The position numbers and the translations under genes were made by a program. From NCBI GenBank assembly GCA_029210625.1, contig JARGFU010000002.1:163190-227189 (forward strand): a DNA stretch of 64,000 bases. The letters run 5' to 3'. The notes beneath the pieces are model-generated. The model did no database searches and was not told the origin of the DNA. It worked only from the letters and a program-made list of their open reading frames with translations. The stretch's first letter is position 1; each line of letters opens with the position of its first letter. Of this stretch, positions 1-64,000 are shown piece by piece. The stretch is from Deltaproteobacteria bacterium. GTDB lineage: Bacteria > Myxococcota > Myxococcia > SLRQ01.

Positions 1-951
1 GTCGAGGTCGCCGACACCGAGATCGACGGCGAGATCGACCGCCTGCGCGAGGCCATGGCCCAGCTGGTGCCGGTCGAGGACCGCGAGGAGGTCCAGGAGG
101 GCGACTACGTCGCCGCCGACGTCGAGGCCACCCTCGAGGGGGAGGCCTTCCCCCAGGGCAGCGGCGAGGAGATCGTCTTCGAGGTCGCCGAGGGTGAGGT
201 CACCCGCGGACGCCTCCCCGAGGCCGCCGGCCGCAAGGTGGGCGAGGTCGTGGAGCTCGACCGGGACTTCGAGGAGGACCACCCGGCCGAGGCCGTGCAG
301 GGCAAGAGCGCCCACTTCGCCATCACCCTCAAGCAGATCCGCAAGAAGGAGATGCCGGCGGCGGACGACGAGCTGGCCAAGGACCTGGGCGAGGATGGGG
401 TCGACTCCCTCCTGGCGCTCCGGGGCCACATCCGCCAGCGCCTCCTCGACCAGCGCAAGAGCGCGGCCGAGCGGCGCCTGAAGGACAGCCTGGTCAAGGA
501 TCTGGTCGAGAAGAACCCCCTCGACGTGCCGGCCAGCCTGGTCGACCGCACCGCCGAGGCCATGATCCGGCCCTACCTGAGCCAGATGATGCAGGCCGGG
601 ATGGACCCCAAGGCCCTCGCCGCCAACCTGGACCTCACCAGCATGCTGGCCGAGGCCCGGCCGAGCGCCGAGCTGGCCGTGAAGGGCTCCCTGCTCCTGC
701 GGGCGGTCGCCGACGCGGAGAAGCTCGAGGTGTCCGACGAGGACATCGAGACGCACTTCGAGGAGCTCTCCAAGAGCAGCGGCCAGCCGGTGGACAAGGT
801 GAAGGCCGCCTTCGACAAGGATCCCGACGAGCGCCGCTCCCTGGAGCGCCGCCTGGTGGAGGACAAGGCCCTGGCGTTCATCGAGGAGAAGGCCAAGATC
901 TCCGAGGTGGAAGTCGGGAAGGAAACCGGCGAAGCTGCCGTTTCCGAGTAA
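1..951 (+). CDS. tig: trigger factor, 5' end outside window
   Basis: Ribosome-associated chaperone and peptidyl-prolyl isomerase that holds nascent chains at the exit tunnel. The reading frame is open from base 1, so the N-terminal ribosome-binding domain is missing and 316 codons remain. The first ~110 residues match the FKBP-like central domain of the family ([16 protein letters not shown], then [13 protein letters not shown]), followed by the linker [12 protein letters not shown] and the helical C-terminal chaperone arms. It is followed 23 bases later by clpP, then clpX and lon, the usual bacterial order tig-clpP-clpX-lon, which supports the call. The internal ATG at 55 lies in mid-domain and is not the start. 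Confidence 0.95.
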
Positions 952-974
952 ACCAACTCCCCGAGGAAGCGATC

Positions 975-1595
<621 letters not shown>

Positions 1596-1611
1596 AGAGT
1601 CAGGAGGACTC

Positions 1612-2850
1612 GTGGCCGAGAAGCGAGAAGGGCAGAGCCTGTGTTGCTCCTTCTGCGGGAAGTCGCAGAAGGAGGTGAAGAAGCTCATCGCCGGCCCGAC
1701 GGTCTACATCTGCGACGAGTGCATCGGCCTCTGCAACGACATCATCGCGGAGGAGATGGACCGCGAGGAGCAGGTCGACGGGAAGCTGCGCATCCCCCGG
1801 CCCTCCGAGATCAAGGCGGTCCTCGACGAGTACGTCATCGGCCAGGAGCGGGCCAAGAAGGTGATGTCCGTCGCGGTGCACAACCACTACAAGCGGATCG
1901 AGAGCTCGGTGGAGCTCGACGACGTCGAGCTGCAGAAGAGCAACATCCTGCTCATCGGGCCCACCGGCTGCGGCAAGACCCTGATCGCCCAGACCCTCGC
2001 CCGCCTCCTCAACGTCCCCTTCACCATCGCCGACGCCACGACCCTCACCGAGGCGGGCTACGTCGGTGAGGACGTCGAGAACATCATCGTCAACCTGCTC
2101 CAGGCGGCCGATCACGACATCGAGCGCGCCCAGCGCGGCATCGTCTACATCGACGAGATCGACAAGATCGCCCGCAAGTCCGAGAACCCCTCGATCACCC
2201 GGGACGTCTCGGGCGAGGGCGTGCAGCAGGCCCTGCTGAAGATCATCGAGGGCACCGTGGCCAACGTGCCCCCGAAGGGCGGCCGCAAGCACCCCCAGCA
2301 GGAGTTCCTGCAGGTCGACACCACCAACATCCTCTTCATCTGTGGCGGCGCCTTCACCGGCCTCGAGGAGATCATCGACCGGCGCAAGGGCGAGTTCTCC
2401 ATGGGCTTCGGGAAGAAGGTCACGGTGAAGGGCGAGCGGAACGCCGGCGACATCCTCAAGGAGGTGCAGCCGGAGGACCTGCTCAAGTTCGGCCTCATCC
2501 CCGAGTTCATCGGGCGCCTCCCGGTGGTCGCGACCATGGAGGAGCTCTCCGCCGACATGCTGGTGGAGATCCTCACCGTGCCGCGCAACGCGCTGGTGAA
2601 GCAGTACCGGCGCCTGATGGAGCTCGACGGCGTCCAGCTGAAGTTCACCGACGAGGCCCTCCGGGCGGTCGCCGAGGAGGCGATCACCAACAAGGCGGGC
2701 GCGCGGGGGCTGCGGGCCGTGCTCGAGCGCGCCATGCTGGACGTGATGTACGACATCCCCAGCAACCGGCGGATCCGCGAGGTCGTGATCAACGAGGACG
2801 TGATCCGCAAGCGGGAAGAGCCGCTGCTCCTCTACGGCGACGCCGCCTGA
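1612..2850 (+). CDS. clpX: ClpX, ATP-dependent unfoldase of ClpXP
   Basis: AAA+ unfoldase that recognises tagged or native substrates and feeds them to ClpP. An N-terminal zinc-binding domain has Cys12-x2-Cys15 and Cys34-x2-Cys37. Walker A GPTGCGKT begins at residue 116, Walker B is in VYIDEID, and the pore loop is AGYVGED. The start is GTG at 1612, preceded by a clear AGGAGG; no ATG lies between it and the zinc domain. Length (412) is normal. No unusual features. Confidence 0.97.
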
Positions 2851-2891
2851 CCCGGCTCCGAGTCGTCTCTCCCTGAAGCAAAAGAGAAGTC

Positions 2892-5300
<2,409 letters not shown>

Positions 5301-5326
5301 AGCAGCGGGCGCGCGAGAGCGAAGGG

Positions 5327-5366
5327 AGGCCCCCCTCCGCCCTGGTGGGCGGGGTGGGGCCTTTTC
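5327..5366 (+). terminator. Rho-independent terminator after lon
   Basis: A 16-base arm starting AGGCCCC pairs, with two imperfect positions, with a second arm ending GGGGCCT around a TGGT loop, followed by TTTTCC. It lies 27 bases after the lon stop codon and before the next gene's ribosome-binding site. Confidence 0.8.
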
Positions 5367-5413
5367 CGCTAAGCTGCGCCCCCGTTGTTCTGGATCCCCG
5401 ATAGGAGGACGCG

Positions 5414-7594
5414 ATGCGTTGGGCCACCCTGGCGATGGCGGTGCTGATGGCGAGCTGTGCGACGAAGGGGGCCAAGGCCCCGGAGAACGACCCCACCGCG
5501 GTGGCGGCTCCGAAGTACGACTACCCGGCGGCCCGCCGGAGCGACGTGAAGGACACCTACCACGGCGTCGAGGTGGCGGACCCCTATCGCTGGCTGGAGG
5601 ATCCGGACAGCGAGGAGAGCCGCGCCTGGATCGACGCCGAGAACGCCATCACCTTCGGCTTCCTCGAGAAGGTCGGCGCGCGCGACGCCATCCGCGAGCG
5701 CGCCCGGGCGCTCTGGGACTACGAGAAGTTCGGCGTGCCGGTGGAGGAGGGCGGGCGGCTCTTCTACGAGTACAACCCGGGCCTGCTCAACCAGGAGCAG
5801 ATCTTCGTGAAGGACTCGGCCGACGCCGAGGCCCGACTCCTCCTCGATCCCAACACCCTCTCGGCGGACGGCACCGTGGCCGTCTCGGCCTGGTCGGTCA
5901 GCCGGGACGGTGAGCACCTGGCCTACGCGCTCTCCTCCTCGGGCTCGGACTGGAAGACCTGGAAGGTGCGCAAGGTCGACGACGGGACCGACCTCCCGGA
6001 CGAGGTGAAGTGGAGCAAGTTCTCCGGCGCCGCCTGGGCGGCGGACGGCTCGGGCTTCTACTACGGCGCCTACGACGCGCCGAAGAGCGAGGAGGAGGAG
6101 AAGCAGGGGGCCAACTTCTTCCAGAAGCTCTACTTCCACACCCTGGGCAAGCCCCAGTCCGAGGACCGCCTGGTCTACGAGCGCAAGGACCACAAGGAGT
6201 GGGGCTTCGACGCCCAGGTGACCGAGGACGGCACGACCCTGGTGATCCACGTCTGGAAGGGCACCGCGCCCGAGAACCAGCTCTTCACCCTCGACCTGAA
6301 GGACGCCAGGGCCGAGGTCATCGAGCGCCTCTCGGGCTTCGACGCCCTCTACCACTTCATCGGCAAGGCCGGCTCGACCGTCTTCCTTCGCACCACGAAG
6401 GACGCGCCCCGGGCGCGGATCATGGCCTTCGACCTCTCCGCCAGCGAGGTGAAGCTCACCGAGGTCGTCCCCCAGCGCGAGGAGCCGCTGGAGTCGGTCG
6501 CCCACATCGGCGGCCGGCTGGTGGCCACCTACCTCTCGGACGCCAAGCACAGCCTGCGCCTCTTCGAGCCAGCGGGCCTCGGGGCGGCGAAGGATCTGGG
6601 CGAGCTGGCCCTGCCGGTGCCCGGCACCCTCACGCCGCCCCAGGGGCACGCGGACGCGCCCACGGGCTACTTCGCCTTCACCTCCTTCACCTACCCGACG
6701 ACCGTCTTCCGCCTCGACGTCGCCAAGGCCAGCCTGGAGATCTTCCGGCAGCCCGAGGTCGACTTCGACCCGGGCGCCTTCGAGACCAGGCAGGTCTTCG
6801 TGAAGAGCAAGGACGGCACCAAGGTGCCCGCCTTCATCACCCACAAGAAGGGGCTCGCGCTCGACGGCGCGCGGCCGACCTACCTCTACGGCTACGGTGG
6901 CTTCAACGTCTCCCTGACCCCCTACTACTCGACCTCGAACCTGGTCTGGATGGAGATGGGAGGCGTCTACGTCTCCACCAACCTGCGGGGCGGCGGAGAG
7001 TACGGGGAGGCCTGGCACCAGGCGGGCATCCTCGAGCGCAAGCAGAACGTCTTCGACGACTTCCACGCCATCGCCGAGTGGCTGAAGGCCAACGGCTACA
7101 CCCGCACCGACCGCCTCGCCATCGGCGGCGGCTCGAACGGCGGGCTGCTGGTGGGCGCCTCGATCACCCAGCACCCCGAGAGCTTCGGCGCCGCCATCGC
7201 CGCGGTGGGCGTGATGGACATGCTGCGCTACCACACCTGGACCATCGGCTGGGCCTGGGCCAGCGACTACGGCACCAGCGAGGACGCGAAGGTCTTCCCG
7301 GCGCTGCTGGCCTACTCCCCCCTGCACAACGTGAAGGAGGGGACCCACTACCCGCCGACCCTGATCACCACCGCCGATCACGACGACCGGGTGGTCCCGG
7401 CGCACAGCTTCAAGTTCGCGGCCGCCCTGCAGCACGCCCAGGCGGGACCGGCGCCGGTGCTGATCCGGATCGAGACCAAGGCCGGCCACGGGGCGGGCAA
7501 GCCCACCGAGAAGATCCTCGACGAGGTGGCGGACCGCTGGGCCTTCCTCCACGCCACCCTCGGCGGCCTGGAGGCGCCGGCCCCGGTCGAGTGA
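5414..7594 (+). CDS. prolyl oligopeptidase family serine peptidase, probable lipoprotein
   Basis: Peptidase family S9A enzyme that cleaves after proline in short peptides. The N-terminal seven-bladed propeller region begins with the signature DPYRWLEDPDSEE near residue 55. The alpha/beta-hydrolase domain carries Ser574 (GGGSNGG), the Asp in DHDDRV (655-660) and His692 (GHGAGK). The first 17 residues look like a short lipoprotein signal ending MASC, so export and lipid anchoring are likely, unlike the usual cytosolic enzyme. An AGGAGG precedes the ATG by 7 bases. It stands alone between a terminator and a sigma-54-type promoter, so it seems monocistronic. Myxococcus prolyl endopeptidases are a known example of the family. 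Confidence 0.93.
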   Translation: MRWATLAMAVLMASCATKGAKAPENDPTAVAAPKYDYPAARRSDVKDTYHGVEVADPYRWLEDPDSEESRAWIDAENAITFGFLEKVGARDAIRERARALWDYEKFGVPVEEGGRLFYEYNPGLLNQEQIFVKDSADAEARLLLDPNTLSADGTVAVSAWSVSRDGEHLAYALSSSGSDWKTWKVRKVDDGTDLPDEVKWSKFSGAAWAADGSGFYYGAYDAPKSEEEEKQGANFFQKLYFHTLGKPQSEDRLVYERKDHKEWGFDAQVTEDGTTLVIHVWKGTAPENQLFTLDLKDARAEVIERLSGFDALYHFIGKAGSTVFLRTTKDAPRARIMAFDLSASEVKLTEVVPQREEPLESVAHIGGRLVATYLSDAKHSLRLFEPAGLGAAKDLGELALPVPGTLTPPQGHADAPTGYFAFTSFTYPTTVFRLDVAKASLEIFRQPEVDFDPGAFETRQVFVKSKDGTKVPAFITHKKGLALDGARPTYLYGYGGFNVSLTPYYSTSNLVWMEMGGVYVSTNLRGGGEYGEAWHQAGILERKQNVFDDFHAIAEWLKANGYTRTDRLAIGGGSNGGLLVGASITQHPESFGAAIAAVGVMDMLRYHTWTIGWAWASDYGTSEDAKVFPALLAYSPLHNVKEGTHYPPTLITTADHDDRVVPAHSFKFAAALQHAQAGPAPVLIRIETKAGHGAGKPTEKILDEVADRWAFLHATLGGLEAPAPVE

Positions 7595-7599
7595 GTGGA

Positions 7600-7646
7600 G
7601 CGATCAGATCCTGAACGGATCTGGGCTCCGTCCACGATCTGATCGC
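7600..7646. promoter_or_regulatory. nested inverted repeats upstream of a sigma-54 promoter
   Basis: GCGATCAGATC at 7600-7610 is the exact reverse complement of GATCTGATCGC at 7636-7646. Inside it, CAGATCC (7605-7611) pairs exactly with GGATCTG (7617-7623) around TGAAC. The three AGATC-type sites lie about 85-130 bases upstream of the -24 element at 7730, the usual place for enhancer sites of sigma-54 activators. The two hairpins cannot form together, so an RNA switch after the peptidase gene is an alternative. There is no T-run, so a simple terminator is unlikely. Confidence 0.5.
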
Positions 7647-7728
7647 CTGCCGCAGCGCGGCATTGGAAAAAGGCCAATGAATTCAAAGGCCTGATCCCGG
7701 AGGGTGAGGCCCGATCCGGCCTCGATCC

Positions 7729-7744
7729 TGGCACGAAGGATGCT
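7729..7744 (+). promoter_or_regulatory. sigma-54 (-24/-12) promoter for the PLD-like lipoprotein
   Basis: TGGCACGAAGGATGCT has the invariant GG (7730-7731) and GC (7742-7743) exactly 10 bases apart, and matches the TGGCACG half of the RpoN consensus perfectly. Predicted transcription start is near 7755, 30 bases before the ATG at 7785. This makes any upstream start codon unusable from this promoter. Confidence 0.75.
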
Positions 7745-7784
7745 CATGGGGCTCCCCGAGATGACTCGAAACGGGAGACCCGAG

Positions 7785-9557
7785 ATGCTTCGCAACCACG
7801 CCACCGCGCTCTTCGCCACCCTCCTCCTCACCGCCGCCTGCGGTGGGGGCACCTACGCCACCGGGCAGGGCAGCGGCAGCCAGTACGCCACCGGGAAGGC
7901 CGACGCCTACGGCACCTGCGAGACCGGGCGGGCCCTCGACTTCGTGAACGCCGCGAGCACCACCGACGAGACCCTCCAGAACCTCGGCGCCCGCAGCCGC
8001 GCCCGCAAGAACATCCTCGCCCACCGGAACGGCCCCGACGGCGTGCTCGGCTCCAGCGACGACGATCTCTTCGACTCCCTCGCCGAGCTCGACGCCATCC
8101 CCTACGTCGGCCCCGTGACCCTCGACGCCATCGTCGCCCACGCCCTCGAGACCGGCGCCCCCTGCGTCGCCTCCAGCACCGGCACCGTCGAGGTCGTCTT
8201 CTCGCCCCAGCCCTGGCACCTCTCCCACCTCGCCCGGGTCGTGGAGCGGATCGAGGCCGCCGACCAGACCATCGACGTGGCGATGTACAGCCTCTCCGAC
8301 GGCACCGTCTTCCAGGCCCTCGAGGACGCGGCCCGCCGCGGCGTCTCCATCCGCCTCCTCTACGAGGGCGCCTCCGAGGACCGCAAGGGCCCGGCCGGCA
8401 CCCGCTCGGCCCGCCTCGAGGACGCCGGCATCGACGTGCGCTGGATCAACAAGATCATGCACCACAAGTTCGCCATCTTCGACGGCCCCCGGCGGGATCC
8501 CGCGAAGGCCTCCACCGCCAAGGTGGTCTCCGGCAGCGGCAACTGGTCCTACTCGGCCGGCACGAAGTACGACGAGAACACCCTCTTCATCGACGGCAAC
8601 ACCGAGCTGACCCTGCGCCTGCAGGCCGAGTTCGACCACCTCTGGAACAACTCCCGGGACCTGGCCTGGAACACCTCCCTCGAGACCGAGTTCGGCGCCG
8701 CCGTCGACGCCGAGGCCATCGCCGCCGCCGACACCCCGGCCGTGGACGCCGCCTTCACCTCGGCCAACTTCCGCACCTCCATCTCCTCCCGCTACGGCGC
8801 GACCTTCAGCGTGAACCGGGGCGAGAACGAGATCGCCGACCGCCTGGTGGCCCTGATCGAGGGCGCCCAGCGGCAGATCCTCATCGCCTCCGGCCACCTG
8901 CGCTCGCGCCCCGTCGCCGAGGCCCTCATCGCGAAGCACAAGGCCGACCCGAGCGTCGAGATCCGCGTGCTCCTCGACAACCAGGAGTACCTCTCGGTCT
9001 CGACCCACGAGAACCAGGTGCGCGACCTCGAGGCCTGCCTGGCCGGCGCCACCACCGATACCCAGACCGCCGCCTGCCTCGATCGCGGCTTCCTCTTCGG
9101 CTACCAGGTCCACGCCGAGGGCATCGACGTCCGCTTCAAGGCCTACGCCTACCGCTGGCACTACAGCTACGCGGTCCAGATGCACCACAAGTTCATGGTG
9201 GTGGACGGCCAGACCCTGGTGACCGGCTCCTACAACCTCTCGGACAACGCCGAGCACAACACGATGGAGAACATGCTCTTCTTCGACGTGCGGACCTACC
9301 CCGAGCTGGTCGAGGCCTACGTGCTGAACTTCGAGCAGATCTGGAACCTCGGCCGCTCCGAGGGGCTCTTCGCCTCCCGGATGGACGAGATCGAGAACGG
9401 CACCGGCAGCCGCATCGACATCGTCTTCGAGCCGATGACCCTCGACTGGCAGCAGGTCACCGACCTGAAGGGCGCGCTGCGCGACCACTGCAGCGACATC
9501 AACGACACCGACTTCCGGGCGCACCCCGAGAACCACCGGACCTGCACCCGCAACTGA
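7785..9557 (+). CDS. exported lipoprotein with HhH and two phospholipase D (HKD) domains
   Basis: Phosphodiesterase-fold protein of the PLD superfamily, 590 residues, likely acting outside the cytoplasm. A lipoprotein signal ends LLLTAAC. Residues ~45-120 resemble a helix-hairpin-helix module as in ComEA or type II secretion K proteins (DFVNAAS, then LDAIPYVGPVTLDAI). Two HKD motifs follow: HHKFAIFD from His226 with GSGNWS, and HHKFMVVD from His467 with GSYNLS, so both catalytic halves are intact. The start at 7785 is chosen because it gives the lipoprotein signal, has a GGGAG site upstream and lies just below the sigma-54 promoter. Substrate could be phospholipid or nucleic acid; the HhH module favours DNA, but this is inference. 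A hairpin terminator follows. Confidence 0.88.
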   Translation: MLRNHATALFATLLLTAACGGGTYATGQGSGSQYATGKADAYGTCETGRALDFVNAASTTDETLQNLGARSRARKNILAHRNGPDGVLGSSDDDLFDSLAELDAIPYVGPVTLDAIVAHALETGAPCVASSTGTVEVVFSPQPWHLSHLARVVERIEAADQTIDVAMYSLSDGTVFQALEDAARRGVSIRLLYEGASEDRKGPAGTRSARLEDAGIDVRWINKIMHHKFAIFDGPRRDPAKASTAKVVSGSGNWSYSAGTKYDENTLFIDGNTELTLRLQAEFDHLWNNSRDLAWNTSLETEFGAAVDAEAIAAADTPAVDAAFTSANFRTSISSRYGATFSVNRGENEIADRLVALIEGAQRQILIASGHLRSRPVAEALIAKHKADPSVEIRVLLDNQEYLSVSTHENQVRDLEACLAGATTDTQTAACLDRGFLFGYQVHAEGIDVRFKAYAYRWHYSYAVQMHHKFMVVDGQTLVTGSYNLSDNAEHNTMENMLFFDVRTYPELVEAYVLNFEQIWNLGRSEGLFASRMDEIENGTGSRIDIVFEPMTLDWQQVTDLKGALRDHCSDINDTDFRAHPENHRTCTRN

Positions 9558-9582
9558 TCTCGACTCTCTCTCCCGATTCGAG

Positions 9583-9616
9583 GCGCCCGGTTGGCTCGAG
9601 CCGACCGGGCGCTTTG
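9583..9616. terminator. hairpin terminator after the PLD-like gene
   Basis: GCGCCCGGTTGGCTC is followed at once by GAGCCGACCGGGCGC, a 15-base near-perfect inverted repeat (one G-T pair), then TTTGTT. It lies 26 bases past the stop codon. Confidence 0.75.
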
Positions 9617-9650
9617 TTATCCGCGCGAGGGTGGAGTAAAGGAGCCTGCC

Positions 9651-10826
9651 ATGAAGGGCGGCCGACACTTCTTTGCCACCTGCGCCAAGGGCGCGGAGGG
9701 GCTCCTGCGAGATGAGCTGCTCGCCCTCGGGCTGCGCGGCGTGAAGGGAGAGCGGGGTGGCGCCCGCTTCACGCTCACCCTCGAGGACGGACTGCGGGCG
9801 ACCCTCCGCACCCGGATCGCCGAGCGGGTCCTGCTGGAGATCGGCCGGGGACCCGCGGGCAGCGCCGAGGAGCTCTACGAGAGCGCCCGCGCCATCGAGT
9901 GGGAGGAGGAGATGACCGTGAAGCGGACCTTCGCGGTCCGTGCCACCGGCCGCGCGCCCGGGCTGGACCACTCCCGCTTCATCGCCTTGAAGGTGAAGGA
10001 CGCCATCGTCGATCGCTTCCGCGATCGCGAGGGGCAGCGGCCGAGCGTGGAGACCCGGCATCCCGACTTGCAGATCGCGGTGCACCTGCGCCAGGAGGAG
10101 GCGACCTTCTTCCTCGACGTGGCGGGGGTGCCGCTGCACCGCCGGGGCTGGCGGCGGGAGAAGGGTGAGGCGCCCCTGAAGGAGACCCTGGCCGCCGCCC
10201 TCCTGGCCTGGGACGGCCTCGACGCCGAGCGCCCCCTGGTCGATCCCCTCTGCGGCTCGGGGACCATCGTCATCGAGGCCGCGCAGATCCTCTCGGGCCG
10301 CCCGCCGGGGGTGGGGCGCCCCTTCTCGGCCACCCGCTGGGTGAGCTCGGGACGGACGGCCCAGTCGGTGCTCGACCGGATGCTGGCCGAGGTCGAGAAG
10401 CAGGCGCCGCCCGACCTGCCCCGGATCATCGGCCGCGATCACGACGGCAAGGTCCTGGAGGTCGCCCGCCGCAACGCCGAGCGGGCCGGGGTGTTGCCCC
10501 TCATCGACTTCCAGCGGGCGGACGCCCGGCGCCTGGGCGATCTGCCCGCCGACGCTCGCCTCGTGACGAACCCGCCCTACGGTCAGCGCCTGGGCAAGGC
10601 CCGGCTGCAGCTGGAGGGCTTCGTCCGCACCTTCGGTGAGGCCTGGGCCGCGGCCTCGGATCCGCCGCCTCCCCTGACGGTGATGGCCGGGATGCATGGC
10701 TTCGCCAAGCACTTCGGCGCCCGCGCCCACCGCCGGCACACCCTCTTCAACGGGCCCCTGGAGTGCCTGCTGCTCCACTTCGGTCCGCCCGCCCTGCGCG
10801 CCAGGCCCGGAGCCGAGGAGGCATGA
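9651..10826 (+). CDS. THUMP-domain class I RNA methyltransferase (RlmL/YcbY N-terminal type)
   Basis: S-adenosylmethionine-dependent methyltransferase, probably making N2-methylguanosine in 23S rRNA like the RlmL half of E. coli RlmKL. The N-terminus FFATCAKGAEGLLRDEL is the start of the ferredoxin-like/THUMP region (~1-155). The Rossmann domain shows DPLCGSGTIVIEAA (motif I) near residue 200 and NPPYGQRLG (motif IV) near 306, the NPPY pattern of base-amino methylases. There is no C-terminal RlmK domain at 391 residues. The ATG at 9651 follows AAAGGAG by 7 bases. Its stop overlaps the start of the dipeptidase gene (ATGA), so the two are coupled. A tRNA target (TrmN/Trm14 family) is the main alternative. 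Confidence 0.88.
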   Translation: MKGGRHFFATCAKGAEGLLRDELLALGLRGVKGERGGARFTLTLEDGLRATLRTRIAERVLLEIGRGPAGSAEELYESARAIEWEEEMTVKRTFAVRATGRAPGLDHSRFIALKVKDAIVDRFRDREGQRPSVETRHPDLQIAVHLRQEEATFFLDVAGVPLHRRGWRREKGEAPLKETLAAALLAWDGLDAERPLVDPLCGSGTIVIEAAQILSGRPPGVGRPFSATRWVSSGRTAQSVLDRMLAEVEKQAPPDLPRIIGRDHDGKVLEVARRNAERAGVLPLIDFQRADARRLGDLPADARLVTNPPYGQRLGKARLQLEGFVRTFGEAWAAASDPPPPLTVMAGMHGFAKHFGARAHRRHTLFNGPLECLLLHFGPPALRARPGAEEA

Positions 10827-11878
10827 GCCGCGAGGCGCCCGAGCGCCCGATCACCGAGGGAGCCGCGCTCTCCCGGCGCGCCCGCGAACTCTGCGAGGTG
10901 GCCGAGCTCATCGACCTCCACCTCGACACCCTGATCTGGCAGCGGATCTTCGGCTACGACCCGCTCCTGCGCCACGAGGGCTACCTCGGCGGCCGCCTCC
11001 TGGGTCACGCCGATCTGCCGCGCCTGCTCGAGGGAGGGGTGAAGGGCGCCCACTGGTCCATCACCACCAACCCCCTGCGCCGGCAGACCGGGCGCAGCCA
11101 GGCGTTGCTGCGCAACCTCCGGGGGCTGCGCGACCTGGTCGAGCGCAGCGAGGGGGCGCTGCAGATCGCCGGCAGCCTCGGCGCCTACCGCGAGGCCCGG
11201 GCCGCGGGCGCCCACGTGGTCCTCCCGGCGATCCAGGGGGGCAACGCGCTCGCGCCGGCGCCGAGGAGCGCGGCCCTGCCCGATCCCGATCTGATCCGCG
11301 TCACCCTCGTCCACCTGACGAGCTCGTGGATCGGCTCCACCTCTTCGCCCCTGCGGCTGCGGCCGGGGGCCGGCCTGAGCGAGGCGGGCAAGGAGCTGGT
11401 CCGCCGCCTCGACGCCCACCGGGTGCTGGTGGACCTGGCGCACATCCACCCGCGGGGCTTCTGGGACGCCGTCGACGTGCACGACCCCTCGCTGCCGCTG
11501 ATCTGCACCCACACCGGCGTGAGCGGCGTGACCCCGCACTGGCGCAACCTCGACGATCGTCAGCTGGAGGCCATCGCCGCCACCGGCGGGGTGATCGGCG
11601 TGATCTTCCAGGAGACCTTCCTGGAGAGCCCCGGCGGCGCGCAGGACGCGAACATGGTGGTCGATCACCTCGACCACATCATCTCGGTCTGCGGCGAGGA
11701 CCACGCCGCCATCGGCACCGATCACGACGGCCTGGTCACCCCGCCCCGGGGGCTGCGCTCGGCCTCCGGCTGGCCCCGCCTGGTCGAGACCATGCTGGTG
11801 CGCGGCTACTCCGAGGCGCGGATCCGCAAGATCCTCGGAGAGAACTTCCTCCGGGTCTTCGGTGCCATCCGGCCCTAG
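10823..11878 (+). CDS. membrane dipeptidase family protein (peptidase M19)
   Basis: Zinc-dependent dipeptidase of the amidohydrolase-like TIM-barrel family. IDLHLDTLIW near residue 32 gives the first His-x-Asp metal pair. Further family signatures are the conserved Glu/Gly region around PAIQGGNAL, VDLAHIHPRGFWD and CTHTGVSGV, and the C-terminal IGTDHDGL. Length (351) is normal. No signal peptide, so it is probably cytoplasmic. The start at 10823 has GAGGAGG just upstream and overlaps the previous stop by 4 bases. Its end is 9 bases from the convergent aminopeptidase gene; a short GGCCC/GGGCC hairpin spans the junction but lacks a T-run. Confidence 0.88.
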   Translation: MSREAPERPITEGAALSRRARELCEVAELIDLHLDTLIWQRIFGYDPLLRHEGYLGGRLLGHADLPRLLEGGVKGAHWSITTNPLRRQTGRSQALLRNLRGLRDLVERSEGALQIAGSLGAYREARAAGAHVVLPAIQGGNALAPAPRSAALPDPDLIRVTLVHLTSSWIGSTSSPLRLRPGAGLSEAGKELVRRLDAHRVLVDLAHIHPRGFWDAVDVHDPSLPLICTHTGVSGVTPHWRNLDDRQLEAIAATGGVIGVIFQETFLESPGGAQDANMVVDHLDHIISVCGEDHAAIGTDHDGLVTPPRGLRSASGWPRLVETMLVRGYSEARIRKILGENFLRVFGAIRP

Positions 11879-11887
11879 GACCGGGCC

Positions 11888-13189
11888 CTACTCCAGCGCG
11901 TCGATCTCGAAGTAGGTCTTCAGGGCGGCGATCATCTGCGGGTGGTCGGCGCTGCCGCCCAGCTCGCGGATGGAGTGCATCGAGAGCAGCGGGTTGCCCA
12001 CGTCCACGGTGCGCAGGCCGAGGCGGGCCGCCGAGATCGGGCCGATGGTCGAGCCGCAGGGCAGGTCGGCGCGCATGGCGAACTCCTGGCAGGGCACCCC
12101 GGCCGCGCCGCAGAGGCGGCGGAAGATGGCGCCGCTCTCGGCGTCGGTGGCGTAGCGCTGGTTGGCGTTGGTCTTCAGGCAGGGGCCGCCGCCGAGCAGG
12201 GGCTGGTGCCGGCCGTCGTGCTTCCCGGGGTGGGCCGGGTGGAGGGCGTGGGCCATGTCGGCGCTGATCAGGAAGCTGCGGGCGATGGTGCGGGCGCGGC
12301 GCTCGGCGTCGCCGCCGCAGAGGCGGGTGAAGACCGACTCGATCATCGGCGAGCCGGCGCCGCGGTGGGTCTGGCTGCCGATCTCCTCGTGGTCGAAGAG
12401 GACCGCCACCCGGGTGCTCGCGTGCTCGGCCGGCGCCGCGAGGAGCGCGGTGAGGGTCGCGTGGCACATGGAGAGGTTGTCCTGGCGGGGCGCCGCGATC
12501 ATCGCCTGGTCGAGGCCGATGAAGGCCGAGGGCGAGAGGTCGAAGAGGCAGAGGTCGTGCCCGCGGATCTGCTCGGGCTTCACCTTCAGGGCGTCGGCCA
12601 GCAGCTGCCGGAGGAAGACCTCGGGGTCGTCCTTGCTCTCCCAGGGCCCGAGGTGGGGCACGAGGTGATCGTGCTTGTCGAGCTTCAGGCCGCTCTCGTT
12701 CACCTCGCGGCCGAGGTGGATGGCGAGGGTGGAGACCCGGCTCGCCGGCGACGCCAGCCGCACCAGGCGGCGGTCGAGGCGGCCGGCGTCCTCGACGGTC
12801 ACCCGGCCGGCGAGGCCGAGATCCCGGTCCGCCCAGGTGGCGACGATGGCGCCGCCGTAGACCTCGACGTCCAGGAGGAGCTGCTTCCCGCCGCTCTTGG
12901 CCAGCCGGGGCTTGGGCCGCAGGTTGGGGGAGTCGGTGTGGGCGCCGGTGAGGCGCACCCCGACCTCCTCGGGGGGCCTCGTCCCGACCCGCAGGGCGAG
13001 GAGGGCGCCGTCGCCGCGGGTGATCACGTAGGCGCCGCCCGGCGCCAGCTTCCAGGCCTCGGCCTCGTCGAGGTGGGTGAAGCCCGCCGCCTCGCAGCGG
13101 CGCAGGGCCTCGGCGGTGGCGTGGAAGGGGCTCGGGCTCGCGTCGATGAAGGAGAGGAGGTCGCGGCTCTCGGCAGGGGGCTGGCTCAT
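11888..13189 (-). CDS. M18 family aminopeptidase (ApeB-like)
   Basis: Zinc aminopeptidase, dodecameric in the family, acting on acidic N-termini in the cytoplasm. N-terminal SFIDASPSPFHA is the family hallmark. Metal ligands are in GAHTDSPNLRPKP (His, then Asp) and FDHEEIGSQ (Glu pair), with a late His in LLSMHSIRELGG. 433 residues, as expected. Start at 13189 is preceded by GGAGGGG on the minus strand. It is convergent with the M19 dipeptidase and divergent from the Cys-rich lipoprotein, and so probably monocistronic. Confidence 0.94.
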   Translation of the reverse strand: MSQPPAESRDLLSFIDASPSPFHATAEALRRCEAAGFTHLDEAEAWKLAPGGAYVITRGDGALLALRVGTRPPEEVGVRLTGAHTDSPNLRPKPRLAKSGGKQLLLDVEVYGGAIVATWADRDLGLAGRVTVEDAGRLDRRLVRLASPASRVSTLAIHLGREVNESGLKLDKHDHLVPHLGPWESKDDPEVFLRQLLADALKVKPEQIRGHDLCLFDLSPSAFIGLDQAMIAAPRQDNLSMCHATLTALLAAPAEHASTRVAVLFDHEEIGSQTHRGAGSPMIESVFTRLCGGDAERRARTIARSFLISADMAHALHPAHPGKHDGRHQPLLGGGPCLKTNANQRYATDAESGAIFRRLCGAAGVPCQEFAMRADLPCGSTIGPISAARLGLRTVDVGNPLLSMHSIRELGGSADHPQMIAALKTYFEIDALE

Positions 13190-13257
13190 CCCCTCCAGGT
13201 AACAATTCGCCAGCCTCGGGTCGAGTGCCGTATGATCTCGGGCGGGAGGCACTGGCG

Positions 13258-14205
13258 ATGAAGCTACCTGGCACCCTTTCGCTCCTCGCCCTCGCGGGCA
13301 TCCTCATGACCACCGGCTGCGACTGCGGCGGGGCTGGCGCCGGCGGCGTCGATGGCGCCGTGGACGCCGACGGGGGCCTCGACGGAGGCCTCGACGGGAG
13401 CTGGGCCGGCGACGGCGGCTGGGGCGGGGACGGCGGTGGCGGCGCCTGCGTCCCCGTGATCTGCCAGGGCGGCACGCCCTACGCCTGCGCCAACTGCCTC
13501 GACGACGACAACGACGGGCTCATCGACTTCTACGATCCCGACTGCCTCGGCCCCTGCGACAACAACGAGGAGGGCTTCGCCACCGAGATCCCCGGCGGCC
13601 ACAGCCCCGGCTGCGGACGGGAGTGCTACTTCGACAAGGACAACGGCGGCGGCAACGACAACTGCGCCTGGTCCACCGAGTGCGATCCCCTGGCGCCCGA
13701 GGCCAACCTCGGCTGCGACTACGACCCCACCATGGTCGGCGGGAAGGACTGCGAGGATCCCCAGGTGCAGCTCTGCCACGACGTGTGCGAGCCCTTCACC
13801 CCCAACGGCTGCGACTGCTTCGGTTGCTGCGAGCTGCCGGCCGGCTCGGGCCTCTTCGTCTTCATCGGGACGGGCGTCTCCACCGGCGCGCCGACCTGCG
13901 TGCTCGACGACGTGATGGATCCGGCGGCCTGCGCCCCCTGCACCCCGATGGCGGATTGCCAGAAGGGCTGCGGCCGCTGCCAGCTCTGCATCGGCAAGAC
14001 CGAGGTGCCCGAGGACTGCTTCGTGCCCTCCACCGACGGTGGCTTCCCCGACGGTGGCGGCGCCGACGGCGGCGCGGGCGACGGCGGGGTGGTGAACCCC
14101 GATCAGTGCCCCGGGGGCGAGCAGCCCTGCGGCCTCGCCGGCCAGGCGCCCTGCCCGGAGAGCTACTACTGCGTCACCGGCTGCTGCCAGCTGGTCATTC
14201 CCTAG
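13258..14205 (+). CDS. Cys-rich lipoprotein with Asp-Gly linker
   Basis: Function not recognised. 315 residues with a lipoprotein signal ending LMTTGC, then a flexible Gly/Asp linker (GGLDGGLDG type), a Cys-rich domain from about residue 70 to 265 with NCLDDDNDGLIDFYDPDC, a calcium-binding-like Asp motif common in myxobacterial surface proteins, a second DGG linker, and a short Cys-rich tail (CPESYYCVTGCC). Many paired cysteines imply disulphides outside the cytoplasm. GGGAGG lies upstream of the ATG, and a TATGAT hexamer at 13231-13236 may be a -10 element. It is divergent from the aminopeptidase gene with 68 bases between. Confidence 0.8.
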   Translation: MKLPGTLSLLALAGILMTTGCDCGGAGAGGVDGAVDADGGLDGGLDGSWAGDGGWGGDGGGGACVPVICQGGTPYACANCLDDDNDGLIDFYDPDCLGPCDNNEEGFATEIPGGHSPGCGRECYFDKDNGGGNDNCAWSTECDPLAPEANLGCDYDPTMVGGKDCEDPQVQLCHDVCEPFTPNGCDCFGCCELPAGSGLFVFIGTGVSTGAPTCVLDDVMDPAACAPCTPMADCQKGCGRCQLCIGKTEVPEDCFVPSTDGGFPDGGGADGGAGDGGVVNPDQCPGGEQPCGLAGQAPCPESYYCVTGCCQLVIP

Positions 14206-14241
14206 GCCGAAAGCCGCCCAGGGAGGGTAGGATGGGCGGCC

Positions 14242-15245
<1,004 letters not shown>

Positions 15246-15249
<4 letters not shown>

Positions 15250-16097
15250 GCTCGAAGTCGAACGTCACCGTCGCCGTGATCCAGGCCCCCTTCGCCGACG
15301 CCCTCGAGGTGAACGTGGAGCGCGCCGAGGGCCTGGTGCGCCAGGCCGCGGGGGAGGGCGCAGAGGTCATCCTCCTGCCCGAGCTCTTCGAGGGCCCCTA
15401 CTTCCCCCGGGAGGAGAAGGGCGCCTTCTTCGAGTGGGCCCGCCCGGTCGAGGGGCACCCCACGCTGGAGCGGATGAGCCAGCTCGCGGCCGAGCTCGAG
15501 GTGGTGCTGCCGATCTCCTTCTTCGAGCGGGACGGCAACGCCTACTACAACAGCCTCGTCGTCCTCGACGCCGACGGCACCTCCCTGGGGCTCTACCGAA
15601 AGAGCCACATCCCCGAGGGCCCCGGCTATCAGGAGAAGTTCTACTTCCGCCCCGGCGACACCGGCTTCAAGGTCTGGGAGACCCGCCACGCCGCCCTCGG
15701 CGTGGGGATCTGCTGGGACCAGTGGTTCCCCGAGGCGGCGCGGGCGATGGCGCTCGCGGGCGCCGAGGTCCTGCTCTATCCCACCGCCATCGGCTCCGAG
15801 CCCGCCGAGCCCGAGCTCGACACCCGGGACGCCTGGCAGCGGGTGATGCAGGGCCACGCCATCGCGAACCTCACCCCGGTGGCCGCCGCCAACCGGGTGG
15901 GGGACGAGGAGGGGCAGGTCTTCTACGGCTCCTCCTTCCTCACCGACGGACTGGGGGAGATCCGCGAGGTCCTCGACCGGGAGGAGACCGGCGTGGCGCT
16001 ACGCGAGTACGACCTCGCGGCCCTCCGCGCTCAGCGCGCCTCCTGGGGCTTCTTCCGCGATCGCCGGCCCGACCTCTATGGCCGGATCGTGGGGTGA
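15246..16097 (+). CDS. aguB: N-carbamoylputrescine amidohydrolase (nitrilase superfamily)
   Basis: Hydrolyses N-carbamoylputrescine to putrescine, CO2 and ammonia. The Glu-Lys-Cys triad is visible: Glu in LLPELFEGPYF, Lys in YRKSHIPEGPGY and Cys in GICWDQWFPEAAR. Length 283 is typical of AguB. It overlaps the agmatine deiminase gene by ATGA, so the two are probably translated together and form the plant/Pseudomonas-type agmatine route to putrescine. No arginine decarboxylase lies in the window. Confidence 0.94.
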
Positions 16098-16101
16098 GCG
16101 G

Positions 16102-18120
16102 TCAGGGGCAGGTGTAGATGCAGTTGAGGCCGCTGCCGCCGCTGGCGGCGTCGTCGCAGATCATGCCGGTGCCGAAGAGGACGCAGTCGGTGTCCTGCTG
16201 GCAGAAGGGGAAGAAGGGCGGCTCGTAGCAGCCCCTCCGGCCCGAGGCCAGGGTCTGGCAGGTGGTCCCCGCGGGGCAGACCACGCAGGTGCCGTTGTCG
16301 CAGACCGGGGCCGAGCCGGGGCAGTGGCTGTTGCTCAGGCAGGACACGCAGGTGGGGCCGCTGGTGTCGCAGTAGGGCGTGGCGCCACCGCAGTGGAAGT
16401 TGTCGGTGCACCGGACGCAGGAGCCGTTGTCGCAGGCCGGCGTGGCGCCGCCGCAGTCGCCGTCGTTGCGGCAGGAGACGCAGCTGCCGGTGGCGTCGCA
16501 GACCGGGGTCGCCGGCGGGCAGTCGGCCGCGGAGGTGCACTCGGCGCAGGTCCCGGTGGAGCGATTGCAGCGCTGGCCCGCGCAGTGGGCGTCGGAGCCG
16601 CACTCGGCGCAGAGGGCGGGGCTGACCCAGGTGTTGCAGTGACCGCGGCCCCAGGCCGAGGGGCAGTCGGCGTCGTTGGAGCAGGTGATCTCGAGGCCCG
16701 CGTCGTCGCAGGTCATGCCGAAGAGCCCGTCGGGGATGGACTCCCCGGGGACACAGCAGAAGTAGGAGAAGGAGCTGCCGAGCATCCCGTTGCCCAGGCC
16801 GCAGAACTCTCCGGCGCCGCAGCAGGGGCCCGCCGGGGTCGAGCCGCAGGGGGTCTCGTCGAGGCAGGCGCCGCCGCCGGTGAAGCCCAGCAGGCTGCAC
16901 TCCATGTCCCCGGTGCAGGAGGCCCCGTCGGTGCAGGAGGCCAGGCGGTTGCCGGCGTTGTAGGTCAGGCAGGCCTGGTTCGGGTCGATGCAGGTCGAGC
17001 CGCTGCAGACCTGGCCCCCGGGGCAGGGGCGGTTGCAGGCGCCGCAGTGGGAGGCGTCGCTGGAGGTGTCCACGCAGGCGGTGCCGGTGCAGTCCTGCTG
17101 CCCCGCCGGGCAGACGCAGGTGTGGGTCGAGGTCTGGCAGGTCTGGTCGAGGCGGCACTGATCGTCGCTACCGCAGCCCGGCATGCAGACGCCGTTGGTG
17201 GTGTCGCACCAGGTGAAGCCGGTGCAGCCGTCGGTGCGGCAGTCCGGCGGTGGCTCGCAGACGCCGCTCACGCAGACCTCGCCGGTGGGGCAGGGGCGGT
17301 TGCAGCCGTTGCAGTGGTCCCGGTTGGAGAGGGTGTCGACGCACACGTCGTTGCAGAGGGTCTCGCTGCCCGGGCACTGGCAGTCACCGCCGATGCAGCT
17401 GGCGCGGCTGTCGCAGGTCCGCTCACAGATGCCGCAGTTGAAGGGGTCCGAGAGGATGTCGACGCAGGCCCCGTTGCAGATCAGGGTGCCCCCGGGGCAC
17501 TCGCAGAGGCCGCTCTGGCAGGAGGCGGTGGCCGGGCAGACCGTGTCGCAGTCGCCGCAGAACTCGGGGTTGGTCTGGGTGTCGACGCAGGCGAGGCCGC
17601 AGCGCTCGGTGCCCGGGACGCAGTCGCAGGCGTGCACCGAGAGATCGCAGTACTCGCCCGGCGGGCAGTGGCCGTTCTGGCTGCAGCCAGGCATGCACAG
17701 GCCGGTCGCCTCGTCGCAGTAGGTGACGCCGATGCAGGGCTCCTGGCGGCAGTCGGCGCCGGTCTCGCAGTTGCCGCCGACGCAGACCTCGCCGACCGCG
17801 CAGGTGTTGGTGCAGGTGCCGCAGGTGCGCGGGTCGTCCAGGACGTTCACGCAGACGCCGCCGCAGAGATCCCAGCCCGCGGCGCAGCCAGTGCCGCCGC
17901 CGTCGGTGGTGCCGCCGTCGGGGCTGCCGCAGTCGCAGTCGGCGTAGCTGCCGTCGTCCTGGCAGGTGCGCGTGCCGGCGCTGTCGTCCGCGCAGACGCA
18001 GGCGATCTTCTTGCCCGGCTCGCAGTCGTCACCGGAGCCGCGGAAGCAGCCGGTGGAGAGCAGCGCGGGCAGGGCGACGAAGAGGGCGGCGAGGGACCAG
18101 CGGTGGTGCGTGCGAGACAT
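16102..18120 (-). CDS. large Cys-repeat lipoprotein
   Basis: Secreted lipoprotein of 672 residues, signal ending LLSTGC; role not known. Two kinds of Cys repeat are seen. The N-terminal half has about five ~40-residue units of the form Cys-x3-Cys-Val-(Asp/Asn)...Cys-Gly-x-Cys-x3-Cys...Cys-x4-Cys, for example CNGACVDILSDPFNCGICER. The C-terminal part has about six ~22-residue units of the form Cys-x-x-Asp-x-x-Cys...Pro-x-Cys-Asp...Cys-Val-x-Cys. Similar Cys-rich repeat proteins are frequent in Myxococcota. The start at 18120 follows GGAGGGGAAG on the minus strand. It lies downstream of the phosphatase gene on the same strand with 48 bases between. Structural or adhesive roles are plausible but unproven. 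Confidence 0.85.
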   Translation of the reverse strand: MSRTHHRWSLAALFVALPALLSTGCFRGSGDDCEPGKKIACVCADDSAGTRTCQDDGSYADCDCGSPDGGTTDGGGTGCAAGWDLCGGVCVNVLDDPRTCGTCTNTCAVGEVCVGGNCETGADCRQEPCIGVTYCDEATGLCMPGCSQNGHCPPGEYCDLSVHACDCVPGTERCGLACVDTQTNPEFCGDCDTVCPATASCQSGLCECPGGTLICNGACVDILSDPFNCGICERTCDSRASCIGGDCQCPGSETLCNDVCVDTLSNRDHCNGCNRPCPTGEVCVSGVCEPPPDCRTDGCTGFTWCDTTNGVCMPGCGSDDQCRLDQTCQTSTHTCVCPAGQQDCTGTACVDTSSDASHCGACNRPCPGGQVCSGSTCIDPNQACLTYNAGNRLASCTDGASCTGDMECSLLGFTGGGACLDETPCGSTPAGPCCGAGEFCGLGNGMLGSSFSYFCCVPGESIPDGLFGMTCDDAGLEITCSNDADCPSAWGRGHCNTWVSPALCAECGSDAHCAGQRCNRSTGTCAECTSAADCPPATPVCDATGSCVSCRNDGDCGGATPACDNGSCVRCTDNFHCGGATPYCDTSGPTCVSCLSNSHCPGSAPVCDNGTCVVCPAGTTCQTLASGRRGCYEPPFFPFCQQDTDCVLFGTGMICDDAASGGSGLNCIYTCP

Positions 18121-18168
18121 CTTCCCCTCCAGGAAGGCCAGAAACCTCAAGTCTAGCAGCCCGGAGGG

Positions 18169-18951
18169 TCACCCCTCCAGGGCGACCTTCCAGCGGGCGA
18201 GCAGGGTCCCGTGGAGGGGCTCGCGGGCGACCAGCCCGGTCCCCTCGCCGAGGTCCTGGGTGCCCCGGGCCGTGGTGAAGACCGCGCCGGCCTCCCGGGC
18301 CAGGATCGGGAAGGGCCCCAGATCCCAGGGCTGGACCCCGGCCTCCAGCCAGGCATCGGCGTGGCCGTCCAGGAAGAAGGCGAAGCTCGCCAGGTCTCCC
18401 GGGCAGCGAACGCAGGCGGCCTCGGCGATGAGCTCCCGGACGGCGGCGCCGCCGGGATCGGCCAGGAGGGGGCGCAGCTCGCCCACCACCAGCGTCGCCC
18501 GCTCGAGGGGCGGCGGGGCGGCCAGGGCGATCCGCTCGTCCCCCCGCCAGGCGCCCATCCCCTCCGCGGCCCAGTAGTGGCGCCCCCGGACCGCGAGCGC
18601 CATCCCCCCGGCCCGCACCACCCCCGCCTCGGCGGCGGCGATCAGCGGACCCCAGGACTCGCCGCCGCGGACGAAGCCGCGGGTCCCGTCGATGGGATCG
18701 ATGGTCCAGGCCCAGCCCCCGCCGGCGTGCTCGCCGGTCTCCTCACCCAGGATGGCGTCTCCCGGGAAGGCCCCCTGGATCACCTCCAGGGCGGCGGCCT
18801 CGGCGGCGCGGTCGGCGGCGGTGACGGGGGAGCCGTCCGACTTCGTCTCGGCCTCCCGGGCTGCGGCGAGGCGCTCCAGGGCGGCCCCGGCGGCGGCCTC
18901 GAGGGCGGCGCGGAGGACCTCGGCGACCTTCTCGATGGTGCGTTCGGACAT
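18169..18951 (-). CDS. inositol monophosphatase family protein, HisN-like
   Basis: Mg-dependent phosphomonoesterase fold. Motifs: SDGSPVTAADRAAE (residues ~38-51), GEETG with metal-binding Glu, WTIDPIDGTRGF carrying the Asp-Pro-Ile-Asp-Gly-Thr signature, and VQPWDLGPFPILAREAGA near the C-terminus, all intact. The SPVTxAD opening and PWD ending fit HisN-type histidinol-phosphatases and CysQ-like enzymes as well as true inositol phosphatases; no his genes are nearby, so the substrate is open. 260 residues, start ATG at 18951. The 70-base region to the divergent gene at 19022 contains a GTCTAC/GTAGAC inverted repeat (18960-18965 and 18989-18994), a possible operator. Confidence 0.87.
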   Translation of the reverse strand: MSERTIEKVAEVLRAALEAAAGAALERLAAAREAETKSDGSPVTAADRAAEAAALEVIQGAFPGDAILGEETGEHAGGGWAWTIDPIDGTRGFVRGGESWGPLIAAAEAGVVRAGGMALAVRGRHYWAAEGMGAWRGDERIALAAPPPLERATLVVGELRPLLADPGGAAVRELIAEAACVRCPGDLASFAFFLDGHADAWLEAGVQPWDLGPFPILAREAGAVFTTARGTQDLGEGTGLVAREPLHGTLLARWKVALEG

Positions 18952-19021
18952 GCGCGGCAGTCTACCCGCGGGGGTGAATTAGGGGGTTGTAGACCCGGTT
19001 CAGGGTCCCTAACTTTCGATC

Positions 19022-19621
19022 ATGATGTTCAGGGGGCAGAAGACGAGGCGCGGGATCGGGACCGGGGCGATCCTCTCGGTGGTGCTCTTGCTCGGGCTCC
19101 CGGCCGACGCCCGGGCGCTCGGTCCGGACGAGGCCTCCGAGCTCGCCGGCTGGGTCCAGGCCTTCGCGGCGAGCTTCCGCTTCACCGGCGGTGACCGGGA
19201 GGACGCCGCCCGCCTGGAGGCGATCGACGAGTGCGTCGACGAGATGCTCTTCGTGGCGCGGCCCTTCGCGCGCTCGCGCCTGCGCTCGGCCACCGTCATC
19301 AGCAAGGAGATCGCCTTCGACGTGAGCGAGGCGGTCCTGGCGATCCGCGACGCCGGGGAGCGGCCCCTGCTCGTGCCCCTCGAGGGCAAGCCGGTCCAGC
19401 ACGTCAGCAAGGCGGGTGACGAGCTCGAGACCACCCTGAAGCGCGACGGGCGCAAGCTGGTCCTGCGGACCCTCAACGAGCGCGGCGGAGAGGAGCGGGT
19501 GCTCACCCTCTCGCCCGACGGGAAGAAGCTCACCATCGAGGTCACCATCTTCGCCGATCCCCTCCCGCTCCCGATCCGCTACCAGCTCTCCTACCGGCGG
19601 CTCACACCCCCGGCGCGCTAG
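19022..19621 (+). CDS. hypothetical exported protein
   Basis: Not recognised. 199 residues with a cleavable signal peptide (hydrophobic AILSVVLLLGLPADARA). The mature part is charged and ends in a predicted beta-rich stretch (LVLRTLNERGGEERVLTLSPDGKKLTIEVTI), reminiscent of lipid-binding or periplasmic immunoglobulin-like folds, but no family signature was found. Two in-frame ATGs at 19022 and 19025 lack a Shine-Dalgarno site; TTGTAG, 17 bases, then TAACTT ends 5 bases before the ATG, so a leaderless transcript is possible. It is followed after 24 bases by the cyclase-like gene and may share its transcript. Confidence 0.65.
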   Translation: MMFRGQKTRRGIGTGAILSVVLLLGLPADARALGPDEASELAGWVQAFAASFRFTGGDREDAARLEAIDECVDEMLFVARPFARSRLRSATVISKEIAFDVSEAVLAIRDAGERPLLVPLEGKPVQHVSKAGDELETTLKRDGRKLVLRTLNERGGEERVLTLSPDGKKLTIEVTIFADPLPLPIRYQLSYRRLTPPAR

Positions 19622-19645
19622 CCCGATCTTCGCTATGCTCGGCGG

Positions 19646-22150
19646 GTGACGCCGAGGGAGAGCCAGGCGGACTCGCAGCTGGAGCGGGCCCGCGCCAGCG
19701 CTTGCCGGGAGATCGCCCGGCAGGCCCACGTCTTCGGGACCCAGCCCGCGAGCCTGCTCGCCCCCCAGGCCAGCGGCGCCCGGCATCGCCTGGGGGTCAC
19801 CGAGATCGACGCCCGCTTCCCCTTCGCGCTCGGCGGCGGCTGGCGCCGGGTCTGGGAGCAGGCGCTGGCCGAGCTCGCCTACCTCTACGTGGCGCGCAAC
19901 CGCGACGTCCTGGAGGAGGGGGCCTACGACCGGATGATGCTCCGGCAGGAGAGCGTCATGCCCGACCTGCCCCCGGTGATGCTCGCGCCACCGGCGGGGG
20001 TCAGCCAGGCGGCCCTGCGCGAGTGCATGGCGGCCAGCGCCGCGATCCTTCCCGGCCTCGACGCCGGCCTCCTGGTCGCCTGGTGGGGCAGCCAGGGGAG
20101 GGGGCGCCCCCTGCTCACGGAGTGGAGCCGCCTGATGGCGCGGGCGGCCGCCGAGATGCGCTCGACGGGCGGCGCGGAGGACACCGTGGTCCTGGTGCAG
20201 TGGATGTGCCGCTTCGGCTTCGCCCTCGTCCCCCGGGCCGTCTCCGGCCAGGGGCTCGACGGCGCCGTCGCCCAGGAGGTGCAGGCCGCCCTGGCGACGG
20301 CCCTGCACCTCTCCCACCGGGTCGTGCTCGCCGGCACCGCCGAGAAGATGGGCGAGGCCCTCGAGAGCCGGAAGCAGGCGCTCGCGCGCTGGCGGGCCCT
20401 GGTCGCCCCCGAGCTCGCCCTCCAGGCCGCCACCGCCCGCCCGGGTCACGCCCACTTCCACGCCTTCACCGGCGAGGCCCGGCCCCTGATCCCCGACACG
20501 CTCGCCCGGATCGCCGCCCTCGGTGAGGGGCAGGCCACGGCCGACCTGATCGCGCTGCTCTCGGGGGACCGGGCGTTGAAGGAGGCCGCGCTGCAGCGGA
20601 TCAGCCGGCACCGGCTGGTGCGGGCGTGCACCGACGCGCTCGTCTGCAGCCTCGAGCCGGGCGGCGGCGCCCTGCGGCGGGCCGTGCTCCAGCTGCGGCG
20701 CCGGCCCGAGAAGCTCCTGCCCATCGTCGAGGATCGCAAGGCGCGGGGGGAGTGGGTGAAACAGCTCGAGGCCGGCGCGAAGGCCCTCGAGCGGCGCGAG
20801 GCGCAGGAGGCGGTGCTCGCGCTGGCCCGGGCGCTGAAGAAGGCGCGCGCGGATCGGCCGCCGCCGGTGGAGGGTGAGGACGATCCCCTGCGCGAGGCGG
20901 CCGGGGCGATGATCCTGCACGCCGGGGGGCTCGAGGCCGCCCGCGCCGCGGCGGGCGCGGTGAAGCGCCTCGATCAGCGCAGCGGCTCGGAGAGCGATCG
21001 CAGCCTGCGGGAGGAGCACGCCGCCGGCCAGCTCTACCTCGTCGAGCTCGGCGAGGCGCCCATCCTCGATCACACCGCCGAGGCCGCACCGGTGGGGCAC
21101 CTCTTCACCGACATGAAGGACTTCACCCGGCGCACCTCGGATCTGAAGGAGGCGGTCACCGCCGAGTTCCTGCGCACGGCCTTCTACGGACCCATCCTGG
21201 GGATCGCGCGGGAGTACTTCGCCGGCCTCACCCAGCTCTCGGACCGGGGCGGCGTCTACCTCAACAACCTCCTGGGCGACGCCGTCTCGCTCTCCGGGGA
21301 CGTGCAGTCCCTGGTGGCCATCGCCCGGCGGATCCGCGAGCACCTGCGGGCCTACGAGGCCGACATCCAGAAGCGGCTGGGGGCCTACGACGAGGCCACC
21401 CGCTCGAAGGCCGAGCTGGCGGCCGGCACCTTCATCGCCCACGGCGCGCCCCCCTCGGTGGTGACCTTCGACGACGAGCTCTGGGGTGGGGTGCGGGTCT
21501 CGATCGCGGAGAAGATCAACGAGTCCGCCCGGGGCTGCGCGCGCACCGCCGCGGTCCACACGGCCATCACCGCCGAGCTGACCTTCCTCCAGCGCGTGCA
21601 CCAGAAGCCCGGGCTGGTGCTGCCCTTCCAGGTCTACGTGCGGCGGCCCGACTCGCTGCCCCTCGACCCCGCCCAGGCCCTGGCGCTCGCCCGGGCCCGG
21701 GAGAGGGGGGACCGGGAGCGCTACCTCGAGATCTACCGGATCGCCGCCGAGCGGCAGGCCGACGCCGCCCTCACCGGCGGTGACGAGGAGGACGCCCTCG
21801 AGGCCTCGGTGGGCGCGCTCTACAACGCCGGAGAGGCCATCAGCGGCGAGGCCCTGCAGGCCTACCGGGAGCAGGTCGGCGCCACCGGCGCGATCAGCGA
21901 GGCGCGGATCGAGGTGCGCCACCTGGAGAAGGCGCTCCTCGATCGCTTCGCCTTCCTCGAGCCCGAGCTGCGCCTCTGTCTGATCCTCGATCGGCAGGGC
22001 CGACCCTCGCTCTTCCGCCACGCCGGCCGGGTGCGCTTCAAGGGCCTCGAGGCCGGCCCGCCCACCGAGATCTGGGAGCTCGTCGATCTGCAGAGCGCGG
22101 CGGGACAGGCCCTCTGGGGCTCGCCCCGCGTGCGCAAGCTGCTGGGCTGA
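19646..22150 (+). CDS. large protein with class III nucleotide cyclase-like domain
   Basis: 834 residues starting at GTG 19646. Residues 1-~470 are helix-rich, Ala/Arg-rich and without a family I can name. From ~480 to ~665 it looks like a class III adenylate/guanylate cyclase homology domain: LFTDMKDFTRR at 486 matches the FxDIxGFT metal motif, LLGDAVSLSG near 541 has the second metal Asp, and KINESARGCA near 624 matches the VNxAAR catalytic Asn/Arg. There is a ~35-residue insert before the last motif. The C-terminal ~170 residues are again unassigned. No transmembrane segment is seen. TATGCT lies 6 bases upstream of the GTG and no Shine-Dalgarno is visible. Catalytic activity is possible but not shown; a regulatory pseudo-cyclase is the alternative. 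Confidence 0.72.
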   Translation: MTPRESQADSQLERARASACREIARQAHVFGTQPASLLAPQASGARHRLGVTEIDARFPFALGGGWRRVWEQALAELAYLYVARNRDVLEEGAYDRMMLRQESVMPDLPPVMLAPPAGVSQAALRECMAASAAILPGLDAGLLVAWWGSQGRGRPLLTEWSRLMARAAAEMRSTGGAEDTVVLVQWMCRFGFALVPRAVSGQGLDGAVAQEVQAALATALHLSHRVVLAGTAEKMGEALESRKQALARWRALVAPELALQAATARPGHAHFHAFTGEARPLIPDTLARIAALGEGQATADLIALLSGDRALKEAALQRISRHRLVRACTDALVCSLEPGGGALRRAVLQLRRRPEKLLPIVEDRKARGEWVKQLEAGAKALERREAQEAVLALARALKKARADRPPPVEGEDDPLREAAGAMILHAGGLEAARAAAGAVKRLDQRSGSESDRSLREEHAAGQLYLVELGEAPILDHTAEAAPVGHLFTDMKDFTRRTSDLKEAVTAEFLRTAFYGPILGIAREYFAGLTQLSDRGGVYLNNLLGDAVSLSGDVQSLVAIARRIREHLRAYEADIQKRLGAYDEATRSKAELAAGTFIAHGAPPSVVTFDDELWGGVRVSIAEKINESARGCARTAAVHTAITAELTFLQRVHQKPGLVLPFQVYVRRPDSLPLDPAQALALARARERGDRERYLEIYRIAAERQADAALTGGDEEDALEASVGALYNAGEAISGEALQAYREQVGATGAISEARIEVRHLEKALLDRFAFLEPELRLCLILDRQGRPSLFRHAGRVRFKGLEAGPPTEIWELVDLQSAAGQALWGSPRVRKLLG

Positions 22151-22235
22151 GGGCGCGAAGGCGCCTGCCCCCGGGAGGGGGAATGCGGTAGCCTCCCCGC
22201 CGCCGCGGGATCCTTTTCACGAGAGGAGCCACACG

Positions 22236-23297
22236 ATGGGAAAGACGCGCGTCTCGGTGATCGGAGGGGCCGGCTACGGCGCCGCCGAGCTCCTGCGCCA
22301 CCTCCTCGTCCGCGAGGACGTCGAGGTGCTGCGCATCGCCTCCAAGGACTACGTCGGCGAGCGGGTCGACAAGGTGCACCGCACCCTCGTCGGCTTCGCC
22401 GGGGATCGGATCCTCGAGGACCTGCCCCCCGAGGTGGCGGCCGAGGGCGCCGATCTCGTCTTCCTGGGGATGCCCCACAAGATCACGGCCCAGGTGGCGA
22501 TGCCGCTCCTCGATCTGGATCTGCGCATCGTCGATCTCTCGGGCGACTTCCGCCTGCGCTCGCTCACCGACTACAGCCGGGACTACCACCCCGACCACCC
22601 CTGCCCCGAGCGGCTGGGGACCTTCGTCTACGGCCTGCCCGAGCTGCACCGCGAGGCGATCAAGGGCGCGAAGCACGTGGCGAGCCCCGGCTGCTTCGCC
22701 ACCTGCATCGCCGTGGGCCTGCTCCCGCTCGCGAAGGAGGGGCTGCTGAAGGACCTCGCCGTGCGCACCGTGGCGATGACCGGCTCCTCGGGCTCGGGCG
22801 TGCGCCCCTCCGAGGGCACCCACCACCCCGTGCGCTCCCGCAACCTCAAGCCCTACAAGGTGCTCCAGCACCAGCACCGCTCGGAGATCCTCCAGACCCT
22901 CGGTGACGCCGGAGCCAGCGGCGTGAGCCTCGACTTCGTGCCGGTGAGCGCGCCGCTGGGGCGGGGCATCCTGGCCATCTCGCAGCTCGACCTGCCCGAG
23001 GGCCACGACGCCGCGAGCCTGCAGGCCGTCTACGAGAAGCACCTCGGGGACGAGCCCCTGGTGCGGGTGCGGCCGGCGGGCGCGGTGCCCGAGGTGGCGG
23101 CCGTGGCCGGCAGCGCCTACCTCGAGGTGGGCCTCGCGGTTCGGCACGACGAGGAGACCGGCCGGGCCACCCTCTGCTGCATGAGCGCCATCGACAACCT
23201 GATCAAGGGCGGCGCCGGGCAGGCCATCCAGAGCTTCAACCTGATGGTCGGCGCCCCCGAGGGGCTGGGGCTGGCCGCCCCCGGGCTCTGGCCGTGA
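22236..23297 (+). CDS. argC: N-acetyl-gamma-glutamyl-phosphate reductase family
   Basis: NADPH-dependent reductase of the third arginine-biosynthesis step. Gly-rich GGAGYGAAELLRHLL at 9-23 binds the cofactor; the catalytic Cys is in ASPGCFATC near residue 152; HHPVRSRNLKPYKVLQHQH lies in the substrate region. That last stretch, with HHP and an Arg-Asn-Leu-Lys-Pro-Tyr-Lys run, also recalls LysY of the LysW-lysine route, so strict arginine function is not certain. GAGAGGAG precedes the ATG. Its stop overlaps the GTG start of the following kinase gene (GTGA), giving an ArgC-ArgB pair. Confidence 0.86.
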   Translation: MGKTRVSVIGGAGYGAAELLRHLLVREDVEVLRIASKDYVGERVDKVHRTLVGFAGDRILEDLPPEVAAEGADLVFLGMPHKITAQVAMPLLDLDLRIVDLSGDFRLRSLTDYSRDYHPDHPCPERLGTFVYGLPELHREAIKGAKHVASPGCFATCIAVGLLPLAKEGLLKDLAVRTVAMTGSSGSGVRPSEGTHHPVRSRNLKPYKVLQHQHRSEILQTLGDAGASGVSLDFVPVSAPLGRGILAISQLDLPEGHDAASLQAVYEKHLGDEPLVRVRPAGAVPEVAAVAGSAYLEVGLAVRHDEETGRATLCCMSAIDNLIKGGAGQAIQSFNLMVGAPEGLGLAAPGLWP

Positions 23298-24118
23298 GCC
23301 TGCGCCCGGTCGTGGTGAAGGTCGGGGGGGATCTCCTCCTCGAGGCGGAGGACCGGCGGGCGCTGGCCGCCAACGTCCGCGCCCTGCGCGAGGCCGGCCA
23401 CCCGGTGGTGATCCTCCACGGGGGCGGTCCGCAGGTTTCGCGCCTGCAGGAGCGCCTCGGCCTGCCGGAGAACAAGGTCGCCGGCCGGCGGATCACCTCC
23501 CCGGAGGATCTGGTCGCCGTGCAGCAGGCCCTCTGCGGCGAGGTGAACGTCGCGGTGGTCACCGCGCTCCTCGCCGGGGGGGTCGAGGCCTTCGGCCTCC
23601 ACGGCGCCTCCGGGCGGACCATCGAGGCCCGGCGCCGCCCGCCGCGGATCATCTCCGGGGGAGGGGAGGCGCCCATCGACTTCGGCGAGGTCGGCGACGT
23701 GGCGGCCATCCACACCCGGGGTCTGAACGCGCTCCTCGAGGCGGGCTTCGTCCCGGTGATCGCCACCCTCGGCGTGAGCGCGGCCGGCGAGGCCTTCAAC
23801 ATCAACGCCGACACCACCAGCGTGAAGCTCGCGCCGGCGCTCGGGGCCCGGGCCCTGCTGATGGCCACCCGGGTCGGCGGCGTCTTCCGGGACCTCGGAG
23901 ATCCCTCGAGCCGGCTCGCCGCCCTCGACGAGGCCGAGGCCCGGCGCTTGATCGCCGAGGGCGTGATCTCGGGTGGGATGATCCCGAAGGTGGAGGAGGC
24001 GATGACCGTCTTCGAGACCGGCGTGGAGATCATCGCCGTGGTGGGCGTCGATCCCGACGACGCCTTCCTCCGGGTCCTGGAGGACGAGCCCACCGTGGGG
24101 ACGGCCATCCGGCCCTGA
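23294..24118 (+). CDS. argB: acetylglutamate kinase family
   Basis: Phosphorylates N-acetylglutamate (second step of arginine synthesis) and is co-translated with argC. Amino-acid kinase fold: VVVKVGGDLL at the N-terminus, HGGGPQVSRL near 41, a nucleotide-binding INADTTSVKLA near 174, and GGMIPKVEEA near 232. Length 274 is in range. Start is GTG at 23294 overlapping the argC stop. A LysZ (LysW-aminoadipate kinase) role is the main alternative; no lysW-like small acidic gene is in the window. A hexamer repeat follows the stop. Confidence 0.86.
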   Translation: MSLRPVVVKVGGDLLLEAEDRRALAANVRALREAGHPVVILHGGGPQVSRLQERLGLPENKVAGRRITSPEDLVAVQQALCGEVNVAVVTALLAGGVEAFGLHGASGRTIEARRRPPRIISGGGEAPIDFGEVGDVAAIHTRGLNALLEAGFVPVIATLGVSAAGEAFNINADTTSVKLAPALGARALLMATRVGGVFRDLGDPSSRLAALDEAEARRLIAEGVISGGMIPKVEEAMTVFETGVEIIAVVGVDPDDAFLRVLEDEPTVGTAIRP

Positions 24119-24140
24119 ACCCGCGGTGCCCTGGAGAGGC

Positions 24141-24166
24141 CGTGCACGTGTACGTGTACGTGTACG
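24141..24166 (+). repeat. CGTGNA hexamer tandem repeat
   Basis: Four consecutive CGTGNA units (one CGTGCA, three CGTGTA) plus CG form a 26-base run of strictly alternating purine and pyrimidine. It lies in the 57-base gap between the convergent genes argB and the acyltransferase. A second copy on the opposite strand lies at 55453-55480, also between convergent genes. Confidence 0.85.
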
Positions 24167-24175
24167 GCGCTCGCG

Positions 24176-24847
24176 TCAGTCGGCCACCGATGGCTCGACG
24201 GCACCGAGGCCCGCCGCCACCTCGGCCACCGGCATCGCCACCGGCGTGATCGCCGGATCCAGCGCGGCCGCGCCCGCGGTCACGCCGGTCTCGTCCCGCA
24301 GCCTCACCGGCCCGAAGAGCTCGGGGTGCAGGCCCCGCTTGTCGCCGTAGTAGGCGCGGAAGCGATCCATGTCGGCCTTCACGTCGCCGGTGAGCTCGAG
24401 GGTGGGGCCGAAGCCGCCCTCCTTGCGGGCGTAGTCGAGCACCCCGCAGGCCACCGGCACGCCGGCCGCCCGGGCGATGTGGTAGAAGCCCGACTTCCAG
24501 TGCTCGCGGCGGGAGCGGGTGCCCTCGGGCGAGATGGCCAGGATCATCCGCTCCGAGTCCCGGATGAGCGAGGCGATGTACTCCACGGTGTCGTTGCGCG
24601 CGCGCCGGTCCACCGGGATGCCGCCCAGCTTGCGGAAGAACCAGCCGAAGGGCCCCTTGAAGATGGTGTGCTTGCCCATCCAGCGGACCTTCATCCCGAA
24701 GAAGAAGCCGAAGAGGAGCATCACCGGGAGATCCCAGTTGGTGGTGTGGGGCGCCGCGATCAGGACGTAGCGGTCCGGGGTGGGCACCTCACCGGTGGGC
24801 TTCCAGCCCGCGAGGCGCAGGACGAACCCGCTGAGCCATCGCATCAT
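24176..24847 (-). CDS. PlsC-like lysophospholipid acyltransferase family protein
   Basis: Acyltransferase of the 1-acylglycerol-3-phosphate type, 223 residues. HTTNWD carries the catalytic His-x4-Asp motif, followed by FGMKVRWMGKHTIF, then SPEGTRSR with the phosphate-binding Glu-Gly-Thr-Arg. The start at 24847 is preferred because AGAGGA lies 8 bases upstream; an in-frame GTG at 24874 would add nine residues. A hydrophobic segment (VMLLFGFFFGM) suggests membrane association. The gene is isolated: the hexamer repeat follows it and about 110 bases separate it from the sigma-54 activator gene upstream on the same strand. That upstream gap holds no other feature I can support. Acceptor lipid unknown. 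Confidence 0.88.
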   Translation of the reverse strand: MMRWLSGFVLRLAGWKPTGEVPTPDRYVLIAAPHTTNWDLPVMLLFGFFFGMKVRWMGKHTIFKGPFGWFFRKLGGIPVDRRARNDTVEYIASLIRDSERMILAISPEGTRSRREHWKSGFYHIARAAGVPVACGVLDYARKEGGFGPTLELTGDVKADMDRFRAYYGDKRGLHPELFGPVRLRDETGVTAGAAALDPAITPVAMPVAEVAAGLGAVEPSVAD

Positions 24848-24954
24848 GATGGCAGTCCTCTGGAGGCCCCGCACATGGGTACAGGGTAAGCGAGCGGATC
24901 GCGATCCCGTGTCAGGATTCCGTCACGAGCGCGATTCGCCGGCGACGCTCTGCG

Positions 24955-26745
24955 TCATTCACGCAGGCCCAGGCGGGCGGCGCGGCGTCCGAGGGTGGCC
25001 GGTGAGAGGCCGAGGCTGCGCGCCGCGCGCCGGAGGACACCCCCGCTCTCCTCGAGCGCGAGGCGGATCAGCTCCCGCTCGTGGTTCTCCAGCTGGTCCT
25101 TCAGGGAGCGCGCCTGCGTCCCCTCGCGGCCCTCGCCCCGGTTCGCGATGCGGGCGGGCAGCAGCTCCACGCCGATCACCTCGCCCGGCGGGCAGAGGAG
25201 CACGGCCCGCTCGAGCACGTTCCGCAGCTCCCGGATGTTCCCGGGCCAGGGATAGGAGAGCAGCCGCTCGAGCGCCGCCGCCGAGAGCCCCCCGACGCGG
25301 CGTCCCAGGGCGCTCTGGAAGACGTCCAGGAAGTGGAGGGCGAGCACCTCGATGTCGGTGATCCGCTCGCGGAGCGGCGGGATGTCCACCACGAAGGTGT
25401 TGAGCCGGTAGAAGAGGTCGGCGCGGAAGGTGCCCGCCGCGACCTCGGCAGCCAGGTCGCGGTTGCTCGCCGCGACGATCCGGACGTCGACCTTGTGCAC
25501 CTGGGTGCCACCGATCGGGCGGACGGTGCCCGTCTCGATCACCCGCAAGAGGTTCGCCTGGAGCTTGGGGGTGGTGTTCTCGATCTCGTCGAGGAAGATC
25601 GTGCCACCGTCCGCGAGGACGAAGAGGCCGGGGTGATCGTCGATGGCGCCGGTGAAGGAGCCCTTCACGTGCCCGAAGAGCTCGCTCTCGAGGAGGGTCT
25701 CCGGGAGCGCGCCGCAGTCCTGGACGACCAGCGAGGACATGGCGCGGTCGGAGAGGTCGTGCAGGGTGCGGGCCAGCACCTCCTTGCCGGTCCCGGTCTC
25801 GCCCTGGAGCAGGACGCCCACCTTGTGAGGGGCGACGGCCCGCACCAGGCGGAGCACCTCGACCATCTGCGGGCTGCGGTGGACGACGTTCTCCTCGACC
25901 AGGGCGTCCAGCTTGCTCTCGGGGCGGGCCCGGGCCTGCTCCCGGCGGAGAGCCCGGCCCAGGGCCTGGGCGCTGCGGCGCTGCTCCGTCCGCTCGCCGA
26001 AGTCCTGGCAGCCCCGCAGGACCTCGGTCCGCAGCCGGTGCGGGCTGACCGGGGGGCGCAGGGAGCGGAAGATCTCCCCGGCGTTGAAGTGGGTGACCAG
26101 CGCCGCGGGGTTCATCCCGCCGTAGTGGATGATCCGCACCGCGAGATCGCGCAGGGGGTGGTGCTGATCGAAGCCGCCGGCGGAGCCCCCCGGGAAGGAC
26201 TGCTCCACGACCGCCTCGAGGATCGCCTCGTCGCTGCCGCAGGCGATGATCACCGCGATGTCACCGCGCCCGAGCAGCTCGTGCAGCTCGCCGAGAGAGT
26301 CGGCGAAGTGGAGGGCGACCCGATCCTCGAGTGCCTCCCGGATCAGGGCTTGCTCGGCCCCGAGGGCGAAGACCGCGCAGACGTGGAAGCGGTAGTCCTG
26401 CAGGTAGCGGGAGAGCTCCACCCGGTCCGTGGGGGGGACCCAGGTGAAGCGGATGCCCAGGGAGACGGCGATGTCACCGCCCGTGGGCTCCTCGGTGTCG
26501 TGGCGCCAGGCCACCTCCCCCCGGGCGCGGATCGTGAAGCCGTACTCCGGGAGCGAGAACTCCAGCTCGAGGGACTCGCCCTCGGCGGGCAGGACCTGCC
26601 CCTCCTTGCGGCTCGCGACCAGGCCGATGCCCGAGTCACTCAGGTTCACCGACCAGCAGCCGGGCAGGGTGGGGGTGGAGATCACGGGGACGAAGAGGGG
26701 CAGGCGGGCCTGGCGTTCCTGCTCTTCGTGGGAAAGGCGTTTCAT
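24955..26745 (-). CDS. sigma-54 activator with PilZ and pseudo-receiver domains
   Basis: Bacterial enhancer-binding protein, 596 residues. Residues ~15-110 look like a PilZ domain: NLSDSGIGL gives the Asn-x-Ser-x-x-Gly motif, but a canonical Arg-x3-Arg is not clear, so c-di-GMP binding is uncertain. Residues ~115-270 resemble a receiver fold without a convincing phospho-Asp. The AAA+ domain has Walker A GETGTGKE at 315-322, GSFTGA (variant of the sigma-54-contacting GAFTGA), and FLDEIE. A Fis-type helix-turn-helix (GGVLRRAARSLGLSPATLGR) ends the protein. It is divergent from the nine-gene unit at 26957, whose promoter is of the sigma-54 type, so it is the likely activator. No Shine-Dalgarno site is evident before the ATG. 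Confidence 0.88.
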   Translation of the reverse strand: MKRLSHEEQERQARLPLFVPVISTPTLPGCWSVNLSDSGIGLVASRKEGQVLPAEGESLELEFSLPEYGFTIRARGEVAWRHDTEEPTGGDIAVSLGIRFTWVPPTDRVELSRYLQDYRFHVCAVFALGAEQALIREALEDRVALHFADSLGELHELLGRGDIAVIIACGSDEAILEAVVEQSFPGGSAGGFDQHHPLRDLAVRIIHYGGMNPAALVTHFNAGEIFRSLRPPVSPHRLRTEVLRGCQDFGERTEQRRSAQALGRALRREQARARPESKLDALVEENVVHRSPQMVEVLRLVRAVAPHKVGVLLQGETGTGKEVLARTLHDLSDRAMSSLVVQDCGALPETLLESELFGHVKGSFTGAIDDHPGLFVLADGGTIFLDEIENTTPKLQANLLRVIETGTVRPIGGTQVHKVDVRIVAASNRDLAAEVAAGTFRADLFYRLNTFVVDIPPLRERITDIEVLALHFLDVFQSALGRRVGGLSAAALERLLSYPWPGNIRELRNVLERAVLLCPPGEVIGVELLPARIANRGEGREGTQARSLKDQLENHERELIRLALEESGGVLRRAARSLGLSPATLGRRAARLGLRE

Positions 26746-26748
26746 TTG

Positions 26749-26776
26749 TGAATCATATGTACCAAAAATGAATCAT
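26749..26776. promoter_or_regulatory. paired TGAATCAT direct repeats, candidate activator sites
   Basis: TGAATCAT occurs at 26749-26756 and 26769-26776, exactly 20 bases apart (about two helical turns), in an AT-rich patch between the activator gene and the nine-gene unit. The second copy is about 112 bases upstream of the -24 element, a usual enhancer distance. The first abuts the activator's own start codon, which would suit autoregulation. Confidence 0.5.
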
Positions 26777-26885
26777 CTTCTCAACTGTCCGTGATTGCTT
26801 GCTTTTTCGAGTGAGCCTGCCCGCGGGCTCCTCCCCGGGAGGGTGGTGGTGGTAAGAACCCCACCTGTTTTCAGTGACTTGGACC

Positions 26886-26902
26886 TTGGCAGGGGGAATG
26901 CA
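26886..26902 (+). promoter_or_regulatory. sigma-54 (-24/-12) promoter of the nine-gene unit
   Basis: TTGGCAGGGGGAATGCA has GG at 26888-26889 and GC at 26900-26901, exactly 10 bases apart, with TTGGCA and TGCA matching the RpoN consensus halves. Start of transcription is expected near 26913, about 44 bases before the first gene. The sigma-54 activator gene next door supports use of this site. Confidence 0.72.
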
Positions 26903-26956
26903 GCCCCTCTCCCCCAGTGAGGAAGGGACCGTCCGTCCCCGCCCCGGTAGGACACC

Positions 26957-28492
26957 ATGGAGCACGAACACCCCAGAACCCGGAACCCGGGCCCCGCGCA
27001 GGAGACGGCGAGCGTCGACCTCCTGGTGTTCGGCGGGGGAGCCGAGGCCTCGCTGCTGGCGGCGGCCCTGGCCGCCGAGGGCTGGTCGGTGCTCTTGCTG
27101 GAGCCCCGCGGCACCGCCTCGGCCATCTCCGCCCAGCGCCTGACCGGGCTCGCCGCGCAGACGATCCTCGAGCTCTCCCTGGGGGAGGAGATGGCCAGCC
27201 GCCGCTTTCCCCGGGCCGAGCGGCTGCAGATCTTGGGTCGAAACGCCGAGGAGTGCTTCGAGGTGCCGATGAGCTCGGCCGCCTGGCACGTGCGCAAGGC
27301 CGATCTGGAGCAGGTCCTGCTCCGGCACGCGCTCTCCCGGGGGGTGATCCACCGGCGCGGCCAGGCGCTGCGCCCGCTCACCGAGGGGAGCCGGGTCGTG
27401 GGCCTGGTGTGGGAGCCGGCCAGCGTCGGGCGCGCACCCGAACGGCAGACCCGCTGCAGCACGCTGGTGGACGCGAGCGGCAGCGAGGCCTTCCTCTCCC
27501 GGCAAGCGATCGCCGGTCCCCGCACCTTCGGTGAGGGGCAGCAGCAGGTGCAGGTGCAGGGGCTCTTCCGCGCGGACGGCGTGCAGCCCGGGGTGGCGCG
27601 CCTCTTCCACGACGGCCCCGGGCACTGGGCCAGCTGGACCCCCCTGTCGACGGAGCTCGTCGCCGTGTCGGTGGCCGTGCCCCAGGCGACCTACCAGCGC
27701 TTCGCCCGCACCCCGGCCCAGCTGCTCGCGTGGGGGCTCGAGTCGATCCACCCCGAGCTCCAGCAGGCGCTGGGGAGCGCGGCGCCCGCCGGAGACGTGG
27801 AGCTCGAGCGCCTCGTCCCCTACCGGGTGGAGCCCCGGGCGGGGGAGGGGTGGCTCTGCCTCGGCGCCGCGCACCGGAAGGGTGATCCGGTCCTGGACCT
27901 CGAGCTGCTCCTGGCGATGGCCGAGGCCTCGGATGTGGCGGCGACCCTGCGCGAGGCGCCGACCCGCCGGGTCGGGGAGCAGGTCCTCGAGGGGCTGGTC
28001 GCTCGCGCGGAGGCGGCCTGGCGCACGGCCGCCGAGCTCACGAGCTACTTCTGGCGATCGCCCGGCTTCTTCCGCCAGCTGGTGCAGGGGCGGCTGGGGT
28101 CGCACTTCCTGGATCTGCTGGAGGGGCGCAGCCTGCTGGCTCCCGAGCCGGAGGTGCTGCGAGTGGTGCGCGGGAACCTGACCGCCCGCTCCCTCGAGGG
28201 GGATCCCGACCTGCGCGCCGAGGCCATCGCCCACCGGGTGCGGACCCGCTGCTCCGGGGACCGGGAGGTCGAGGCCGCCTTCCTCGAGCTCGGGGAGAAC
28301 GGGGCGCTGCTCTCCCTGATCGTCGGGGAGGGCGCGCAGGAGAACCTGCTCCACGACTTCGAGGAGTCGCTCTACGCCGAGTTCGGACGCGAGTTCCTGG
28401 TGGTTCTGCGCTGGTCCGCCGCTGAGGGCGGCGCCCTCTCCGCCCCCGACTTCCCCGGCGCCCGGCGGATCTTCGACCGGAGGGCCTCCTGA
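26957..28492 (+). CDS. FAD-dependent oxidoreductase, halogenase/geranylgeranyl-reductase-like
   Basis: 511-residue flavoprotein of the large FAD/NAD(P)-binding family. LLVFGGGAEASLLAAALA with GWSVLLLEPRG is the dinucleotide-binding fold at residues ~23-55; HVRKADLEQVLLRHA near 115 and TLVDASGSEAFLSR near 170 are typical of flavin-dependent halogenases, hydroxylases and geranylgeranyl reductases. Where halogenases have GWxWxIP, this protein has GHWASWTPL, and the active-site Lys was not identified, so halogenation is not supported. The Gly pattern is slightly off the usual GxGxxG. It opens the nine-gene unit, 55 bases after the sigma-54 promoter, and its stop overlaps the next start (TGATG). 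Oxidation or reduction of a lipid or acyl substrate is a guess from the neighbours. Confidence 0.75.
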   Translation: MEHEHPRTRNPGPAQETASVDLLVFGGGAEASLLAAALAAEGWSVLLLEPRGTASAISAQRLTGLAAQTILELSLGEEMASRRFPRAERLQILGRNAEECFEVPMSSAAWHVRKADLEQVLLRHALSRGVIHRRGQALRPLTEGSRVVGLVWEPASVGRAPERQTRCSTLVDASGSEAFLSRQAIAGPRTFGEGQQQVQVQGLFRADGVQPGVARLFHDGPGHWASWTPLSTELVAVSVAVPQATYQRFARTPAQLLAWGLESIHPELQQALGSAAPAGDVELERLVPYRVEPRAGEGWLCLGAAHRKGDPVLDLELLLAMAEASDVAATLREAPTRRVGEQVLEGLVARAEAAWRTAAELTSYFWRSPGFFRQLVQGRLGSHFLDLLEGRSLLAPEPEVLRVVRGNLTARSLEGDPDLRAEAIAHRVRTRCSGDREVEAAFLELGENGALLSLIVGEGAQENLLHDFEESLYAEFGREFLVVLRWSAAEGGALSAPDFPGARRIFDRRAS

Positions 28493-29571
28493 TGGTCTCC
28501 CGCCGCTACGCCCTCCAGGGGATCGGTGCGGTCACCGGGCAGCACGTCCACGAGCAGGCCGCCCTGGCCCGCTCCCTGGGGGCCGACCTCGCCCCCGCGG
28601 CGCGAAACCTCGTCAAGCAGGTCTTCGAGGCTTCCGGAGTGCGAGAGCGCCACCTCGAGCTCCCCCGGGACCTCGCGGCGAAGGAGCGCGGCAGCCTCGC
28701 CGAGCTGGTCCAGGCCGGCCGCACCCTCGCCACTCGTGCGCTCTTCGAGGCCCTCGGAGAGGTCGAGCTCGATCCGCGCACCGCGCTGCTCGTCTGCACC
28801 GACGCGCCTCCCTGCCTGCATGCCGGTCTCGCGGCGCACCTCGTCGAGCAGCTGCAGCTGCCCAAGGGCGGTATCGTGCGGGAGCTGCACGAGGCCACCC
28901 TGCGCCCGGGCCTCGTCTTCGGTGCCCGCCTGCTCGAGGCGCGGCTGGCCCGTGACGTCGTGATCGTGGCCCTCTCCACCCGGGGTAGCCTGGTGCTCGG
29001 GGAGCCCCTCCCCGCCGAGGTCACCTTCGACGAGGTCCGCGAGTGCTGCGCCGCCTCGGACGGTGCCGCGGTCCTCCACCTCTCCAGCCTGGGGCGGCCC
29101 GGCGCCCTCCTCCGCTATCAGCGGCTCCGTGATCTCCCTCTCCTGCAGGCGGACGGGGCCTCGCTCTCGCCACCGGCGGCCGCGCCGCGGGGGGAGCGAG
29201 AGGGGCTGCGGCGCTGGCGTGGGGATCTGCGCCGCTGGCTGGAGGAGGACGCGGCCCGGCGGCCCACGCTGCTGGTCTCGGGCGGCATGGCGCTCCCGGC
29301 CCTCCTCGCCGAGCCGGCCGCCGCCGCCGGCTGGGGACCCTTCCTCGCCCTCTCCCGGCAGCTCTACCGGGACCGCGGTGACCTCGGCGTCACCTCGATG
29401 ATCTTCGCGCTCGAGCGCGCCCTCGAGGAGGGCCTCGACTTCTCTCCCGATCTTCGCTTCGTGGCTCTCGAGCCCGGCTCACCCGCGAGCGTCGTGCTCC
29501 TCGGCGGGGTCGAGCTCGAAAAGGACGGGGCGGTCCACGCGGTGGCCGCCCGGAGGATGCAGAACCCATGA
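28492..29571 (+). CDS. thiolase-fold (KAS III/chalcone synthase-like) protein lacking the usual Cys
   Basis: 359 residues. The overall plan follows ketoacyl-ACP synthase III or type III polyketide synthases: SGVRERHLELP near 45, ALLVCTDAPP near 99, and CCAASDGAAVLHLS near 190 (the GDGAxAVVL region). In the segment that should hold the nucleophile, GIVRELHEATLRPGL (residues ~126-140), there is no Cys; Thr136 or a neighbour is in its place. The later His motif is not recognisable, and the Asn loop reads RGDLGVTSM with Asp. It may therefore be a non-condensing partner, a binding protein, or an enzyme with altered chemistry. It is coupled to the flavoprotein gene (1-base overlap) and to the next gene (ATGA). 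Confidence 0.62.
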   Translation: MVSRRYALQGIGAVTGQHVHEQAALARSLGADLAPAARNLVKQVFEASGVRERHLELPRDLAAKERGSLAELVQAGRTLATRALFEALGEVELDPRTALLVCTDAPPCLHAGLAAHLVEQLQLPKGGIVRELHEATLRPGLVFGARLLEARLARDVVIVALSTRGSLVLGEPLPAEVTFDEVRECCAASDGAAVLHLSSLGRPGALLRYQRLRDLPLLQADGASLSPPAAAPRGEREGLRRWRGDLRRWLEEDAARRPTLLVSGGMALPALLAEPAAAAGWGPFLALSRQLYRDRGDLGVTSMIFALERALEEGLDFSPDLRFVALEPGSPASVVLLGGVELEKDGAVHAVAARRMQNP

Positions 29572-29939
29572 ACCAATTCAGGCTCGACGAGCTGGTGATC
29601 GAGGCCCGCCCCCTCAAGATGGAGGGCAAGCTGCGAGTGGACTGGAGGGGCAAGAGCAGCGCGAGGGAGCCGACCCGGGTGCTCCTGCCCTTCTTCGAGA
29701 GCGTCGCTCGCGACGCCGCCGCGTCGAAGGCGTCGATGGAGATGCACTTCGAGGGCATCGAGCACTTCAACTCCTCGACCATCACCGCGATCATCCACCT
29801 CATCCAGCTCATGAGGAAGCAGGGCACGCCGCTGGTGCTCATCTACGATCCCGAGCAGAAGTGGCAGCGCCTCTCCTTCGAGGCCCTCCGGGTCTTCGAG
29901 AAGGGAGACGGCCTCCTGCGGATCGAGACGGTGAGCTGA
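29568..29939 (+). CDS. SiaC/STAS-like phospho-acceptor protein, copy 1
   Basis: 123 residues. The core MHFEGIEHFNSSTITAIIHLI matches the plan of SiaC-type (DUF1987) and STAS anti-anti-sigma proteins, in which a Ser/Thr next to the conserved Asn is phosphorylated by a HATPase partner and dephosphorylated by a PP2C phosphatase. Here the candidate residues are in FNSST (about 67-71), followed by LVLIYDPEQKWQRLSFEAL. Both partner types are encoded directly downstream. It overlaps the gene before (ATGA) and after (TGATG). The downstream target of this switch is unknown. Family assignment rests on pattern only. Confidence 0.65.
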   Translation: MNQFRLDELVIEARPLKMEGKLRVDWRGKSSAREPTRVLLPFFESVARDAAASKASMEMHFEGIEHFNSSTITAIIHLIQLMRKQGTPLVLIYDPEQKWQRLSFEALRVFEKGDGLLRIETVS

Positions 29940-30436
29940 TGGCCTTCATCAACTTCCAGATCCAGGTACCGATCACCTCGAGCTGGTCGCACATCGAGCT
30001 GCTGCGCTCCTCGGTGCTCAACTGCCTGGCCACGATCTTCAGCGACAACGAGTTCTGTCACTCGGTGGGGATGATCACCAGCGAGCTGCTGGAGAACGCC
30101 GTCAAGTACGGGGACTGGAACTCGCTGGAGCGGGCCGAGTTCCAGCTCCACGTGGCCGGGGACGAGACCCAGGTCGAAGTCACCGTCTCGAACCCCGTGC
30201 GTGAGGGCGGCAGCGAGGTCGAGCAGCTCTTCCGGACCGTGGACTTCATCCGCTCCCAGGAGAGCGCCGAGTCGGCCTACCGGTCACGCCTCTCGGAAGT
30301 GGCCCGGGGGCAGAGCAACGGCGTGAGCCGCCTCGGGCTGGCGCGCGTCGCCTACGAGGGGCACTGCGAAGTGAAGGCCCGCATCGACGACCGCTCCATT
30401 CTCCACGTCACCGCCATCTCCACCTCTCGCAGATGA
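29939..30436 (+). CDS. HATPase-type serine/threonine kinase, partner-switch (SiaB/RsbW-like)
   Basis: 165 residues. [16 protein letters not shown] is the N-box of GHKL ATPases (Glu-x3-Asn) and [14 protein letters not shown] sits where the Gly-rich lid is found. The protein is small and lacks a phospho-accepting His domain, as in RsbW, SpoIIAB and SiaB kinases that phosphorylate a STAS or SiaC partner. It is placed between two such partner genes. The start at 29939 follows GGAGACGG... within the upstream gene and overlaps its stop by one base; the end overlaps the next gene by ATGA. It could also be a pure binding protein if the lid is inactive. Confidence 0.7.
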
Positions 30437-30855
30437 GCGCCAGCCGACAGGACGCCGGCGCGAGCGCGGGCAGGAGCGAGCGGCCGGCCAGCCTCGTCTC
30501 GAGCAGCTACACCCTGCGCCTCGACGAGGCCGAGGGCGGCTGGCTGACCTCCAGCTGGCTCGGAAGGATCGGCGATCGTCACCCCTCGGTCTCCATCCAG
30601 CCCTACCTCGAGAGCTTGATGGACCACGCCTTCGAGGGCGGCCTGGGGCTCCACTTCAGGCTCGAGGAGCTGCAGCACTTCAACTCGTCCACCATCGCGG
30701 TGCTCGTCCGGCTGATCCACCGGATCCCGGAACGCCAGGGGAAGCTCCGCATCACCTTCGACCCCGACAAGAGCTGGCAGCAGATGTGCTGCGATGTCCT
30801 CGCCCGCTTCGAGGCGAGCGTGCCGGGGCTCGAGGTCCGGGAGATCCGTTCATGA
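30433..30855 (+). CDS. SiaC/STAS-like phospho-acceptor protein, copy 2
   Basis: 140 residues, paralogue of the protein at 29568: [19 protein letters not shown] and [12 protein letters not shown] align with its core, including the FNSST phospho-acceptor candidate. It has an N-terminal extension of ~25 polar residues that the first copy lacks. Two paralogues on either side of one kinase suggest two outputs, or one output and one decoy, for the same switch. Translationally coupled on both sides by ATGA overlaps. Confidence 0.65.
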
Positions 30856-32225
30856 GCGACGCGCGCACCCAGAACGTTGGCTCGATGCGGCTGGCCGACG
30901 GCTACCAGCACGCCTTGAAGGCCGCGGACATCCTCTTCGGCGGCTTCATGTTCCTGATGGTGGGGCTGGCCGGGATCGGTGTCCATCAGGGCGTCGCGCC
31001 GGTCACCGACCTCATCCTCATCCTGGGCTTCCTGGTGGTGAACATCGTCGTGGGGGAGGTGGGGCGCCGCCTCGATCGTCCCTTCCTCATGGAGGGCGTT
31101 CGGGTCTGCGTGGGCGGCGGGACGGCGCTGGCCGCCTACCTGATGGTCGCCGGTCCGCTGGGTCCCTGGTGGCCCGGCTTCGTCATCCTCTCGCTCGGCG
31201 GCTCCATCGGCTTCGGCCTGCTCACCCAGAAGCCCCACGGCGGCAGGGCCGTGGTCGCCGTCTACTTCTTCGCCTACCTCTTCGCCTCGATCGCGATGCA
31301 GTCGCCCATCGACTGGTACCAGATCGGCATCGAGGGCGGCCTGATCGCCATGCTCGGCCTGATGTTCGCCGAGATCATGTCCCTGCTCGGCCAGACCCTG
31401 CAGCAGGAGCACGAGCGCAGCCTCGATCTCCAGGCCGCCCGGGACGCCCTCTTCGCCGAGGTCGAGGTCGCCCAGGCGATCCAGACCCTGCTCCTGCCCC
31501 GGGATCCGAAGATCCCCGAGCACGAGGTCGCCGGCCGGATGGTCACCGCCACCGAGGTCGGGGGCGACTACTACGACGTCATCGACACGAGCAGCGGCCG
31601 CAGCCTGGTCGCCATCGGGGACGTCTCCGGGCACGGGGTGACCTCCGGGCTGACGATGATGATGGCGCGCACGAGCCTGGTGGGAGCGGTCGAGGCCATC
31701 CCCGACGCGCCGATCCCCGTCCTCTACCGGGTGCTCAACCGCTGCATCCGCCAGAACCTGGCCCGGATGAACCTCTCCATGTACATGACCTTCGCTCTGC
31801 TCGAGCACCACGGACGAGGCCGCTTCACGGCGGTCGGCCGGCACCTGCCGCTCTACATCTACCGCCGGGCGAGCGAGGCCATCGAGGAGATCGAGCTCTC
31901 GGGAATGTGGCTGGGCATCCTCGACGATCTCGAGCCCGATCAGCTCCAGGAGACCCACTTCGAGCTCGCCCCGGGCGATCTCCTCTTCCTCTTCACCGAC
32001 GGCATCGTGGAGCAGTTCGTCGGCGAGGAGATGTTCGGCTACGACCGGCTCCGGGAGCTCGTCCGCCAGCACGGCGCGGCGGGCTCCAGCCAGGTCATCG
32101 ACGAGGTGCTCGGCGGCCTGCGGGCCTTCTCCTCCGAGCAGGAAGACGACGTCACCATGCTCGTGGTGACGCATACCGGTGACGTTCAGCAGGCGATGGC
32201 CCTGAGCAACGGCGCAGCGGCCTGA
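30852..32225 (+). CDS. membrane PP2C-type (SpoIIE/RsbU) phosphatase
   Basis: 457 residues. Six hydrophobic helices lie between residues ~28 and ~190 (for example ILFGGFMFLMVGLAGIGV and FVILSLGGSIGFGLL), then a short linker helix (QQEHERSLDLQAARDALFAEVE) and a SpoIIE-type domain with VGGDYYDV, GDVSGHG, FTDGIVEQF and EDDVTMLVV, so the metal-binding Asp residues are present. Expected role: dephosphorylate one or both SiaC/STAS-like proteins encoded just upstream in response to a membrane or lipid signal. The start at 30852 overlaps the previous stop (ATGA). A 24-base gap with AAGGAGG follows, the only non-overlapping junction in the unit. Confidence 0.88.
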   Translation: MSDARTQNVGSMRLADGYQHALKAADILFGGFMFLMVGLAGIGVHQGVAPVTDLILILGFLVVNIVVGEVGRRLDRPFLMEGVRVCVGGGTALAAYLMVAGPLGPWWPGFVILSLGGSIGFGLLTQKPHGGRAVVAVYFFAYLFASIAMQSPIDWYQIGIEGGLIAMLGLMFAEIMSLLGQTLQQEHERSLDLQAARDALFAEVEVAQAIQTLLLPRDPKIPEHEVAGRMVTATEVGGDYYDVIDTSSGRSLVAIGDVSGHGVTSGLTMMMARTSLVGAVEAIPDAPIPVLYRVLNRCIRQNLARMNLSMYMTFALLEHHGRGRFTAVGRHLPLYIYRRASEAIEEIELSGMWLGILDDLEPDQLQETHFELAPGDLLFLFTDGIVEQFVGEEMFGYDRLRELVRQHGAAGSSQVIDEVLGGLRAFSSEQEDDVTMLVVTHTGDVQQAMALSNGAAA

Positions 32226-32249
32226 CGATACACCCCAAGGAGGTCGACC

Positions 32250-32798
32250 ATGAGAACCCGAGGAACTCGATACGGACTGAAGCTCGCGCACGTCGCGCCG
32301 CTCCTGCTCGGTGGGCTCCTGATCCTGCCGCTGCCCGCCCTGGCGGACGACGATGGGGCGGGGTGCCGGCCGGTCTCCGGCCGCTACACCGCCAACCCTC
32401 TACCTCCCTCGTCCTGCTTCTCGCCGGTCGGCTTCTGCACGGCCGGTACCCTCACCGGGGGGCTCCACGGGAGCTACACCTTCACGATGAGCAGCGCCCG
32501 ATCCGCGGAGGAGCCCACGGCGCCGGGGATGACCTTCTACACCGGGGTGAGCCTGGTGGAGGCGCTGGGAGGCTCGCTGGTGGGGACCGACACCGGGACC
32601 GTCGATCTCTCCCCCGTGGGCACGGGCCGGCAGGCGGCGCTGATCACCCTCACCGGCGGCGCGGAAGGGCTCGAGGGAACCACCGGCTACCTGACCCTGG
32701 TCGGGGAGCTGAGCCTGATGACCGGCGAGGTGCAGGGCCGCTACAGCGGCGAGCTCTGTGGTCCCGCGATCCAGGACCGTCACAGCGGGAGGCGATGA
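32250..32798 (+). CDS. small exported protein of unknown function
   Basis: 182 residues with a signal peptide (LLLGGLLILPLPALA) and a mature domain of ~150 residues rich in beta-strand and Gly: FCTAGTLTGGLHGSYTFTM, then ALITLTGGAEGLEGTTGYLTLVGEL. The pattern resembles small lipocalin- or allene-oxide-cyclase-like barrels, but no signature settles it. Four Cys residues could pair. An excellent AAGGAGG precedes the ATG by 8 bases. It ends overlapping the PilZ protein gene (ATGA), so it belongs to the nine-gene unit and is its only clearly exported soluble product. Confidence 0.7.
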   Translation: MRTRGTRYGLKLAHVAPLLLGGLLILPLPALADDDGAGCRPVSGRYTANPLPPSSCFSPVGFCTAGTLTGGLHGSYTFTMSSARSAEEPTAPGMTFYTGVSLVEALGGSLVGTDTGTVDLSPVGTGRQAALITLTGGAEGLEGTTGYLTLVGELSLMTGEVQGRYSGELCGPAIQDRHSGRR

Positions 32799-34873
32799 GC
32801 AGGCTGCTCGATCTCTGGGCCCCGGCCATCCCCGCGCGGCGGCCGGTGGGATACCGGCTCCCGGCCCTGCAGGGCGCCGTGCGGGTCCTCGACTGGCGGG
32901 AGGGCCTCCGCCTCGTCCGGCTCTCGCCGGTGGATCTGACCTGCCGCTTGCCGGGGACGCTGCCCGTGGTCGCCGGTAAGCTGCACCAGGTCCAGATCGT
33001 CTTCCAGGATCGCGTCCAGGCCACGCTCCAGGGGCTGGTGACGGGGGTGCGGGTCGATCCGGAGAGCGGCCAGCAGGAGGTCGACCTGAGCTTCACGCCG
33101 CTCACCCTCGAGGCGGGGCGCCGGATCCTGGCGGGGCTGCTGGCTCACCTGGGTGACACCGGCGGGGCGCCGGAGAGCGCGCCCCCGGCCTCCGGCGGGA
33201 TCACCGAGCTGATCCGCGAGGCGCGCCGCATCCGGACCCTGCTGCGGGGCCTGATCGACGAGCGGCCCCGGGGTCGGGTCGTCTCCGAGGACGGCCGGCG
33301 AGGGCAGGTCGCGCTGCTACCCCTCGCCGAGGGCGGCGGGGCGCCCCTGCGCTGGTCGGCCGACGAGGACACCCCCGAGCCCCCCTTCCAGCTGGAGCTG
33401 CAGGGCTACAACTCGATCTTTCACGTGCAGGTGAGGACGGCCCGGCGGGAGGGGGGACACTTCCTCGCGCCCTTGCCGACGATGATCGTCCGGCGCCGCA
33501 ACCGCCTCCACCGGAGAGTCGAGGTCGACGCCGGCGAGGTGAGTCTGCGTCACCCGGTCTGGCCCGGGCACTCGGTCCGGGGGCGCATCGTCGATCTCTC
33601 CCACGAGGGGCTGGCCTTCGAGGCCGACCCGGTGGAGGACGTCCTCTATCCGGGCCTCGTCCTGCCCCGGCTGGAGGTGGCGCTGCCGGGGGAGCCACCG
33701 ATCACCTGCTCCGCGCAGGTCCGCCACCTCCTCCCCGCCGGTGAGGCGCAGGCCGGGCGCTGTGGCCTCTGGCTCTCCCCGAGCTCGCCCGTCGATCGGG
33801 AGCGATGGATCGCCGCCCTCGCGCGGCGCCTCTACCCGGGCTCGGAGGTGGCCCGAGATCGAGCCGGTGAGCTGTGGGAGGTGTTCCGGGACTCCGGCTA
33901 CTTCGGGCTCTCCGATCAGCGCGAGGCCCACTTCGTCCAGCTGCGAGAGAGCTTCACGCACTTCTGCCACAAGCTCGGCCGGGCCCCGGGGGTGGGCTAC
34001 CAGGTGGTCCACCGCTTCGACGGAGTCGCCCGGGGAACCGTCACCATGGTCAAGCCCTACGCCGGCACCTGGGTGGGCTATCAGCTGGCGAGGAGGGACG
34101 TCAGCGGTGACGACGCGCGCCAGGCGCGGCGGGTGCTGCGCGAGGTCGTCCTCCATGGCTACGAGCACGCGATGACCGATCCGGGCTTCCGGTGGTTCGT
34201 CACCTGGATCCAGACCGAGGGCCGCTTCTCCCGCCTGCTGATGAACGATCTGACCCGGCGCTACACCCACGACCGGGACCGGGCCTGCCTGCTTCGCTTC
34301 CGGGCCTTCCAGGCCGCCTGTGACGAGGGCGAGCCGCGCTTCGAGGTGGGGCCGGAGGTCTCGGAGGCGACGCCCTGGGAGCTGCAGGAGCTGCTCTCGG
34401 CGCTCGCCCGGATCCGGCCGAGGCCCTACCTCGAGGCCCACGACCTGGTCGCCGGCCGACTCGAGCTCGGGGAGGCGTCGGCCCGCTGGGGCGCCGCGAG
34501 GCTTCAGCGCGAGCGGGCGATCCTGATCGCTCGTCGGCAAGGCCTCCCCCGGGCGGCGGCGGTGCTCGAGGTGGTCGAGGCCGGCGCTCACCTCTTCGGG
34601 CTCTTCGATCTGGTGCGCCTCTTTCCTCTCATCGAAGGGGGCGAGCGACACTTCCAGGAGCTGCTCCAGGCGGCCCGGGACTGGTATCGGATCCGGGGGA
34701 AGCACCGCTTCACCTACTTCTGCGAGACCCGGGAGACCGCCCACGCCACCGAGCTCGGGATGAAGGATCTGGGGGAGGCCGATCTCACGGTCCTCTCGGC
34801 CGAGCTGATGCCCGAGCAGCTGGAGCACGCCTGGGAGGTCACCTTCAGCCCACCCCTGGAGGTGAAGCCATGA
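32795..34873 (+). CDS. PilZ-domain protein with possible GNAT/FeeM-like domain
   Basis: 692 residues. The N-terminal ~110 residues are beta-rich and PilZ-like or PilZN-like (GAVRVLDWREGLRLVRL). A clear PilZ domain starts near 231 with RRRNRLHRRVEV and GRIVDLSHEGLAFEAD, that is Arg-x3-Arg and Asp-x-Ser-x-x-Gly, the c-di-GMP-binding signature. From ~370 to ~520 the strand-helix pattern (VVHRFDGVARGTVTMV, WVGYQLARR, then GRFSRLLMNDL) recalls GNAT N-acyltransferases such as FeeM-type N-acyl amino acid synthases; this is tentative. The last ~170 residues are unassigned. It may be a c-di-GMP-controlled acyltransferase. Coupled by ATGA overlaps on both sides. Confidence 0.68.
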   Translation: MSRLLDLWAPAIPARRPVGYRLPALQGAVRVLDWREGLRLVRLSPVDLTCRLPGTLPVVAGKLHQVQIVFQDRVQATLQGLVTGVRVDPESGQQEVDLSFTPLTLEAGRRILAGLLAHLGDTGGAPESAPPASGGITELIREARRIRTLLRGLIDERPRGRVVSEDGRRGQVALLPLAEGGGAPLRWSADEDTPEPPFQLELQGYNSIFHVQVRTARREGGHFLAPLPTMIVRRRNRLHRRVEVDAGEVSLRHPVWPGHSVRGRIVDLSHEGLAFEADPVEDVLYPGLVLPRLEVALPGEPPITCSAQVRHLLPAGEAQAGRCGLWLSPSSPVDRERWIAALARRLYPGSEVARDRAGELWEVFRDSGYFGLSDQREAHFVQLRESFTHFCHKLGRAPGVGYQVVHRFDGVARGTVTMVKPYAGTWVGYQLARRDVSGDDARQARRVLREVVLHGYEHAMTDPGFRWFVTWIQTEGRFSRLLMNDLTRRYTHDRDRACLLRFRAFQAACDEGEPRFEVGPEVSEATPWELQELLSALARIRPRPYLEAHDLVAGRLELGEASARWGAARLQRERAILIARRQGLPRAAAVLEVVEAGAHLFGLFDLVRLFPLIEGGERHFQELLQAARDWYRIRGKHRFTYFCETRETAHATELGMKDLGEADLTVLSAELMPEQLEHAWEVTFSPPLEVKP

Positions 34874-37161
34874 CCCCGCTCCCCCCACTGCGCGACGCTC
34901 CGGCAGAGCCCCGCCCTGGCGCGTGGGCGCCGCTCCGCTTCCCGGCCGACGAGCCGGCGGCGGTCGCCGAGGTGGAGCGCCTCATCGCCGAGCGGCGGGC
35001 GATCTTCGTCCACGACACCCTCGATCTGCAGCTCGCCGAGCTGGTCGACTCCCGCACCCCGGGGCACAAGCTCCAGGGCGCGGAGCTCGCTCGAGCGGTG
35101 GACGCCTTCCTCGAGGGGCGCCCCTCGGTGAGCTACGGCAACTGGTTCTACTACCCCTGGTCCGGCCGCCTGATCCGGGTGCTCCCCGAGGGGCCCTTCC
35201 GGTGGCTGCGGAGCAACCGGAACCGCAACAAGATCACCGAGCCCGAGCAGGCCTCTCTCCGCCTTCGCACCCTCGGGATCGTGGGGCTCTCCGTGGGGAG
35301 CGCCACGGCGATGACCCTCGCCATGGAGGGGGTCGGGGGGACCCTGCGCCTGGCCGACTTCGACTCCCTCGATCTGGGCAACCTGAACCGCCTCCGGGCG
35401 CCCCTGCACGCCCTCGGTGAGAACAAGGCGGTGATCGCCGCCCGGCAGATCGCCGAGCTCGATCCCTACCTGCGGGTGGAGGTCTTCGCCGAGGGCGTGA
35501 CCGAGGCGAACCTCGAGCGCTTCCTGCTCGGCGACGGAGCCGAGGGCTGGCCGCGGCTGGATCTGCTGATCGAGGAGTGCGACGACCTCTACCTGAAGGT
35601 GGCTCTGCGCGAGCGCGCCCGGGCGGCGCAGATCCCGGTGGTGATGGAGACCTCCGACCGGGGGCTGGTCGACATCGAGCGCTTCGATCTCGAGCCGGAG
35701 CGGCCGCTGCTCCACGGGCTGGTCGGCGACCTGAAGGCCGAGTCGCTCCGCGGCCTGACGACCTACGAGAAGGTCCCGATCGTCCTGCAGCTGTTGGGCG
35801 AGGACGCGGTCTCACCGCGCCTGGCCGCCTCGATGGTCGAGATCGACAGCACCCTGAAGACCTGGCCCCAGCTGGCCTCGGCGGTCTCCCTCGGCGCGGC
35901 GCTGGGCACCGACGTGGCGAGGCGCATCCTGCTCGACCAGCTGCGCATCTCCGGCCGCTTCTACGTCGATCTCGAGCAGGCCATCCCGGACTCGCCGGGC
36001 GAGGCCGGGGCGCCTGCCTCGCGACCCGCAGAGCGCGAGGGGGCCGACGCCGCGCCCGCGCGCACTCCCGGGCCGCCGCGGGTCGAGAGCCGGGGAGACC
36101 TCGGGTCGATCCGGTCGCTGGTGGCCTTGGCGGTGCTGGCCCCCTCGGGGGGCAACTGTCAGCCCTGGCGCTTCAGCTGGAACGGCGAGCGGCTGCGCTG
36201 CCACCACGACCGCGCGCGCTCGGCCTCCTTCCTCGACTGGGAGGACAAGGCGGCGCACCTCGCCCTCGGCGCCGCGGTGGAGAACATGATCCTGGGGGCC
36301 GGCGCGCTCGGCCTCGCGCTGAGGGCGGAGCCCTTCCCCCTTCCCGGGGACGCCGCCGTGGTCTGCGACCTCTGGCCCACGGCCTCGCCGGGGGGCCCCG
36401 TCGACGACCCCCTGGCCGCCGCCATCCCCCTGCGCTGCACCAACCGCCGCCTCGGTCCACGAGCGCCCCTCGAGCCGCGGCTGCGAGACGCTCTCTCGTC
36501 CGCCGCCGGCGCGCTCGGGGTCGAGCTCTCCCTCGTGGAGGAGCCCGCCACGCTCGAGCGCCTGGGGCGGCTGCTCGGGAGGGGGGACCGCATCCGCTTC
36601 CTGAACGAGCAGATGCACCGCGAGATGATGAGCGAGATCCGGTGGAGCGAGGAGGAGGCCCGCCGCACCGGCGACGGCATGGACGTCGCCACCCTGGAGC
36701 TGACGCCCACCGATCTGGCCGGCATGAAGCTCACCCGCGGCTGGCGGGTGATGGAGCTGGTGGGCCGGGTGGGGGGCGGGCGAGCGCTGGAGAAGCCGAG
36801 CCGCAAGGCGCTCGCGGCGGCGAGCGCGGCCGGCCTCGTCCGGCTGCCCGGGCGAGGGCCCGGGGAGGCCTTCCTCGGGGGGCGGGCCATGCAGCGGGTC
36901 TGGCTGGCGGCCACCGCGGCGGGCTGGGCCTTCCAGCCGATGACCGCGATCACCTACCTCTTCGAGCGGCTCATCGACGGAGGAGAGGGGCTCTCCCGCA
37001 CGGAGCGCGCCGAGCTCGAGCAGCTCTGGCTGGAGCACCAGGAGATCTTCGGCACCGGCCCCGGGGAGACCCAGGCGATGCTCTTCCGTCTGGCCCGGGC
37101 CGAGCCTCCCACCGAGCGCGCGCTGCGGCGCCCGGTGGAGGAGGTCTTCTCGATCGAGTAG
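34870..37161 (+). CDS. ThiF/E1-like plus nitroreductase fusion (Rv1355c-type)
   Basis: 763 residues. The E1/ThiF/MoeB part (~100-370) has GIVGLSVGSATAMTLAMEGVGG for ATP, LADFDSLDLGNLNR with the adenylation Arg, and EECDDLYLKVALRERAR; no clear zinc Cys pairs or catalytic Cys were found. An Ala/Pro/Arg linker (~375-405) leads to a nitroreductase-like flavin domain (~410-740) starting SLVALAVLAPSGGNCQPWRF. The same two-domain order is known from Mycobacterium tuberculosis Rv1355c, whose function is not established. It overlaps the PilZ gene by ATGA and ends the unit, 7 bases from a convergent gene. Adenylation coupled to flavin oxidation is the chemistry to expect; the substrate is unknown. Confidence 0.82.
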   Translation: MTPLPPLRDAPAEPRPGAWAPLRFPADEPAAVAEVERLIAERRAIFVHDTLDLQLAELVDSRTPGHKLQGAELARAVDAFLEGRPSVSYGNWFYYPWSGRLIRVLPEGPFRWLRSNRNRNKITEPEQASLRLRTLGIVGLSVGSATAMTLAMEGVGGTLRLADFDSLDLGNLNRLRAPLHALGENKAVIAARQIAELDPYLRVEVFAEGVTEANLERFLLGDGAEGWPRLDLLIEECDDLYLKVALRERARAAQIPVVMETSDRGLVDIERFDLEPERPLLHGLVGDLKAESLRGLTTYEKVPIVLQLLGEDAVSPRLAASMVEIDSTLKTWPQLASAVSLGAALGTDVARRILLDQLRISGRFYVDLEQAIPDSPGEAGAPASRPAEREGADAAPARTPGPPRVESRGDLGSIRSLVALAVLAPSGGNCQPWRFSWNGERLRCHHDRARSASFLDWEDKAAHLALGAAVENMILGAGALGLALRAEPFPLPGDAAVVCDLWPTASPGGPVDDPLAAAIPLRCTNRRLGPRAPLEPRLRDALSSAAGALGVELSLVEEPATLERLGRLLGRGDRIRFLNEQMHREMMSEIRWSEEEARRTGDGMDVATLELTPTDLAGMKLTRGWRVMELVGRVGGGRALEKPSRKALAAASAAGLVRLPGRGPGEAFLGGRAMQRVWLAATAAGWAFQPMTAITYLFERLIDGGEGLSRTERAELEQLWLEHQEIFGTGPGETQAMLFRLARAEPPTERALRRPVEEVFSIE

Positions 37162-37168
37162 CGGGCGC

Positions 37169-38968
37169 TTACCGGCGGCCCGGCCGGTCGTACTTGGCGT
37201 CCCGCTGCTCGATGATGACCCGCTGCACGTCGAGGGGGTTCTCCGGCGCGTTGTCCGCGAACCAGTCGACGAGGCGGTTGTAGTTCTTCTCCATCTTCTT
37301 GCGGATGAGCTTCTCGGTGGGCAGGCAGCGGGCGGCGTAGGCCTTGTTCTCCTGCTGCTCGAGGCGGTCGAGCTGCGCGTTGGCCTGCTTCACCTCGTGG
37401 ATGTACTTGGCGTTGTCCTTCTTCTTGTTCGCCGCCCGGTACTTCGGCGCGAACTGCTTGTAGAGGGCGTCCTTGCACTGCGCGAGCTTGCGGGCCTGGG
37501 CGTCGTGGGAGCCGTCGAGGCCCCAGCAGCCCTTGAAGGCCCAGGCGTTGCCGAAGGTGCGGGCGGCGGGGGCCACCGAGCTGATGCTCTTCCACTGCAC
37601 GCGGCTGTCGCCGCCGTTGAGGGTCTTCACGGTGAGCCACATGTCGTCGTCGCTGCTGCGCATGAGCGGCTCGTTGCCCGCGTAGACGGGGGCGCCCGGC
37701 ACCGGCCGGGTCCAGTACTGGAACTTGTGCTCGGGGCTGCAGGGATCGGGCGCCGAGACGCCCATCCGGGTGGCGATGGCCATGGGGAAGTCGGCCCGCT
37801 TCCACTTCACCAGCGTCCAGTGGATCGAGTTCTTGGTGCCGGCGAAGGTGAGGCTGCCGGCGCGGGTGGCCTTCAGCGCCTTGTTGGCGCAGAAGCCGGA
37901 GATGCGGCCGACCGGGCTCTTCCAGAGGCCGAAGCCGAGGCCGTGGGTGGGCAGGGTGTACTTCCAGTCGAGGTCGGTCTTCTCCGACCCGCTGTCGGTC
38001 TTCCACTTGCCGAGCATCGCGTAGCACTCGCCCTCGGCGGCCGGGATGGAGACCGTCATCTGCTTGCCGACGGTGTCGCCGCTCTTCACGTGCTCGGCGC
38101 CCATGGCCGCCGCGATGGCCGCGCCGTCGCCGGTGAGCCAGGCGTTGTAGACCCGCACGTACCAGAGGTGCTCGCCGTACCAGGCCTGGGCGGTGGGCTT
38201 GAAGCCGTTGACCGTCGCCAGCACGCCCTCGAAGTCGGCGATCTGCTTGTCGTCGATCGGGGCCTCCTTCTTCTGCATGATGCCGTCCCAGTACTTCAGG
38301 GTCTTGTCGAGCCAGTCGAGCTGCTGGCTCTGGGCCTGCATCTCGGCGGAGCTGGCGGCCTTCGCGGCCTTCAGGGCCCCGGACTCGGCCAGCTGCTGGT
38401 TGCGGGTGAAGGCGGCGGCGGCCTGCTCGGACATCCACTGGGCGTCGCGCTGGGTCCAGTCGGCGGCGCCCGCCAGGTAGGCGTCGGTGGCGGCCTTCAG
38501 CTGCTGGAGGGCGGCGTCCTCGACGACCTTGCCCGAGTCGTGGGCCATCTTCACCGGCTCGTAGGCCTGGCAGACCGGCAGCTGGAGCTTGCCCTGCTGC
38601 ACCTTGGCGTCGAACTCGGCCCAGTAGCGCTCCACGTTCTGCCAGGCGTCGAGCTTCATCAGCTTCTCGTCGATCTTCGCCGAGAGCTCCTGGTGGATCT
38701 GCAGCGCCTCGGCGAAGCGGGCGCCCTTGGACTCGCAGCCCTCGCGCCAGGAGCTGGCGACCTTGTTCGAGCCCTCCTGGGAGCGGCGGTTCACCTCCGA
38801 GAGGGTCTCCCGCTGCTCCTTGGAGGGCTTGCGGGGATCGAAGGAGCCGAGGTCGACCTTGCTCGAGCCGCCGCCGAGCTTGATGCCGAACTGGGCGGAG
38901 GCCGCGCCGGGCAGGAGGAGGGTGAGCGCCAGGGTGCAGGGGACGAGCGAGGCGAGGAGGCGGTTCAT
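37169..38968 (-). CDS. exported protein of unknown function, 599 residues
   Basis: Not recognised. A signal peptide (LALTLLLPGAASA) is followed by a Ser/Gly stretch, a helix-rich N-terminal half with coiled-coil-like segments (about 45-230), and a central beta-rich part with several Trp and Cys (WKYTLPTHGLGFGLWKSP; CANKALKATRAGSLTFAG). The C-terminal ~120 residues are Lys/Arg-rich and helical. It is probably periplasmic. A TTGACC hexamer (39036-39041, minus strand), 17 bases, then GACAAA could be its promoter, and GGAG precedes the ATG. It is convergent with the E1-nitroreductase gene and divergent from the lipoprotein at 39107. Confidence 0.7.
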   Translation of the reverse strand: MNRLLASLVPCTLALTLLLPGAASAQFGIKLGGGSSKVDLGSFDPRKPSKEQRETLSEVNRRSQEGSNKVASSWREGCESKGARFAEALQIHQELSAKIDEKLMKLDAWQNVERYWAEFDAKVQQGKLQLPVCQAYEPVKMAHDSGKVVEDAALQQLKAATDAYLAGAADWTQRDAQWMSEQAAAAFTRNQQLAESGALKAAKAASSAEMQAQSQQLDWLDKTLKYWDGIMQKKEAPIDDKQIADFEGVLATVNGFKPTAQAWYGEHLWYVRVYNAWLTGDGAAIAAAMGAEHVKSGDTVGKQMTVSIPAAEGECYAMLGKWKTDSGSEKTDLDWKYTLPTHGLGFGLWKSPVGRISGFCANKALKATRAGSLTFAGTKNSIHWTLVKWKRADFPMAIATRMGVSAPDPCSPEHKFQYWTRPVPGAPVYAGNEPLMRSSDDDMWLTVKTLNGGDSRVQWKSISSVAPAARTFGNAWAFKGCWGLDGSHDAQARKLAQCKDALYKQFAPKYRAANKKKDNAKYIHEVKQANAQLDRLEQQENKAYAARCLPTEKLIRKKMEKNYNRLVDWFADNAPENPLDVQRVIIEQRDAKYDRPGRR

Positions 38969-39012
38969 GGGATCTCCGGAGAGGAGCGGGGGGAGCAGGG
39001 GTGAGCCGGGGT

Positions 39013-39058
39013 TTTGTCCGCCAGGGCACGGAGAGGGTCAAGTGAGCGGGATCACTTG
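39013..39058 (-). promoter_or_regulatory. candidate promoter with overlapping dyad
   Basis: On the minus strand TTGACC (39041-39036), a 17-base spacer and GACAAA (39018-39013) could serve the 599-residue exported protein. CAAGTGA (39039-39045) and TCACTTG (39052-39058) form a perfect 7-base inverted repeat with a 6-base centre that overlaps the -35 hexamer, as an operator would. It lies between divergent genes. Confidence 0.4.
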
Positions 39059-39106
39059 CGGCAGGGATCCCGGCGGGGTCCAATGAAGGGCAGGAGGAGG
39101 GTCACC

Positions 39107-40018
39107 ATGCGCAAGACCGTGCTGGGCGTCGCCGTCGTCCTCTCCGTCTCCGGCTGTCTGGAGCGCCCGGGAGGCAACCAGAGCGACTGGGACGTGAGGG
39201 GGAACTACGATCTCACCTATCAGGATCAGATCGACCTGAAGCTGAACATCGCCGGGGCCATCCGGGAGGCCACCGCCACCGGCTACGGTGGGGTGGTGGA
39301 CTTCGGGATGCACGAGGGCAACCCGCTGACCCTCGACCTCTCCGCGCACTGCGCCAAGGAGGAGGTCGTCTGCCCGAACGAGTCCTTCTGGGACAAGGTG
39401 GCCATCGATCAGGTGAACGCGGACCGCAACACGGCCCTGCACTCGATCATGGTCGTCGACGACACGGTCCACGACCTGCCCGAGGGGACGAACGCCGAGT
39501 CGCGGGGCGGCATCGTCAACCAGGATCGCAACAACCGCTTCCTGGTCGGCCTCGGCCTGGCCGGCGCGGCGCAGGGGGCCTGCGGCGCCCTGGCGGCCTC
39601 GGTGGCGGTGGGCCGCTTCACCCACGCGGGCGAGTCCATCGAGACCGAGATCGTCTACCGGGACGAGAGCGGCCAGCCCTGCGTGCCGGGGGAGGGTGAC
39701 GGCGGCACGGCCGACGGCGGCGCGGTGGTGGACGGCGGTGACGGCGCCACCGGGGGCGAGTGCCTCGAGGTGCTGGCCGAGCGGCTGACCTGGCCCGCGG
39801 GCGCGGCGGTCGATGGCATCGAGGACGGCCGGGTGATCATGGCCTGGGCCGGCGGCTGCGCCTTCGGCCCGATCCTCGTCGGCGCCACCCTCACCATGCA
39901 GGTGCGCTACGACGGCGTCCGCACCGGCGACTACGACCCGCCCCTGGGCGTCGACCCGCCGATCACCGTCGAGGGCGAGGTCCCGCCGGACGAGCCCATC
40001 GCGGCCGAGGGCGGCTGA
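39107..40018 (+). CDS. lipoprotein of unknown function
   Basis: 303 residues with a lipoprotein signal ending LSVSGC. Residues ~25-185 form one domain (GNYDLTYQDQIDLKLNIAG, later HSIMVVDDTVHDLP), then a DGGTADGG-type flexible linker with no Cys and a small C-terminal beta-rich domain ending in an acidic PPDEPIAAEGG. No family recognised. AGGAGGAGG lies directly upstream of the ATG at 39107, which is chosen over upstream in-frame starts because it gives the signal peptide. The Asp-Gly linker matches the lipoprotein at 13258. Confidence 0.75.
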   Translation: MRKTVLGVAVVLSVSGCLERPGGNQSDWDVRGNYDLTYQDQIDLKLNIAGAIREATATGYGGVVDFGMHEGNPLTLDLSAHCAKEEVVCPNESFWDKVAIDQVNADRNTALHSIMVVDDTVHDLPEGTNAESRGGIVNQDRNNRFLVGLGLAGAAQGACGALAASVAVGRFTHAGESIETEIVYRDESGQPCVPGEGDGGTADGGAVVDGGDGATGGECLEVLAERLTWPAGAAVDGIEDGRVIMAWAGGCAFGPILVGATLTMQVRYDGVRTGDYDPPLGVDPPITVEGEVPPDEPIAAEGG

Positions 40019-40040
40019 GCGGCCATAACGTAAAATTTAA

Positions 40041-40069
40041 TTGCCAATAAGTTTCTTGGTGGTCATAAT
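40041..40069 (+). promoter_or_regulatory. sigma-70-type promoter of hipBA
   Basis: TTGCCA (40041-40046), a 17-base spacer and CATAAT (40064-40069), each one mismatch from consensus, lie in an AT-rich patch unlike the surrounding GC-rich DNA. Transcription would start within a few bases of the hipB ATG at 40080, giving an almost leaderless message. Confidence 0.75.
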
Positions 40070-40077
40070 ACTGACCA
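40060..40077. promoter_or_regulatory. hipB operator dyad over the -10 element
   Basis: TGGTCA (40060-40065) and TGACCA (40072-40077) are perfect inverted repeats around TAATAC. The dyad covers the -10 hexamer of hipBA and ends 2 bases before the hipB start, as expected for autorepression by HipB. Confidence 0.7.
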
Positions 40078-40079
40078 TC

Positions 40080-40439
40080 ATGCCCCGAAAAAGCGCTACC
40101 CCTTACCCCGCTGTCCGCCGCTTCCTCGCGGAGCTGGGTGAGAACCTCCGTCTGGCCCGGCTGCGTCGTGGCTTCTCGATGGAGCTGGTCGCCCGGCGGG
40201 CCGGGATGTCCCGGGTCACCTTGCGCGCGGTGGAGCGGGGTGAGCCGGCGGTGACGCTCGGCTCCTACGCCAACGTCCTCCACGTGCTCGGGTTGCACGA
40301 AGATCTGGGTCTTCTGGCCCGGGACGATCTCCTCGGGCGCAAGCTCCAGGATGCGGGGCTCCCGACCCGGCGACGGGCCCCGAGACGCTCGAAGGGCGGG
40401 TCCGACTCCGAGGCAGGCACCCCGGAGGAGAGCGAGTGA
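40080..40439 (+). CDS. hipB: HipB-like antitoxin/transcriptional regulator
   Basis: 119 residues. An XRE/Cro-type helix-turn-helix spans ~12-70: LGENLRLARLRRGFSMELVARRAGMSRVTLRAVERG. The C-terminal ~45 residues are Arg/Lys-rich and then acidic. HipB antitoxins bind a dyad upstream of their operon and sequester HipA. The ATG at 40080 is chosen over an upstream frame start at 40041, which lies within the promoter. The stop overlaps the hipA start (TGATG), so antitoxin and toxin are coupled. Confidence 0.88.
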   Translation: MPRKSATPYPAVRRFLAELGENLRLARLRRGFSMELVARRAGMSRVTLRAVERGEPAVTLGSYANVLHVLGLHEDLGLLARDDLLGRKLQDAGLPTRRRAPRRSKGGSDSEAGTPEESE

Positions 40440-41722
40440 TGGCCGGGCGCCGCATCATCGAGGTCGTCGCGGACTGGGCTGCGCTGGGGGGGGCGCGGAC
40501 GATGGGGTGGCTCACGGCGACCCCCGCGAGGGGCAAGGAGGTCTTCGCCTTCGAGTACGACGAGGACTGGCTCGGCTCGGCCGCCCGGATCCAGCTCGAT
40601 CCCTCGATGTCGCTCTGGGAGGGTCCGCAGTATGCACCTCGCGATCGAGAGACCTTCGGGGTCTTCCTCGACTCCTCGCCGGACCGCTGGGGTCGGGTGC
40701 TCATGCGCAGAAGGGAGGCCCTGCTCGCCCGGGCCGAGGGGCGCACCGAGCGCAACCTCCTCGAGTCGGACTACCTCCTCGGCGTGCACGACGGGCACCG
40801 CATGGGCGGGCTGCGCTTCCGGGTCGAGGGGCGCTTCCTCGACGACAACGACGAGCTCGCCTCGCCACCCTGGACCTCGCTGCGAGAGCTCGAGCACGCC
40901 AGCCTCCAGCTCGAGCGTGAGGGAGTCGAGGAGGATCCCGACTACGGTCGGTGGCTGAAGATGCTGATCGCGCCCGGCGGCTCCCTCGGTGGTGCCCGCC
41001 CGAAGGCCAGCGTCCGGGACGAGCGTGATCACCTCTGGATCGCCAAGTTCCCCAGCCGCGGAGACGACGAGGACGTGGGGGCCTGGGAGCAGGTGGCCTG
41101 CGACCTGGCCCGGCGGGCCGGCGTCGTCGTGCCCGAGACGCAGCTGCGCCGCTTCGGCTCCGGGAGGGGAGAGGACCGGGGGCATCACACCTTCCTGAGC
41201 CGGCGCTTCGACCGGGTCGGCGTCGGCCGCCTCCACTTCGCCTCGGCCATGACCCTGCTCGGCCGGATCGATGGGCAAGGCGCCGGCGAGGGGGTGAGCT
41301 ACCTGGAGCTGGCGGAGCTGCTCATGCGCCTGGGGTCCCGGACGGGAGAGGATCTCGAGCAGCTCTGGCGGCGCATCGTCTTCTCGATCTGCATCTCGAA
41401 CACCGACGACCACCTGCGCGACCACGGCTTCCTGCTCGAAGCGGAGGGGTGGGCGCTCTCCCCGGCCTACGACCTCAACCCGGATCCCGCAGGTGAGGGT
41501 CTGCAGCTCAACGTCTCGGAGTCCGACAACCGCCAGGACCTCGAGCTCGCGCTCTCGGTGGCGGAGGTGTTCCGGCTGAAGCACGAGCGTGCGCGGGAGA
41601 TCGTCGACGAGGTGGTGGCGGCCGTGCGGACCTGGCGGGAGGTGGCGGCCGGTCACGGCCTCTCGCGGGCCAGGCAAGATCGGATGCGGCGGGCCTTCCG
41701 GAAGGCCGTCGGGGGCGACTAA
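40439..41722 (+). CDS. hipA: HipA-like serine/threonine kinase toxin
   Basis: 427 residues. HipA kinases phosphorylate targets such as glutamyl-tRNA synthetase and slow growth. N-terminal region with FGVFLDSSPDRWGR and DYLLGVHDGHRMGGLRF; GGARPKASV near 182 is the Gly-rich loop with the regulatory Ser region; the catalytic loop reads SNTDDHLRDHGFLL near 321; YDLNPDP is the metal-binding Asp. In the catalytic loop the position of the usual metal-binding Asn is Asp, which could alter activity. Start at ATG 40439 after GGAGGAG; a GTG one codon earlier is possible. Partner hipB overlaps by one base. Confidence 0.88.
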   Translation: MAGRRIIEVVADWAALGGARTMGWLTATPARGKEVFAFEYDEDWLGSAARIQLDPSMSLWEGPQYAPRDRETFGVFLDSSPDRWGRVLMRRREALLARAEGRTERNLLESDYLLGVHDGHRMGGLRFRVEGRFLDDNDELASPPWTSLRELEHASLQLEREGVEEDPDYGRWLKMLIAPGGSLGGARPKASVRDERDHLWIAKFPSRGDDEDVGAWEQVACDLARRAGVVVPETQLRRFGSGRGEDRGHHTFLSRRFDRVGVGRLHFASAMTLLGRIDGQGAGEGVSYLELAELLMRLGSRTGEDLEQLWRRIVFSICISNTDDHLRDHGFLLEAEGWALSPAYDLNPDPAGEGLQLNVSESDNRQDLELALSVAEVFRLKHERAREIVDEVVAAVRTWREVAAGHGLSRARQDRMRRAFRKAVGGD

Positions 41723-41799
41723 ACCAGAGCGCCCCGCGCCCTTCGCCTCGACCCGACGATTGCTGCTAGCTTCCGCTTCCATCCACCAAGGGGGAAGCG

Positions 41800-42354
41800 A
41801 TGCAGAAGCAGGAGTACGTCCAGCAGATCGTCTCGAAGTCCTACGAGCGGGCCTCCCGGGATCCGGTCTTCCTCGACAAGCTGATCAGCGACCGCCAGGC
41901 CGCCCTCGAGGAGGTCTACGAGGAGATCCCCGGGGAGGACGGCACCGAGCGGCCGACCCTCGCCGAGAAGAAGGAGGTCTTCGCCAAGGCGGGCACCTAC
42001 CTACAGACGGCGCCCATCCTGAAGCGCGCCGAGATGGAGCGCCTGGTCGGCCAGCTCATCGACGACTCCCGCACCGCCTACCTGCGGACCATCGTCCAGA
42101 GCCAGGCCCTCTTCTGGGTGGGCGTGTTCCTCGCGCTGGTGACGGTGGGGGTGGAGCTCTGGGGCCTGATGACCCAGGTCGCGCAGGGCTCCCTCGAGGA
42201 GGCCACCCGGATCAGCGACGCCCTCGGGCGGGCCGCCGAGGACTCGGCAGCGCGGATCGAGCGCTACTGCGAGTACCGCAGCGGCGACTCCCGCGTGCCG
42301 CCCGCCGCGCCGCCTCCGGTGCCCTTCGCGCCGCCTCCCGGCCAGCCTTCCTGA
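41800..42354 (+). CDS. hypothetical protein with one transmembrane helix
   Basis: Not recognised. 184 residues: a charged, helical N-terminal ~100 residues, one hydrophobic helix (ALFWVGVFLALVTVGVELWGL, about 103-123), a second short helical stretch, and a Pro-rich tail (PPAAPPPVPFAPPP). AAGGGGGAAG precedes the ATG, and TTGCTGCTAGCTT upstream may be part of a promoter. It stands between hipBA and abiE, 77 bases from hipA and 108 from abiEi, on the same strand. It could be a coiled-coil membrane protein of the island; nothing in the sequence ties it to either toxin system. Confidence 0.65.
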   Translation: MQKQEYVQQIVSKSYERASRDPVFLDKLISDRQAALEEVYEEIPGEDGTERPTLAEKKEVFAKAGTYLQTAPILKRAEMERLVGQLIDDSRTAYLRTIVQSQALFWVGVFLALVTVGVELWGLMTQVAQGSLEEATRISDALGRAAEDSAARIERYCEYRSGDSRVPPAAPPPVPFAPPPGQPS

Positions 42355-42462
42355 GGCTCGGCGAGCTTCCCGGTCTCCGGGGCCATTACCTCCGCCACTC
42401 CACTTGCCGAGCCGCCCTGTCGTGGGTATGTTTTTTCCGGTAGATTTAATACGGAGATCGAT

Positions 42463-43056
42463 ATGGGAGTCGTCGCGAAGCCCGAGCTGGAGCCCGGAAG
42501 GGCCTATCGCACCCGCGAACTGCGACGGTGGAGCGCCAACCCGACCCGGCTGGCGCGACGCCTGGTGCGAGAGGGGGTGCTGCGCGAGGCGGCCCATGGG
42601 CTCTTCTATGCGCCCGTCCCCAGTCGGTTCGGACCGGCGCCGGTCGACGACGAGGAGCTCCTTCGCGCCTTTCTCGAGGGTGATCGCTTCGTGATCACCG
42701 GCCCACCGCGCTGGAACTCGCTCGGCCTCGGTTCGACCGCGATGTTCGCCGAGACCCTCGTCTACAACACCCGGCGCACCGATGAGCTGGTCTTCGACGG
42801 GCGGCCCTTTCGACTGCGCAGGGTCTACTTCCCGGACAAGCCGACCCCGGAGTGGTTCGTCGTGGACCTGCTCCAGCACCACGAGCTGGCGGGGGTCTCC
42901 CCCGAGGAGCTCGAGGCGAGGCTGAAGGCCACGATCCGCGAAGGGCGCTGGGACGTCGAGCACTTGGTCGAGATGGCCGAGGCGTATGGCACCAAGGCGA
43001 CGCTGGCGCTGGTCGAGGCCAGTGTCGCGGAAGCGAGTGCCGTCGCCCGCCCATGA
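42463..43056 (+). CDS. abiEi: AbiEi-like antitoxin, type IV toxin-antitoxin
   Basis: 197 residues. The N-terminus YRTRELRRWSANPTRLARRLVREGVLREAAHGLFY is a winged helix-turn-helix of the AbiEi type; the rest has the antitoxin core (GPPRWNSLGLGSTAMFAETLVYNTRRT). AbiEi represses its operon and counteracts AbiEii by modifying or bypassing its action. An AT-rich leader (TAGATTTAATACGGAG) precedes the ATG. The stop overlaps the toxin start (ATGA). It was described first as a phage abortive-infection gene. Confidence 0.87.
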   Translation: MGVVAKPELEPGRAYRTRELRRWSANPTRLARRLVREGVLREAAHGLFYAPVPSRFGPAPVDDEELLRAFLEGDRFVITGPPRWNSLGLGSTAMFAETLVYNTRRTDELVFDGRPFRLRRVYFPDKPTPEWFVVDLLQHHELAGVSPEELEARLKATIREGRWDVEHLVEMAEAYGTKATLALVEASVAEASAVARP

Positions 43057-44000
43057 CCTTCGTTCACCAGGACCCCGAGTTCGATCGCCTCCTGCGAATC
43101 GTCGCCCAGGATCGCGAGATCGACGTCGCGCTCGTCGAGAAGGACTACTGGGTGACCCACTCCCTCTGGGCGCTGCACCAGACCGGGCTGGACCTCTGGT
43201 TCAAGGGCGGCACCTCGCTGTCGAAGGGCTTCGGCCTCATCCAGCGCTTCTCCGAGGACCTCGACCTGATGATCGAGCCGGGCTCGGTCCCGGGGATGCC
43301 GAGGCCCGGCAGCGTGAAGAACAAGAAGATGGCCGCAGTCGAGAGACGCCACGCCTACTTCGACGCGCTGGTGGGCGCGATGGTGATCCCCGACGTCCAG
43401 GTTGAGCGAGACCGGAGCCGCCTCGACGAACAGGCCCGGGGCGCCGAGTACCTGGCCCGCTACCCTGGCAGGTACCTGGGCCACCTGGCGCCCGCGATGC
43501 TCCCCTTCGTCAAACTGGAGGTCGGTCAGGCCAGGGTCGTTCCCTGCGTCGCCCGGCCGCTGGGCTCCTTCGTCCACACCTACCTGGAGACGAAGGGCCA
43601 GCTCGGGGCGTTCTCCGACAACCGCCCCGGGTCGGTCAGGTGCGTGCACCCCGTGGTGACCCTCTTCGAGAAGCTCGACGCGCTGATGCGACGCTACCCC
43701 AGAGAGGTGATGGAGCCGGACACCTTCGTTCGCCATTACGAGGACGCCGCGCAGATCGTCCGGTCCATCGATGGGCTGCCCGATCCCGGGCGGACGCCGG
43801 CCGAGCTCATGCAGGAGATGATCGAGAGCGGGGACCTCCAGAGGGCGCCGACCCCCGAGGAGCCCTCTCTCGTCCTCGAGGATCCGGAGAAGCGCCGGAA
43901 GATCGCGCAGGCCTACGTGCGGATCTCACCCATGTACTGGGGGCCGCGGATGGGACTCGAGGAGGCCTGCGAGGTCATCCGGGGTTGGCTGGGAGGCTGA
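43053..44000 (+). CDS. abiEii: AbiEii-like nucleotidyltransferase toxin
   Basis: 315 residues. VEKDYWVTHSLWAL and FKGGTSLSKGFGLIQRFSEDLDL (residues 23 and 50 onward) hold the nucleotidyltransferase signature Gly-Gly-x-Ser...Asp-x-Asp. Later conserved parts include the Lys/Glu region VTLFEKLDALMRR. Homologues transfer nucleotides to tRNA or other RNA and cause growth arrest. It overlaps the antitoxin gene by 4 bases and is followed by a terminator and then by two tRNA genes on the opposite strand. No truncation seen. Confidence 0.88.
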   Translation: MTFVHQDPEFDRLLRIVAQDREIDVALVEKDYWVTHSLWALHQTGLDLWFKGGTSLSKGFGLIQRFSEDLDLMIEPGSVPGMPRPGSVKNKKMAAVERRHAYFDALVGAMVIPDVQVERDRSRLDEQARGAEYLARYPGRYLGHLAPAMLPFVKLEVGQARVVPCVARPLGSFVHTYLETKGQLGAFSDNRPGSVRCVHPVVTLFEKLDALMRRYPREVMEPDTFVRHYEDAAQIVRSIDGLPDPGRTPAELMQEMIESGDLQRAPTPEEPSLVLEDPEKRRKIAQAYVRISPMYWGPRMGLEEACEVIRGWLGG

Positions 44001-44009
44001 ACCAAAAGG

Positions 44010-44043
44010 AAAGGGCCCGCTCCCGGGAGGGAGGGGCCCTTTT
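44010..44043. terminator. bidirectional terminator between abiEii and tRNA-Asp
   Basis: AAAGGGCCC (44010-44018) and GGGCCCTTT (44034-44042) pair perfectly around a 15-base loop and end in a T-run for the plus strand; the minus strand reads a comparable T-rich end (CCTTTT). It can end both the abiE and the tRNA transcripts. Confidence 0.85.
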
Positions 44044-44120
<77 letters not shown>

Positions 44121-44138
44121 GTATTCGGAAATCTGTAT

Positions 44139-44210
44139 TGGGCGGAACTGGGTTCGAACCAGTGACCCTCGGTGTGTAAGACCGATGCTCTACCGCTGAG
44201 CTACCCGCCC
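44139..44210 (-). tRNA. tRNA-Val (TAC)
   Basis: Acceptor GGGCGGG/TCCGCCC, D-arm TAGCTCAGCGGTAGAGC, anticodon stem TCGGT/ACCGA with loop CTTACAC (anticodon TAC), T-loop GGTTCGAACCC, discriminator A. CCA is not encoded, unlike the neighbouring tRNA-Asp. Confidence 0.96.
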
Positions 44211-44228
44211 GAGGCGGGCGAGAGCGAG

Positions 44229-44258
44229 TATTTAGTCGGGGGCCCCCTGGGGTGTCAA
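44229..44258 (-). promoter_or_regulatory. sigma-70 promoter of the tRNA-Val/tRNA-Asp transcript
   Basis: On the minus strand TTGACA (44258-44253, perfect consensus), an 18-base spacer and TAAATA (44234-44229) place the transcription start near 44221, about 10 bases before tRNA-Val. Confidence 0.8.
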
Positions 44259-44335
44259 GCCTTCCTTTCACCGATTCGTCAGGGCCTCCCGAATGCCTTC
44301 CCCGGGGGGCTTTTGGCGGATATCCTCACGAATTC

Positions 44336-45334
44336 ATGGGAAACGAGCAAGGCGCCTCCATTCTGGGCATCCGTTCGGCCTCGCTGGACGAGGGCGCCCT
44401 CGAGGCCCTGCTGACCGCCGACGGGCACGAGGTGCGCTGGTGCAGCCTGGACGAGGCCCTCCGGCGCCTGGGGCAGGAGCCCCTGCCGGACCTGGTGATC
44501 GGCTACCACGACGACGAGACCCAGGAGATGGAGCGCCTCTTCGTGCACCTGCGCGAGGGGAGGCACCAGGATCGCTTCGTCCCCTGCCTGGTCCTCTGCC
44601 CCAAGGGGAAGACCCGGGCCCGGGTGCAGGCCCTCCAGGCCGGCGCCGACGAGTGCATGGACCGGGAGGGTGAGCCCTCGGAGATGATCGCCCGCATCGG
44701 CGCGCTGCTGCGGATCAAGTCCATCCAGGACCGGATGGCGAAGTCCCGGCGCGAGCTGCAGCGCCGGGTCGCCACCGATCGGGTCACGGGCCTGCTCAAC
44801 CGCGCCAACTTCGAGGTGCGCTGCAGCCAGGAGCTGGAGCGGGCCCGCCGCTACCAGGAGCCCCTGGCCCTGCTGGTGGTCGACCTCGACGGCTTCCGGG
44901 AGTTCAACCGGCAGGAGGGGGAGGGGATGGGAAACTCCGTCCTCACCGAGACCGGGCAGATCCTCGAGGAGGTGGTGCGCGAGGTCGATCTGGTGGGGCG
45001 CCTCTCGGCGGACACCTTCGGCGTCGTCCTGCCCAACACCCACGTCACCGGCGCGGTCACCGCCGCCGAGCGCGTCTGGCGCGCGGTGGGCGGGCGGACC
45101 TTCGTCCACGAGGCGCGGACCGCGAGAATGACCTGCTCGGTGGGCATCGCCTTCTTCCCGGCGCGGGGGGTGCGGGTGCCCGAGGACCTGCTGCGCCGCG
45201 GCCGCGAGGCCCTCTACCGGGCCAAGCAGGAGGGCCGGAACCGGATCTGCCTCTACCAGGCCGCCCACTACCTCTACGAGCCGGGCGAGGCCCAGGACGA
45301 GAGCGAAGTCGAGCCGAACCATGGCGGCGCCTGA
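44336..45334 (+). CDS. pseudo-receiver plus degenerate GGDEF protein
   Basis: 332 residues. Residues ~5-120 have a receiver-like fold (DLVIGYHDDE; GKTRARVQALQAGADECMD), but the phospho-Asp position is Tyr and the first acidic pair is absent. A GGDEF domain follows (ATDRVTGLLNRANFEVRC onward); the active-site motif reads SADTF instead of GGDEF, so diguanylate cyclase activity is unlikely, and no RxxD inhibitory site is evident. The ATG at 44336 has no clear Shine-Dalgarno, but TATCCT ends 9 bases before it, suggesting a leaderless transcript. It overlaps the next gene by 14 bases. A regulatory or scaffold role is likely. Confidence 0.82.
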   Translation: MGNEQGASILGIRSASLDEGALEALLTADGHEVRWCSLDEALRRLGQEPLPDLVIGYHDDETQEMERLFVHLREGRHQDRFVPCLVLCPKGKTRARVQALQAGADECMDREGEPSEMIARIGALLRIKSIQDRMAKSRRELQRRVATDRVTGLLNRANFEVRCSQELERARRYQEPLALLVVDLDGFREFNRQEGEGMGNSVLTETGQILEEVVREVDLVGRLSADTFGVVLPNTHVTGAVTAAERVWRAVGGRTFVHEARTARMTCSVGIAFFPARGVRVPEDLLRRGREALYRAKQEGRNRICLYQAAHYLYEPGEAQDESEVEPNHGGA

Positions 45335-46307
45335 AGCCCCTCCTCACCAGATCTGCCTGGTGGTGGACGACAGCCTGACCGTCCGGCGGGGCCTGAAGCT
45401 GGCCCTGCAGAAGGCCGGCCTCTTCGGGGAGGTGCTGGAGGCGGACGACGGGGACACCGCCCTCACTCTCGTCGAGGAGCGGCACGTGCGGGGCCTGCCG
45501 GGGGTGGACCTGGTCCTGGCCGATCTGGTCATGCCCCGGATGGACGGCTTCGAGTTCCTGGCGGCCTTCAAGCGGGATCCCGGCCGCGCCATGATCCCGG
45601 TGATCGTGCTGACCGGCCAGGAGTCGACCAAGAAGAAGGTCCGCGCCCTCGACGCCGGCGCCGCCGACTACCTGGTGAAGCCCTTCGACAACGCCGAGCT
45701 GATCGCGCGGGTGAGGGTGCACCTGAAGGTGAAGAACCTGCAGGACGAGCTGCGCGAGCTGAACAAGCGCCTCCAGGCCCTCTCGACCGTCGACGCGGTG
45801 ACGGGGCTGCCGAACCGCCCGGCCTTCCTCGAGACCCTCGACCGCGAGCTGGCCCGGGCCCGCCGCCACGGCACGAAGGTGGCGCTGCTCACCATCGAGA
45901 TCGATCACCTCTGGTCCTTCGCGGCGGCGCACGGGAAGGAGCTGGCCGACCAGGCCCTGGCCGAGCTGGCGGCGCTGCTGAAGGAGACCCTGCGCAAGAC
46001 CGACTCCCTGGGTCGTTACTCGGGCACCGAGCTGGTCGCCCTCCTCCCGGAGACCGCCCGGGTCGAGGCCGCCGCGGTGGGCGAGAAGCTCCGCGCGGTG
46101 GTCGCCGCCCGGCCCGGAGCGGCCGAGCCCCACCTCACCCTGAGCGTCGGCGTCGCCTGCTACCCGGATCAGCAGGTGGGCGATCCCCGGACCCTCCTGC
46201 GGGCCTCCGAGCTGGCCCTGCAGCAGTCCCGTCAGCTGGGCCGCAACCGGGTGGCCATGTGGATGGGTGAGCTCGGCATCCCGGCCTCGGTGGCCGTCCA
46301 GGTCTAG
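45321..46307 (+). CDS. response regulator with degenerate GGDEF domain
   Basis: 328 residues. The receiver is intact: VVDDS (acidic pair), LADLVMPRMDG with the phospho-Asp, VLTGQ and VKPF with the Thr and Lys. The C-terminal GGDEF domain (STVDAVTGLPNRPAFLETL onward) has SGTEL where GGDEF should be, so it should not make c-di-GMP. Both this and the overlapping upstream protein share the same plan and the same defect, suggesting they arose by duplication or work as a pair. The partner kinase is not in the window. Start ATG at 45321 lies within the upstream gene. Confidence 0.88.
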   Translation: MAAPEAPPHQICLVVDDSLTVRRGLKLALQKAGLFGEVLEADDGDTALTLVEERHVRGLPGVDLVLADLVMPRMDGFEFLAAFKRDPGRAMIPVIVLTGQESTKKKVRALDAGAADYLVKPFDNAELIARVRVHLKVKNLQDELRELNKRLQALSTVDAVTGLPNRPAFLETLDRELARARRHGTKVALLTIEIDHLWSFAAAHGKELADQALAELAALLKETLRKTDSLGRYSGTELVALLPETARVEAAAVGEKLRAVVAARPGAAEPHLTLSVGVACYPDQQVGDPRTLLRASELALQQSRQLGRNRVAMWMGELGIPASVAVQV

Positions 46308-46309
46308 GC

Positions 46310-47323
46310 ATGAGGGACCGGCTCCGCCTCGGCGCGCTCGCCTGCCTCGCCACCCTGGTGGTCACGCCGGGCGCCCGGGCCGCCCTGCGCGAGGACATCG
46401 CCGCCGACGTCGCCCGCACGGCGGTGCACCAGGGCCTCCTTCGCCAGGGGACGCAGACCGCGGCCGATCACGGCGACCTCGACGGCGACGGCCGCCACGA
46501 GGGGGTGGTGGCCTACAAGATCCGCACCCCCGACCGGACGCTGTGGGGAGTGCTGGTGATCTACCAGAGCTTCGAGGCGGTCTACCGCGAGCGCAGCATC
46601 GTGGCCTGGAAGGGGGCCTGGCCCGAGACCCTGGGCGTCGCCATGGAGCGGCTGGAGGTCGGCTTACGCGCGGGCGAGGGCGAGGAGGCCCGCGGCGGCC
46701 AGGAGGTCCTGCGCTGGGAGAAGGATCTCGACTGGCAGCGCGAGCGCGATGGGAGGCTGCGGGACGTGAAGCCCTGGGCGAGCTCGACCCTCGACGGGCG
46801 CAAGAGCCGCGGGGGCAAGACCAGCGCCGAGCACCTGGTGGACGACCGGATGGACACCGGCTGGGCCGAGAGCGCCCTGGGCACCGGCATCTCGGAGCGG
46901 GTGCGCCTCTCCTTCACCGGGCCGGTGGACCTGGCCCTGCTGGGCCTGGCCGGGGGTAACGGCGCCTCGGACGAGGCCTTCGAGCTCTCCAACCGGGTGG
47001 GGCGCTTCGAGCTGCGGGTGCTCACGGCCTCCGACGAGGGCGACCCCGCCGCGGGCATCGACTACACGGCCATGGGCCTGGCCTTCAGCGGGCAGAAGGA
47101 GCACTTCGACCTGCGGGACGAGCCCGGGATGGTCTTCCTGCCGGTGGACGTCACCGAGGTGAAGCACCTGGAGCTGAAGATCGAGTCGGTCTTCCTCGGG
47201 GACAAGTTCGACGACTGCTGGATCTCCGAGCTCGTGCCGGTGCGGCAGAGGCCCACCCCGGCGCTCGAGCTCCTGAACCCGCCGAAGCCGCCGCCCCCGC
47301 TGACGGGCTCGGGCCCCGGCTAG
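46310..47323 (+). CDS. exported protein with NADase-type glycan-binding-like domain
   Basis: 337 residues with a signal peptide (LACLATLVVTPGARA). Residues ~50-70 hold DLDGDGRHEGVV, a calcium-binding type Asp motif, in a domain that reads like an integrin/FG-GAP or secreted-enzyme accessory unit. From ~155 to ~320 WASSTLDGRK, HLVDDRMDTGWAE and ERVRLSFTGPVDLALLGLAGGN match discoidin-like glycan-binding domains that accompany secreted NADases. A Pro-rich tail ends it. It starts 2 bases after the response-regulator stop, so it is probably in the same transcript. It shares the CTAG at its end with the convergent gene. Confidence 0.72.
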   Translation: MRDRLRLGALACLATLVVTPGARAALREDIAADVARTAVHQGLLRQGTQTAADHGDLDGDGRHEGVVAYKIRTPDRTLWGVLVIYQSFEAVYRERSIVAWKGAWPETLGVAMERLEVGLRAGEGEEARGGQEVLRWEKDLDWQRERDGRLRDVKPWASSTLDGRKSRGGKTSAEHLVDDRMDTGWAESALGTGISERVRLSFTGPVDLALLGLAGGNGASDEAFELSNRVGRFELRVLTASDEGDPAAGIDYTAMGLAFSGQKEHFDLRDEPGMVFLPVDVTEVKHLELKIESVFLGDKFDDCWISELVPVRQRPTPALELLNPPKPPPPLTGSGPG

Positions 47324-48591
47324 TTCGCGTCCTCGGTCCAGACCTTCACGCCGCGGACCCCGCCGTCGTAGAAGGCCACCGCCAGGCGGCCGTCGGGCAG
47401 GAGGGTGGCGGCGAGGTAGCTGGCCATGGCCCCGCGGGTGCCGAAGTTGCGCAGGGTCCAGCCCTCGTCGCCGGCGCCCGCCGGGCGGGTGAGGAGGCGC
47501 AGGCGGGCGTCGGCCATGCCCACCCCGGGGAGGTGCTCGTGAGGCAGGTGGAGGGCCCCCTTGGCGGTCCCGACGAGGGCCATGGTGTTGGCGCTGCCCA
47601 CCAGGTGCTGGTGCTTCCACCCCTCGCCTCCCTCGGCCCGGGTGGCCAGGATCAGCCGCCGGTTGCGCAGGGTGAGGTAGGCGATCTGCGGGTGCCCCTT
47701 CGCGTCGAGGACCAGGCCGCTCTTCCAGCCCGCGTTCGCCGGCGTGACCAGGGTCTCGCTCTGCCACGCCTCGGCCCCCGGGGCGAGGGTGGCGTAGCGC
47801 AGCTGGGAGTCGAAGACGGTCCAGTTCGCGTAGGAGGCGTGGAGGGTGCCGTCGGGCCCCTGCAGGAAGCCCACCTCGATCGAGTGCGAGCCGCCGGCCT
47901 TCTCGTCGACGGTGCGCCGCTTCCAGTGCTGGTGCTCGCCGGGGGCGCCCGCGGGGCGGGCGAGGTGGATGAGCTTCTCCTTCGCCGTGTAGTAGAGGGC
48001 GTGCACGGTGCCGTCCGGAAGGGCGCGCAGCTGGGAGGCCATGCCGACCTCCTCGCCGTCGTCCACCACCTCGAAGAGCCAGTCGGGGTGGCCCTGGAAG
48101 GGGCGCCGCCGATCGTCGGAGTCGATCTTCTCGGCCCCGACCCGCGTCGCGTAGTAGAGCCGGCTCTTGTCCTGGTTGTAGTAGAGCAGGTGCGGGCGGC
48201 CGCTCCCGTCCACGGCGATCGAGGGGTACTTGCCCACCGCGCCGTAGGCGTCGACGACCGTGATCTCCCAGCCGCCCTCCTTCTTCGCCTGCGCGTGGTG
48301 GAGCTCGCCGTTGAAGGCGTCGGTGTAGGCGAGGTGGAGGGTGCCGTCGGGCGCGGCGGCCAGGTCCACCCACCAGCCCAGGTCCCCTTCCCGGGGCGGG
48401 ACGGTGAGGTCCGAGCCGTCGGCGGTCGGGGCGGCGCCCCCCTCGGGGTTGGCGGCCTCCACCAGGGAGAGGGTCCCCTTCGCCTCGGCCTCGGGCCAGG
48501 GCTTCAGGTCGGGCTCACAGCTGCACCCGCCCCCGATGAGCCCCGCGAGGAGCCCGAGGACCAGGGCCTTGGACCGATAGGCGTCGCGCAT
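47320..48591 (-). CDS. beta-propeller-like lipoprotein
   Basis: 423 residues with a lipoprotein signal ending LIGGGC. Repeats of about 45-60 residues carry PDGTLHLAYTD, GRPHLLYYN, PDGTVHALYYT, PDGTLHASYAN and GHPQIAYLT, as in secreted propellers of the BNR or six-/seven-bladed type. No catalytic residues are recognisable. The start at 48591 gives the lipoprotein signal; upstream in-frame starts would not. Its stop codon and that of the plus-strand neighbour share the palindrome CTAG (47320-47323). Confidence 0.78.
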   Translation of the reverse strand: MRDAYRSKALVLGLLAGLIGGGCSCEPDLKPWPEAEAKGTLSLVEAANPEGGAAPTADGSDLTVPPREGDLGWWVDLAAAPDGTLHLAYTDAFNGELHHAQAKKEGGWEITVVDAYGAVGKYPSIAVDGSGRPHLLYYNQDKSRLYYATRVGAEKIDSDDRRRPFQGHPDWLFEVVDDGEEVGMASQLRALPDGTVHALYYTAKEKLIHLARPAGAPGEHQHWKRRTVDEKAGGSHSIEVGFLQGPDGTLHASYANWTVFDSQLRYATLAPGAEAWQSETLVTPANAGWKSGLVLDAKGHPQIAYLTLRNRRLILATRAEGGEGWKHQHLVGSANTMALVGTAKGALHLPHEHLPGVGMADARLRLLTRPAGAGDEGWTLRNFGTRGAMASYLAATLLPDGRLAVAFYDGGVRGVKVWTEDAN

Positions 48592-48646
48592 GGCGGCTAC
48601 CCATACCATCTTGACGCCGGCCGGACACGCCTCTAGGAGGGGCCCC

Positions 48647-49012
48647 ATGAGTGAGAGCGAGAACGGCGGAAGCAAGGGCGGGGCCGGCCCCGACAAGATG
48701 AAGCAGCAGCTCGACCGGATGGTGAAGACCACCGTCGAGGGGCTCGAGGAGCTCAAGGAGGTCCTCCTGCGGGCGTCGCAGAACGCCAAGGTGAAGCTCG
48801 ACGCGACGCTGCTGCGGCGGGAGCGGGATCGCCTCTACCAGACCCTCGGGGAGCAGACCTACCACCTGGTGGAGGACGGCACCCTCAAGGCCCCCGGGGC
48901 CCTCCGGGACACGATCGACCGGATCCACGCCCTGGTGGAGCAGCTGGCGGCCGAGGAGGCGTCCATGGACGAGGGAGAGGGCGGCCCGGACGACGAGGAG
49001 ACCGATTCCTGA
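48647..49012 (+). CDS. small coiled-coil protein, hypothetical
   Basis: 121 residues, Glu/Lys-rich and almost entirely helical (MKQQLDRMVKTTVEGLEELK onward), with an acidic C-terminal tail (GGPDDEETDS). No family recognised and no signal peptide, so it is cytoplasmic. AGGAGGGG lies 6 bases upstream of the ATG at 48647. A TTGACG at 48611-48616 may be a -35 element. It stands alone before tRNA-Ala. Confidence 0.7.
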   Translation: MSESENGGSKGGAGPDKMKQQLDRMVKTTVEGLEELKEVLLRASQNAKVKLDATLLRRERDRLYQTLGEQTYHLVEDGTLKAPGALRDTIDRIHALVEQLAAEEASMDEGEGGPDDEETDS

Positions 49013-49039
49013 CCCCCGGGCCCGGGTCGATTTCGGGCC

Positions 49040-49069
49040 TTGACGAGGGGGGGCTGGCGTTCGTATAAA
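49040..49069 (+). promoter_or_regulatory. sigma-70 promoter of tRNA-Ala
   Basis: TTGACG (49040-49045), an 18-base spacer and TATAAA (49064-49069) give a start near 49077, leaving a leader of about 40 bases before the tRNA. Confidence 0.8.
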
Positions 49070-49118
49070 CCCGCTCCCGGTCAGGTCCACGAGGCCTCTC
49101 GGGCGACAACGAGAATAT

Positions 49119-49191
49119 GGGGATGTAGCTCAGTTGGGAGAGCGCGTGAATGGCATTCACGAGGTCGTCGGTTCGATCCCGTCCATCTCCA
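49119..49191 (+). tRNA. tRNA-Ala (GGC)
   Basis: Acceptor GGGGATG/CATCTCC (one G-U pair), anticodon stem CGTGA/TCACG with loop ATGGCAT (anticodon GGC), T-loop GGTTCGATCCC, discriminator A. CCA is not encoded. Confidence 0.96.
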
Positions 49192-49197
49192 CTCCAT

Positions 49198-49237
49198 AAA
49201 GGGCCTGGCTTTCATCGAAGCCGGGCCCTTTCTTTTT
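49198..49237 (+). terminator. terminator after tRNA-Ala
   Basis: AAAGGGCCTGGCTT pairs with AAGCCGGGCCCTTT (one imperfect position) around TCATCG, followed by CTTTTT. Confidence 0.88.
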
Positions 49238-49256
49238 CCGGTCAGGGAGGACCGCG

Positions 49257-49568
49257 ATGCGCTACACCCACCACGTCTTCATCTGCGCTCACGAGCGGCC
49301 CCCCGGCACGCCCAAGGGCGACTGCGCCAGCAAGGGCGCCTTCGATCTCATCAGCCTCTTCAAGGAGGCCCTCCACGAGCACGGGCTCTCGGGATCGGTG
49401 AGGGCGCAGAAGGCGGGCTGCCTCGACCTCTGCGGTCAGGGGCCCTCGGTCGTCGTCTACCCCGAGGGGGTCTTCTACGCCCGGGTGAAGCCCGAGGACG
49501 TGAAGACGATCGTCGAGGAGCACCTCGTCGGGGGCAAGCCGGTCGAGCGTCTCCTGGCCGTGCTCTGA
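49257..49568 (+). CDS. thioredoxin-like [2Fe-2S] ferredoxin
   Basis: 103 residues. Cys positions in FICAHERPPGTPKGDCASKG (Cys10 and Cys23) and AGCLDLCGQGPSVVVYPEG (Cys55 and Cys59) match the four ligands of thioredoxin-fold [2Fe-2S] proteins of the HoxE/NuoE or small (2Fe-2S) ferredoxin type. A cytoplasmic electron carrier; the partner is not visible here. GGGAGG precedes the ATG. It is a single gene between the tRNA terminator and a convergent gene 7 bases away. Confidence 0.87.
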   Translation: MRYTHHVFICAHERPPGTPKGDCASKGAFDLISLFKEALHEHGLSGSVRAQKAGCLDLCGQGPSVVVYPEGVFYARVKPEDVKTIVEEHLVGGKPVERLLAVL

Positions 49569-49575
49569 CGCCGCG

Positions 49576-52449
49576 TCAGCGCCGCCGGAAGAGGGGCAGG
49601 ATCAGGCCGAAGAGGGCCACCATCAGCCAGCTGGTCCGCCGGGCGCGGGGGTCGCCGGCTTGGCCGCAGCCGAGGCAGGAGGCCAGCACCCCCGGCTTCT
49701 CCTCGTTGCGCTGGAGGATGAAGCTCTGGGAGGCGTCGTTCGCCACGGCGAGCTCCAGGCTGGCGCTCTCGTAGCCGTTGTGGCTCGCGGTGAGCCGGTA
49801 GATGCCCGGCTGCAGCCCGTCGAAGGAGAACTCGCCGGCGCCGTTGGTGTTGTCGCGCCCGGAGGTCCCGGGCCCCTCGATGTCGACGCGGCTGCCGCTC
49901 CAGCTGCCGGTGCTCTCGTCGGAGAGCTGCACCACGCCGGAGAGCACGAAGCCCTGGCCGCCCTCGGGGCTGAGCTCGACGTCGTGGGTGGTCGTGACCC
50001 GCACCTCGAGGGCGCTCTCCTGGTGGGTGGCGTAGCCCGCCGCGCTCACGCTGAAGGCGTAGGTGCCGGCCGCCACGCCGCCGAAGACGTAGTTGCCCAG
50101 GGCGTTGCTGTGGGTCACCTGGGTGGCGCCGCCGGTGGTGGAGGCCAGCGTGATCTCGGCGTCGGAGACCGGCACGCCCAGCCCCGACACCGTGATCTGG
50201 CCTCGCAGCACCAGGGCGTTGGAGGCCTGGACCAGCTGGATCGGCGGCAGGACGACGTCGGCGTCGACCACCGTGAGGACGATGGTCTGGGGCGCGTAGT
50301 CGGTGGCGCCGGCCTGGAGCTCGTGATCTCCCGGGGGCACCAGGGTGAGCACGAAGTCGCCCGCGGCGTCGGCGGTGGCGACGGCCCCGAGGGCGTCGAT
50401 CTCCACCCGGGCGCCGCCGAGGGCCTGGCCGGTGGTGGCGTCCTCGATGTGGCCGGAGACGGCGTAGCCGACCGGGATCGGGGAGAGGACGAGGACGATG
50501 TCCGTGACGTCGGTGGAGGGGGAGAGGGTGATCCCCCGGGAGGTGAAGCCGTCCTTGATCGCCGAGACCCGGACCTCGACCCCCTGGGGGACGTCGAGGA
50601 ACTCGAAGGTGCCGTCGGTGGCGGTCAGCACCTCGTCCATGCGCACGAGGTCGGGAGAGGTCAGGAGCCGCACCCGGGCGTCGGCCAGGGGCCGCCCGTC
50701 GGCCCGATCCACCCGGCCCGCGAGGCGGACGCCGGGGATCCAGGCCAGGTCGAAGTCCTGGGTCTGGTGCCCGCCCGCCAGGGTGAGGGCGGCGCCGCCG
50801 TCGACGTAGTGCCAGAGCTCGGCGGCGAGGGTGTAGCTGCCGTCGGGCAGGGGCAGGCGGTAGAAGCCGGAGGCGTCGGTGGTGGCGGTGTCTCCGCCCG
50901 GCGTCGCGGTGATCACCGCGCCCTCGAGGGGCGCGCCGGAGCTCGCGTCCCGCACGATCCCGCTCACCGAGAAGGAGAAGCCCGGAGGGGGCGCGCCCGG
51001 CGTGGGCGCGGCGGCGGCCTGCCAGGTGGTGTCGAGGGGCTCGCTGGTCTCGTCGTGCCGCTCCCCGCCGGGCTCGGTGACGCCGTTGGCGGCCGGGTCG
51101 CGCGCCTCGCCCGACTCGAGGAAGTCGATCCGCTCGATCGTGGTGTCCGCGGGCGCCGGGGTGGTGTTCACGCCCATCGCGTCCGTGCCGTAGGTGCTCG
51201 CGCCGACGGTGTGGCCGGACTTGTCCGGGGCCTCGTCCCCGGCGGCGGGGGCGCCCCAGACCAGGAGGTCGAGGTCGACGACCAGCTCGTCGCCGGGCTG
51301 CCAGAGGAAGAGGAAGAAGCTCTCGCCCACCAGCTCGAGGGCGGCGCTGGCGTCGATGGAGCCGGTGAAGCTCGCCGGCAGGCTCGAGAAGACGAAGTCG
51401 GGGGCGACGCCGTGAACCGTCGAGAAGGTGGCCGCGTCGATGAAGGCGACGCTGGCGAAGGCCCCCGGCGCCAGGGCGGCGCCGGCGGGGAAGCGCACCA
51501 GGAAGTCGCCGGGCGTGGCGGCGGTCGGTGAGGCGCCGAGGTCGAGGTAGGCGCCGTCGTCCCCGAGGTGAATCCCCGAGAGGGAGAGGGGCGCGGGCGA
51601 GGGGTTGTGGAGCTCGACGAAGGGGGCGGCGGAGTCGAGGGAGAGCTCGGTGAGCAGGGGAGGCTGCACGGCCCCGGGCAGGGCGACGACCCGGGCCATG
51701 CCTCGCTGCAGGCGGGCCTCGATCCGGGTCCGGGTGAAGGCGGGGGTGTCGACGGTGTAGGGCGTGCCGGTGTTCAGGGTGCCGGAGAAGTCCCAGCCGT
51801 CGGCGCCGAGGCTGAGCGTGCCCGGATCGCTGGCGATGCGCAGGCCGCCGGTGAGCGGGATCGCCGCCACGAGGTCGAGGGTGTCCACCGGATCGACCGC
51901 GCCGAGGGAGGTGGCGGGGCTGTTGGCGCTCCAGGGGGTGCCGCCGAAGTGGGCCTGGAGGTCGCCGACCACCCCGAAGCCGCCCTGCAGGTTCCAGTCG
52001 TCGGCGACGCCCGGGATGGGGCCGTAGCCCTTGCAGGAGAGGATGGTCGCCGGATCGGTGCAGGTGGCGGTGAGGGGCTCGAGGGGGTCGGCCTCGGTGC
52101 CGTAGAAGATCCGCACCACCCGCGCTCCGCCGTCGGGCAGGGCGAGGACCATCGGGCCGCCGCCCGCGGCGCCCACGGCGCTGGTGAGATCTCCCCCGGG
52201 GGGGACGACCACGTAGTGGAGGGTGCGCGGCGCGGTGGGCGCTGCCGCGTCGGCGGGCAGGGAGAGATCGAGGGAGTAGAGGCCGTCGCCCGCGCTCTGA
52301 TCGCCCGAGGTGCCGTCGTCGACCAGGGCCACCGCCGTGAGCAGGTCGAAGGCCGGCGTGGCCGCGTCCTTCCAGACCACCTGGGGCTGGGCCGAGGCCA
52401 GGGAGGGCGCGAGCAGCAGGGGCGCGAGCGCGAGCAGCAGCTTCTTCAT
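49576..52449 (-). CDS. surface protein: lamin-tail-like and repeated beta-sandwich domains, MYXO-CTERM-like tail
   Basis: 957 residues. Signal peptide (LAPLLLAPSLASA); a lamin-tail-type domain near 270-470 (LLTELSLDSAAPFVELHN); then five or more carboxypeptidase-regulatory-like beta-sandwich repeats of about 80-90 residues (GVRLAGRVDRADGRPLADAR, AVSGHIEDATTGQALGGAR, LRGQITVSGLGVPVSDAE). The C-terminus has a Gly-Cys pair (CLGCGQAGDPR), a hydrophobic helix (SWLMVALFGLILPL) and FRRR, the arrangement of the MYXO-CTERM sorting signal that anchors proteins on the myxobacterial surface. Start at ATG 52449, overlapping the stop of the lipoprotein gene before it (TGATG). Confidence 0.85.
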   Translation of the reverse strand: MKKLLLALAPLLLAPSLASAQPQVVWKDAATPAFDLLTAVALVDDGTSGDQSAGDGLYSLDLSLPADAAAPTAPRTLHYVVVPPGGDLTSAVGAAGGGPMVLALPDGGARVVRIFYGTEADPLEPLTATCTDPATILSCKGYGPIPGVADDWNLQGGFGVVGDLQAHFGGTPWSANSPATSLGAVDPVDTLDLVAAIPLTGGLRIASDPGTLSLGADGWDFSGTLNTGTPYTVDTPAFTRTRIEARLQRGMARVVALPGAVQPPLLTELSLDSAAPFVELHNPSPAPLSLSGIHLGDDGAYLDLGASPTAATPGDFLVRFPAGAALAPGAFASVAFIDAATFSTVHGVAPDFVFSSLPASFTGSIDASAALELVGESFFLFLWQPGDELVVDLDLLVWGAPAAGDEAPDKSGHTVGASTYGTDAMGVNTTPAPADTTIERIDFLESGEARDPAANGVTEPGGERHDETSEPLDTTWQAAAAPTPGAPPPGFSFSVSGIVRDASSGAPLEGAVITATPGGDTATTDASGFYRLPLPDGSYTLAAELWHYVDGGAALTLAGGHQTQDFDLAWIPGVRLAGRVDRADGRPLADARVRLLTSPDLVRMDEVLTATDGTFEFLDVPQGVEVRVSAIKDGFTSRGITLSPSTDVTDIVLVLSPIPVGYAVSGHIEDATTGQALGGARVEIDALGAVATADAAGDFVLTLVPPGDHELQAGATDYAPQTIVLTVVDADVVLPPIQLVQASNALVLRGQITVSGLGVPVSDAEITLASTTGGATQVTHSNALGNYVFGGVAAGTYAFSVSAAGYATHQESALEVRVTTTHDVELSPEGGQGFVLSGVVQLSDESTGSWSGSRVDIEGPGTSGRDNTNGAGEFSFDGLQPGIYRLTASHNGYESASLELAVANDASQSFILQRNEEKPGVLASCLGCGQAGDPRARRTSWLMVALFGLILPLFRRR

Positions 52450-52919
52450 CACTCTTCCTCCACCTCGGTGGTCACGAGGTAGTCGGCCGCCATGTCCGAG
52501 TAGATCTCGAGCAGGTGGTCCCCCGCCTCGGGCAGATCGAGGTGGAACTCGATGATCCGGTCGTCGCCGGCGTACTCGAAGAGATCGATGTCCTCGGGGC
52601 CATCGACCACCACCTGCTCCATGGAGACGTCGCCGCAGTCCGGGCTGAAGGCCTGCACCAGGATCTCGGTCCCCGGGTAGACCATCTCCACGAAGAGGAG
52701 GCGGACGATCAGGCGGGCGTCCCGGGTGATGGAGCGCACCACGATCCGCTGCTCGCCGGGGAAGACCCCGCGGGTGAAGTGCTCGTCGTCGAGGACGCAG
52801 CCCGCCTGCTTCTTGCAGGAGGGCACCACGCCGTTGCAGAGGTCCTCGATGCGGCCCTGGGTGAAGAGGGTCTCGTCGGTGCAGCCCAGGCCCGCGAGGA
52901 CCACGACGAGGGCGAGCAT
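52449..52919 (-). CDS. small lipoprotein upstream of the surface protein
   Basis: 156 residues, signal ending LAGLGC. The mature part has four Cys near the N-terminus (DLCNGVVPSCKKQAGCVL) and a beta-rich domain (IVVRSITRDARLIVRLLFVE; RIIEFHLDLPEAGDHLLEIY) resembling small pre-peptidase-type sandwiches. No family named. Its stop overlaps the start of the 957-residue surface protein, so the two are produced together and may form a complex. 33 bases separate it from a divergent gene. Confidence 0.78.
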   Translation of the reverse strand: MLALVVVLAGLGCTDETLFTQGRIEDLCNGVVPSCKKQAGCVLDDEHFTRGVFPGEQRIVVRSITRDARLIVRLLFVEMVYPGTEILVQAFSPDCGDVSMEQVVVDGPEDIDLFEYAGDDRIIEFHLDLPEAGDHLLEIYSDMAADYLVTTEVEEE

Positions 52920-52952
52920 TGGCCCCCTGATCCTGCTAAGAAGCCTTCTGGG

Positions 52953-53918
52953 ATGGCGGCGCGAGAGAAGAGAGGGCGAAGCGGGCACCGGCGGCTGGCC
53001 GCCGCGGCGCTCTCCCTGTCGCTCGTCGCCGGGCCGGCCCTCGCAGCGGAGCCGGTCGAGCCCGCCGTGGTGGGGCTGCGGATCTTCCCGGTGGGTGAGG
53101 GCGAGCCGGCGGGTGGGGTCACGGGGGATCTGCACGCGGCGCTCCGCTTGATCGAGGGTGAGGGGTTCGTGCTGCGGCGCCTGCCGCTGGCGGCGCCCGC
53201 CGAGGACGGTGGGCTGACGCCGGAGGACCAGGTCCAGGAGGACCGGGCCCGTTCGCTGGAGCTCTCCCTGGAGTTCCGGGAGGCCGCCGGAGTCTGGGCC
53301 GGGCTCCTCGAGCAGGTGCTCTCTCGCCCCATGCTGCTGCTCCAGCCCCAGCAGGTGGCGCGGATCCAGCTGGCCCTGGCCGCCGCCCAGGCCGAGGGCG
53401 GGGAGCGCGAGCTGGCCCTCCTGGGCTTCCGCACGGCCCTGGCCCTGGACGCGAACGCCCGCCTGGGGCCGGCCTATCCGCCGCGGGCGCGCGCCCTCTT
53501 CGAGGAGGCGCTCCAGCGGGGCCCCCTCCTGCCGCCGACCCCCCGCCCGGCGCTCCAGCGGCAGGTGGCGCAGGCCCGGAGCCTGGAGGGCATCGTCTGG
53601 ATCGCCCTGGGGCGGGATCAGGTCGGGGAGGTGCTCCTGCGGGGCTTCACGCCCCGGGTCTCGGAGGTGGACCTGCCCGAGGTCCGCCTGACCCTCCCCG
53701 CCGAGCCGGCCGCCCGGCGATCGGTCCTGCGTCAGGAGGCCCTGGCGCTCCAGCGCCTGCTCCAGCGCACCTTCCCGGGGCCGACGCCGGCCACCCCCTG
53801 GTACCGACGAGGCTGGGTGCTGGCCACGGGCGGAGGCCTGATCGTCGCCACGACGGCGACGATCCTCCTCGCCCGCTTCCTCTCCCCGGCGCAGGTCGAC
53901 CTGGTGGTGCAGCATTGA
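52953..53918 (+). CDS. exported protein with C-terminal transmembrane helix
   Basis: 321 residues. A signal peptide (LAAAALSLSLVAGPALA) is followed by a helical region with TPR-like pairs (ARIQLALAAAQAEGGERELALLGFRTALALD) and a C-terminal hydrophobic helix (WVLATGGGLIVATTATILLARFL, ~290-312), as in PEGA or tetratricopeptide membrane proteins of Myxococcota. Function unknown. The ATG at 52953 lies 33 bases from the divergent lipoprotein. Its stop is followed 14 bases later by the Kelch lipoprotein ATG; probably one transcript. Confidence 0.72.
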   Translation: MAAREKRGRSGHRRLAAAALSLSLVAGPALAAEPVEPAVVGLRIFPVGEGEPAGGVTGDLHAALRLIEGEGFVLRRLPLAAPAEDGGLTPEDQVQEDRARSLELSLEFREAAGVWAGLLEQVLSRPMLLLQPQQVARIQLALAAAQAEGGERELALLGFRTALALDANARLGPAYPPRARALFEEALQRGPLLPPTPRPALQRQVAQARSLEGIVWIALGRDQVGEVLLRGFTPRVSEVDLPEVRLTLPAEPAARRSVLRQEALALQRLLQRTFPGPTPATPWYRRGWVLATGGGLIVATTATILLARFLSPAQVDLVVQH

Positions 53919-53932
53919 GACGCCCCTCCCGC

Positions 53933-55438
53933 ATGGCGTACCCACGCAGCATATCGCCCCGCCCGGGGGCGTTCCAGCGCTGCCTCCGGGCCCTGCTGGG
54001 GGCCGCCCTGCTGCTCTTCGGGGAGGCGGGCTGCGCGCGGGACGTGGGCGATCTGAACCTCCTGATCGTCCGCTCGCCCGTGGTGCAGGAGGAGCCCCTG
54101 GATCCGGAGCTGGTGAAGTGGCTGGGGATCCGCGCCGAGGGGCCGGGCATGGGTGTGCGGACCCTGGAGGAGCCCTTCGTCCAGGGGGAGACCAGCCGCC
54201 TGCCCCACGTCGAGGTCGGGCCCGAGCGGACCCTCCAGCTCGAGGGCCGGGTCAGCGAGGGGGGCGCGGTGGTCAGCCGGGGCCGGAGCGTTCCCCTGGA
54301 GATCCTCCCCGGCCGGACCGAGGTCGAGCTCTTCGTCGGGCTGGTGGGGCGCTTCTCCACCAGCAGCGGCGGACCCCTCCTCGAGCCCCGGGGCGAGGCC
54401 CACCTCCTGCCGGTGGCGCCGGGCCTGCTCTTCCTGGTGGGGGGGCGCGAGGCGCCGGGCGGCGCGCTCCCGGGCGCCCTGGAGGCCTTCGATCCCACCC
54501 GGGGTGAGCGCACGATCTCCGGCGACTGCCGGGGGGGAGGCTTCCTCTGCCTGCGCTGGCCGCGCACCCACCACGCGGCGCTGCCGGCGGCCGACGGGGT
54601 GCTGGTCCTCGGGGGCGCCGACGACACGGGCCTGATCGGCGAGATCGAGCGCTGCACGGTCGCCGGCTGCTCGGTCTGGGGGACCCTCGACGAGCCCCGG
54701 AGGGATCCGGCGGCGGCCCCCTCCGGCGAGGCCCGCGGGGGCGGCGGTTTCCTGGTGGGCGGCGAGGGCTCCACCGGCCCGCTGCCCTCGGTCGACCGGG
54801 TGGTGGCCGACGGCCGCCTGGTCCCGGCGCCGCCCCTGCCGAGCGCGCGGACGCGGGCCGCGGCGGCGGTGGCCGGCGACGGCACCCTGGTGGTCTTCGG
54901 CGGGCTGGGAGCGGCGGGCACCGCCCTGCCCGGCGCGGTGCGGTTGCGCGCCGACGCCACCAGCTTCGAGCTGGTCGAGGGCGCAGCGGACGCCGGCCGG
55001 GCCGACGCCGTCGCGGTGACCCTCCCCGACGGCCGCGTCCTCTTCGTGGGGGGGCGCCACAGCGACGGGACGCCCTCCGACGAGGTCGATCTCTACGATC
55101 CCGAGGCCGGGGCCATCTGCCCGGTGGGGACCCTGCGGCGGCCCCTGGCCGACCACTCGGTCAGCCCGCTGCCCCACGGCGGAGCGCTGGTGGCAGGCGG
55201 CCTGGGCGCCGGGGAGGCCGTGACCAACGAGGTCAGCCGCCTCGACACGCGCTTCGTCCCCTCCGGCGCCACCTGCGCGACGGTGCGGGACACCCTGGAG
55301 GTCGCTCCGGCCGGAAGACTACGGCACGCCCGTCATCACCACGCGGCGGCGACGGCTGCGAACGGCCTCGTCGTGGTCGCCGGCGGCTACGGGGAGACCG
55401 GCGAGGGCGTGGGGACGATCGAGGTTTACGTTCCGTAG
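53933..55438 (+). CDS. Kelch-repeat lipoprotein
   Basis: 501 residues, signal ending FGEAGC. After ~150 residues of beta-rich sequence come Kelch-type blades marked by paired Gly: GLLFLVGGRE, VLVLGGADDTG, LVVFGGLGAAG, VLFVGGRHSDG, GALVAGGLGAG, LVVVAGGYGE. These make six-bladed propellers used for protein or glycan binding. A TTG in frame at 53915 overlaps the previous stop; the ATG at 53933 is preferred since the signal remains complete. The second hexamer repeat lies 14 bases after the stop. Confidence 0.82.
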   Translation: MAYPRSISPRPGAFQRCLRALLGAALLLFGEAGCARDVGDLNLLIVRSPVVQEEPLDPELVKWLGIRAEGPGMGVRTLEEPFVQGETSRLPHVEVGPERTLQLEGRVSEGGAVVSRGRSVPLEILPGRTEVELFVGLVGRFSTSSGGPLLEPRGEAHLLPVAPGLLFLVGGREAPGGALPGALEAFDPTRGERTISGDCRGGGFLCLRWPRTHHAALPAADGVLVLGGADDTGLIGEIERCTVAGCSVWGTLDEPRRDPAAAPSGEARGGGGFLVGGEGSTGPLPSVDRVVADGRLVPAPPLPSARTRAAAAVAGDGTLVVFGGLGAAGTALPGAVRLRADATSFELVEGAADAGRADAVAVTLPDGRVLFVGGRHSDGTPSDEVDLYDPEAGAICPVGTLRRPLADHSVSPLPHGGALVAGGLGAGEAVTNEVSRLDTRFVPSGATCATVRDTLEVAPAGRLRHARHHHAAATAANGLVVVAGGYGETGEGVGTIEVYVP

Positions 55439-55452
55439 CGGTCCCTACCGTT

Positions 55453-55480
55453 CACGTACACGTCCACGTGCACGTACACG
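55453..55480 (-). repeat. CGTGNA hexamer tandem repeat, second copy
   Basis: Read on the minus strand there are four CGTGNA units (third base pair varying T, C, G, T) plus CGTG, nearly all alternating purine and pyrimidine, with one break at 55464. Again in a short gap (50 bases) between convergent genes, like the copy at 24141-24166. Confidence 0.85.
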
Positions 55481-55488
55481 GCCTCACC

Positions 55489-56013
55489 CTAGTTACACAG
55501 GGAGTCGTCCCGGGCACCCTCTTCGATGTTGACCGGGGTCTCACAGTCGAAGTCGGAGGCGCTGCCCACGTCCGCCGGATCGATCATCCGGCCGCACATC
55601 GGCACCACCAGGGTGGGGAAGTTCTCGGCGCTCGACTGCACGATGAGGGCGATGTTGTCGACGGTGCTGCTCGTGCTGTCGTGGTCGTAGGTGATCCGCA
55701 CCGCCGCGTCGTTGTCCGGGTCGACCGTCGCGGGCTCGGGACCCTCGACGCTGAAGGCGTTGCGGGTGTCCCCGACGATGCAGGTCTGAGTGACCTCCAC
55801 CGGCTCGGTGCCGTAGCTCTGCAGGAGGAGCACCCACGAGCAGGGGGCGTAGCGCCCGCAGCCGGGATCCAGATCCGCGCTGGCCTGCAGCGGGAGGTTG
55901 CCGAAGTTCACCGGCGAGAAGTGGGGGCGGATCAGGGCGCCGCTCTCCTCTCCACCCGGGCCGCAGGCCGTCAGGACGAAGCTCAGCGCAGCGAAGATCG
56001 CGATCCGGTTCAT
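55489..56013 (-). CDS. lipoprotein with one immunoglobulin-like (ASH-type) domain
   Basis: 174 residues, signal ending FVLTAC. The mature domain starts FSPVNFGNLPLQ and continues with TEPVEVTQTCIVGDTRNAFSVE and NFPTLVVPMCGR, the strand pattern of ASH/choice-of-anchor-type beta-sandwiches; five Cys after the lipid-anchor Cys. Its start overlaps the stop of the FHA activator gene (ATGA), so it is the last gene of the minus-strand envelope operon. Confidence 0.72.
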   Translation of the reverse strand: MNRIAIFAALSFVLTACGPGGEESGALIRPHFSPVNFGNLPLQASADLDPGCGRYAPCSWVLLLQSYGTEPVEVTQTCIVGDTRNAFSVEGPEPATVDPDNDAAVRITYDHDSTSSTVDNIALIVQSSAENFPTLVVPMCGRMIDPADVGSASDFDCETPVNIEEGARDDSLCN

Positions 56014-57356
56014 GGTTCCCCTCCTCGGTCCTTCTGATAGAGGCCGTGCTTCTTGAGCAAATCGTAGAAGTACTTCCGGTTCAAGTGGGCTTCTCGCGCC
56101 GCCACGGCGATCTTCCCGCCGGCGCGCTCGAGCAGGCGCTCGAGGTACTCGCGCTCGAAGGCCTCGAGGAGCGACTCCTTCGCCTCCTTGAAGGGGCGCA
56201 GGTAGTCGGCCTCGCTGACCGTGCCGCCCTCGCGGGCGGCCGCGGCGGGGCCGCCCAGGGCCACGCCCTCGGCCTCCTGCAGGCCGAGGTAGCGCAGCCG
56301 GTCGAGGATGTTGCGCAGCTCGCGCAGGTTGCCAGGCCAGGTGTGGGCGCCGAGCTGCTCGCGCAGGGTAGGGGAGAGGCCCTCCCAGGCGCCGGCCTCC
56401 CCCAGGAAGCGATCGGCCAGCAGCGGCAGATCGTCGGTGCGATCGCGCAGGGGGGGCAGATCGACCCGCACCACGGCCAGGCGGAAGTAGAGATCCTCGC
56501 GGAACCTCCCCTCCTTCACCGAGACCTCGAGGTCCACCTTCGAGGCGGCGATCACCCGCAGGTCGAGCTTGCGGGGCTTGTGGCTGCCGAGGCGGCGGAC
56601 CTCTCGCTCCTCGAGGACCCGCAGCAGCTTGGGCTGGAGCTCGAGGGGCAGATCGTCGATCTCGTCGAGGAAGAGGGTGCCGCCGTCGGCCTCCTCGCAG
56701 GCGCCCGCCCGGGCGGCCACGGCGCCGGTGTAGGCGCCCTTCTCGGCGCCGAAGAGCTCGCCCTCGATGAGGGTGGGGCTCACCGCGCCGCAGTCGAAGA
56801 CCACGAAGGGGCCGTCCTTGCGATTGCCGTGGTCGTGCACCGCCCGCGCCGCGGCGCCCTTGCCGGTGCCGGTCTCGCCGGTGAGCAGGAGGGTCGCGTC
56901 GGTGGGGGCCACCCGCTCGAAGAGGCCGAAGATCTGCCGCATGACCAGGCTCCGCCCGACGAGCGACCCGAAGGTGGTGGCGTCGGAGGGGCCGACCTCG
57001 GCCGAGGCGTAGATCGGCTGGAAGAGCAGGACGACGTTGCCCACCTTGATGCGGGCGCCGATCCGCAGGAAGGCCTCGGTGATCCGGATCCCGTCGACGA
57101 AGGTGCCGTTGGTCGAGCCCAGGTCCTTGATGCGGTGGCCGCTCTCGGTGGGCTCGAGCACGCAGTGGCGGCGGGAGACCGCGGCGTCGGGCAGGGTCAG
57201 GTCAGCCGCCGGATCCTTGCCCAGGACCAGGGGGGCCTCGCCCACGGTGACCCGCTGGCCAGCCAGCGGGCCCTCCACCACCAGGAGGGTCAGCTCCCGC
57301 CTGCCGGCGACGGGCCGGCCGGTGGGGAGGACGTCCGTGCGATCGCCCGCGCTCAC
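56010..57356 (-). CDS. sigma-54 activator with N-terminal FHA domain
   Basis: 448 residues. The FHA domain (~20-115) shows LVLGKDPAADLTLPDAAVSRRHC and LGSTNGTFVDG, which bind phosphothreonine. The AAA+ domain has GETGTGKG (Walker A), GAYTGA (sigma-54 contact loop with Tyr) and FLDEID; a Fis-type helix-turn-helix (GKIAVAAREAHLNRKYFYDLL) ends it. Such proteins couple Ser/Thr kinase signalling to sigma-54 promoters in myxobacteria. The start is GTG at 57356, overlapping the previous stop (GTGA). No Ser/Thr kinase lies in the window. Being inside an envelope operon, it may sense the state of that machine. Confidence 0.9.
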   Translation of the reverse strand: MSAGDRTDVLPTGRPVAGRRELTLLVVEGPLAGQRVTVGEAPLVLGKDPAADLTLPDAAVSRRHCVLEPTESGHRIKDLGSTNGTFVDGIRITEAFLRIGARIKVGNVVLLFQPIYASAEVGPSDATTFGSLVGRSLVMRQIFGLFERVAPTDATLLLTGETGTGKGAAARAVHDHGNRKDGPFVVFDCGAVSPTLIEGELFGAEKGAYTGAVAARAGACEEADGGTLFLDEIDDLPLELQPKLLRVLEEREVRRLGSHKPRKLDLRVIAASKVDLEVSVKEGRFREDLYFRLAVVRVDLPPLRDRTDDLPLLADRFLGEAGAWEGLSPTLREQLGAHTWPGNLRELRNILDRLRYLGLQEAEGVALGGPAAAAREGGTVSEADYLRPFKEAKESLLEAFEREYLERLLERAGGKIAVAAREAHLNRKYFYDLLKKHGLYQKDRGGEP

Positions 57357-57946
57357 TTCGTGACCCAGAGAACCTCTCCGCGGCCGCCCAGCTTCACGAA
57401 CTCGGCGAAGGCCCTCCACCACTCGGCCTCGACCTTCTCCAGGGTCAGCTTCTCGGTCTCGAGCTCCTTGGCGATGCTCTCGATCTCGGCGCGGTAGCCC
57501 TTCACCCGCTCCTCGAGGGGCGCGAGCTCGTAGATGGCGATGTCGTGCCGCATGGCGGTCTCGGCCATGACCAGCTCCCACTTGGCCAGGGCGAGGTCGA
57601 ACTGGGTCTCGGCCTTGTCCCGCTCGAGCTCGGCGATGGTGAGGCGCTGGTCCGCCAGGGTGTCGATCGCCTTGCGGGCGGCCGCCGACTTCTGGGGCCA
57701 CTCCATCCAGGCGACCACCTCGTTCTTCCAGCGTCGGGTGTCGGCGTGGTGGGCGCGCATCTCGTCACGCCAGGCCCGGGCTACGATGATCTGATCGTCG
57801 GCGTCGGCCACCCAGCGGCGGGAGTCGGGAGGGAGGCGCTCGTCGAAGATCGAGAGGGCCTTCACCTGCTTGCCGCCGCAGGCGGCAGAGAGGGAGAGGG
57901 CGCCGAGGAGCGCGAGGGCGAGGAGGGTGGGGATTCTCGGCTTCAT
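57353..57946 (-). CDS. coiled-coil lipoprotein
   Basis: 197 residues with signal ending LSAAC. The mature protein is almost all helix, with heptad-like stretches (LADQRLTIAELERDKAETQFDL region and VKGYRAEIESIAKELETEKL). No enzyme motif. Directly after the TPR protein gene without a gap and overlapping the FHA gene by 4 bases. A periplasmic linker role is plausible given the neighbours. Confidence 0.78.
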   Translation of the reverse strand: MKPRIPTLLALALLGALSLSAACGGKQVKALSIFDERLPPDSRRWVADADDQIIVARAWRDEMRAHHADTRRWKNEVVAWMEWPQKSAAARKAIDTLADQRLTIAELERDKAETQFDLALAKWELVMAETAMRHDIAIYELAPLEERVKGYRAEIESIAKELETEKLTLEKVEAEWWRAFAEFVKLGGRGEVLWVTK

Positions 57947-60900
57947 CTAGAGCGCTCCTCCGCCACCGGCGCCGGGCAGCAGGCGGCCGCCACCGTCGCC
58001 CTCGGGGTACTTCTCCAGGGCCTTGGTGGCCGCGTCGGCCAGCCCGAGCTTGCGCAAGCCCATGGCGATGTTCTGCCGTCCCGCCTCCAGCCCGCCCTCG
58101 GCGGCCTGGGCGAAGGCCTCGAGCGCGCCGGTGCGGTCGCCGGTCATCCAGCTGGCGATGCCCAGGAGGTTGGTCTCGAGCGGACCGCCGCCGCTGGCCG
58201 CCGCCTTGGCGAAGACCAGCCGGGCCGCGTGGGGATCACCGCCGTCCAGCAGCCTGGTGCCCAGCTCGCGGAGGGCGTCCAGGTCCTCGGGGTTGCGGGA
58301 GAGGGTGAGCCGCAGCTCCTCCAGGCCGGGGATCTGGGGCGCGGTGCGCTCCACCAGCGGCTCGGAGGGGACGGTGGGGGTCTTGGGCAGGTCGCCCGAG
58401 AGGCACCAGCGGATGGCGACGTTGAAGACGTGCCCGGCCCAGGCCTGCTCGGCGCAGGCGGCGACCGCCTGGTCGGCCTGGGCGCTCATCTCCTTCGAGC
58501 GGCTCTCGAAGGCGCCCTTCACCTGGGCGACATCCTCCGCCGAGAGGCCCTCGGGGATGGTCATCCGGGAGAAGCGCTCGGAGGTCGTCCGCGCCATGTG
58601 GGCGTAGCGAGAGAGGGCGACCGCGGTGTAGACCGGCGAGCCCTGGCGGGCGGCGTTGAGGTAGCTCTGCTCGGTGACCTCGACCAGGGCGATGAACTCC
58701 TGGATGCCCATGACGTCGCCGGCGGGCTCGTAGGAGACCAGCGCGGCGTTGAGCACCTCCGCCATCCCGTAGTGAGCCCGGGCGATGGCCTCGCCCGAGG
58801 CCCCGCTGGTGGCGTCGAGGACGCCGGCGAGGGAGCCCTCAGCCTCGTCGACCTTGCCCAGCGCCAGCTGCGCCAGGCCCAGGCGGGCGAGCACCTCGGG
58901 GCCGGCGTCGGCGCCGAGCTTCGAGAGGCGATCGACGATCTCCTTGGCGTCACCCTTCTTCTCGAGCAGGATGGCCAGGGCCGAGGCGGGGCCCTCCCGG
59001 GCCGGGCCGTCGGCGGCCTTCAGGGCCTCCTCGTAGTAGGCCTCGGCGGCCCTCAGATCGGCCAGCTCCTCCTTGAGGGCGCCGGCGGCGGTCATCAGCT
59101 GCACCTTGTCCTGCGGGTTCGCGTCCGCGGCCTTGCGGAAGAACTCGATGGACTTGTCGTACTCGTAGCGGGCCGCGGCGGTGCGAGCGAGGGTGGAGAG
59201 CACGCCCGGGAGCTGCTCGCTCTTGGCGTACTTCTGGCCCAGCTCGTCGCCGAGGCGGTAGAGGGCGTCGCTGTCGCCGGCGGCGCGCGCGGCCACGAAG
59301 GTGTTGAGGAGGGCGCGCTCACCCAGGTCGGTGCCCTCGTAGCGGGCGGCGAACTTCTCGAGCTCCACCAGCCCGCCGCCCTCGTCGCCGGCGGCCTTCA
59401 GCGAGAGCTCGTCGAGGCGCCGCTGCTCGGCGGCGACGACGATGGGCTTGATCTCGCCCTGCAGGGCGGCGTCGGCCGGGCTGCCCTCGGCCAGGAAGCG
59501 GTGGCCAGCGGCCATCAGCCCCTCGAAGTCGTTGATGGTGTTGAACGAGTCGAGGACCATGTGCACCGAGGCGCGCGCCTCGACCGTGCCCGGGTACTCG
59601 TAGGCCACGGCGTTGAGCAGATCGATGGCCTCGCGGTGGCGGCCCTCGTCGTAGAGGGTCTTGGCGATGGCGAACTTCACCTTCCGGGCGCGATCGGGGG
59701 TCGTCTCGTGGCCGAGCAGCTCGGTGCCGGCGCGGCGCAGTCCCGAGCGGGCGACCACCCGCTGCACGTGGGTCTGCTCGCTGGCCTTCTCCAGGGAGGT
59801 CTGCAGCTGCACCACCGCGTCGTAGAGGGCGTCGGCCTGCTCTGCGGGCTCCTGGATGCCGGTGGCGGCCTCGATGTAGCGGCGGCCGGCGGTGAGGGGG
59901 CGGCCGAGCTCGGCCTGCATGTCCGCCAGGTTCAGGAGCATCTCCGGGCGGTGCTCGGTGTGGGGGAAGGCGTCGAGGTAGGCGGTGTAGGCCCGGGCGA
60001 CCTGGTTCTTGAAGGCCCGGGTCGAGCGCTTGCGCAGGGCGCGCTTCTGGGCGCGGGTGGCGAGGTCCCGGGCGTAGGCCTCGAACTCCTCGAGGAGGCG
60101 ATCCCGCGACTCGGCGCTGCGCCCCGGCCGGTGGGCGCCGCGGATGGCGACGCGGGTGAGCAGGCGGATGTCGTCGCCGATCTCGTGGAAGCGGCGCGAG
60201 CGCTTCAGGGCGCCGTAGAGCATCCGGCCGTCGTCGAGGCGATCCTCGGTGTCCGGGGCCAGGGAGAGGAGCTCCCGGCCCACCTCCATCGCGCCCACCG
60301 ACTGGTTCATGATGCTGTAGCGGGCCGCCAGCTTCTCCAGGGCGGCGATGTAGGCGTCCCGGTTGAAGGCCAGCTTGCGCACGTAGTCGACGGCCTGGTC
60401 GGGCTTCCGCTCGCGGCTGTAGCAGTAGGTGAGATCGACCAGCGCCTCGCGGCGGACGTCGATGTCCTGGTCCGAGACCTTGCCCGAGGACTGGGTCTTC
60501 TCGGAGTAGGTCCGGGCAGCGGCGATGGCCCGCTCGAAGGCGTCGAGGGCCTTCTTGCAGTCGCCCTCGTTCACGTGCACCCAGGCCAGCTTGTAGAGCG
60601 CCAGGCCGGTGACCTTCCCCGCCTCGCCGGCGAGGATCTTGGCGTAGTACTCGGAGGCCTTGGGCAGCTCGTTCTTGTCGAAGTAGTAGTCGCCCATCAC
60701 CAGCCGCGCCTCGCCGGCCAGGGGGTGCGTCGGGTGCTTGTCGCCCAGCTCGTCCAGGGCCTTCTGCATCTCCTCGTACTCGCCCAGCTCGCGGTACTCG
60801 TGGCCGATGTTGAAGAGGATGCGGGGGGCCAGGGGGGTCTTGGGGAAGCGGCGCAGCACCATGCGGTAGGTGCTGATGGCCTGCTCCTTGAGCAGCCGCA

Positions 60901-61207
60901 CCTGCGGCACGTGGAGGGCCTTGGTGCTGCGCTGCTCGCGCTCGTAGGCGACCCGGTAGTGGTACTTCGCCTCCTCGGAGGTCAGCTCGGCGAGGCGGAC
61001 GTAGAGCTCGGGGAGGTAGGGCGCGCCCTGGGAGAGGGAGATGGTGCGCCGGGTCTCCATCAGGGCGTGGCGCACCTTGGTGATGCGCACCCGCAGCTGC
61101 TCGACGTAGGGCGGATCGCGCACCTCCTTCTTCGCGGTGGTGCAGCCCGGGCCGACGATCAGCGGGACGAGGAGGGCGAGCAGGGCGAAGGGCGTCAGTC
61201 GATGCAT
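57947..61207 (-). CDS. large TPR lipoprotein
   Basis: 1086 residues with signal ending IVGPGC. Many tetratricopeptide-type helix pairs through the length, for example ILFNIGHEYRELGEYEEMQK near 150 and LYKLAWVHVNEGDCKKALDA near 203, and a C-terminal set before a Gly-rich end (GAGGGG). Such proteins scaffold envelope complexes; the size and the AgmX-type neighbour recall TPR components of gliding-motility clusters, but I cannot assign a specific subunit. The start overlaps the preceding TPR gene by 13 bases. Confidence 0.82.
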   Translation of the reverse strand: MHRLTPFALLALLVPLIVGPGCTTAKKEVRDPPYVEQLRVRITKVRHALMETRRTISLSQGAPYLPELYVRLAELTSEEAKYHYRVAYEREQRSTKALHVPQVRLLKEQAISTYRMVLRRFPKTPLAPRILFNIGHEYRELGEYEEMQKALDELGDKHPTHPLAGEARLVMGDYYFDKNELPKASEYYAKILAGEAGKVTGLALYKLAWVHVNEGDCKKALDAFERAIAAARTYSEKTQSSGKVSDQDIDVRREALVDLTYCYSRERKPDQAVDYVRKLAFNRDAYIAALEKLAARYSIMNQSVGAMEVGRELLSLAPDTEDRLDDGRMLYGALKRSRRFHEIGDDIRLLTRVAIRGAHRPGRSAESRDRLLEEFEAYARDLATRAQKRALRKRSTRAFKNQVARAYTAYLDAFPHTEHRPEMLLNLADMQAELGRPLTAGRRYIEAATGIQEPAEQADALYDAVVQLQTSLEKASEQTHVQRVVARSGLRRAGTELLGHETTPDRARKVKFAIAKTLYDEGRHREAIDLLNAVAYEYPGTVEARASVHMVLDSFNTINDFEGLMAAGHRFLAEGSPADAALQGEIKPIVVAAEQRRLDELSLKAAGDEGGGLVELEKFAARYEGTDLGERALLNTFVAARAAGDSDALYRLGDELGQKYAKSEQLPGVLSTLARTAAARYEYDKSIEFFRKAADANPQDKVQLMTAAGALKEELADLRAAEAYYEEALKAADGPAREGPASALAILLEKKGDAKEIVDRLSKLGADAGPEVLARLGLAQLALGKVDEAEGSLAGVLDATSGASGEAIARAHYGMAEVLNAALVSYEPAGDVMGIQEFIALVEVTEQSYLNAARQGSPVYTAVALSRYAHMARTTSERFSRMTIPEGLSAEDVAQVKGAFESRSKEMSAQADQAVAACAEQAWAGHVFNVAIRWCLSGDLPKTPTVPSEPLVERTAPQIPGLEELRLTLSRNPEDLDALRELGTRLLDGGDPHAARLVFAKAAASGGGPLETNLLGIASWMTGDRTGALEAFAQAAEGGLEAGRQNIAMGLRKLGLADAATKALEKYPEGDGGGRLLPGAGGGGAL

Positions 61208-62640
61208 CGGTCCTCCGCGTAGACGACGAAGTCATCGAGCTCGTCGGTCCAGAACTCGCCCTCGAAGCGGTAGAAGACCTGGTCGCCGCCGGTGGGGATC
61301 TCGACCGCGGTGGCCTCGGTGGCGCCCTCGGGAGGGCGGCGGCCGCGCAGGAGGGCGACGCCGAGCTCGTGGAGGATGAGGCGCACCCCCTCCTCGGCCT
61401 GCAGCAGGGCGTCGGCGAGCTCGTCGACCTCGAGGGCCATCATCTCCGCCTCCCGCCGCTTCGCCTCGGCGATGCCGGCGTCGTAGATCTTGTGCAGCTC
61501 GTTGGCGAGGCCGGCGCCGATGGTGCCCTGGACCAGGGCGATCCGCCCCTTCTCCTCCTCCAGCCGCTTCCGGTAGAGGGCGATCTTGCGGGTCAGGCCG
61601 CGCTCGGCCGCGGCGGCCTGCAACACCTTGGACTGGCCGAGGGGCACGCCGCTGTAGATGTCACCCACCGCGTCGCCGTGGCGCTGCGCCAGGCGGATGG
61701 CCGCGTTGCGGGCGGGGCCGAACTGGCAGAGCCGGCGCAGGCAGAGGGCCTCGAGGAGGAAGCGCTCGGGGGCGATGAGGTCGGCGTAGACCGGCGCGTC
61801 GAGGGCGTAGAGCAGGCCGAGCGCCCGCCGCGAGTCACCCTCGTAGTAGTGGGCCCAGGCCATCTCCAGGAGCAGCTCGGGGTCGCCCGGGGCCATCTCG
61901 CGGATGATCTGGTAGTGCTCGAGGGCGTCGTCGTACTTGCCGTTCTCGAAGTGGAGGCGCGCGAGCGAGCGGTGGACGTCGGCCTTCAGCGCCTCGTCCA
62001 GGGCATCGAGCTCGAGGATGGCCTCGAAGGCCTCGGCGGCCTCCTTCAGCTTGCCCTTCTTCACCAGCTCGACCGCCCGCACGTACTTCATCCGGGCGAA
62101 GTAGATGCTGCTCTCGGGGATGCGCGAGAAGCGATCCGAGGCCCAGTGATCGAGGTCGTTGCGGATCGAGGCGACCCCCTGGTGGAAGTCCACGAAGGCC
62201 TGGATGTCGGGCGGCAGCTCCGAGAGCTCGGCCGAGCCGAGGAAGCCGTTGATCAGGACCTCCTCGTCGTGGGGACCGCCGAGGATGATCCGCTCGAGGC
62301 CGCGCACGGCCTCGGGGAGGAGGGTGACGTCCCGGCGGGCCTGGGCGATCTCGAGGTACCAGAGAGAGGCGGCGTAGCTGAAGCCCATGCTCTCGGCCGC
62401 GCGGGCCATGAGGCGGACGGCCCGGTCGTAGCGCGGGTCGTCCTCGGTGGCCCCCGAGAGGTAGGCCCAGGTGGCCCGGGCCGCGGCCTCGGGCCGGCGC
62501 GACTGGCCGACCTCGACGGCGACCGCGAAGGCCGCCTCGCGGTCCCCCGGCTTCAGCGTCGTGCTGCAGCCCGCCGCGAGTACGATCGCGACGAGGCCTG
62601 CGGCACTAGATCGACATCCCAAGACCAATCCAGAGCTCAT
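61195..62640 (-). CDS. TPR lipoprotein
   Basis: 481 residues with signal ending VLAAGC. TPR-like pairs run from ~70 to ~290 (YVRAVELVKKGKLKEAAEAFEAIL; SLARLHFENGKYDDALEHYQII), followed by a long coiled coil (RKRLEEEKGRIALVQ; LADALLQAEEGVRLI) and a short C-terminal domain (VFYRFEGEFWTDELDDF). The start at 62640 lies inside the beta-barrel gene, overlapping it by 35 bases, so translation is likely coupled. Envelope assembly factor is the best guess. Confidence 0.82.
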   Translation of the reverse strand: MSSGLVLGCRSSAAGLVAIVLAAGCSTTLKPGDREAAFAVAVEVGQSRRPEAAARATWAYLSGATEDDPRYDRAVRLMARAAESMGFSYAASLWYLEIAQARRDVTLLPEAVRGLERIILGGPHDEEVLINGFLGSAELSELPPDIQAFVDFHQGVASIRNDLDHWASDRFSRIPESSIYFARMKYVRAVELVKKGKLKEAAEAFEAILELDALDEALKADVHRSLARLHFENGKYDDALEHYQIIREMAPGDPELLLEMAWAHYYEGDSRRALGLLYALDAPVYADLIAPERFLLEALCLRRLCQFGPARNAAIRLAQRHGDAVGDIYSGVPLGQSKVLQAAAAERGLTRKIALYRKRLEEEKGRIALVQGTIGAGLANELHKIYDAGIAEAKRREAEMMALEVDELADALLQAEEGVRLILHELGVALLRGRRPPEGATEATAVEIPTGGDQVFYRFEGEFWTDELDDFVVYAEDRCID

Positions 62641-63208
62641 TTTGGAAGTCCGAGAGAGTGAAGAAGGCCATGTCGCGGATATCGATCCGGAAGGAGAGTA
62701 GCTCGGAGGCGTAGAGCCTGACCCCGATCCCCACCTCGGCGACCGGGCGGAAGGAGCGGGTCAGGCGGCCGAGGCCACCACCCGCCGAGAGGTACATCTC
62801 GCCATACATCAGCGACTTGTTGAGGGCGGCGCCCTTCCAGTAGAGCGGCTTGAAGAGGAAGTTGCTGGTGGCGTACCACTCGACCCGCTCGAAGGGGGTG
62901 GGGCGCACGTCGAGGGCCTCGAGGTCCTTCACCAGGTGGGTGTCCACCCCGAAGGAGTAGGCCGCCTGCACCACCTCCCAGCCGATCAGCTCGGAGAAGT
63001 GGAAGGAGTAGGAGGCTCCGGCGGTGATGCCCTTGGTGAAGGCGTCCATCGGCAGCACGCCCACCTGGAGGCCGAACTCGTGGCGGTGGTTGTGAGTCCG
63101 GTTCTGGACCGCCAGGGTGCTCAGGCCGGAGGCCGGGCCATCGGCGCGCGCGGAGACGCCAGGAAGCAGCACGACCGCGACGGCGACCGCTGCGAGCAGG
63201 TTTCGCAT
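62606..63208 (-). CDS. outer-membrane beta-barrel domain protein
   Basis: 200 residues with signal peptide (VAVAVVLLPGVSARA). Alternating hydrophobic strands (HEFGLQVGVLPMDAF, GASYSFHFSELIGWEV, MYLSAGGGLGRL) and a final strand ELWIGLGMSI suggest a small barrel of the kind found widely in Myxococcota beside AgmX/PglI-type proteins. The minus-strand upstream gene is the AgmX-like one, 39 bases away. Upstream TTTTTTAG is A/T-rich and lacks a clear Shine-Dalgarno. Confidence 0.82.
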   Translation of the reverse strand: MRNLLAAVAVAVVLLPGVSARADGPASGLSTLAVQNRTHNHRHEFGLQVGVLPMDAFTKGITAGASYSFHFSELIGWEVVQAAYSFGVDTHLVKDLEALDVRPTPFERVEWYATSNFLFKPLYWKGAALNKSLMYGEMYLSAGGGLGRLTRSFRPVAEVGIGVRLYASELLSFRIDIRDMAFFTLSDFQNELWIGLGMSI

Positions 63209-63247
63209 GGTTCTAAAAAACCTCGATGTCTGGCGAAGTCAGCCGTG

Positions 63248-64000
63248 TCAGGAGGACACGCTGCGGAACATGAAGGGGTAGGCGATGACCACCTCACCTC
63301 CCCGAGGTTTCGGGAACTTCATACCGCGGATGACCCGAAGGATGCACTGCGACACCTGAGCGTTGCCCATCGTGCTGGACTTCTCCCGTGCGCTGCCGAC
63401 GCTGCCGGAGGTGCGCACGGTCCACTCGAAGGTGATCTTGCCGGAGAGGGTGGGGTGCTTGGTCAGGGCCTTCTCGTAGCAGCCCTGGATGACGCCCATC
63501 TTGCTGTTGATGACCTGCAGCACCTCTTCGCGAGAGAGCTGGCCGGTGACCTTCGCCAGGGCCCGGACGCTGGAGACGCTGCCGCGGACCTTGCCGCGGC
63601 CCCGGCCCTTGAGCTTGCCCACGCCGCTGCCGGCCACCTCGGTGCCACCGAGGGTTCCCACCTCGGTGCTGCCGCCCTTCGCGAGGTTCACCCCGCCGCC
63701 CGGCAGCCCCGAGAGGGTGCCGGCGATCTTCATCGCGCTGGAGGAGCCGCCGCCCTTGATCGCGTCGATGTTGGACACGACCTCCTTGAGGGTCGTGCCC
63801 TCGCCCTGCACCGGAGACTTCAGGGCGTTCAGGATCGACTTGGCGCCGCCGCCCCCCGGAGCCTGCTTGAGGCGCTTCTGCAGCCGCTGACGCAGGCGCT
63901 TGGGGATCTTGGCCTTGGCCTCGGTGGGGTCCTGCTTGGGCTCCTTCTTCTTGACCAGCTTCTTCTTGGGCTTCTTCTTCTTGGGTTTCTTCTTCTTGGG
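63248..64000 (-). CDS. AgmX/PglI C-terminal domain protein, cut by window end
   Basis: The frame is open to base 64000, so the N-terminus is outside; 250 residues are visible. First comes a Lys/Pro-rich stretch made of PKKKK-type units (15-base DNA repeats, about 63955-64000), then KIPKRLRQRLQKRLK and a Gly/Ser-rich linker (GGSSSAMKIAGTLSG), typical of a periplasm-spanning TonB-like arm. The C-terminal domain (~150-250) is AgmX/PglI-type: VINSKMGVIQGCYEKAL, GKITFEWTVRTSGSVG and QCILRVIRGMKFP with two Cys. In Myxococcus such proteins act in adventurous gliding or related envelope machines. An internal ATG exists at 63811 but the frame upstream is coding-like. Confidence 0.9.
   Translation of the reverse strand, partial: PKKKKPKKKKPKKKLVKKKEPKQDPTEAKAKIPKRLRQRLQKRLKQAPGGGGAKSILNALKSPVQGEGTTLKEVVSNIDAIKGGGSSSAMKIAGTLSGLPGGGVNLAKGGSTEVGTLGGTEVAGSGVGKLKGRGRGKVRGSVSSVRALAKVTGQLSREEVLQVINSKMGVIQGCYEKALTKHPTLSGKITFEWTVRTSGSVGSAREKSSTMGNAQVSQCILRVIRGMKFPKPRGGEVVIAYPFMFRSVSS

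Follow-up and report, generated by a model that had tools for sequence, protein, structure and literature searches.

What would a bacterium make with a nine-gene unit that combines a partner switch, a PilZ protein and several unusual enzymes, and what would decide when it is made? The question is raised by a window of 64,000 nucleotides (the whole stretch of DNA analysed here) from contig JARGFU010000002.1 of a Deltaproteobacteria bacterium of the Myxococcota. Recomputing boundaries and junctions confirmed the layout given in an earlier note on this DNA: nine plus-strand genes (g1 to g9, 26957-37161) overlap by 1 to 4 bases at seven of eight junctions (−1, −4, −1, −4, −4, +24, −4 and −4 bases from g1 to g9), and the sole gap, 24 bases between g6 and g7, holds a directly readable ribosome-binding site, AAGGAGG (32237-32243, plus strand). 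A convergent downstream gene ends 7 bases past g9. The promoter claimed ahead of the unit was recovered as a putative −24/−12 (sigma-54) site, TGGCAGGGGGAATGCA (26887-26902, plus strand), which agrees with 10 of 12 informative positions and has an exact GG-N10-GC. Its score was matched in 17 of 2,000 dinucleotide shuffles of the 211-base intergenic region, and sites scoring at least as high number four in the whole window on both strands; a scan with a loose −24/−12 pattern gave fewer matches than chance. No sigma-70-like site was found in 26700-37400, no inverted repeat in the intergenic region at the settings used, and neither of the two terminator-like sites detected (two expected by chance) lies within the unit. 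Divergently oriented is the gene of a sigma-54-dependent activator (g10, 24955-26745, minus strand) with an N-terminal PilZ domain, an AAA+ domain and a Fis-type HTH (Pfam: Sigma54_activat, 210 bits; HTH_8; PilZ, 29.7 bits). Its PilZ domain has NxSxxG (NLSDSG) and no RxxxR before residue 252, which leaves the c-di-GMP motif pair incomplete. By sequence match, a −24/−12 promoter and an adjoining activator gene are both in place, as in a sigma-54 unit, and from its position g10 is the likely regulator of the nine genes.

The last gene points to the chemistry. The E1-nitroreductase fusion described before is indeed a ThiF cyclase fused to a flavin-dependent oxidase (g9, 34870-37161, plus strand, 763 aa), and it can now be placed in a named family, the TrzS-type proteins of the Rv1355c family: NF005901 matches residues 17-761, the full length, with 786.1 bits (cut-off 476). 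TrzS, published in 2025, converts N-acyl-tryptophan to an oxazolone in mycobacteria, and the residues tested in it are D217 in the ThiF adenylation motif and R540 and Q651 in the FMN site (PMC12856293). With these positions transferred to g9 by spacing on a plasmid-borne homologue, Asp238 is conserved in eight of eight aligned sequences and Arg574/Arg576 and Gln689 in six of six fusions.

Gene g8 (32795-34873, plus strand), which overlaps g9, had been described as a PilZ protein with a possible acyltransferase domain, and the structure model (pLDDT 84, pTM 0.81) agrees with that description. It predicts MrkH/YcgR-type barrels (PilZ, 27.3 bits), one of which bears c-di-GMP motifs, and, at residues about 347-674, an acyltransferase fold of the tandem GNAT kind (Foldseek, VIA-align). 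The receptor motifs are RxxxR within 233-241 and DxSxxG (DLSHEG) at 267, and R237, R241, S269 and G272 are invariant in 21 aligned sequences. The top VIA row for the GNAT half is, by its PDB title, an enzyme acting on a free amino acid; in the Foldseek ranking for g8 the histidine enzyme comes 46th, after other tandem GNATs and PilZ proteins, and it is tied by Z. A shared fold in a model is no proof of the acyl acceptor. The canonical acetyl-CoA motif of GNATs is Q/RxxGxG, and none was seen in g8 when it was read by eye.

Four genes upstream of the gap encode the presumed switch. The earlier description of two SiaC/STAS-like proteins around a HATPase was borne out in so far as g3 (29568-29939, plus strand) and g5 (30433-30855, plus strand) flank g4 (29939-30436, plus strand) and both carry a phosphorylatable NSST, with scores that, like that of g4, fall short of the curated cut-offs for the SiaC, STAS, slr1658 and slr1659 models. 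With the NCBIfam slr1658/slr1659 models (cut-off 100 bits), the HATPase g4, which has the N-box ELLEN and is the presumed switch kinase, reached 45.9 bits (NF047703), and the slr1659-like STAS-type proteins g3 and g5 reached 24.5 and 23.1 bits. Against the SiaC family of Pfam, g3 scored 14.2 bits (cut-off 24.5) and g5 had no match. The phosphatase g6 (30852-32225, plus strand) is a SpoIIE-type PP2C (PF07228, 119 bits) with intact GGDY, GDVSGHG, TDG and DDV motifs and a SiaA-like catalytic domain (55 bits, under the cut-off of the SiaA model), but of the six helices claimed for it, four are clear hydrophobic segments and two are weaker ones. The switch-type proteins thus retain catalytic or phosphorylatable motifs at the sequence level. 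A GGDEF domain, as in the diguanylate cyclase SiaD, had no Pfam match in the ten window proteins.

The enzymes at the front of the unit look different. Flavin-dependent halogenases are marked by GxGxxG, WxWxIP, a GD motif and a catalytic Lys. The flavoprotein reported for g1 (26957-28492, plus strand, 511 aa) is halogenase-like (phmmer to 5bva, 166 bits), but part of its flavin-binding signature is lost: the corresponding stretches read GGGAEA, WASWTP and GAAHRKGDP, the Lys of 5bva aligns to Ala, and there is an extra C-terminal part. It has one relative, P0003, at 56-57% identity. Likewise, the thiolase-fold protein without the usual Cys (g2, 28492-29571, plus strand, 359 aa) appears KAS III/thiolase-like as stated and lacks the whole triad, with Cys and His absent and Asn replaced by Asp; this fold assignment is weak, coming from a DpgA match (21 bits, E 1e-4) and a poor alignment with a KAS III (BLASTP E 0.19), and the single-sequence AlphaFold model has a mean pLDDT of 36.8. 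A search of 195 genomes returned g2 alone, as did a shared-word search in which 7996 candidates from 5.8e9 proteins were scored. By their motifs, then, both g1 and g2 have lost catalytic residues. For g7 (32250-32798, plus strand), the N-terminal signal-type hydrophobic segment agrees with the small exported protein proposed before, and no Pfam, NCBIfam or informative PDB match was found.

Are switch and cyclase genes found together elsewhere? A TrzS-type cyclase occurs in eight of 195 genomes of the phylum, the window's own (G000) among them, and six of these eight, from three genera, carry switch genes of the PP2C, HATPase and STAS types no more than a few kilobases away from it. The six are the window, G185 and four genomes labelled g7 (a genome group, not the gene g7), and the three kinds of locus have in common a PP2C, a HATPase, a STAS protein, an acyltransferase-fold gene and the cyclase. 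A single GNAT gene lies among the switch genes in five of the six genomes. Furthermore, when the slr1658-type HATPases of all 195 genomes are ranked, the top five lie in these loci with cyclase and switch genes; four of the five HATPases outside the window exceed the slr1658 cut-off of 100 bits, and the switch proteins of genome group g7 and G185 score better with the slr1658/slr1659 models than those of the window. Counted by genus, however, the co-occurrence of slr1658-type HATPase and cyclase is no stronger than p = 0.04 (three of five genera). No switch genes were found in the other two cyclase genomes, G147 and G193 (the latter a 7-kb contig only), or at seven actinobacterial plasmid loci. 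A second, weaker ThiF match (C382) was seen in G193. The single GNATs show no detectable sequence similarity to g8, even by forced alignment, and they gave no sign of TrzA orthology when compared with a Rhodococcus neighbour or with the neighbour of a trzS-type gene on a mycobacterial plasmid; the latter neighbour looks TrwB-type. Scanning genome contigs with narrow patterns from the GNAT alignment gave five loci, four in genomes already covered; the fifth (L058) was rejected as a partial, chance-like match. The neighbourhood conservation on which the earlier note had staked its model is therefore split: PP2C, slr1658-type HATPase, STAS and ThiF-type cyclase do lie close together in the six genomes, but the full nine-gene set was seen only in the window, and the g8 homologues examined stand apart from the other unit genes (see below).

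We lean slightly toward a unit that makes an N-acyl-amino-acid oxazolone (azlactone), with production switched by c-di-GMP and the phospho-switch; both the product and the target of the gating are what we infer from the genes. The acyl or lipid product guessed at earlier can be made this specific because g9 belongs to the N-acyl-oxazolone family and g8 has a predicted acyltransferase half, so that the earlier model of gating by phospho-switch and c-di-GMP gains partial support, tempered by the split neighbourhood result. In our model, the C-terminal tandem GNAT of g8 would acylate an amino acid with acyl-CoA as the donor, the PilZ part of g8 would bind c-di-GMP, and g9 would cyclise the N-acyl amino acid at the expense of ATP and then desaturate it with O2, as TrzS does. 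On a signal, the membrane PP2C g6 would dephosphorylate g3 and g5, which the HATPase g4 would rephosphorylate, and the free STAS protein may act on a pathway enzyme, like SiaC on SiaD. An enzyme is suggested as the target because the window and G185 loci were not found to share a sigma factor, an anti-sigma factor or a DNA-binding protein. Expression would start from the one sigma-54 promoter under control of the divergent PilZ activator; g1 and g2 may serve as partners without catalytic activity, g2 in the way that PqsB serves PqsC, and g7 may be an envelope protein. A bolder version, which we put forward only tentatively, has the STAS proteins and c-di-GMP gating the oxazolone enzymes directly, with the acyltransferase itself as the PilZ receptor, so that an AHL-like lipid would appear only when the phosphatase signal and high c-di-GMP coincide; such a device would have been assembled at least twice in Myxococcota, with a single GNAT or with a PilZ-tandem-GNAT.

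Classical partner switches such as SpoIIAA/AB/E and RsbV/W/U act on sigma factors, and their HATPases form the broad class to which g4 belongs. It is imaginable that g3, g4, g5 and g6 control transcription through a sigma or anti-sigma factor encoded at another place in the genome, the oxazolone genes being part of the surrounding regulon. This would suit genome group g7, where one or two opposite-strand genes (0.6-1.3 kb) between the TrzS and STAS genes place the cyclase outside the switch operon; a Pfam scan that covered part of the ORFs found among them a small Xre-type gene in all four loci and in three also a receiver-domain-like gene. Together with the low Foldseek rank and tied Z of the histidine-enzyme match, these opposite-strand genes take slightly from the weight of the oxazolone reading. 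However, Pfam recognised no sigma or anti-sigma factor among the ten proteins of the window and the ten of G185, the five genes shared by the three kinds of locus include both switch and pathway enzymes, and the GNAT gene of five genomes stands between switch genes; control of transcription alone is therefore rather doubtful.

A second possibility starts from PixB of Myxococcus xanthus, a c-di-GMP-binding protein that combines two PilZ domains with a GNAT domain and regulates both motility and development (PMC8316039). By analogy, g8 would acetylate a protein or some other small molecule under c-di-GMP control and so serve biofilm or motility regulation, and g9 would serve another pathway or substrate. 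Of 145 genomes searched, 70, counting the window's own, have a match to g8; some matches, e.g., in G018, cover the PilZ part only, and nearly all occur without a cyclase, so the usual job of g8 homologues is probably something else. Against this stands the position of the g8-type gene next to the cyclase gene in both cyclase genomes with a readable neighbourhood and no single GNAT match, G000 and G147, as does the top VIA row with its free amino acid substrate. The G147 protein (L049) counts as g8-like on account of its match to g8, of 57 bits, and of motif patterns, which give it two c-di-GMP motif sets; Pfam and NCBIfam recognised nothing in it, PilZ included. In g8 one motif set was found, and not two PilZ domains with RxxxR as in PixB. 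All in all, we regard a PixB-like role as unlikely.

The nine genes could also share a promoter but no function. At other cyclase loci we found neither the two pseudoenzyme-like genes g1 and g2 nor g7, nor a counterpart of the second STAS protein, and g2 has no relative that we could find. Moreover, of over 150 places with g8 homologues, 20 were inspected (11 genomes, 13.5-20 kb each), and none of the 20 showed another enzyme or switch gene of the unit. One of these loci (L034) has two generic sigma-54 activators. Such a loose assembly is nevertheless quite improbable in view of the start/stop codon overlaps at seven of eight junctions and the proximity of switch and cyclase genes in three genera. 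That g9 modifies a peptide or protein in RiPP- or ubiquitin-like chemistry, in keeping with the common activation of peptide and protein carboxylates by ThiF/E1 domains and with PDB matches of g9 to UBA5 and PaaA, is very improbable for a protein with 786 bits to a family whose tested substrate is N-acyl-tryptophan, encoded in a unit whose nine genes include none recognised as ubiquitin-like or as coding for a precursor peptide.

The oxazolone reading can be set beside several described systems. One is the TrzAS tryptazolone pathway (Rv1356c-Rv1355c; PMC12856293, where a trzAS double mutant of Rhodococcus jostii RHA1 is described as well). As in that pathway, the unit encodes an Rv1355c-family protein of full length, in which the residues tested in TrzS are conserved when mapped by position, next to an acyltransferase-fold gene, and c-di-GMP genes lie nearby; unlike it, the unit has PilZ barrels fused to its candidate acyltransferase, a tandem GNAT, and adds a sigma-54 promoter and a partner switch. 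The tyrazolone enzymes TyzACB and, as described with them, OxzAB of Pseudoalteromonas rubra follow the same logic of N-acyltransferase, ThiF cyclase and nitroreductase-superfamily oxidase, but they belong to another subfamily, and the accessible part of PMC10404671 mentions no switch genes for them. SiaABC(D) of Pseudomonas aeruginosa, as far as the accessible parts of PMC7647112 and PMC8457831 describe it, likewise joins a membrane PP2C, a kinase and a small phosphoprotein that acts on an enzyme and not on a sigma factor; in contrast, the unit has two STAS-type proteins with Ser at the site where SiaC has Thr68, a slr1658-like kinase and no diguanylate cyclase gene, and its output would be an oxazolone pathway. 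The slr1658/slr1659 superfamily of NCBIfam is matched by g4 and by g3 and g5, although all window proteins score below the curated cut-offs and the models state no function. PixB also combines PilZ and GNAT in one protein, with a c-di-GMP-controlled acyltransferase as its published model, whereas g8 has a single c-di-GMP motif set and a tandem GNAT fold, and PixB is not described with oxazolone genes in the accessible text of PMC8316039. Finally, g2 resembles PqsB of P. aeruginosa, a FabH-like protein in which the triad is missing altogether and which pairs with an active partner (PMC4807248), but no catalytic KAS III partner was recognised in the unit.

The earlier statement that no system with this gene set has been described holds, as far as searched, for the nine genes, but not for the enzyme pathway, which is described (PMC12856293, PMC10404671). 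No literature joining a partner switch with oxazolones was found in a search that left subscription papers mostly outside; the accessible part of PMC12479983, a paper found via oxazolone, c-di-GMP and ThiF, makes no mention of anti-sigma factors, phosphatases or STAS.

According to the discussion in PMC12856293, what oxazolones do for the bacteria that make them has yet to be settled. At this locus an oxazolone-type enzyme is linked with a sigma-54 activator, a receptor of the c-di-GMP type and a predicted phospho-switch, which supplies definite inputs for testing, and Anaeromyxobacter species with related loci, such as A. terrae and A. soli, provide organisms in which the product could be measured against the state of the switch. 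If our model is true, a biosynthetic enzyme would join sigma factors and the single diguanylate cyclase SiaD among the targets of partner switching, and a use would be suggested for the many PilZ-GNAT proteins of Myxococcota.

As the earlier note had described, nine plus-strand genes (g1 to g9), their overlaps, a lone 24-base gap with AAGGAGG and a −24/−12-like site are all present in the sequence. The site, TGGCAGGGGGAATGCA, is a sequence match at 10 of 12 positions with exact GG-N10-GC spacing, and when its own intergenic region was shuffled 2000 times, 17 of the shuffled versions reached this score. g9 is the last gene of the unit; the end of a convergent gene lies 7 bases beyond. The top −24/−12 match in the window (7729-7744, 11/12) falls within a predicted gene (7704-9557), 25 bases in from its start, which may reflect a later gene start or chance. 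The window also holds a second sigma-54 activator-type gene (56010-57701, minus strand) and a HipA-like kinase gene with a short overlapping gene ahead of it (40041-41722), an arrangement like that of a HipBA pair.

g9 scores 786 bits against NCBIfam NF005901, "Rv1355c family protein" (cut-off of 476), and is almost certainly a member of this family. Rv1355c is described as TrzS, whose purified homologue from M. smegmatis uses ATP to cyclise N-acyl-tryptophan and O2 for the subsequent desaturation to an N-acyl tryptazolone; the N-acyl-tryptophan comes from TrzA (Rv1356c) (PMC12856293). Tyrazolones are reported as products of the related TyzACB pathway (PMC10404671). In an alignment of g9, five further fusions and two stand-alone ThiF proteins, the Asp of the ThiF motif (Asp238 of g9) was kept in all eight, and Arg574 or Arg576 and Gln689 of g9 were kept in all six fusions. 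Their spacing fits R540 and Q651 of TrzS, and, mapped in this way, they would be the equivalent residues. The oxazolone chemistry itself is already known, and the product of the unit is probably of this type.

The proteins of g3 to g6 are together predicted to form a working switch. Of these, g6 is a PP2C of the SpoIIE type that has hydrophobic segments and whose motifs are intact, g4 retains the HATPase N-box, and the STAS phosphorylation site reads FNSST in both g3 and g5. Matches of g4 to the slr1658 superfamily and of g3/g5 to the slr1659 superfamily score below the cut-off; the matches are stronger for the proteins of related loci.

A TrzS-type cyclase is found in 8 of 195 genomes of Myxococcota, and in six of the eight, the window included, switch genes lie near it. 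Four genomes of one genus share the order PP2C, GNAT, HATPase and STAS, with TrzS next on that strand; the contig of one of them, G139, ends inside the PP2C gene. The STAS-to-TrzS spacer of 0.6 to 1.3 kb contains a small Xre-type HTH gene on the opposite strand (L046:13244-13522, plus; L047:8573-8779, minus; L048:8741-8983, minus; L053:2293-2730, plus), followed in the first three of these four loci by a receiver-domain-like gene, also on the opposite strand. In G185, PP2C, ThiF, GNAT, HATPase and STAS genes follow one another on one strand, and the oxidase-type protein is separate, on a different contig. An adenylate/guanylate cyclase gene (L051:11506-12696) stands ahead of the PP2C gene on that strand, hinting at a cyclic nucleotide input at this locus. 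In G147, no switch genes were found within the 12 kb read around the cyclase gene, which is adjoined by a convergent g8-like gene. In G193, the cyclase lies on a 7-kb contig, where an MMPL-type transporter gene (L050:2444-4819) adjoins it; this transporter is a possible product exporter.

SpoIIE-type matches are scarce in the cyclase genomes, with one in G185. Because such matches are few per genome, the chance of finding one within 10 kb is 0.3 to 1.6% per lineage, and at 1.6% each, the probability of at least three of five lineages is 4e-5. The slr1658 model found 29 places in 22 of the 195 genomes; the five best matches, including all four above the cut-off, sit in these cyclase loci, and g4 is the only match in the window's genome. 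Co-occurrence of this HATPase with the cyclase has a p value of 2.5e-5 by genome, the genomes being related, and of 0.04 by genus.

The single GNAT gave strong matches in five of the 195 genomes, every one with the cyclase, and a sixth, partial match of 35 bits in G064. It was not found in the window's genome, G147 or G193. In the window's genome and in G147, the cyclase gene has a g8-type gene (PilZ-type barrels and tandem GNAT fold, as predicted) beside it, and this suggests that the g8-type gene replaces the single GNAT; whether g8 is the acyltransferase of the pathway we regard as evenly balanced. Matches to g8-type proteins occur in 70 of 145 genomes searched, mostly in one family and at up to four places per genome, and the other unit genes were absent at the 20 such loci examined (L021-L040).

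g1 and g2 both resemble pseudoenzymes. The closest PDB entry to g1 by sequence is the flavin-dependent halogenase 5bva (166 bits), which we take to be Bmp2. In g1, however, GxGxxG is without its last Gly, and the W-motif of halogenases, the GD motif and the aligned Lys are gone as well. The relative P0003 also lacks Lys and GD but still has GSGPAG, and therefore, part of the motif loss in g1 is recent. For g2, there is a weak alignment with a KAS III that is encoded on a Streptomyces plasmid by a gene overlapping one for a GNAT-ThiF fusion; in this alignment, Cys and His are missing and Asn is replaced by Asp. PqsB is described as lacking all three triad residues and scaffolding PqsC (PMC4807248), and by analogy, this pair could be a model for the role of g2.

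As a control, the switch was absent from seven actinobacterial plasmid loci of 12 to 22 kb each (7 of 13 records found). The Rv1355c-family gene of two Rhodococcus qingshengii plasmids stands at a distance of two genes from a GGDEF gene (L063:7794-12118; L064:7808-11956), which adds to the c-di-GMP link noted for trzAS of M. tuberculosis. The Streptomyces fusion gene that overlaps the KAS III gene (L066:9155-12069) encodes acyltransferase and cyclase in a single protein, with a thiolase-fold protein adjoining; its GNAT part has weak matches, FeeM included. On another Streptomyces plasmid, a ThiF gene overlaps a GNAT gene (L060:6836-8634) with no annotated oxidase adjoining, and this pair is a minimal version of the pathway.

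In the literature searched, we found no published report in which a partner switch is linked with a pathway of the TrzS type. Most likely, the unit would be expressed from its sigma-54 promoter under control of the PilZ activator, c-di-GMP-bound g8 would form an N-acyl amino acid, and g9 would convert it to an oxazolone. g6 and g4 would set the phosphorylation state of g3/g5, and the unbound STAS protein would allow or block a pathway enzyme. This last step is proposed because of the features common to the loci and because SiaC is reported to act on SiaD (PMC8457831; PMC7647112). Direct action on an enzyme is a tentative idea, somewhat doubtful as yet; that the switch acts on the pathway in one way or another is the reading toward which we lean slightly.
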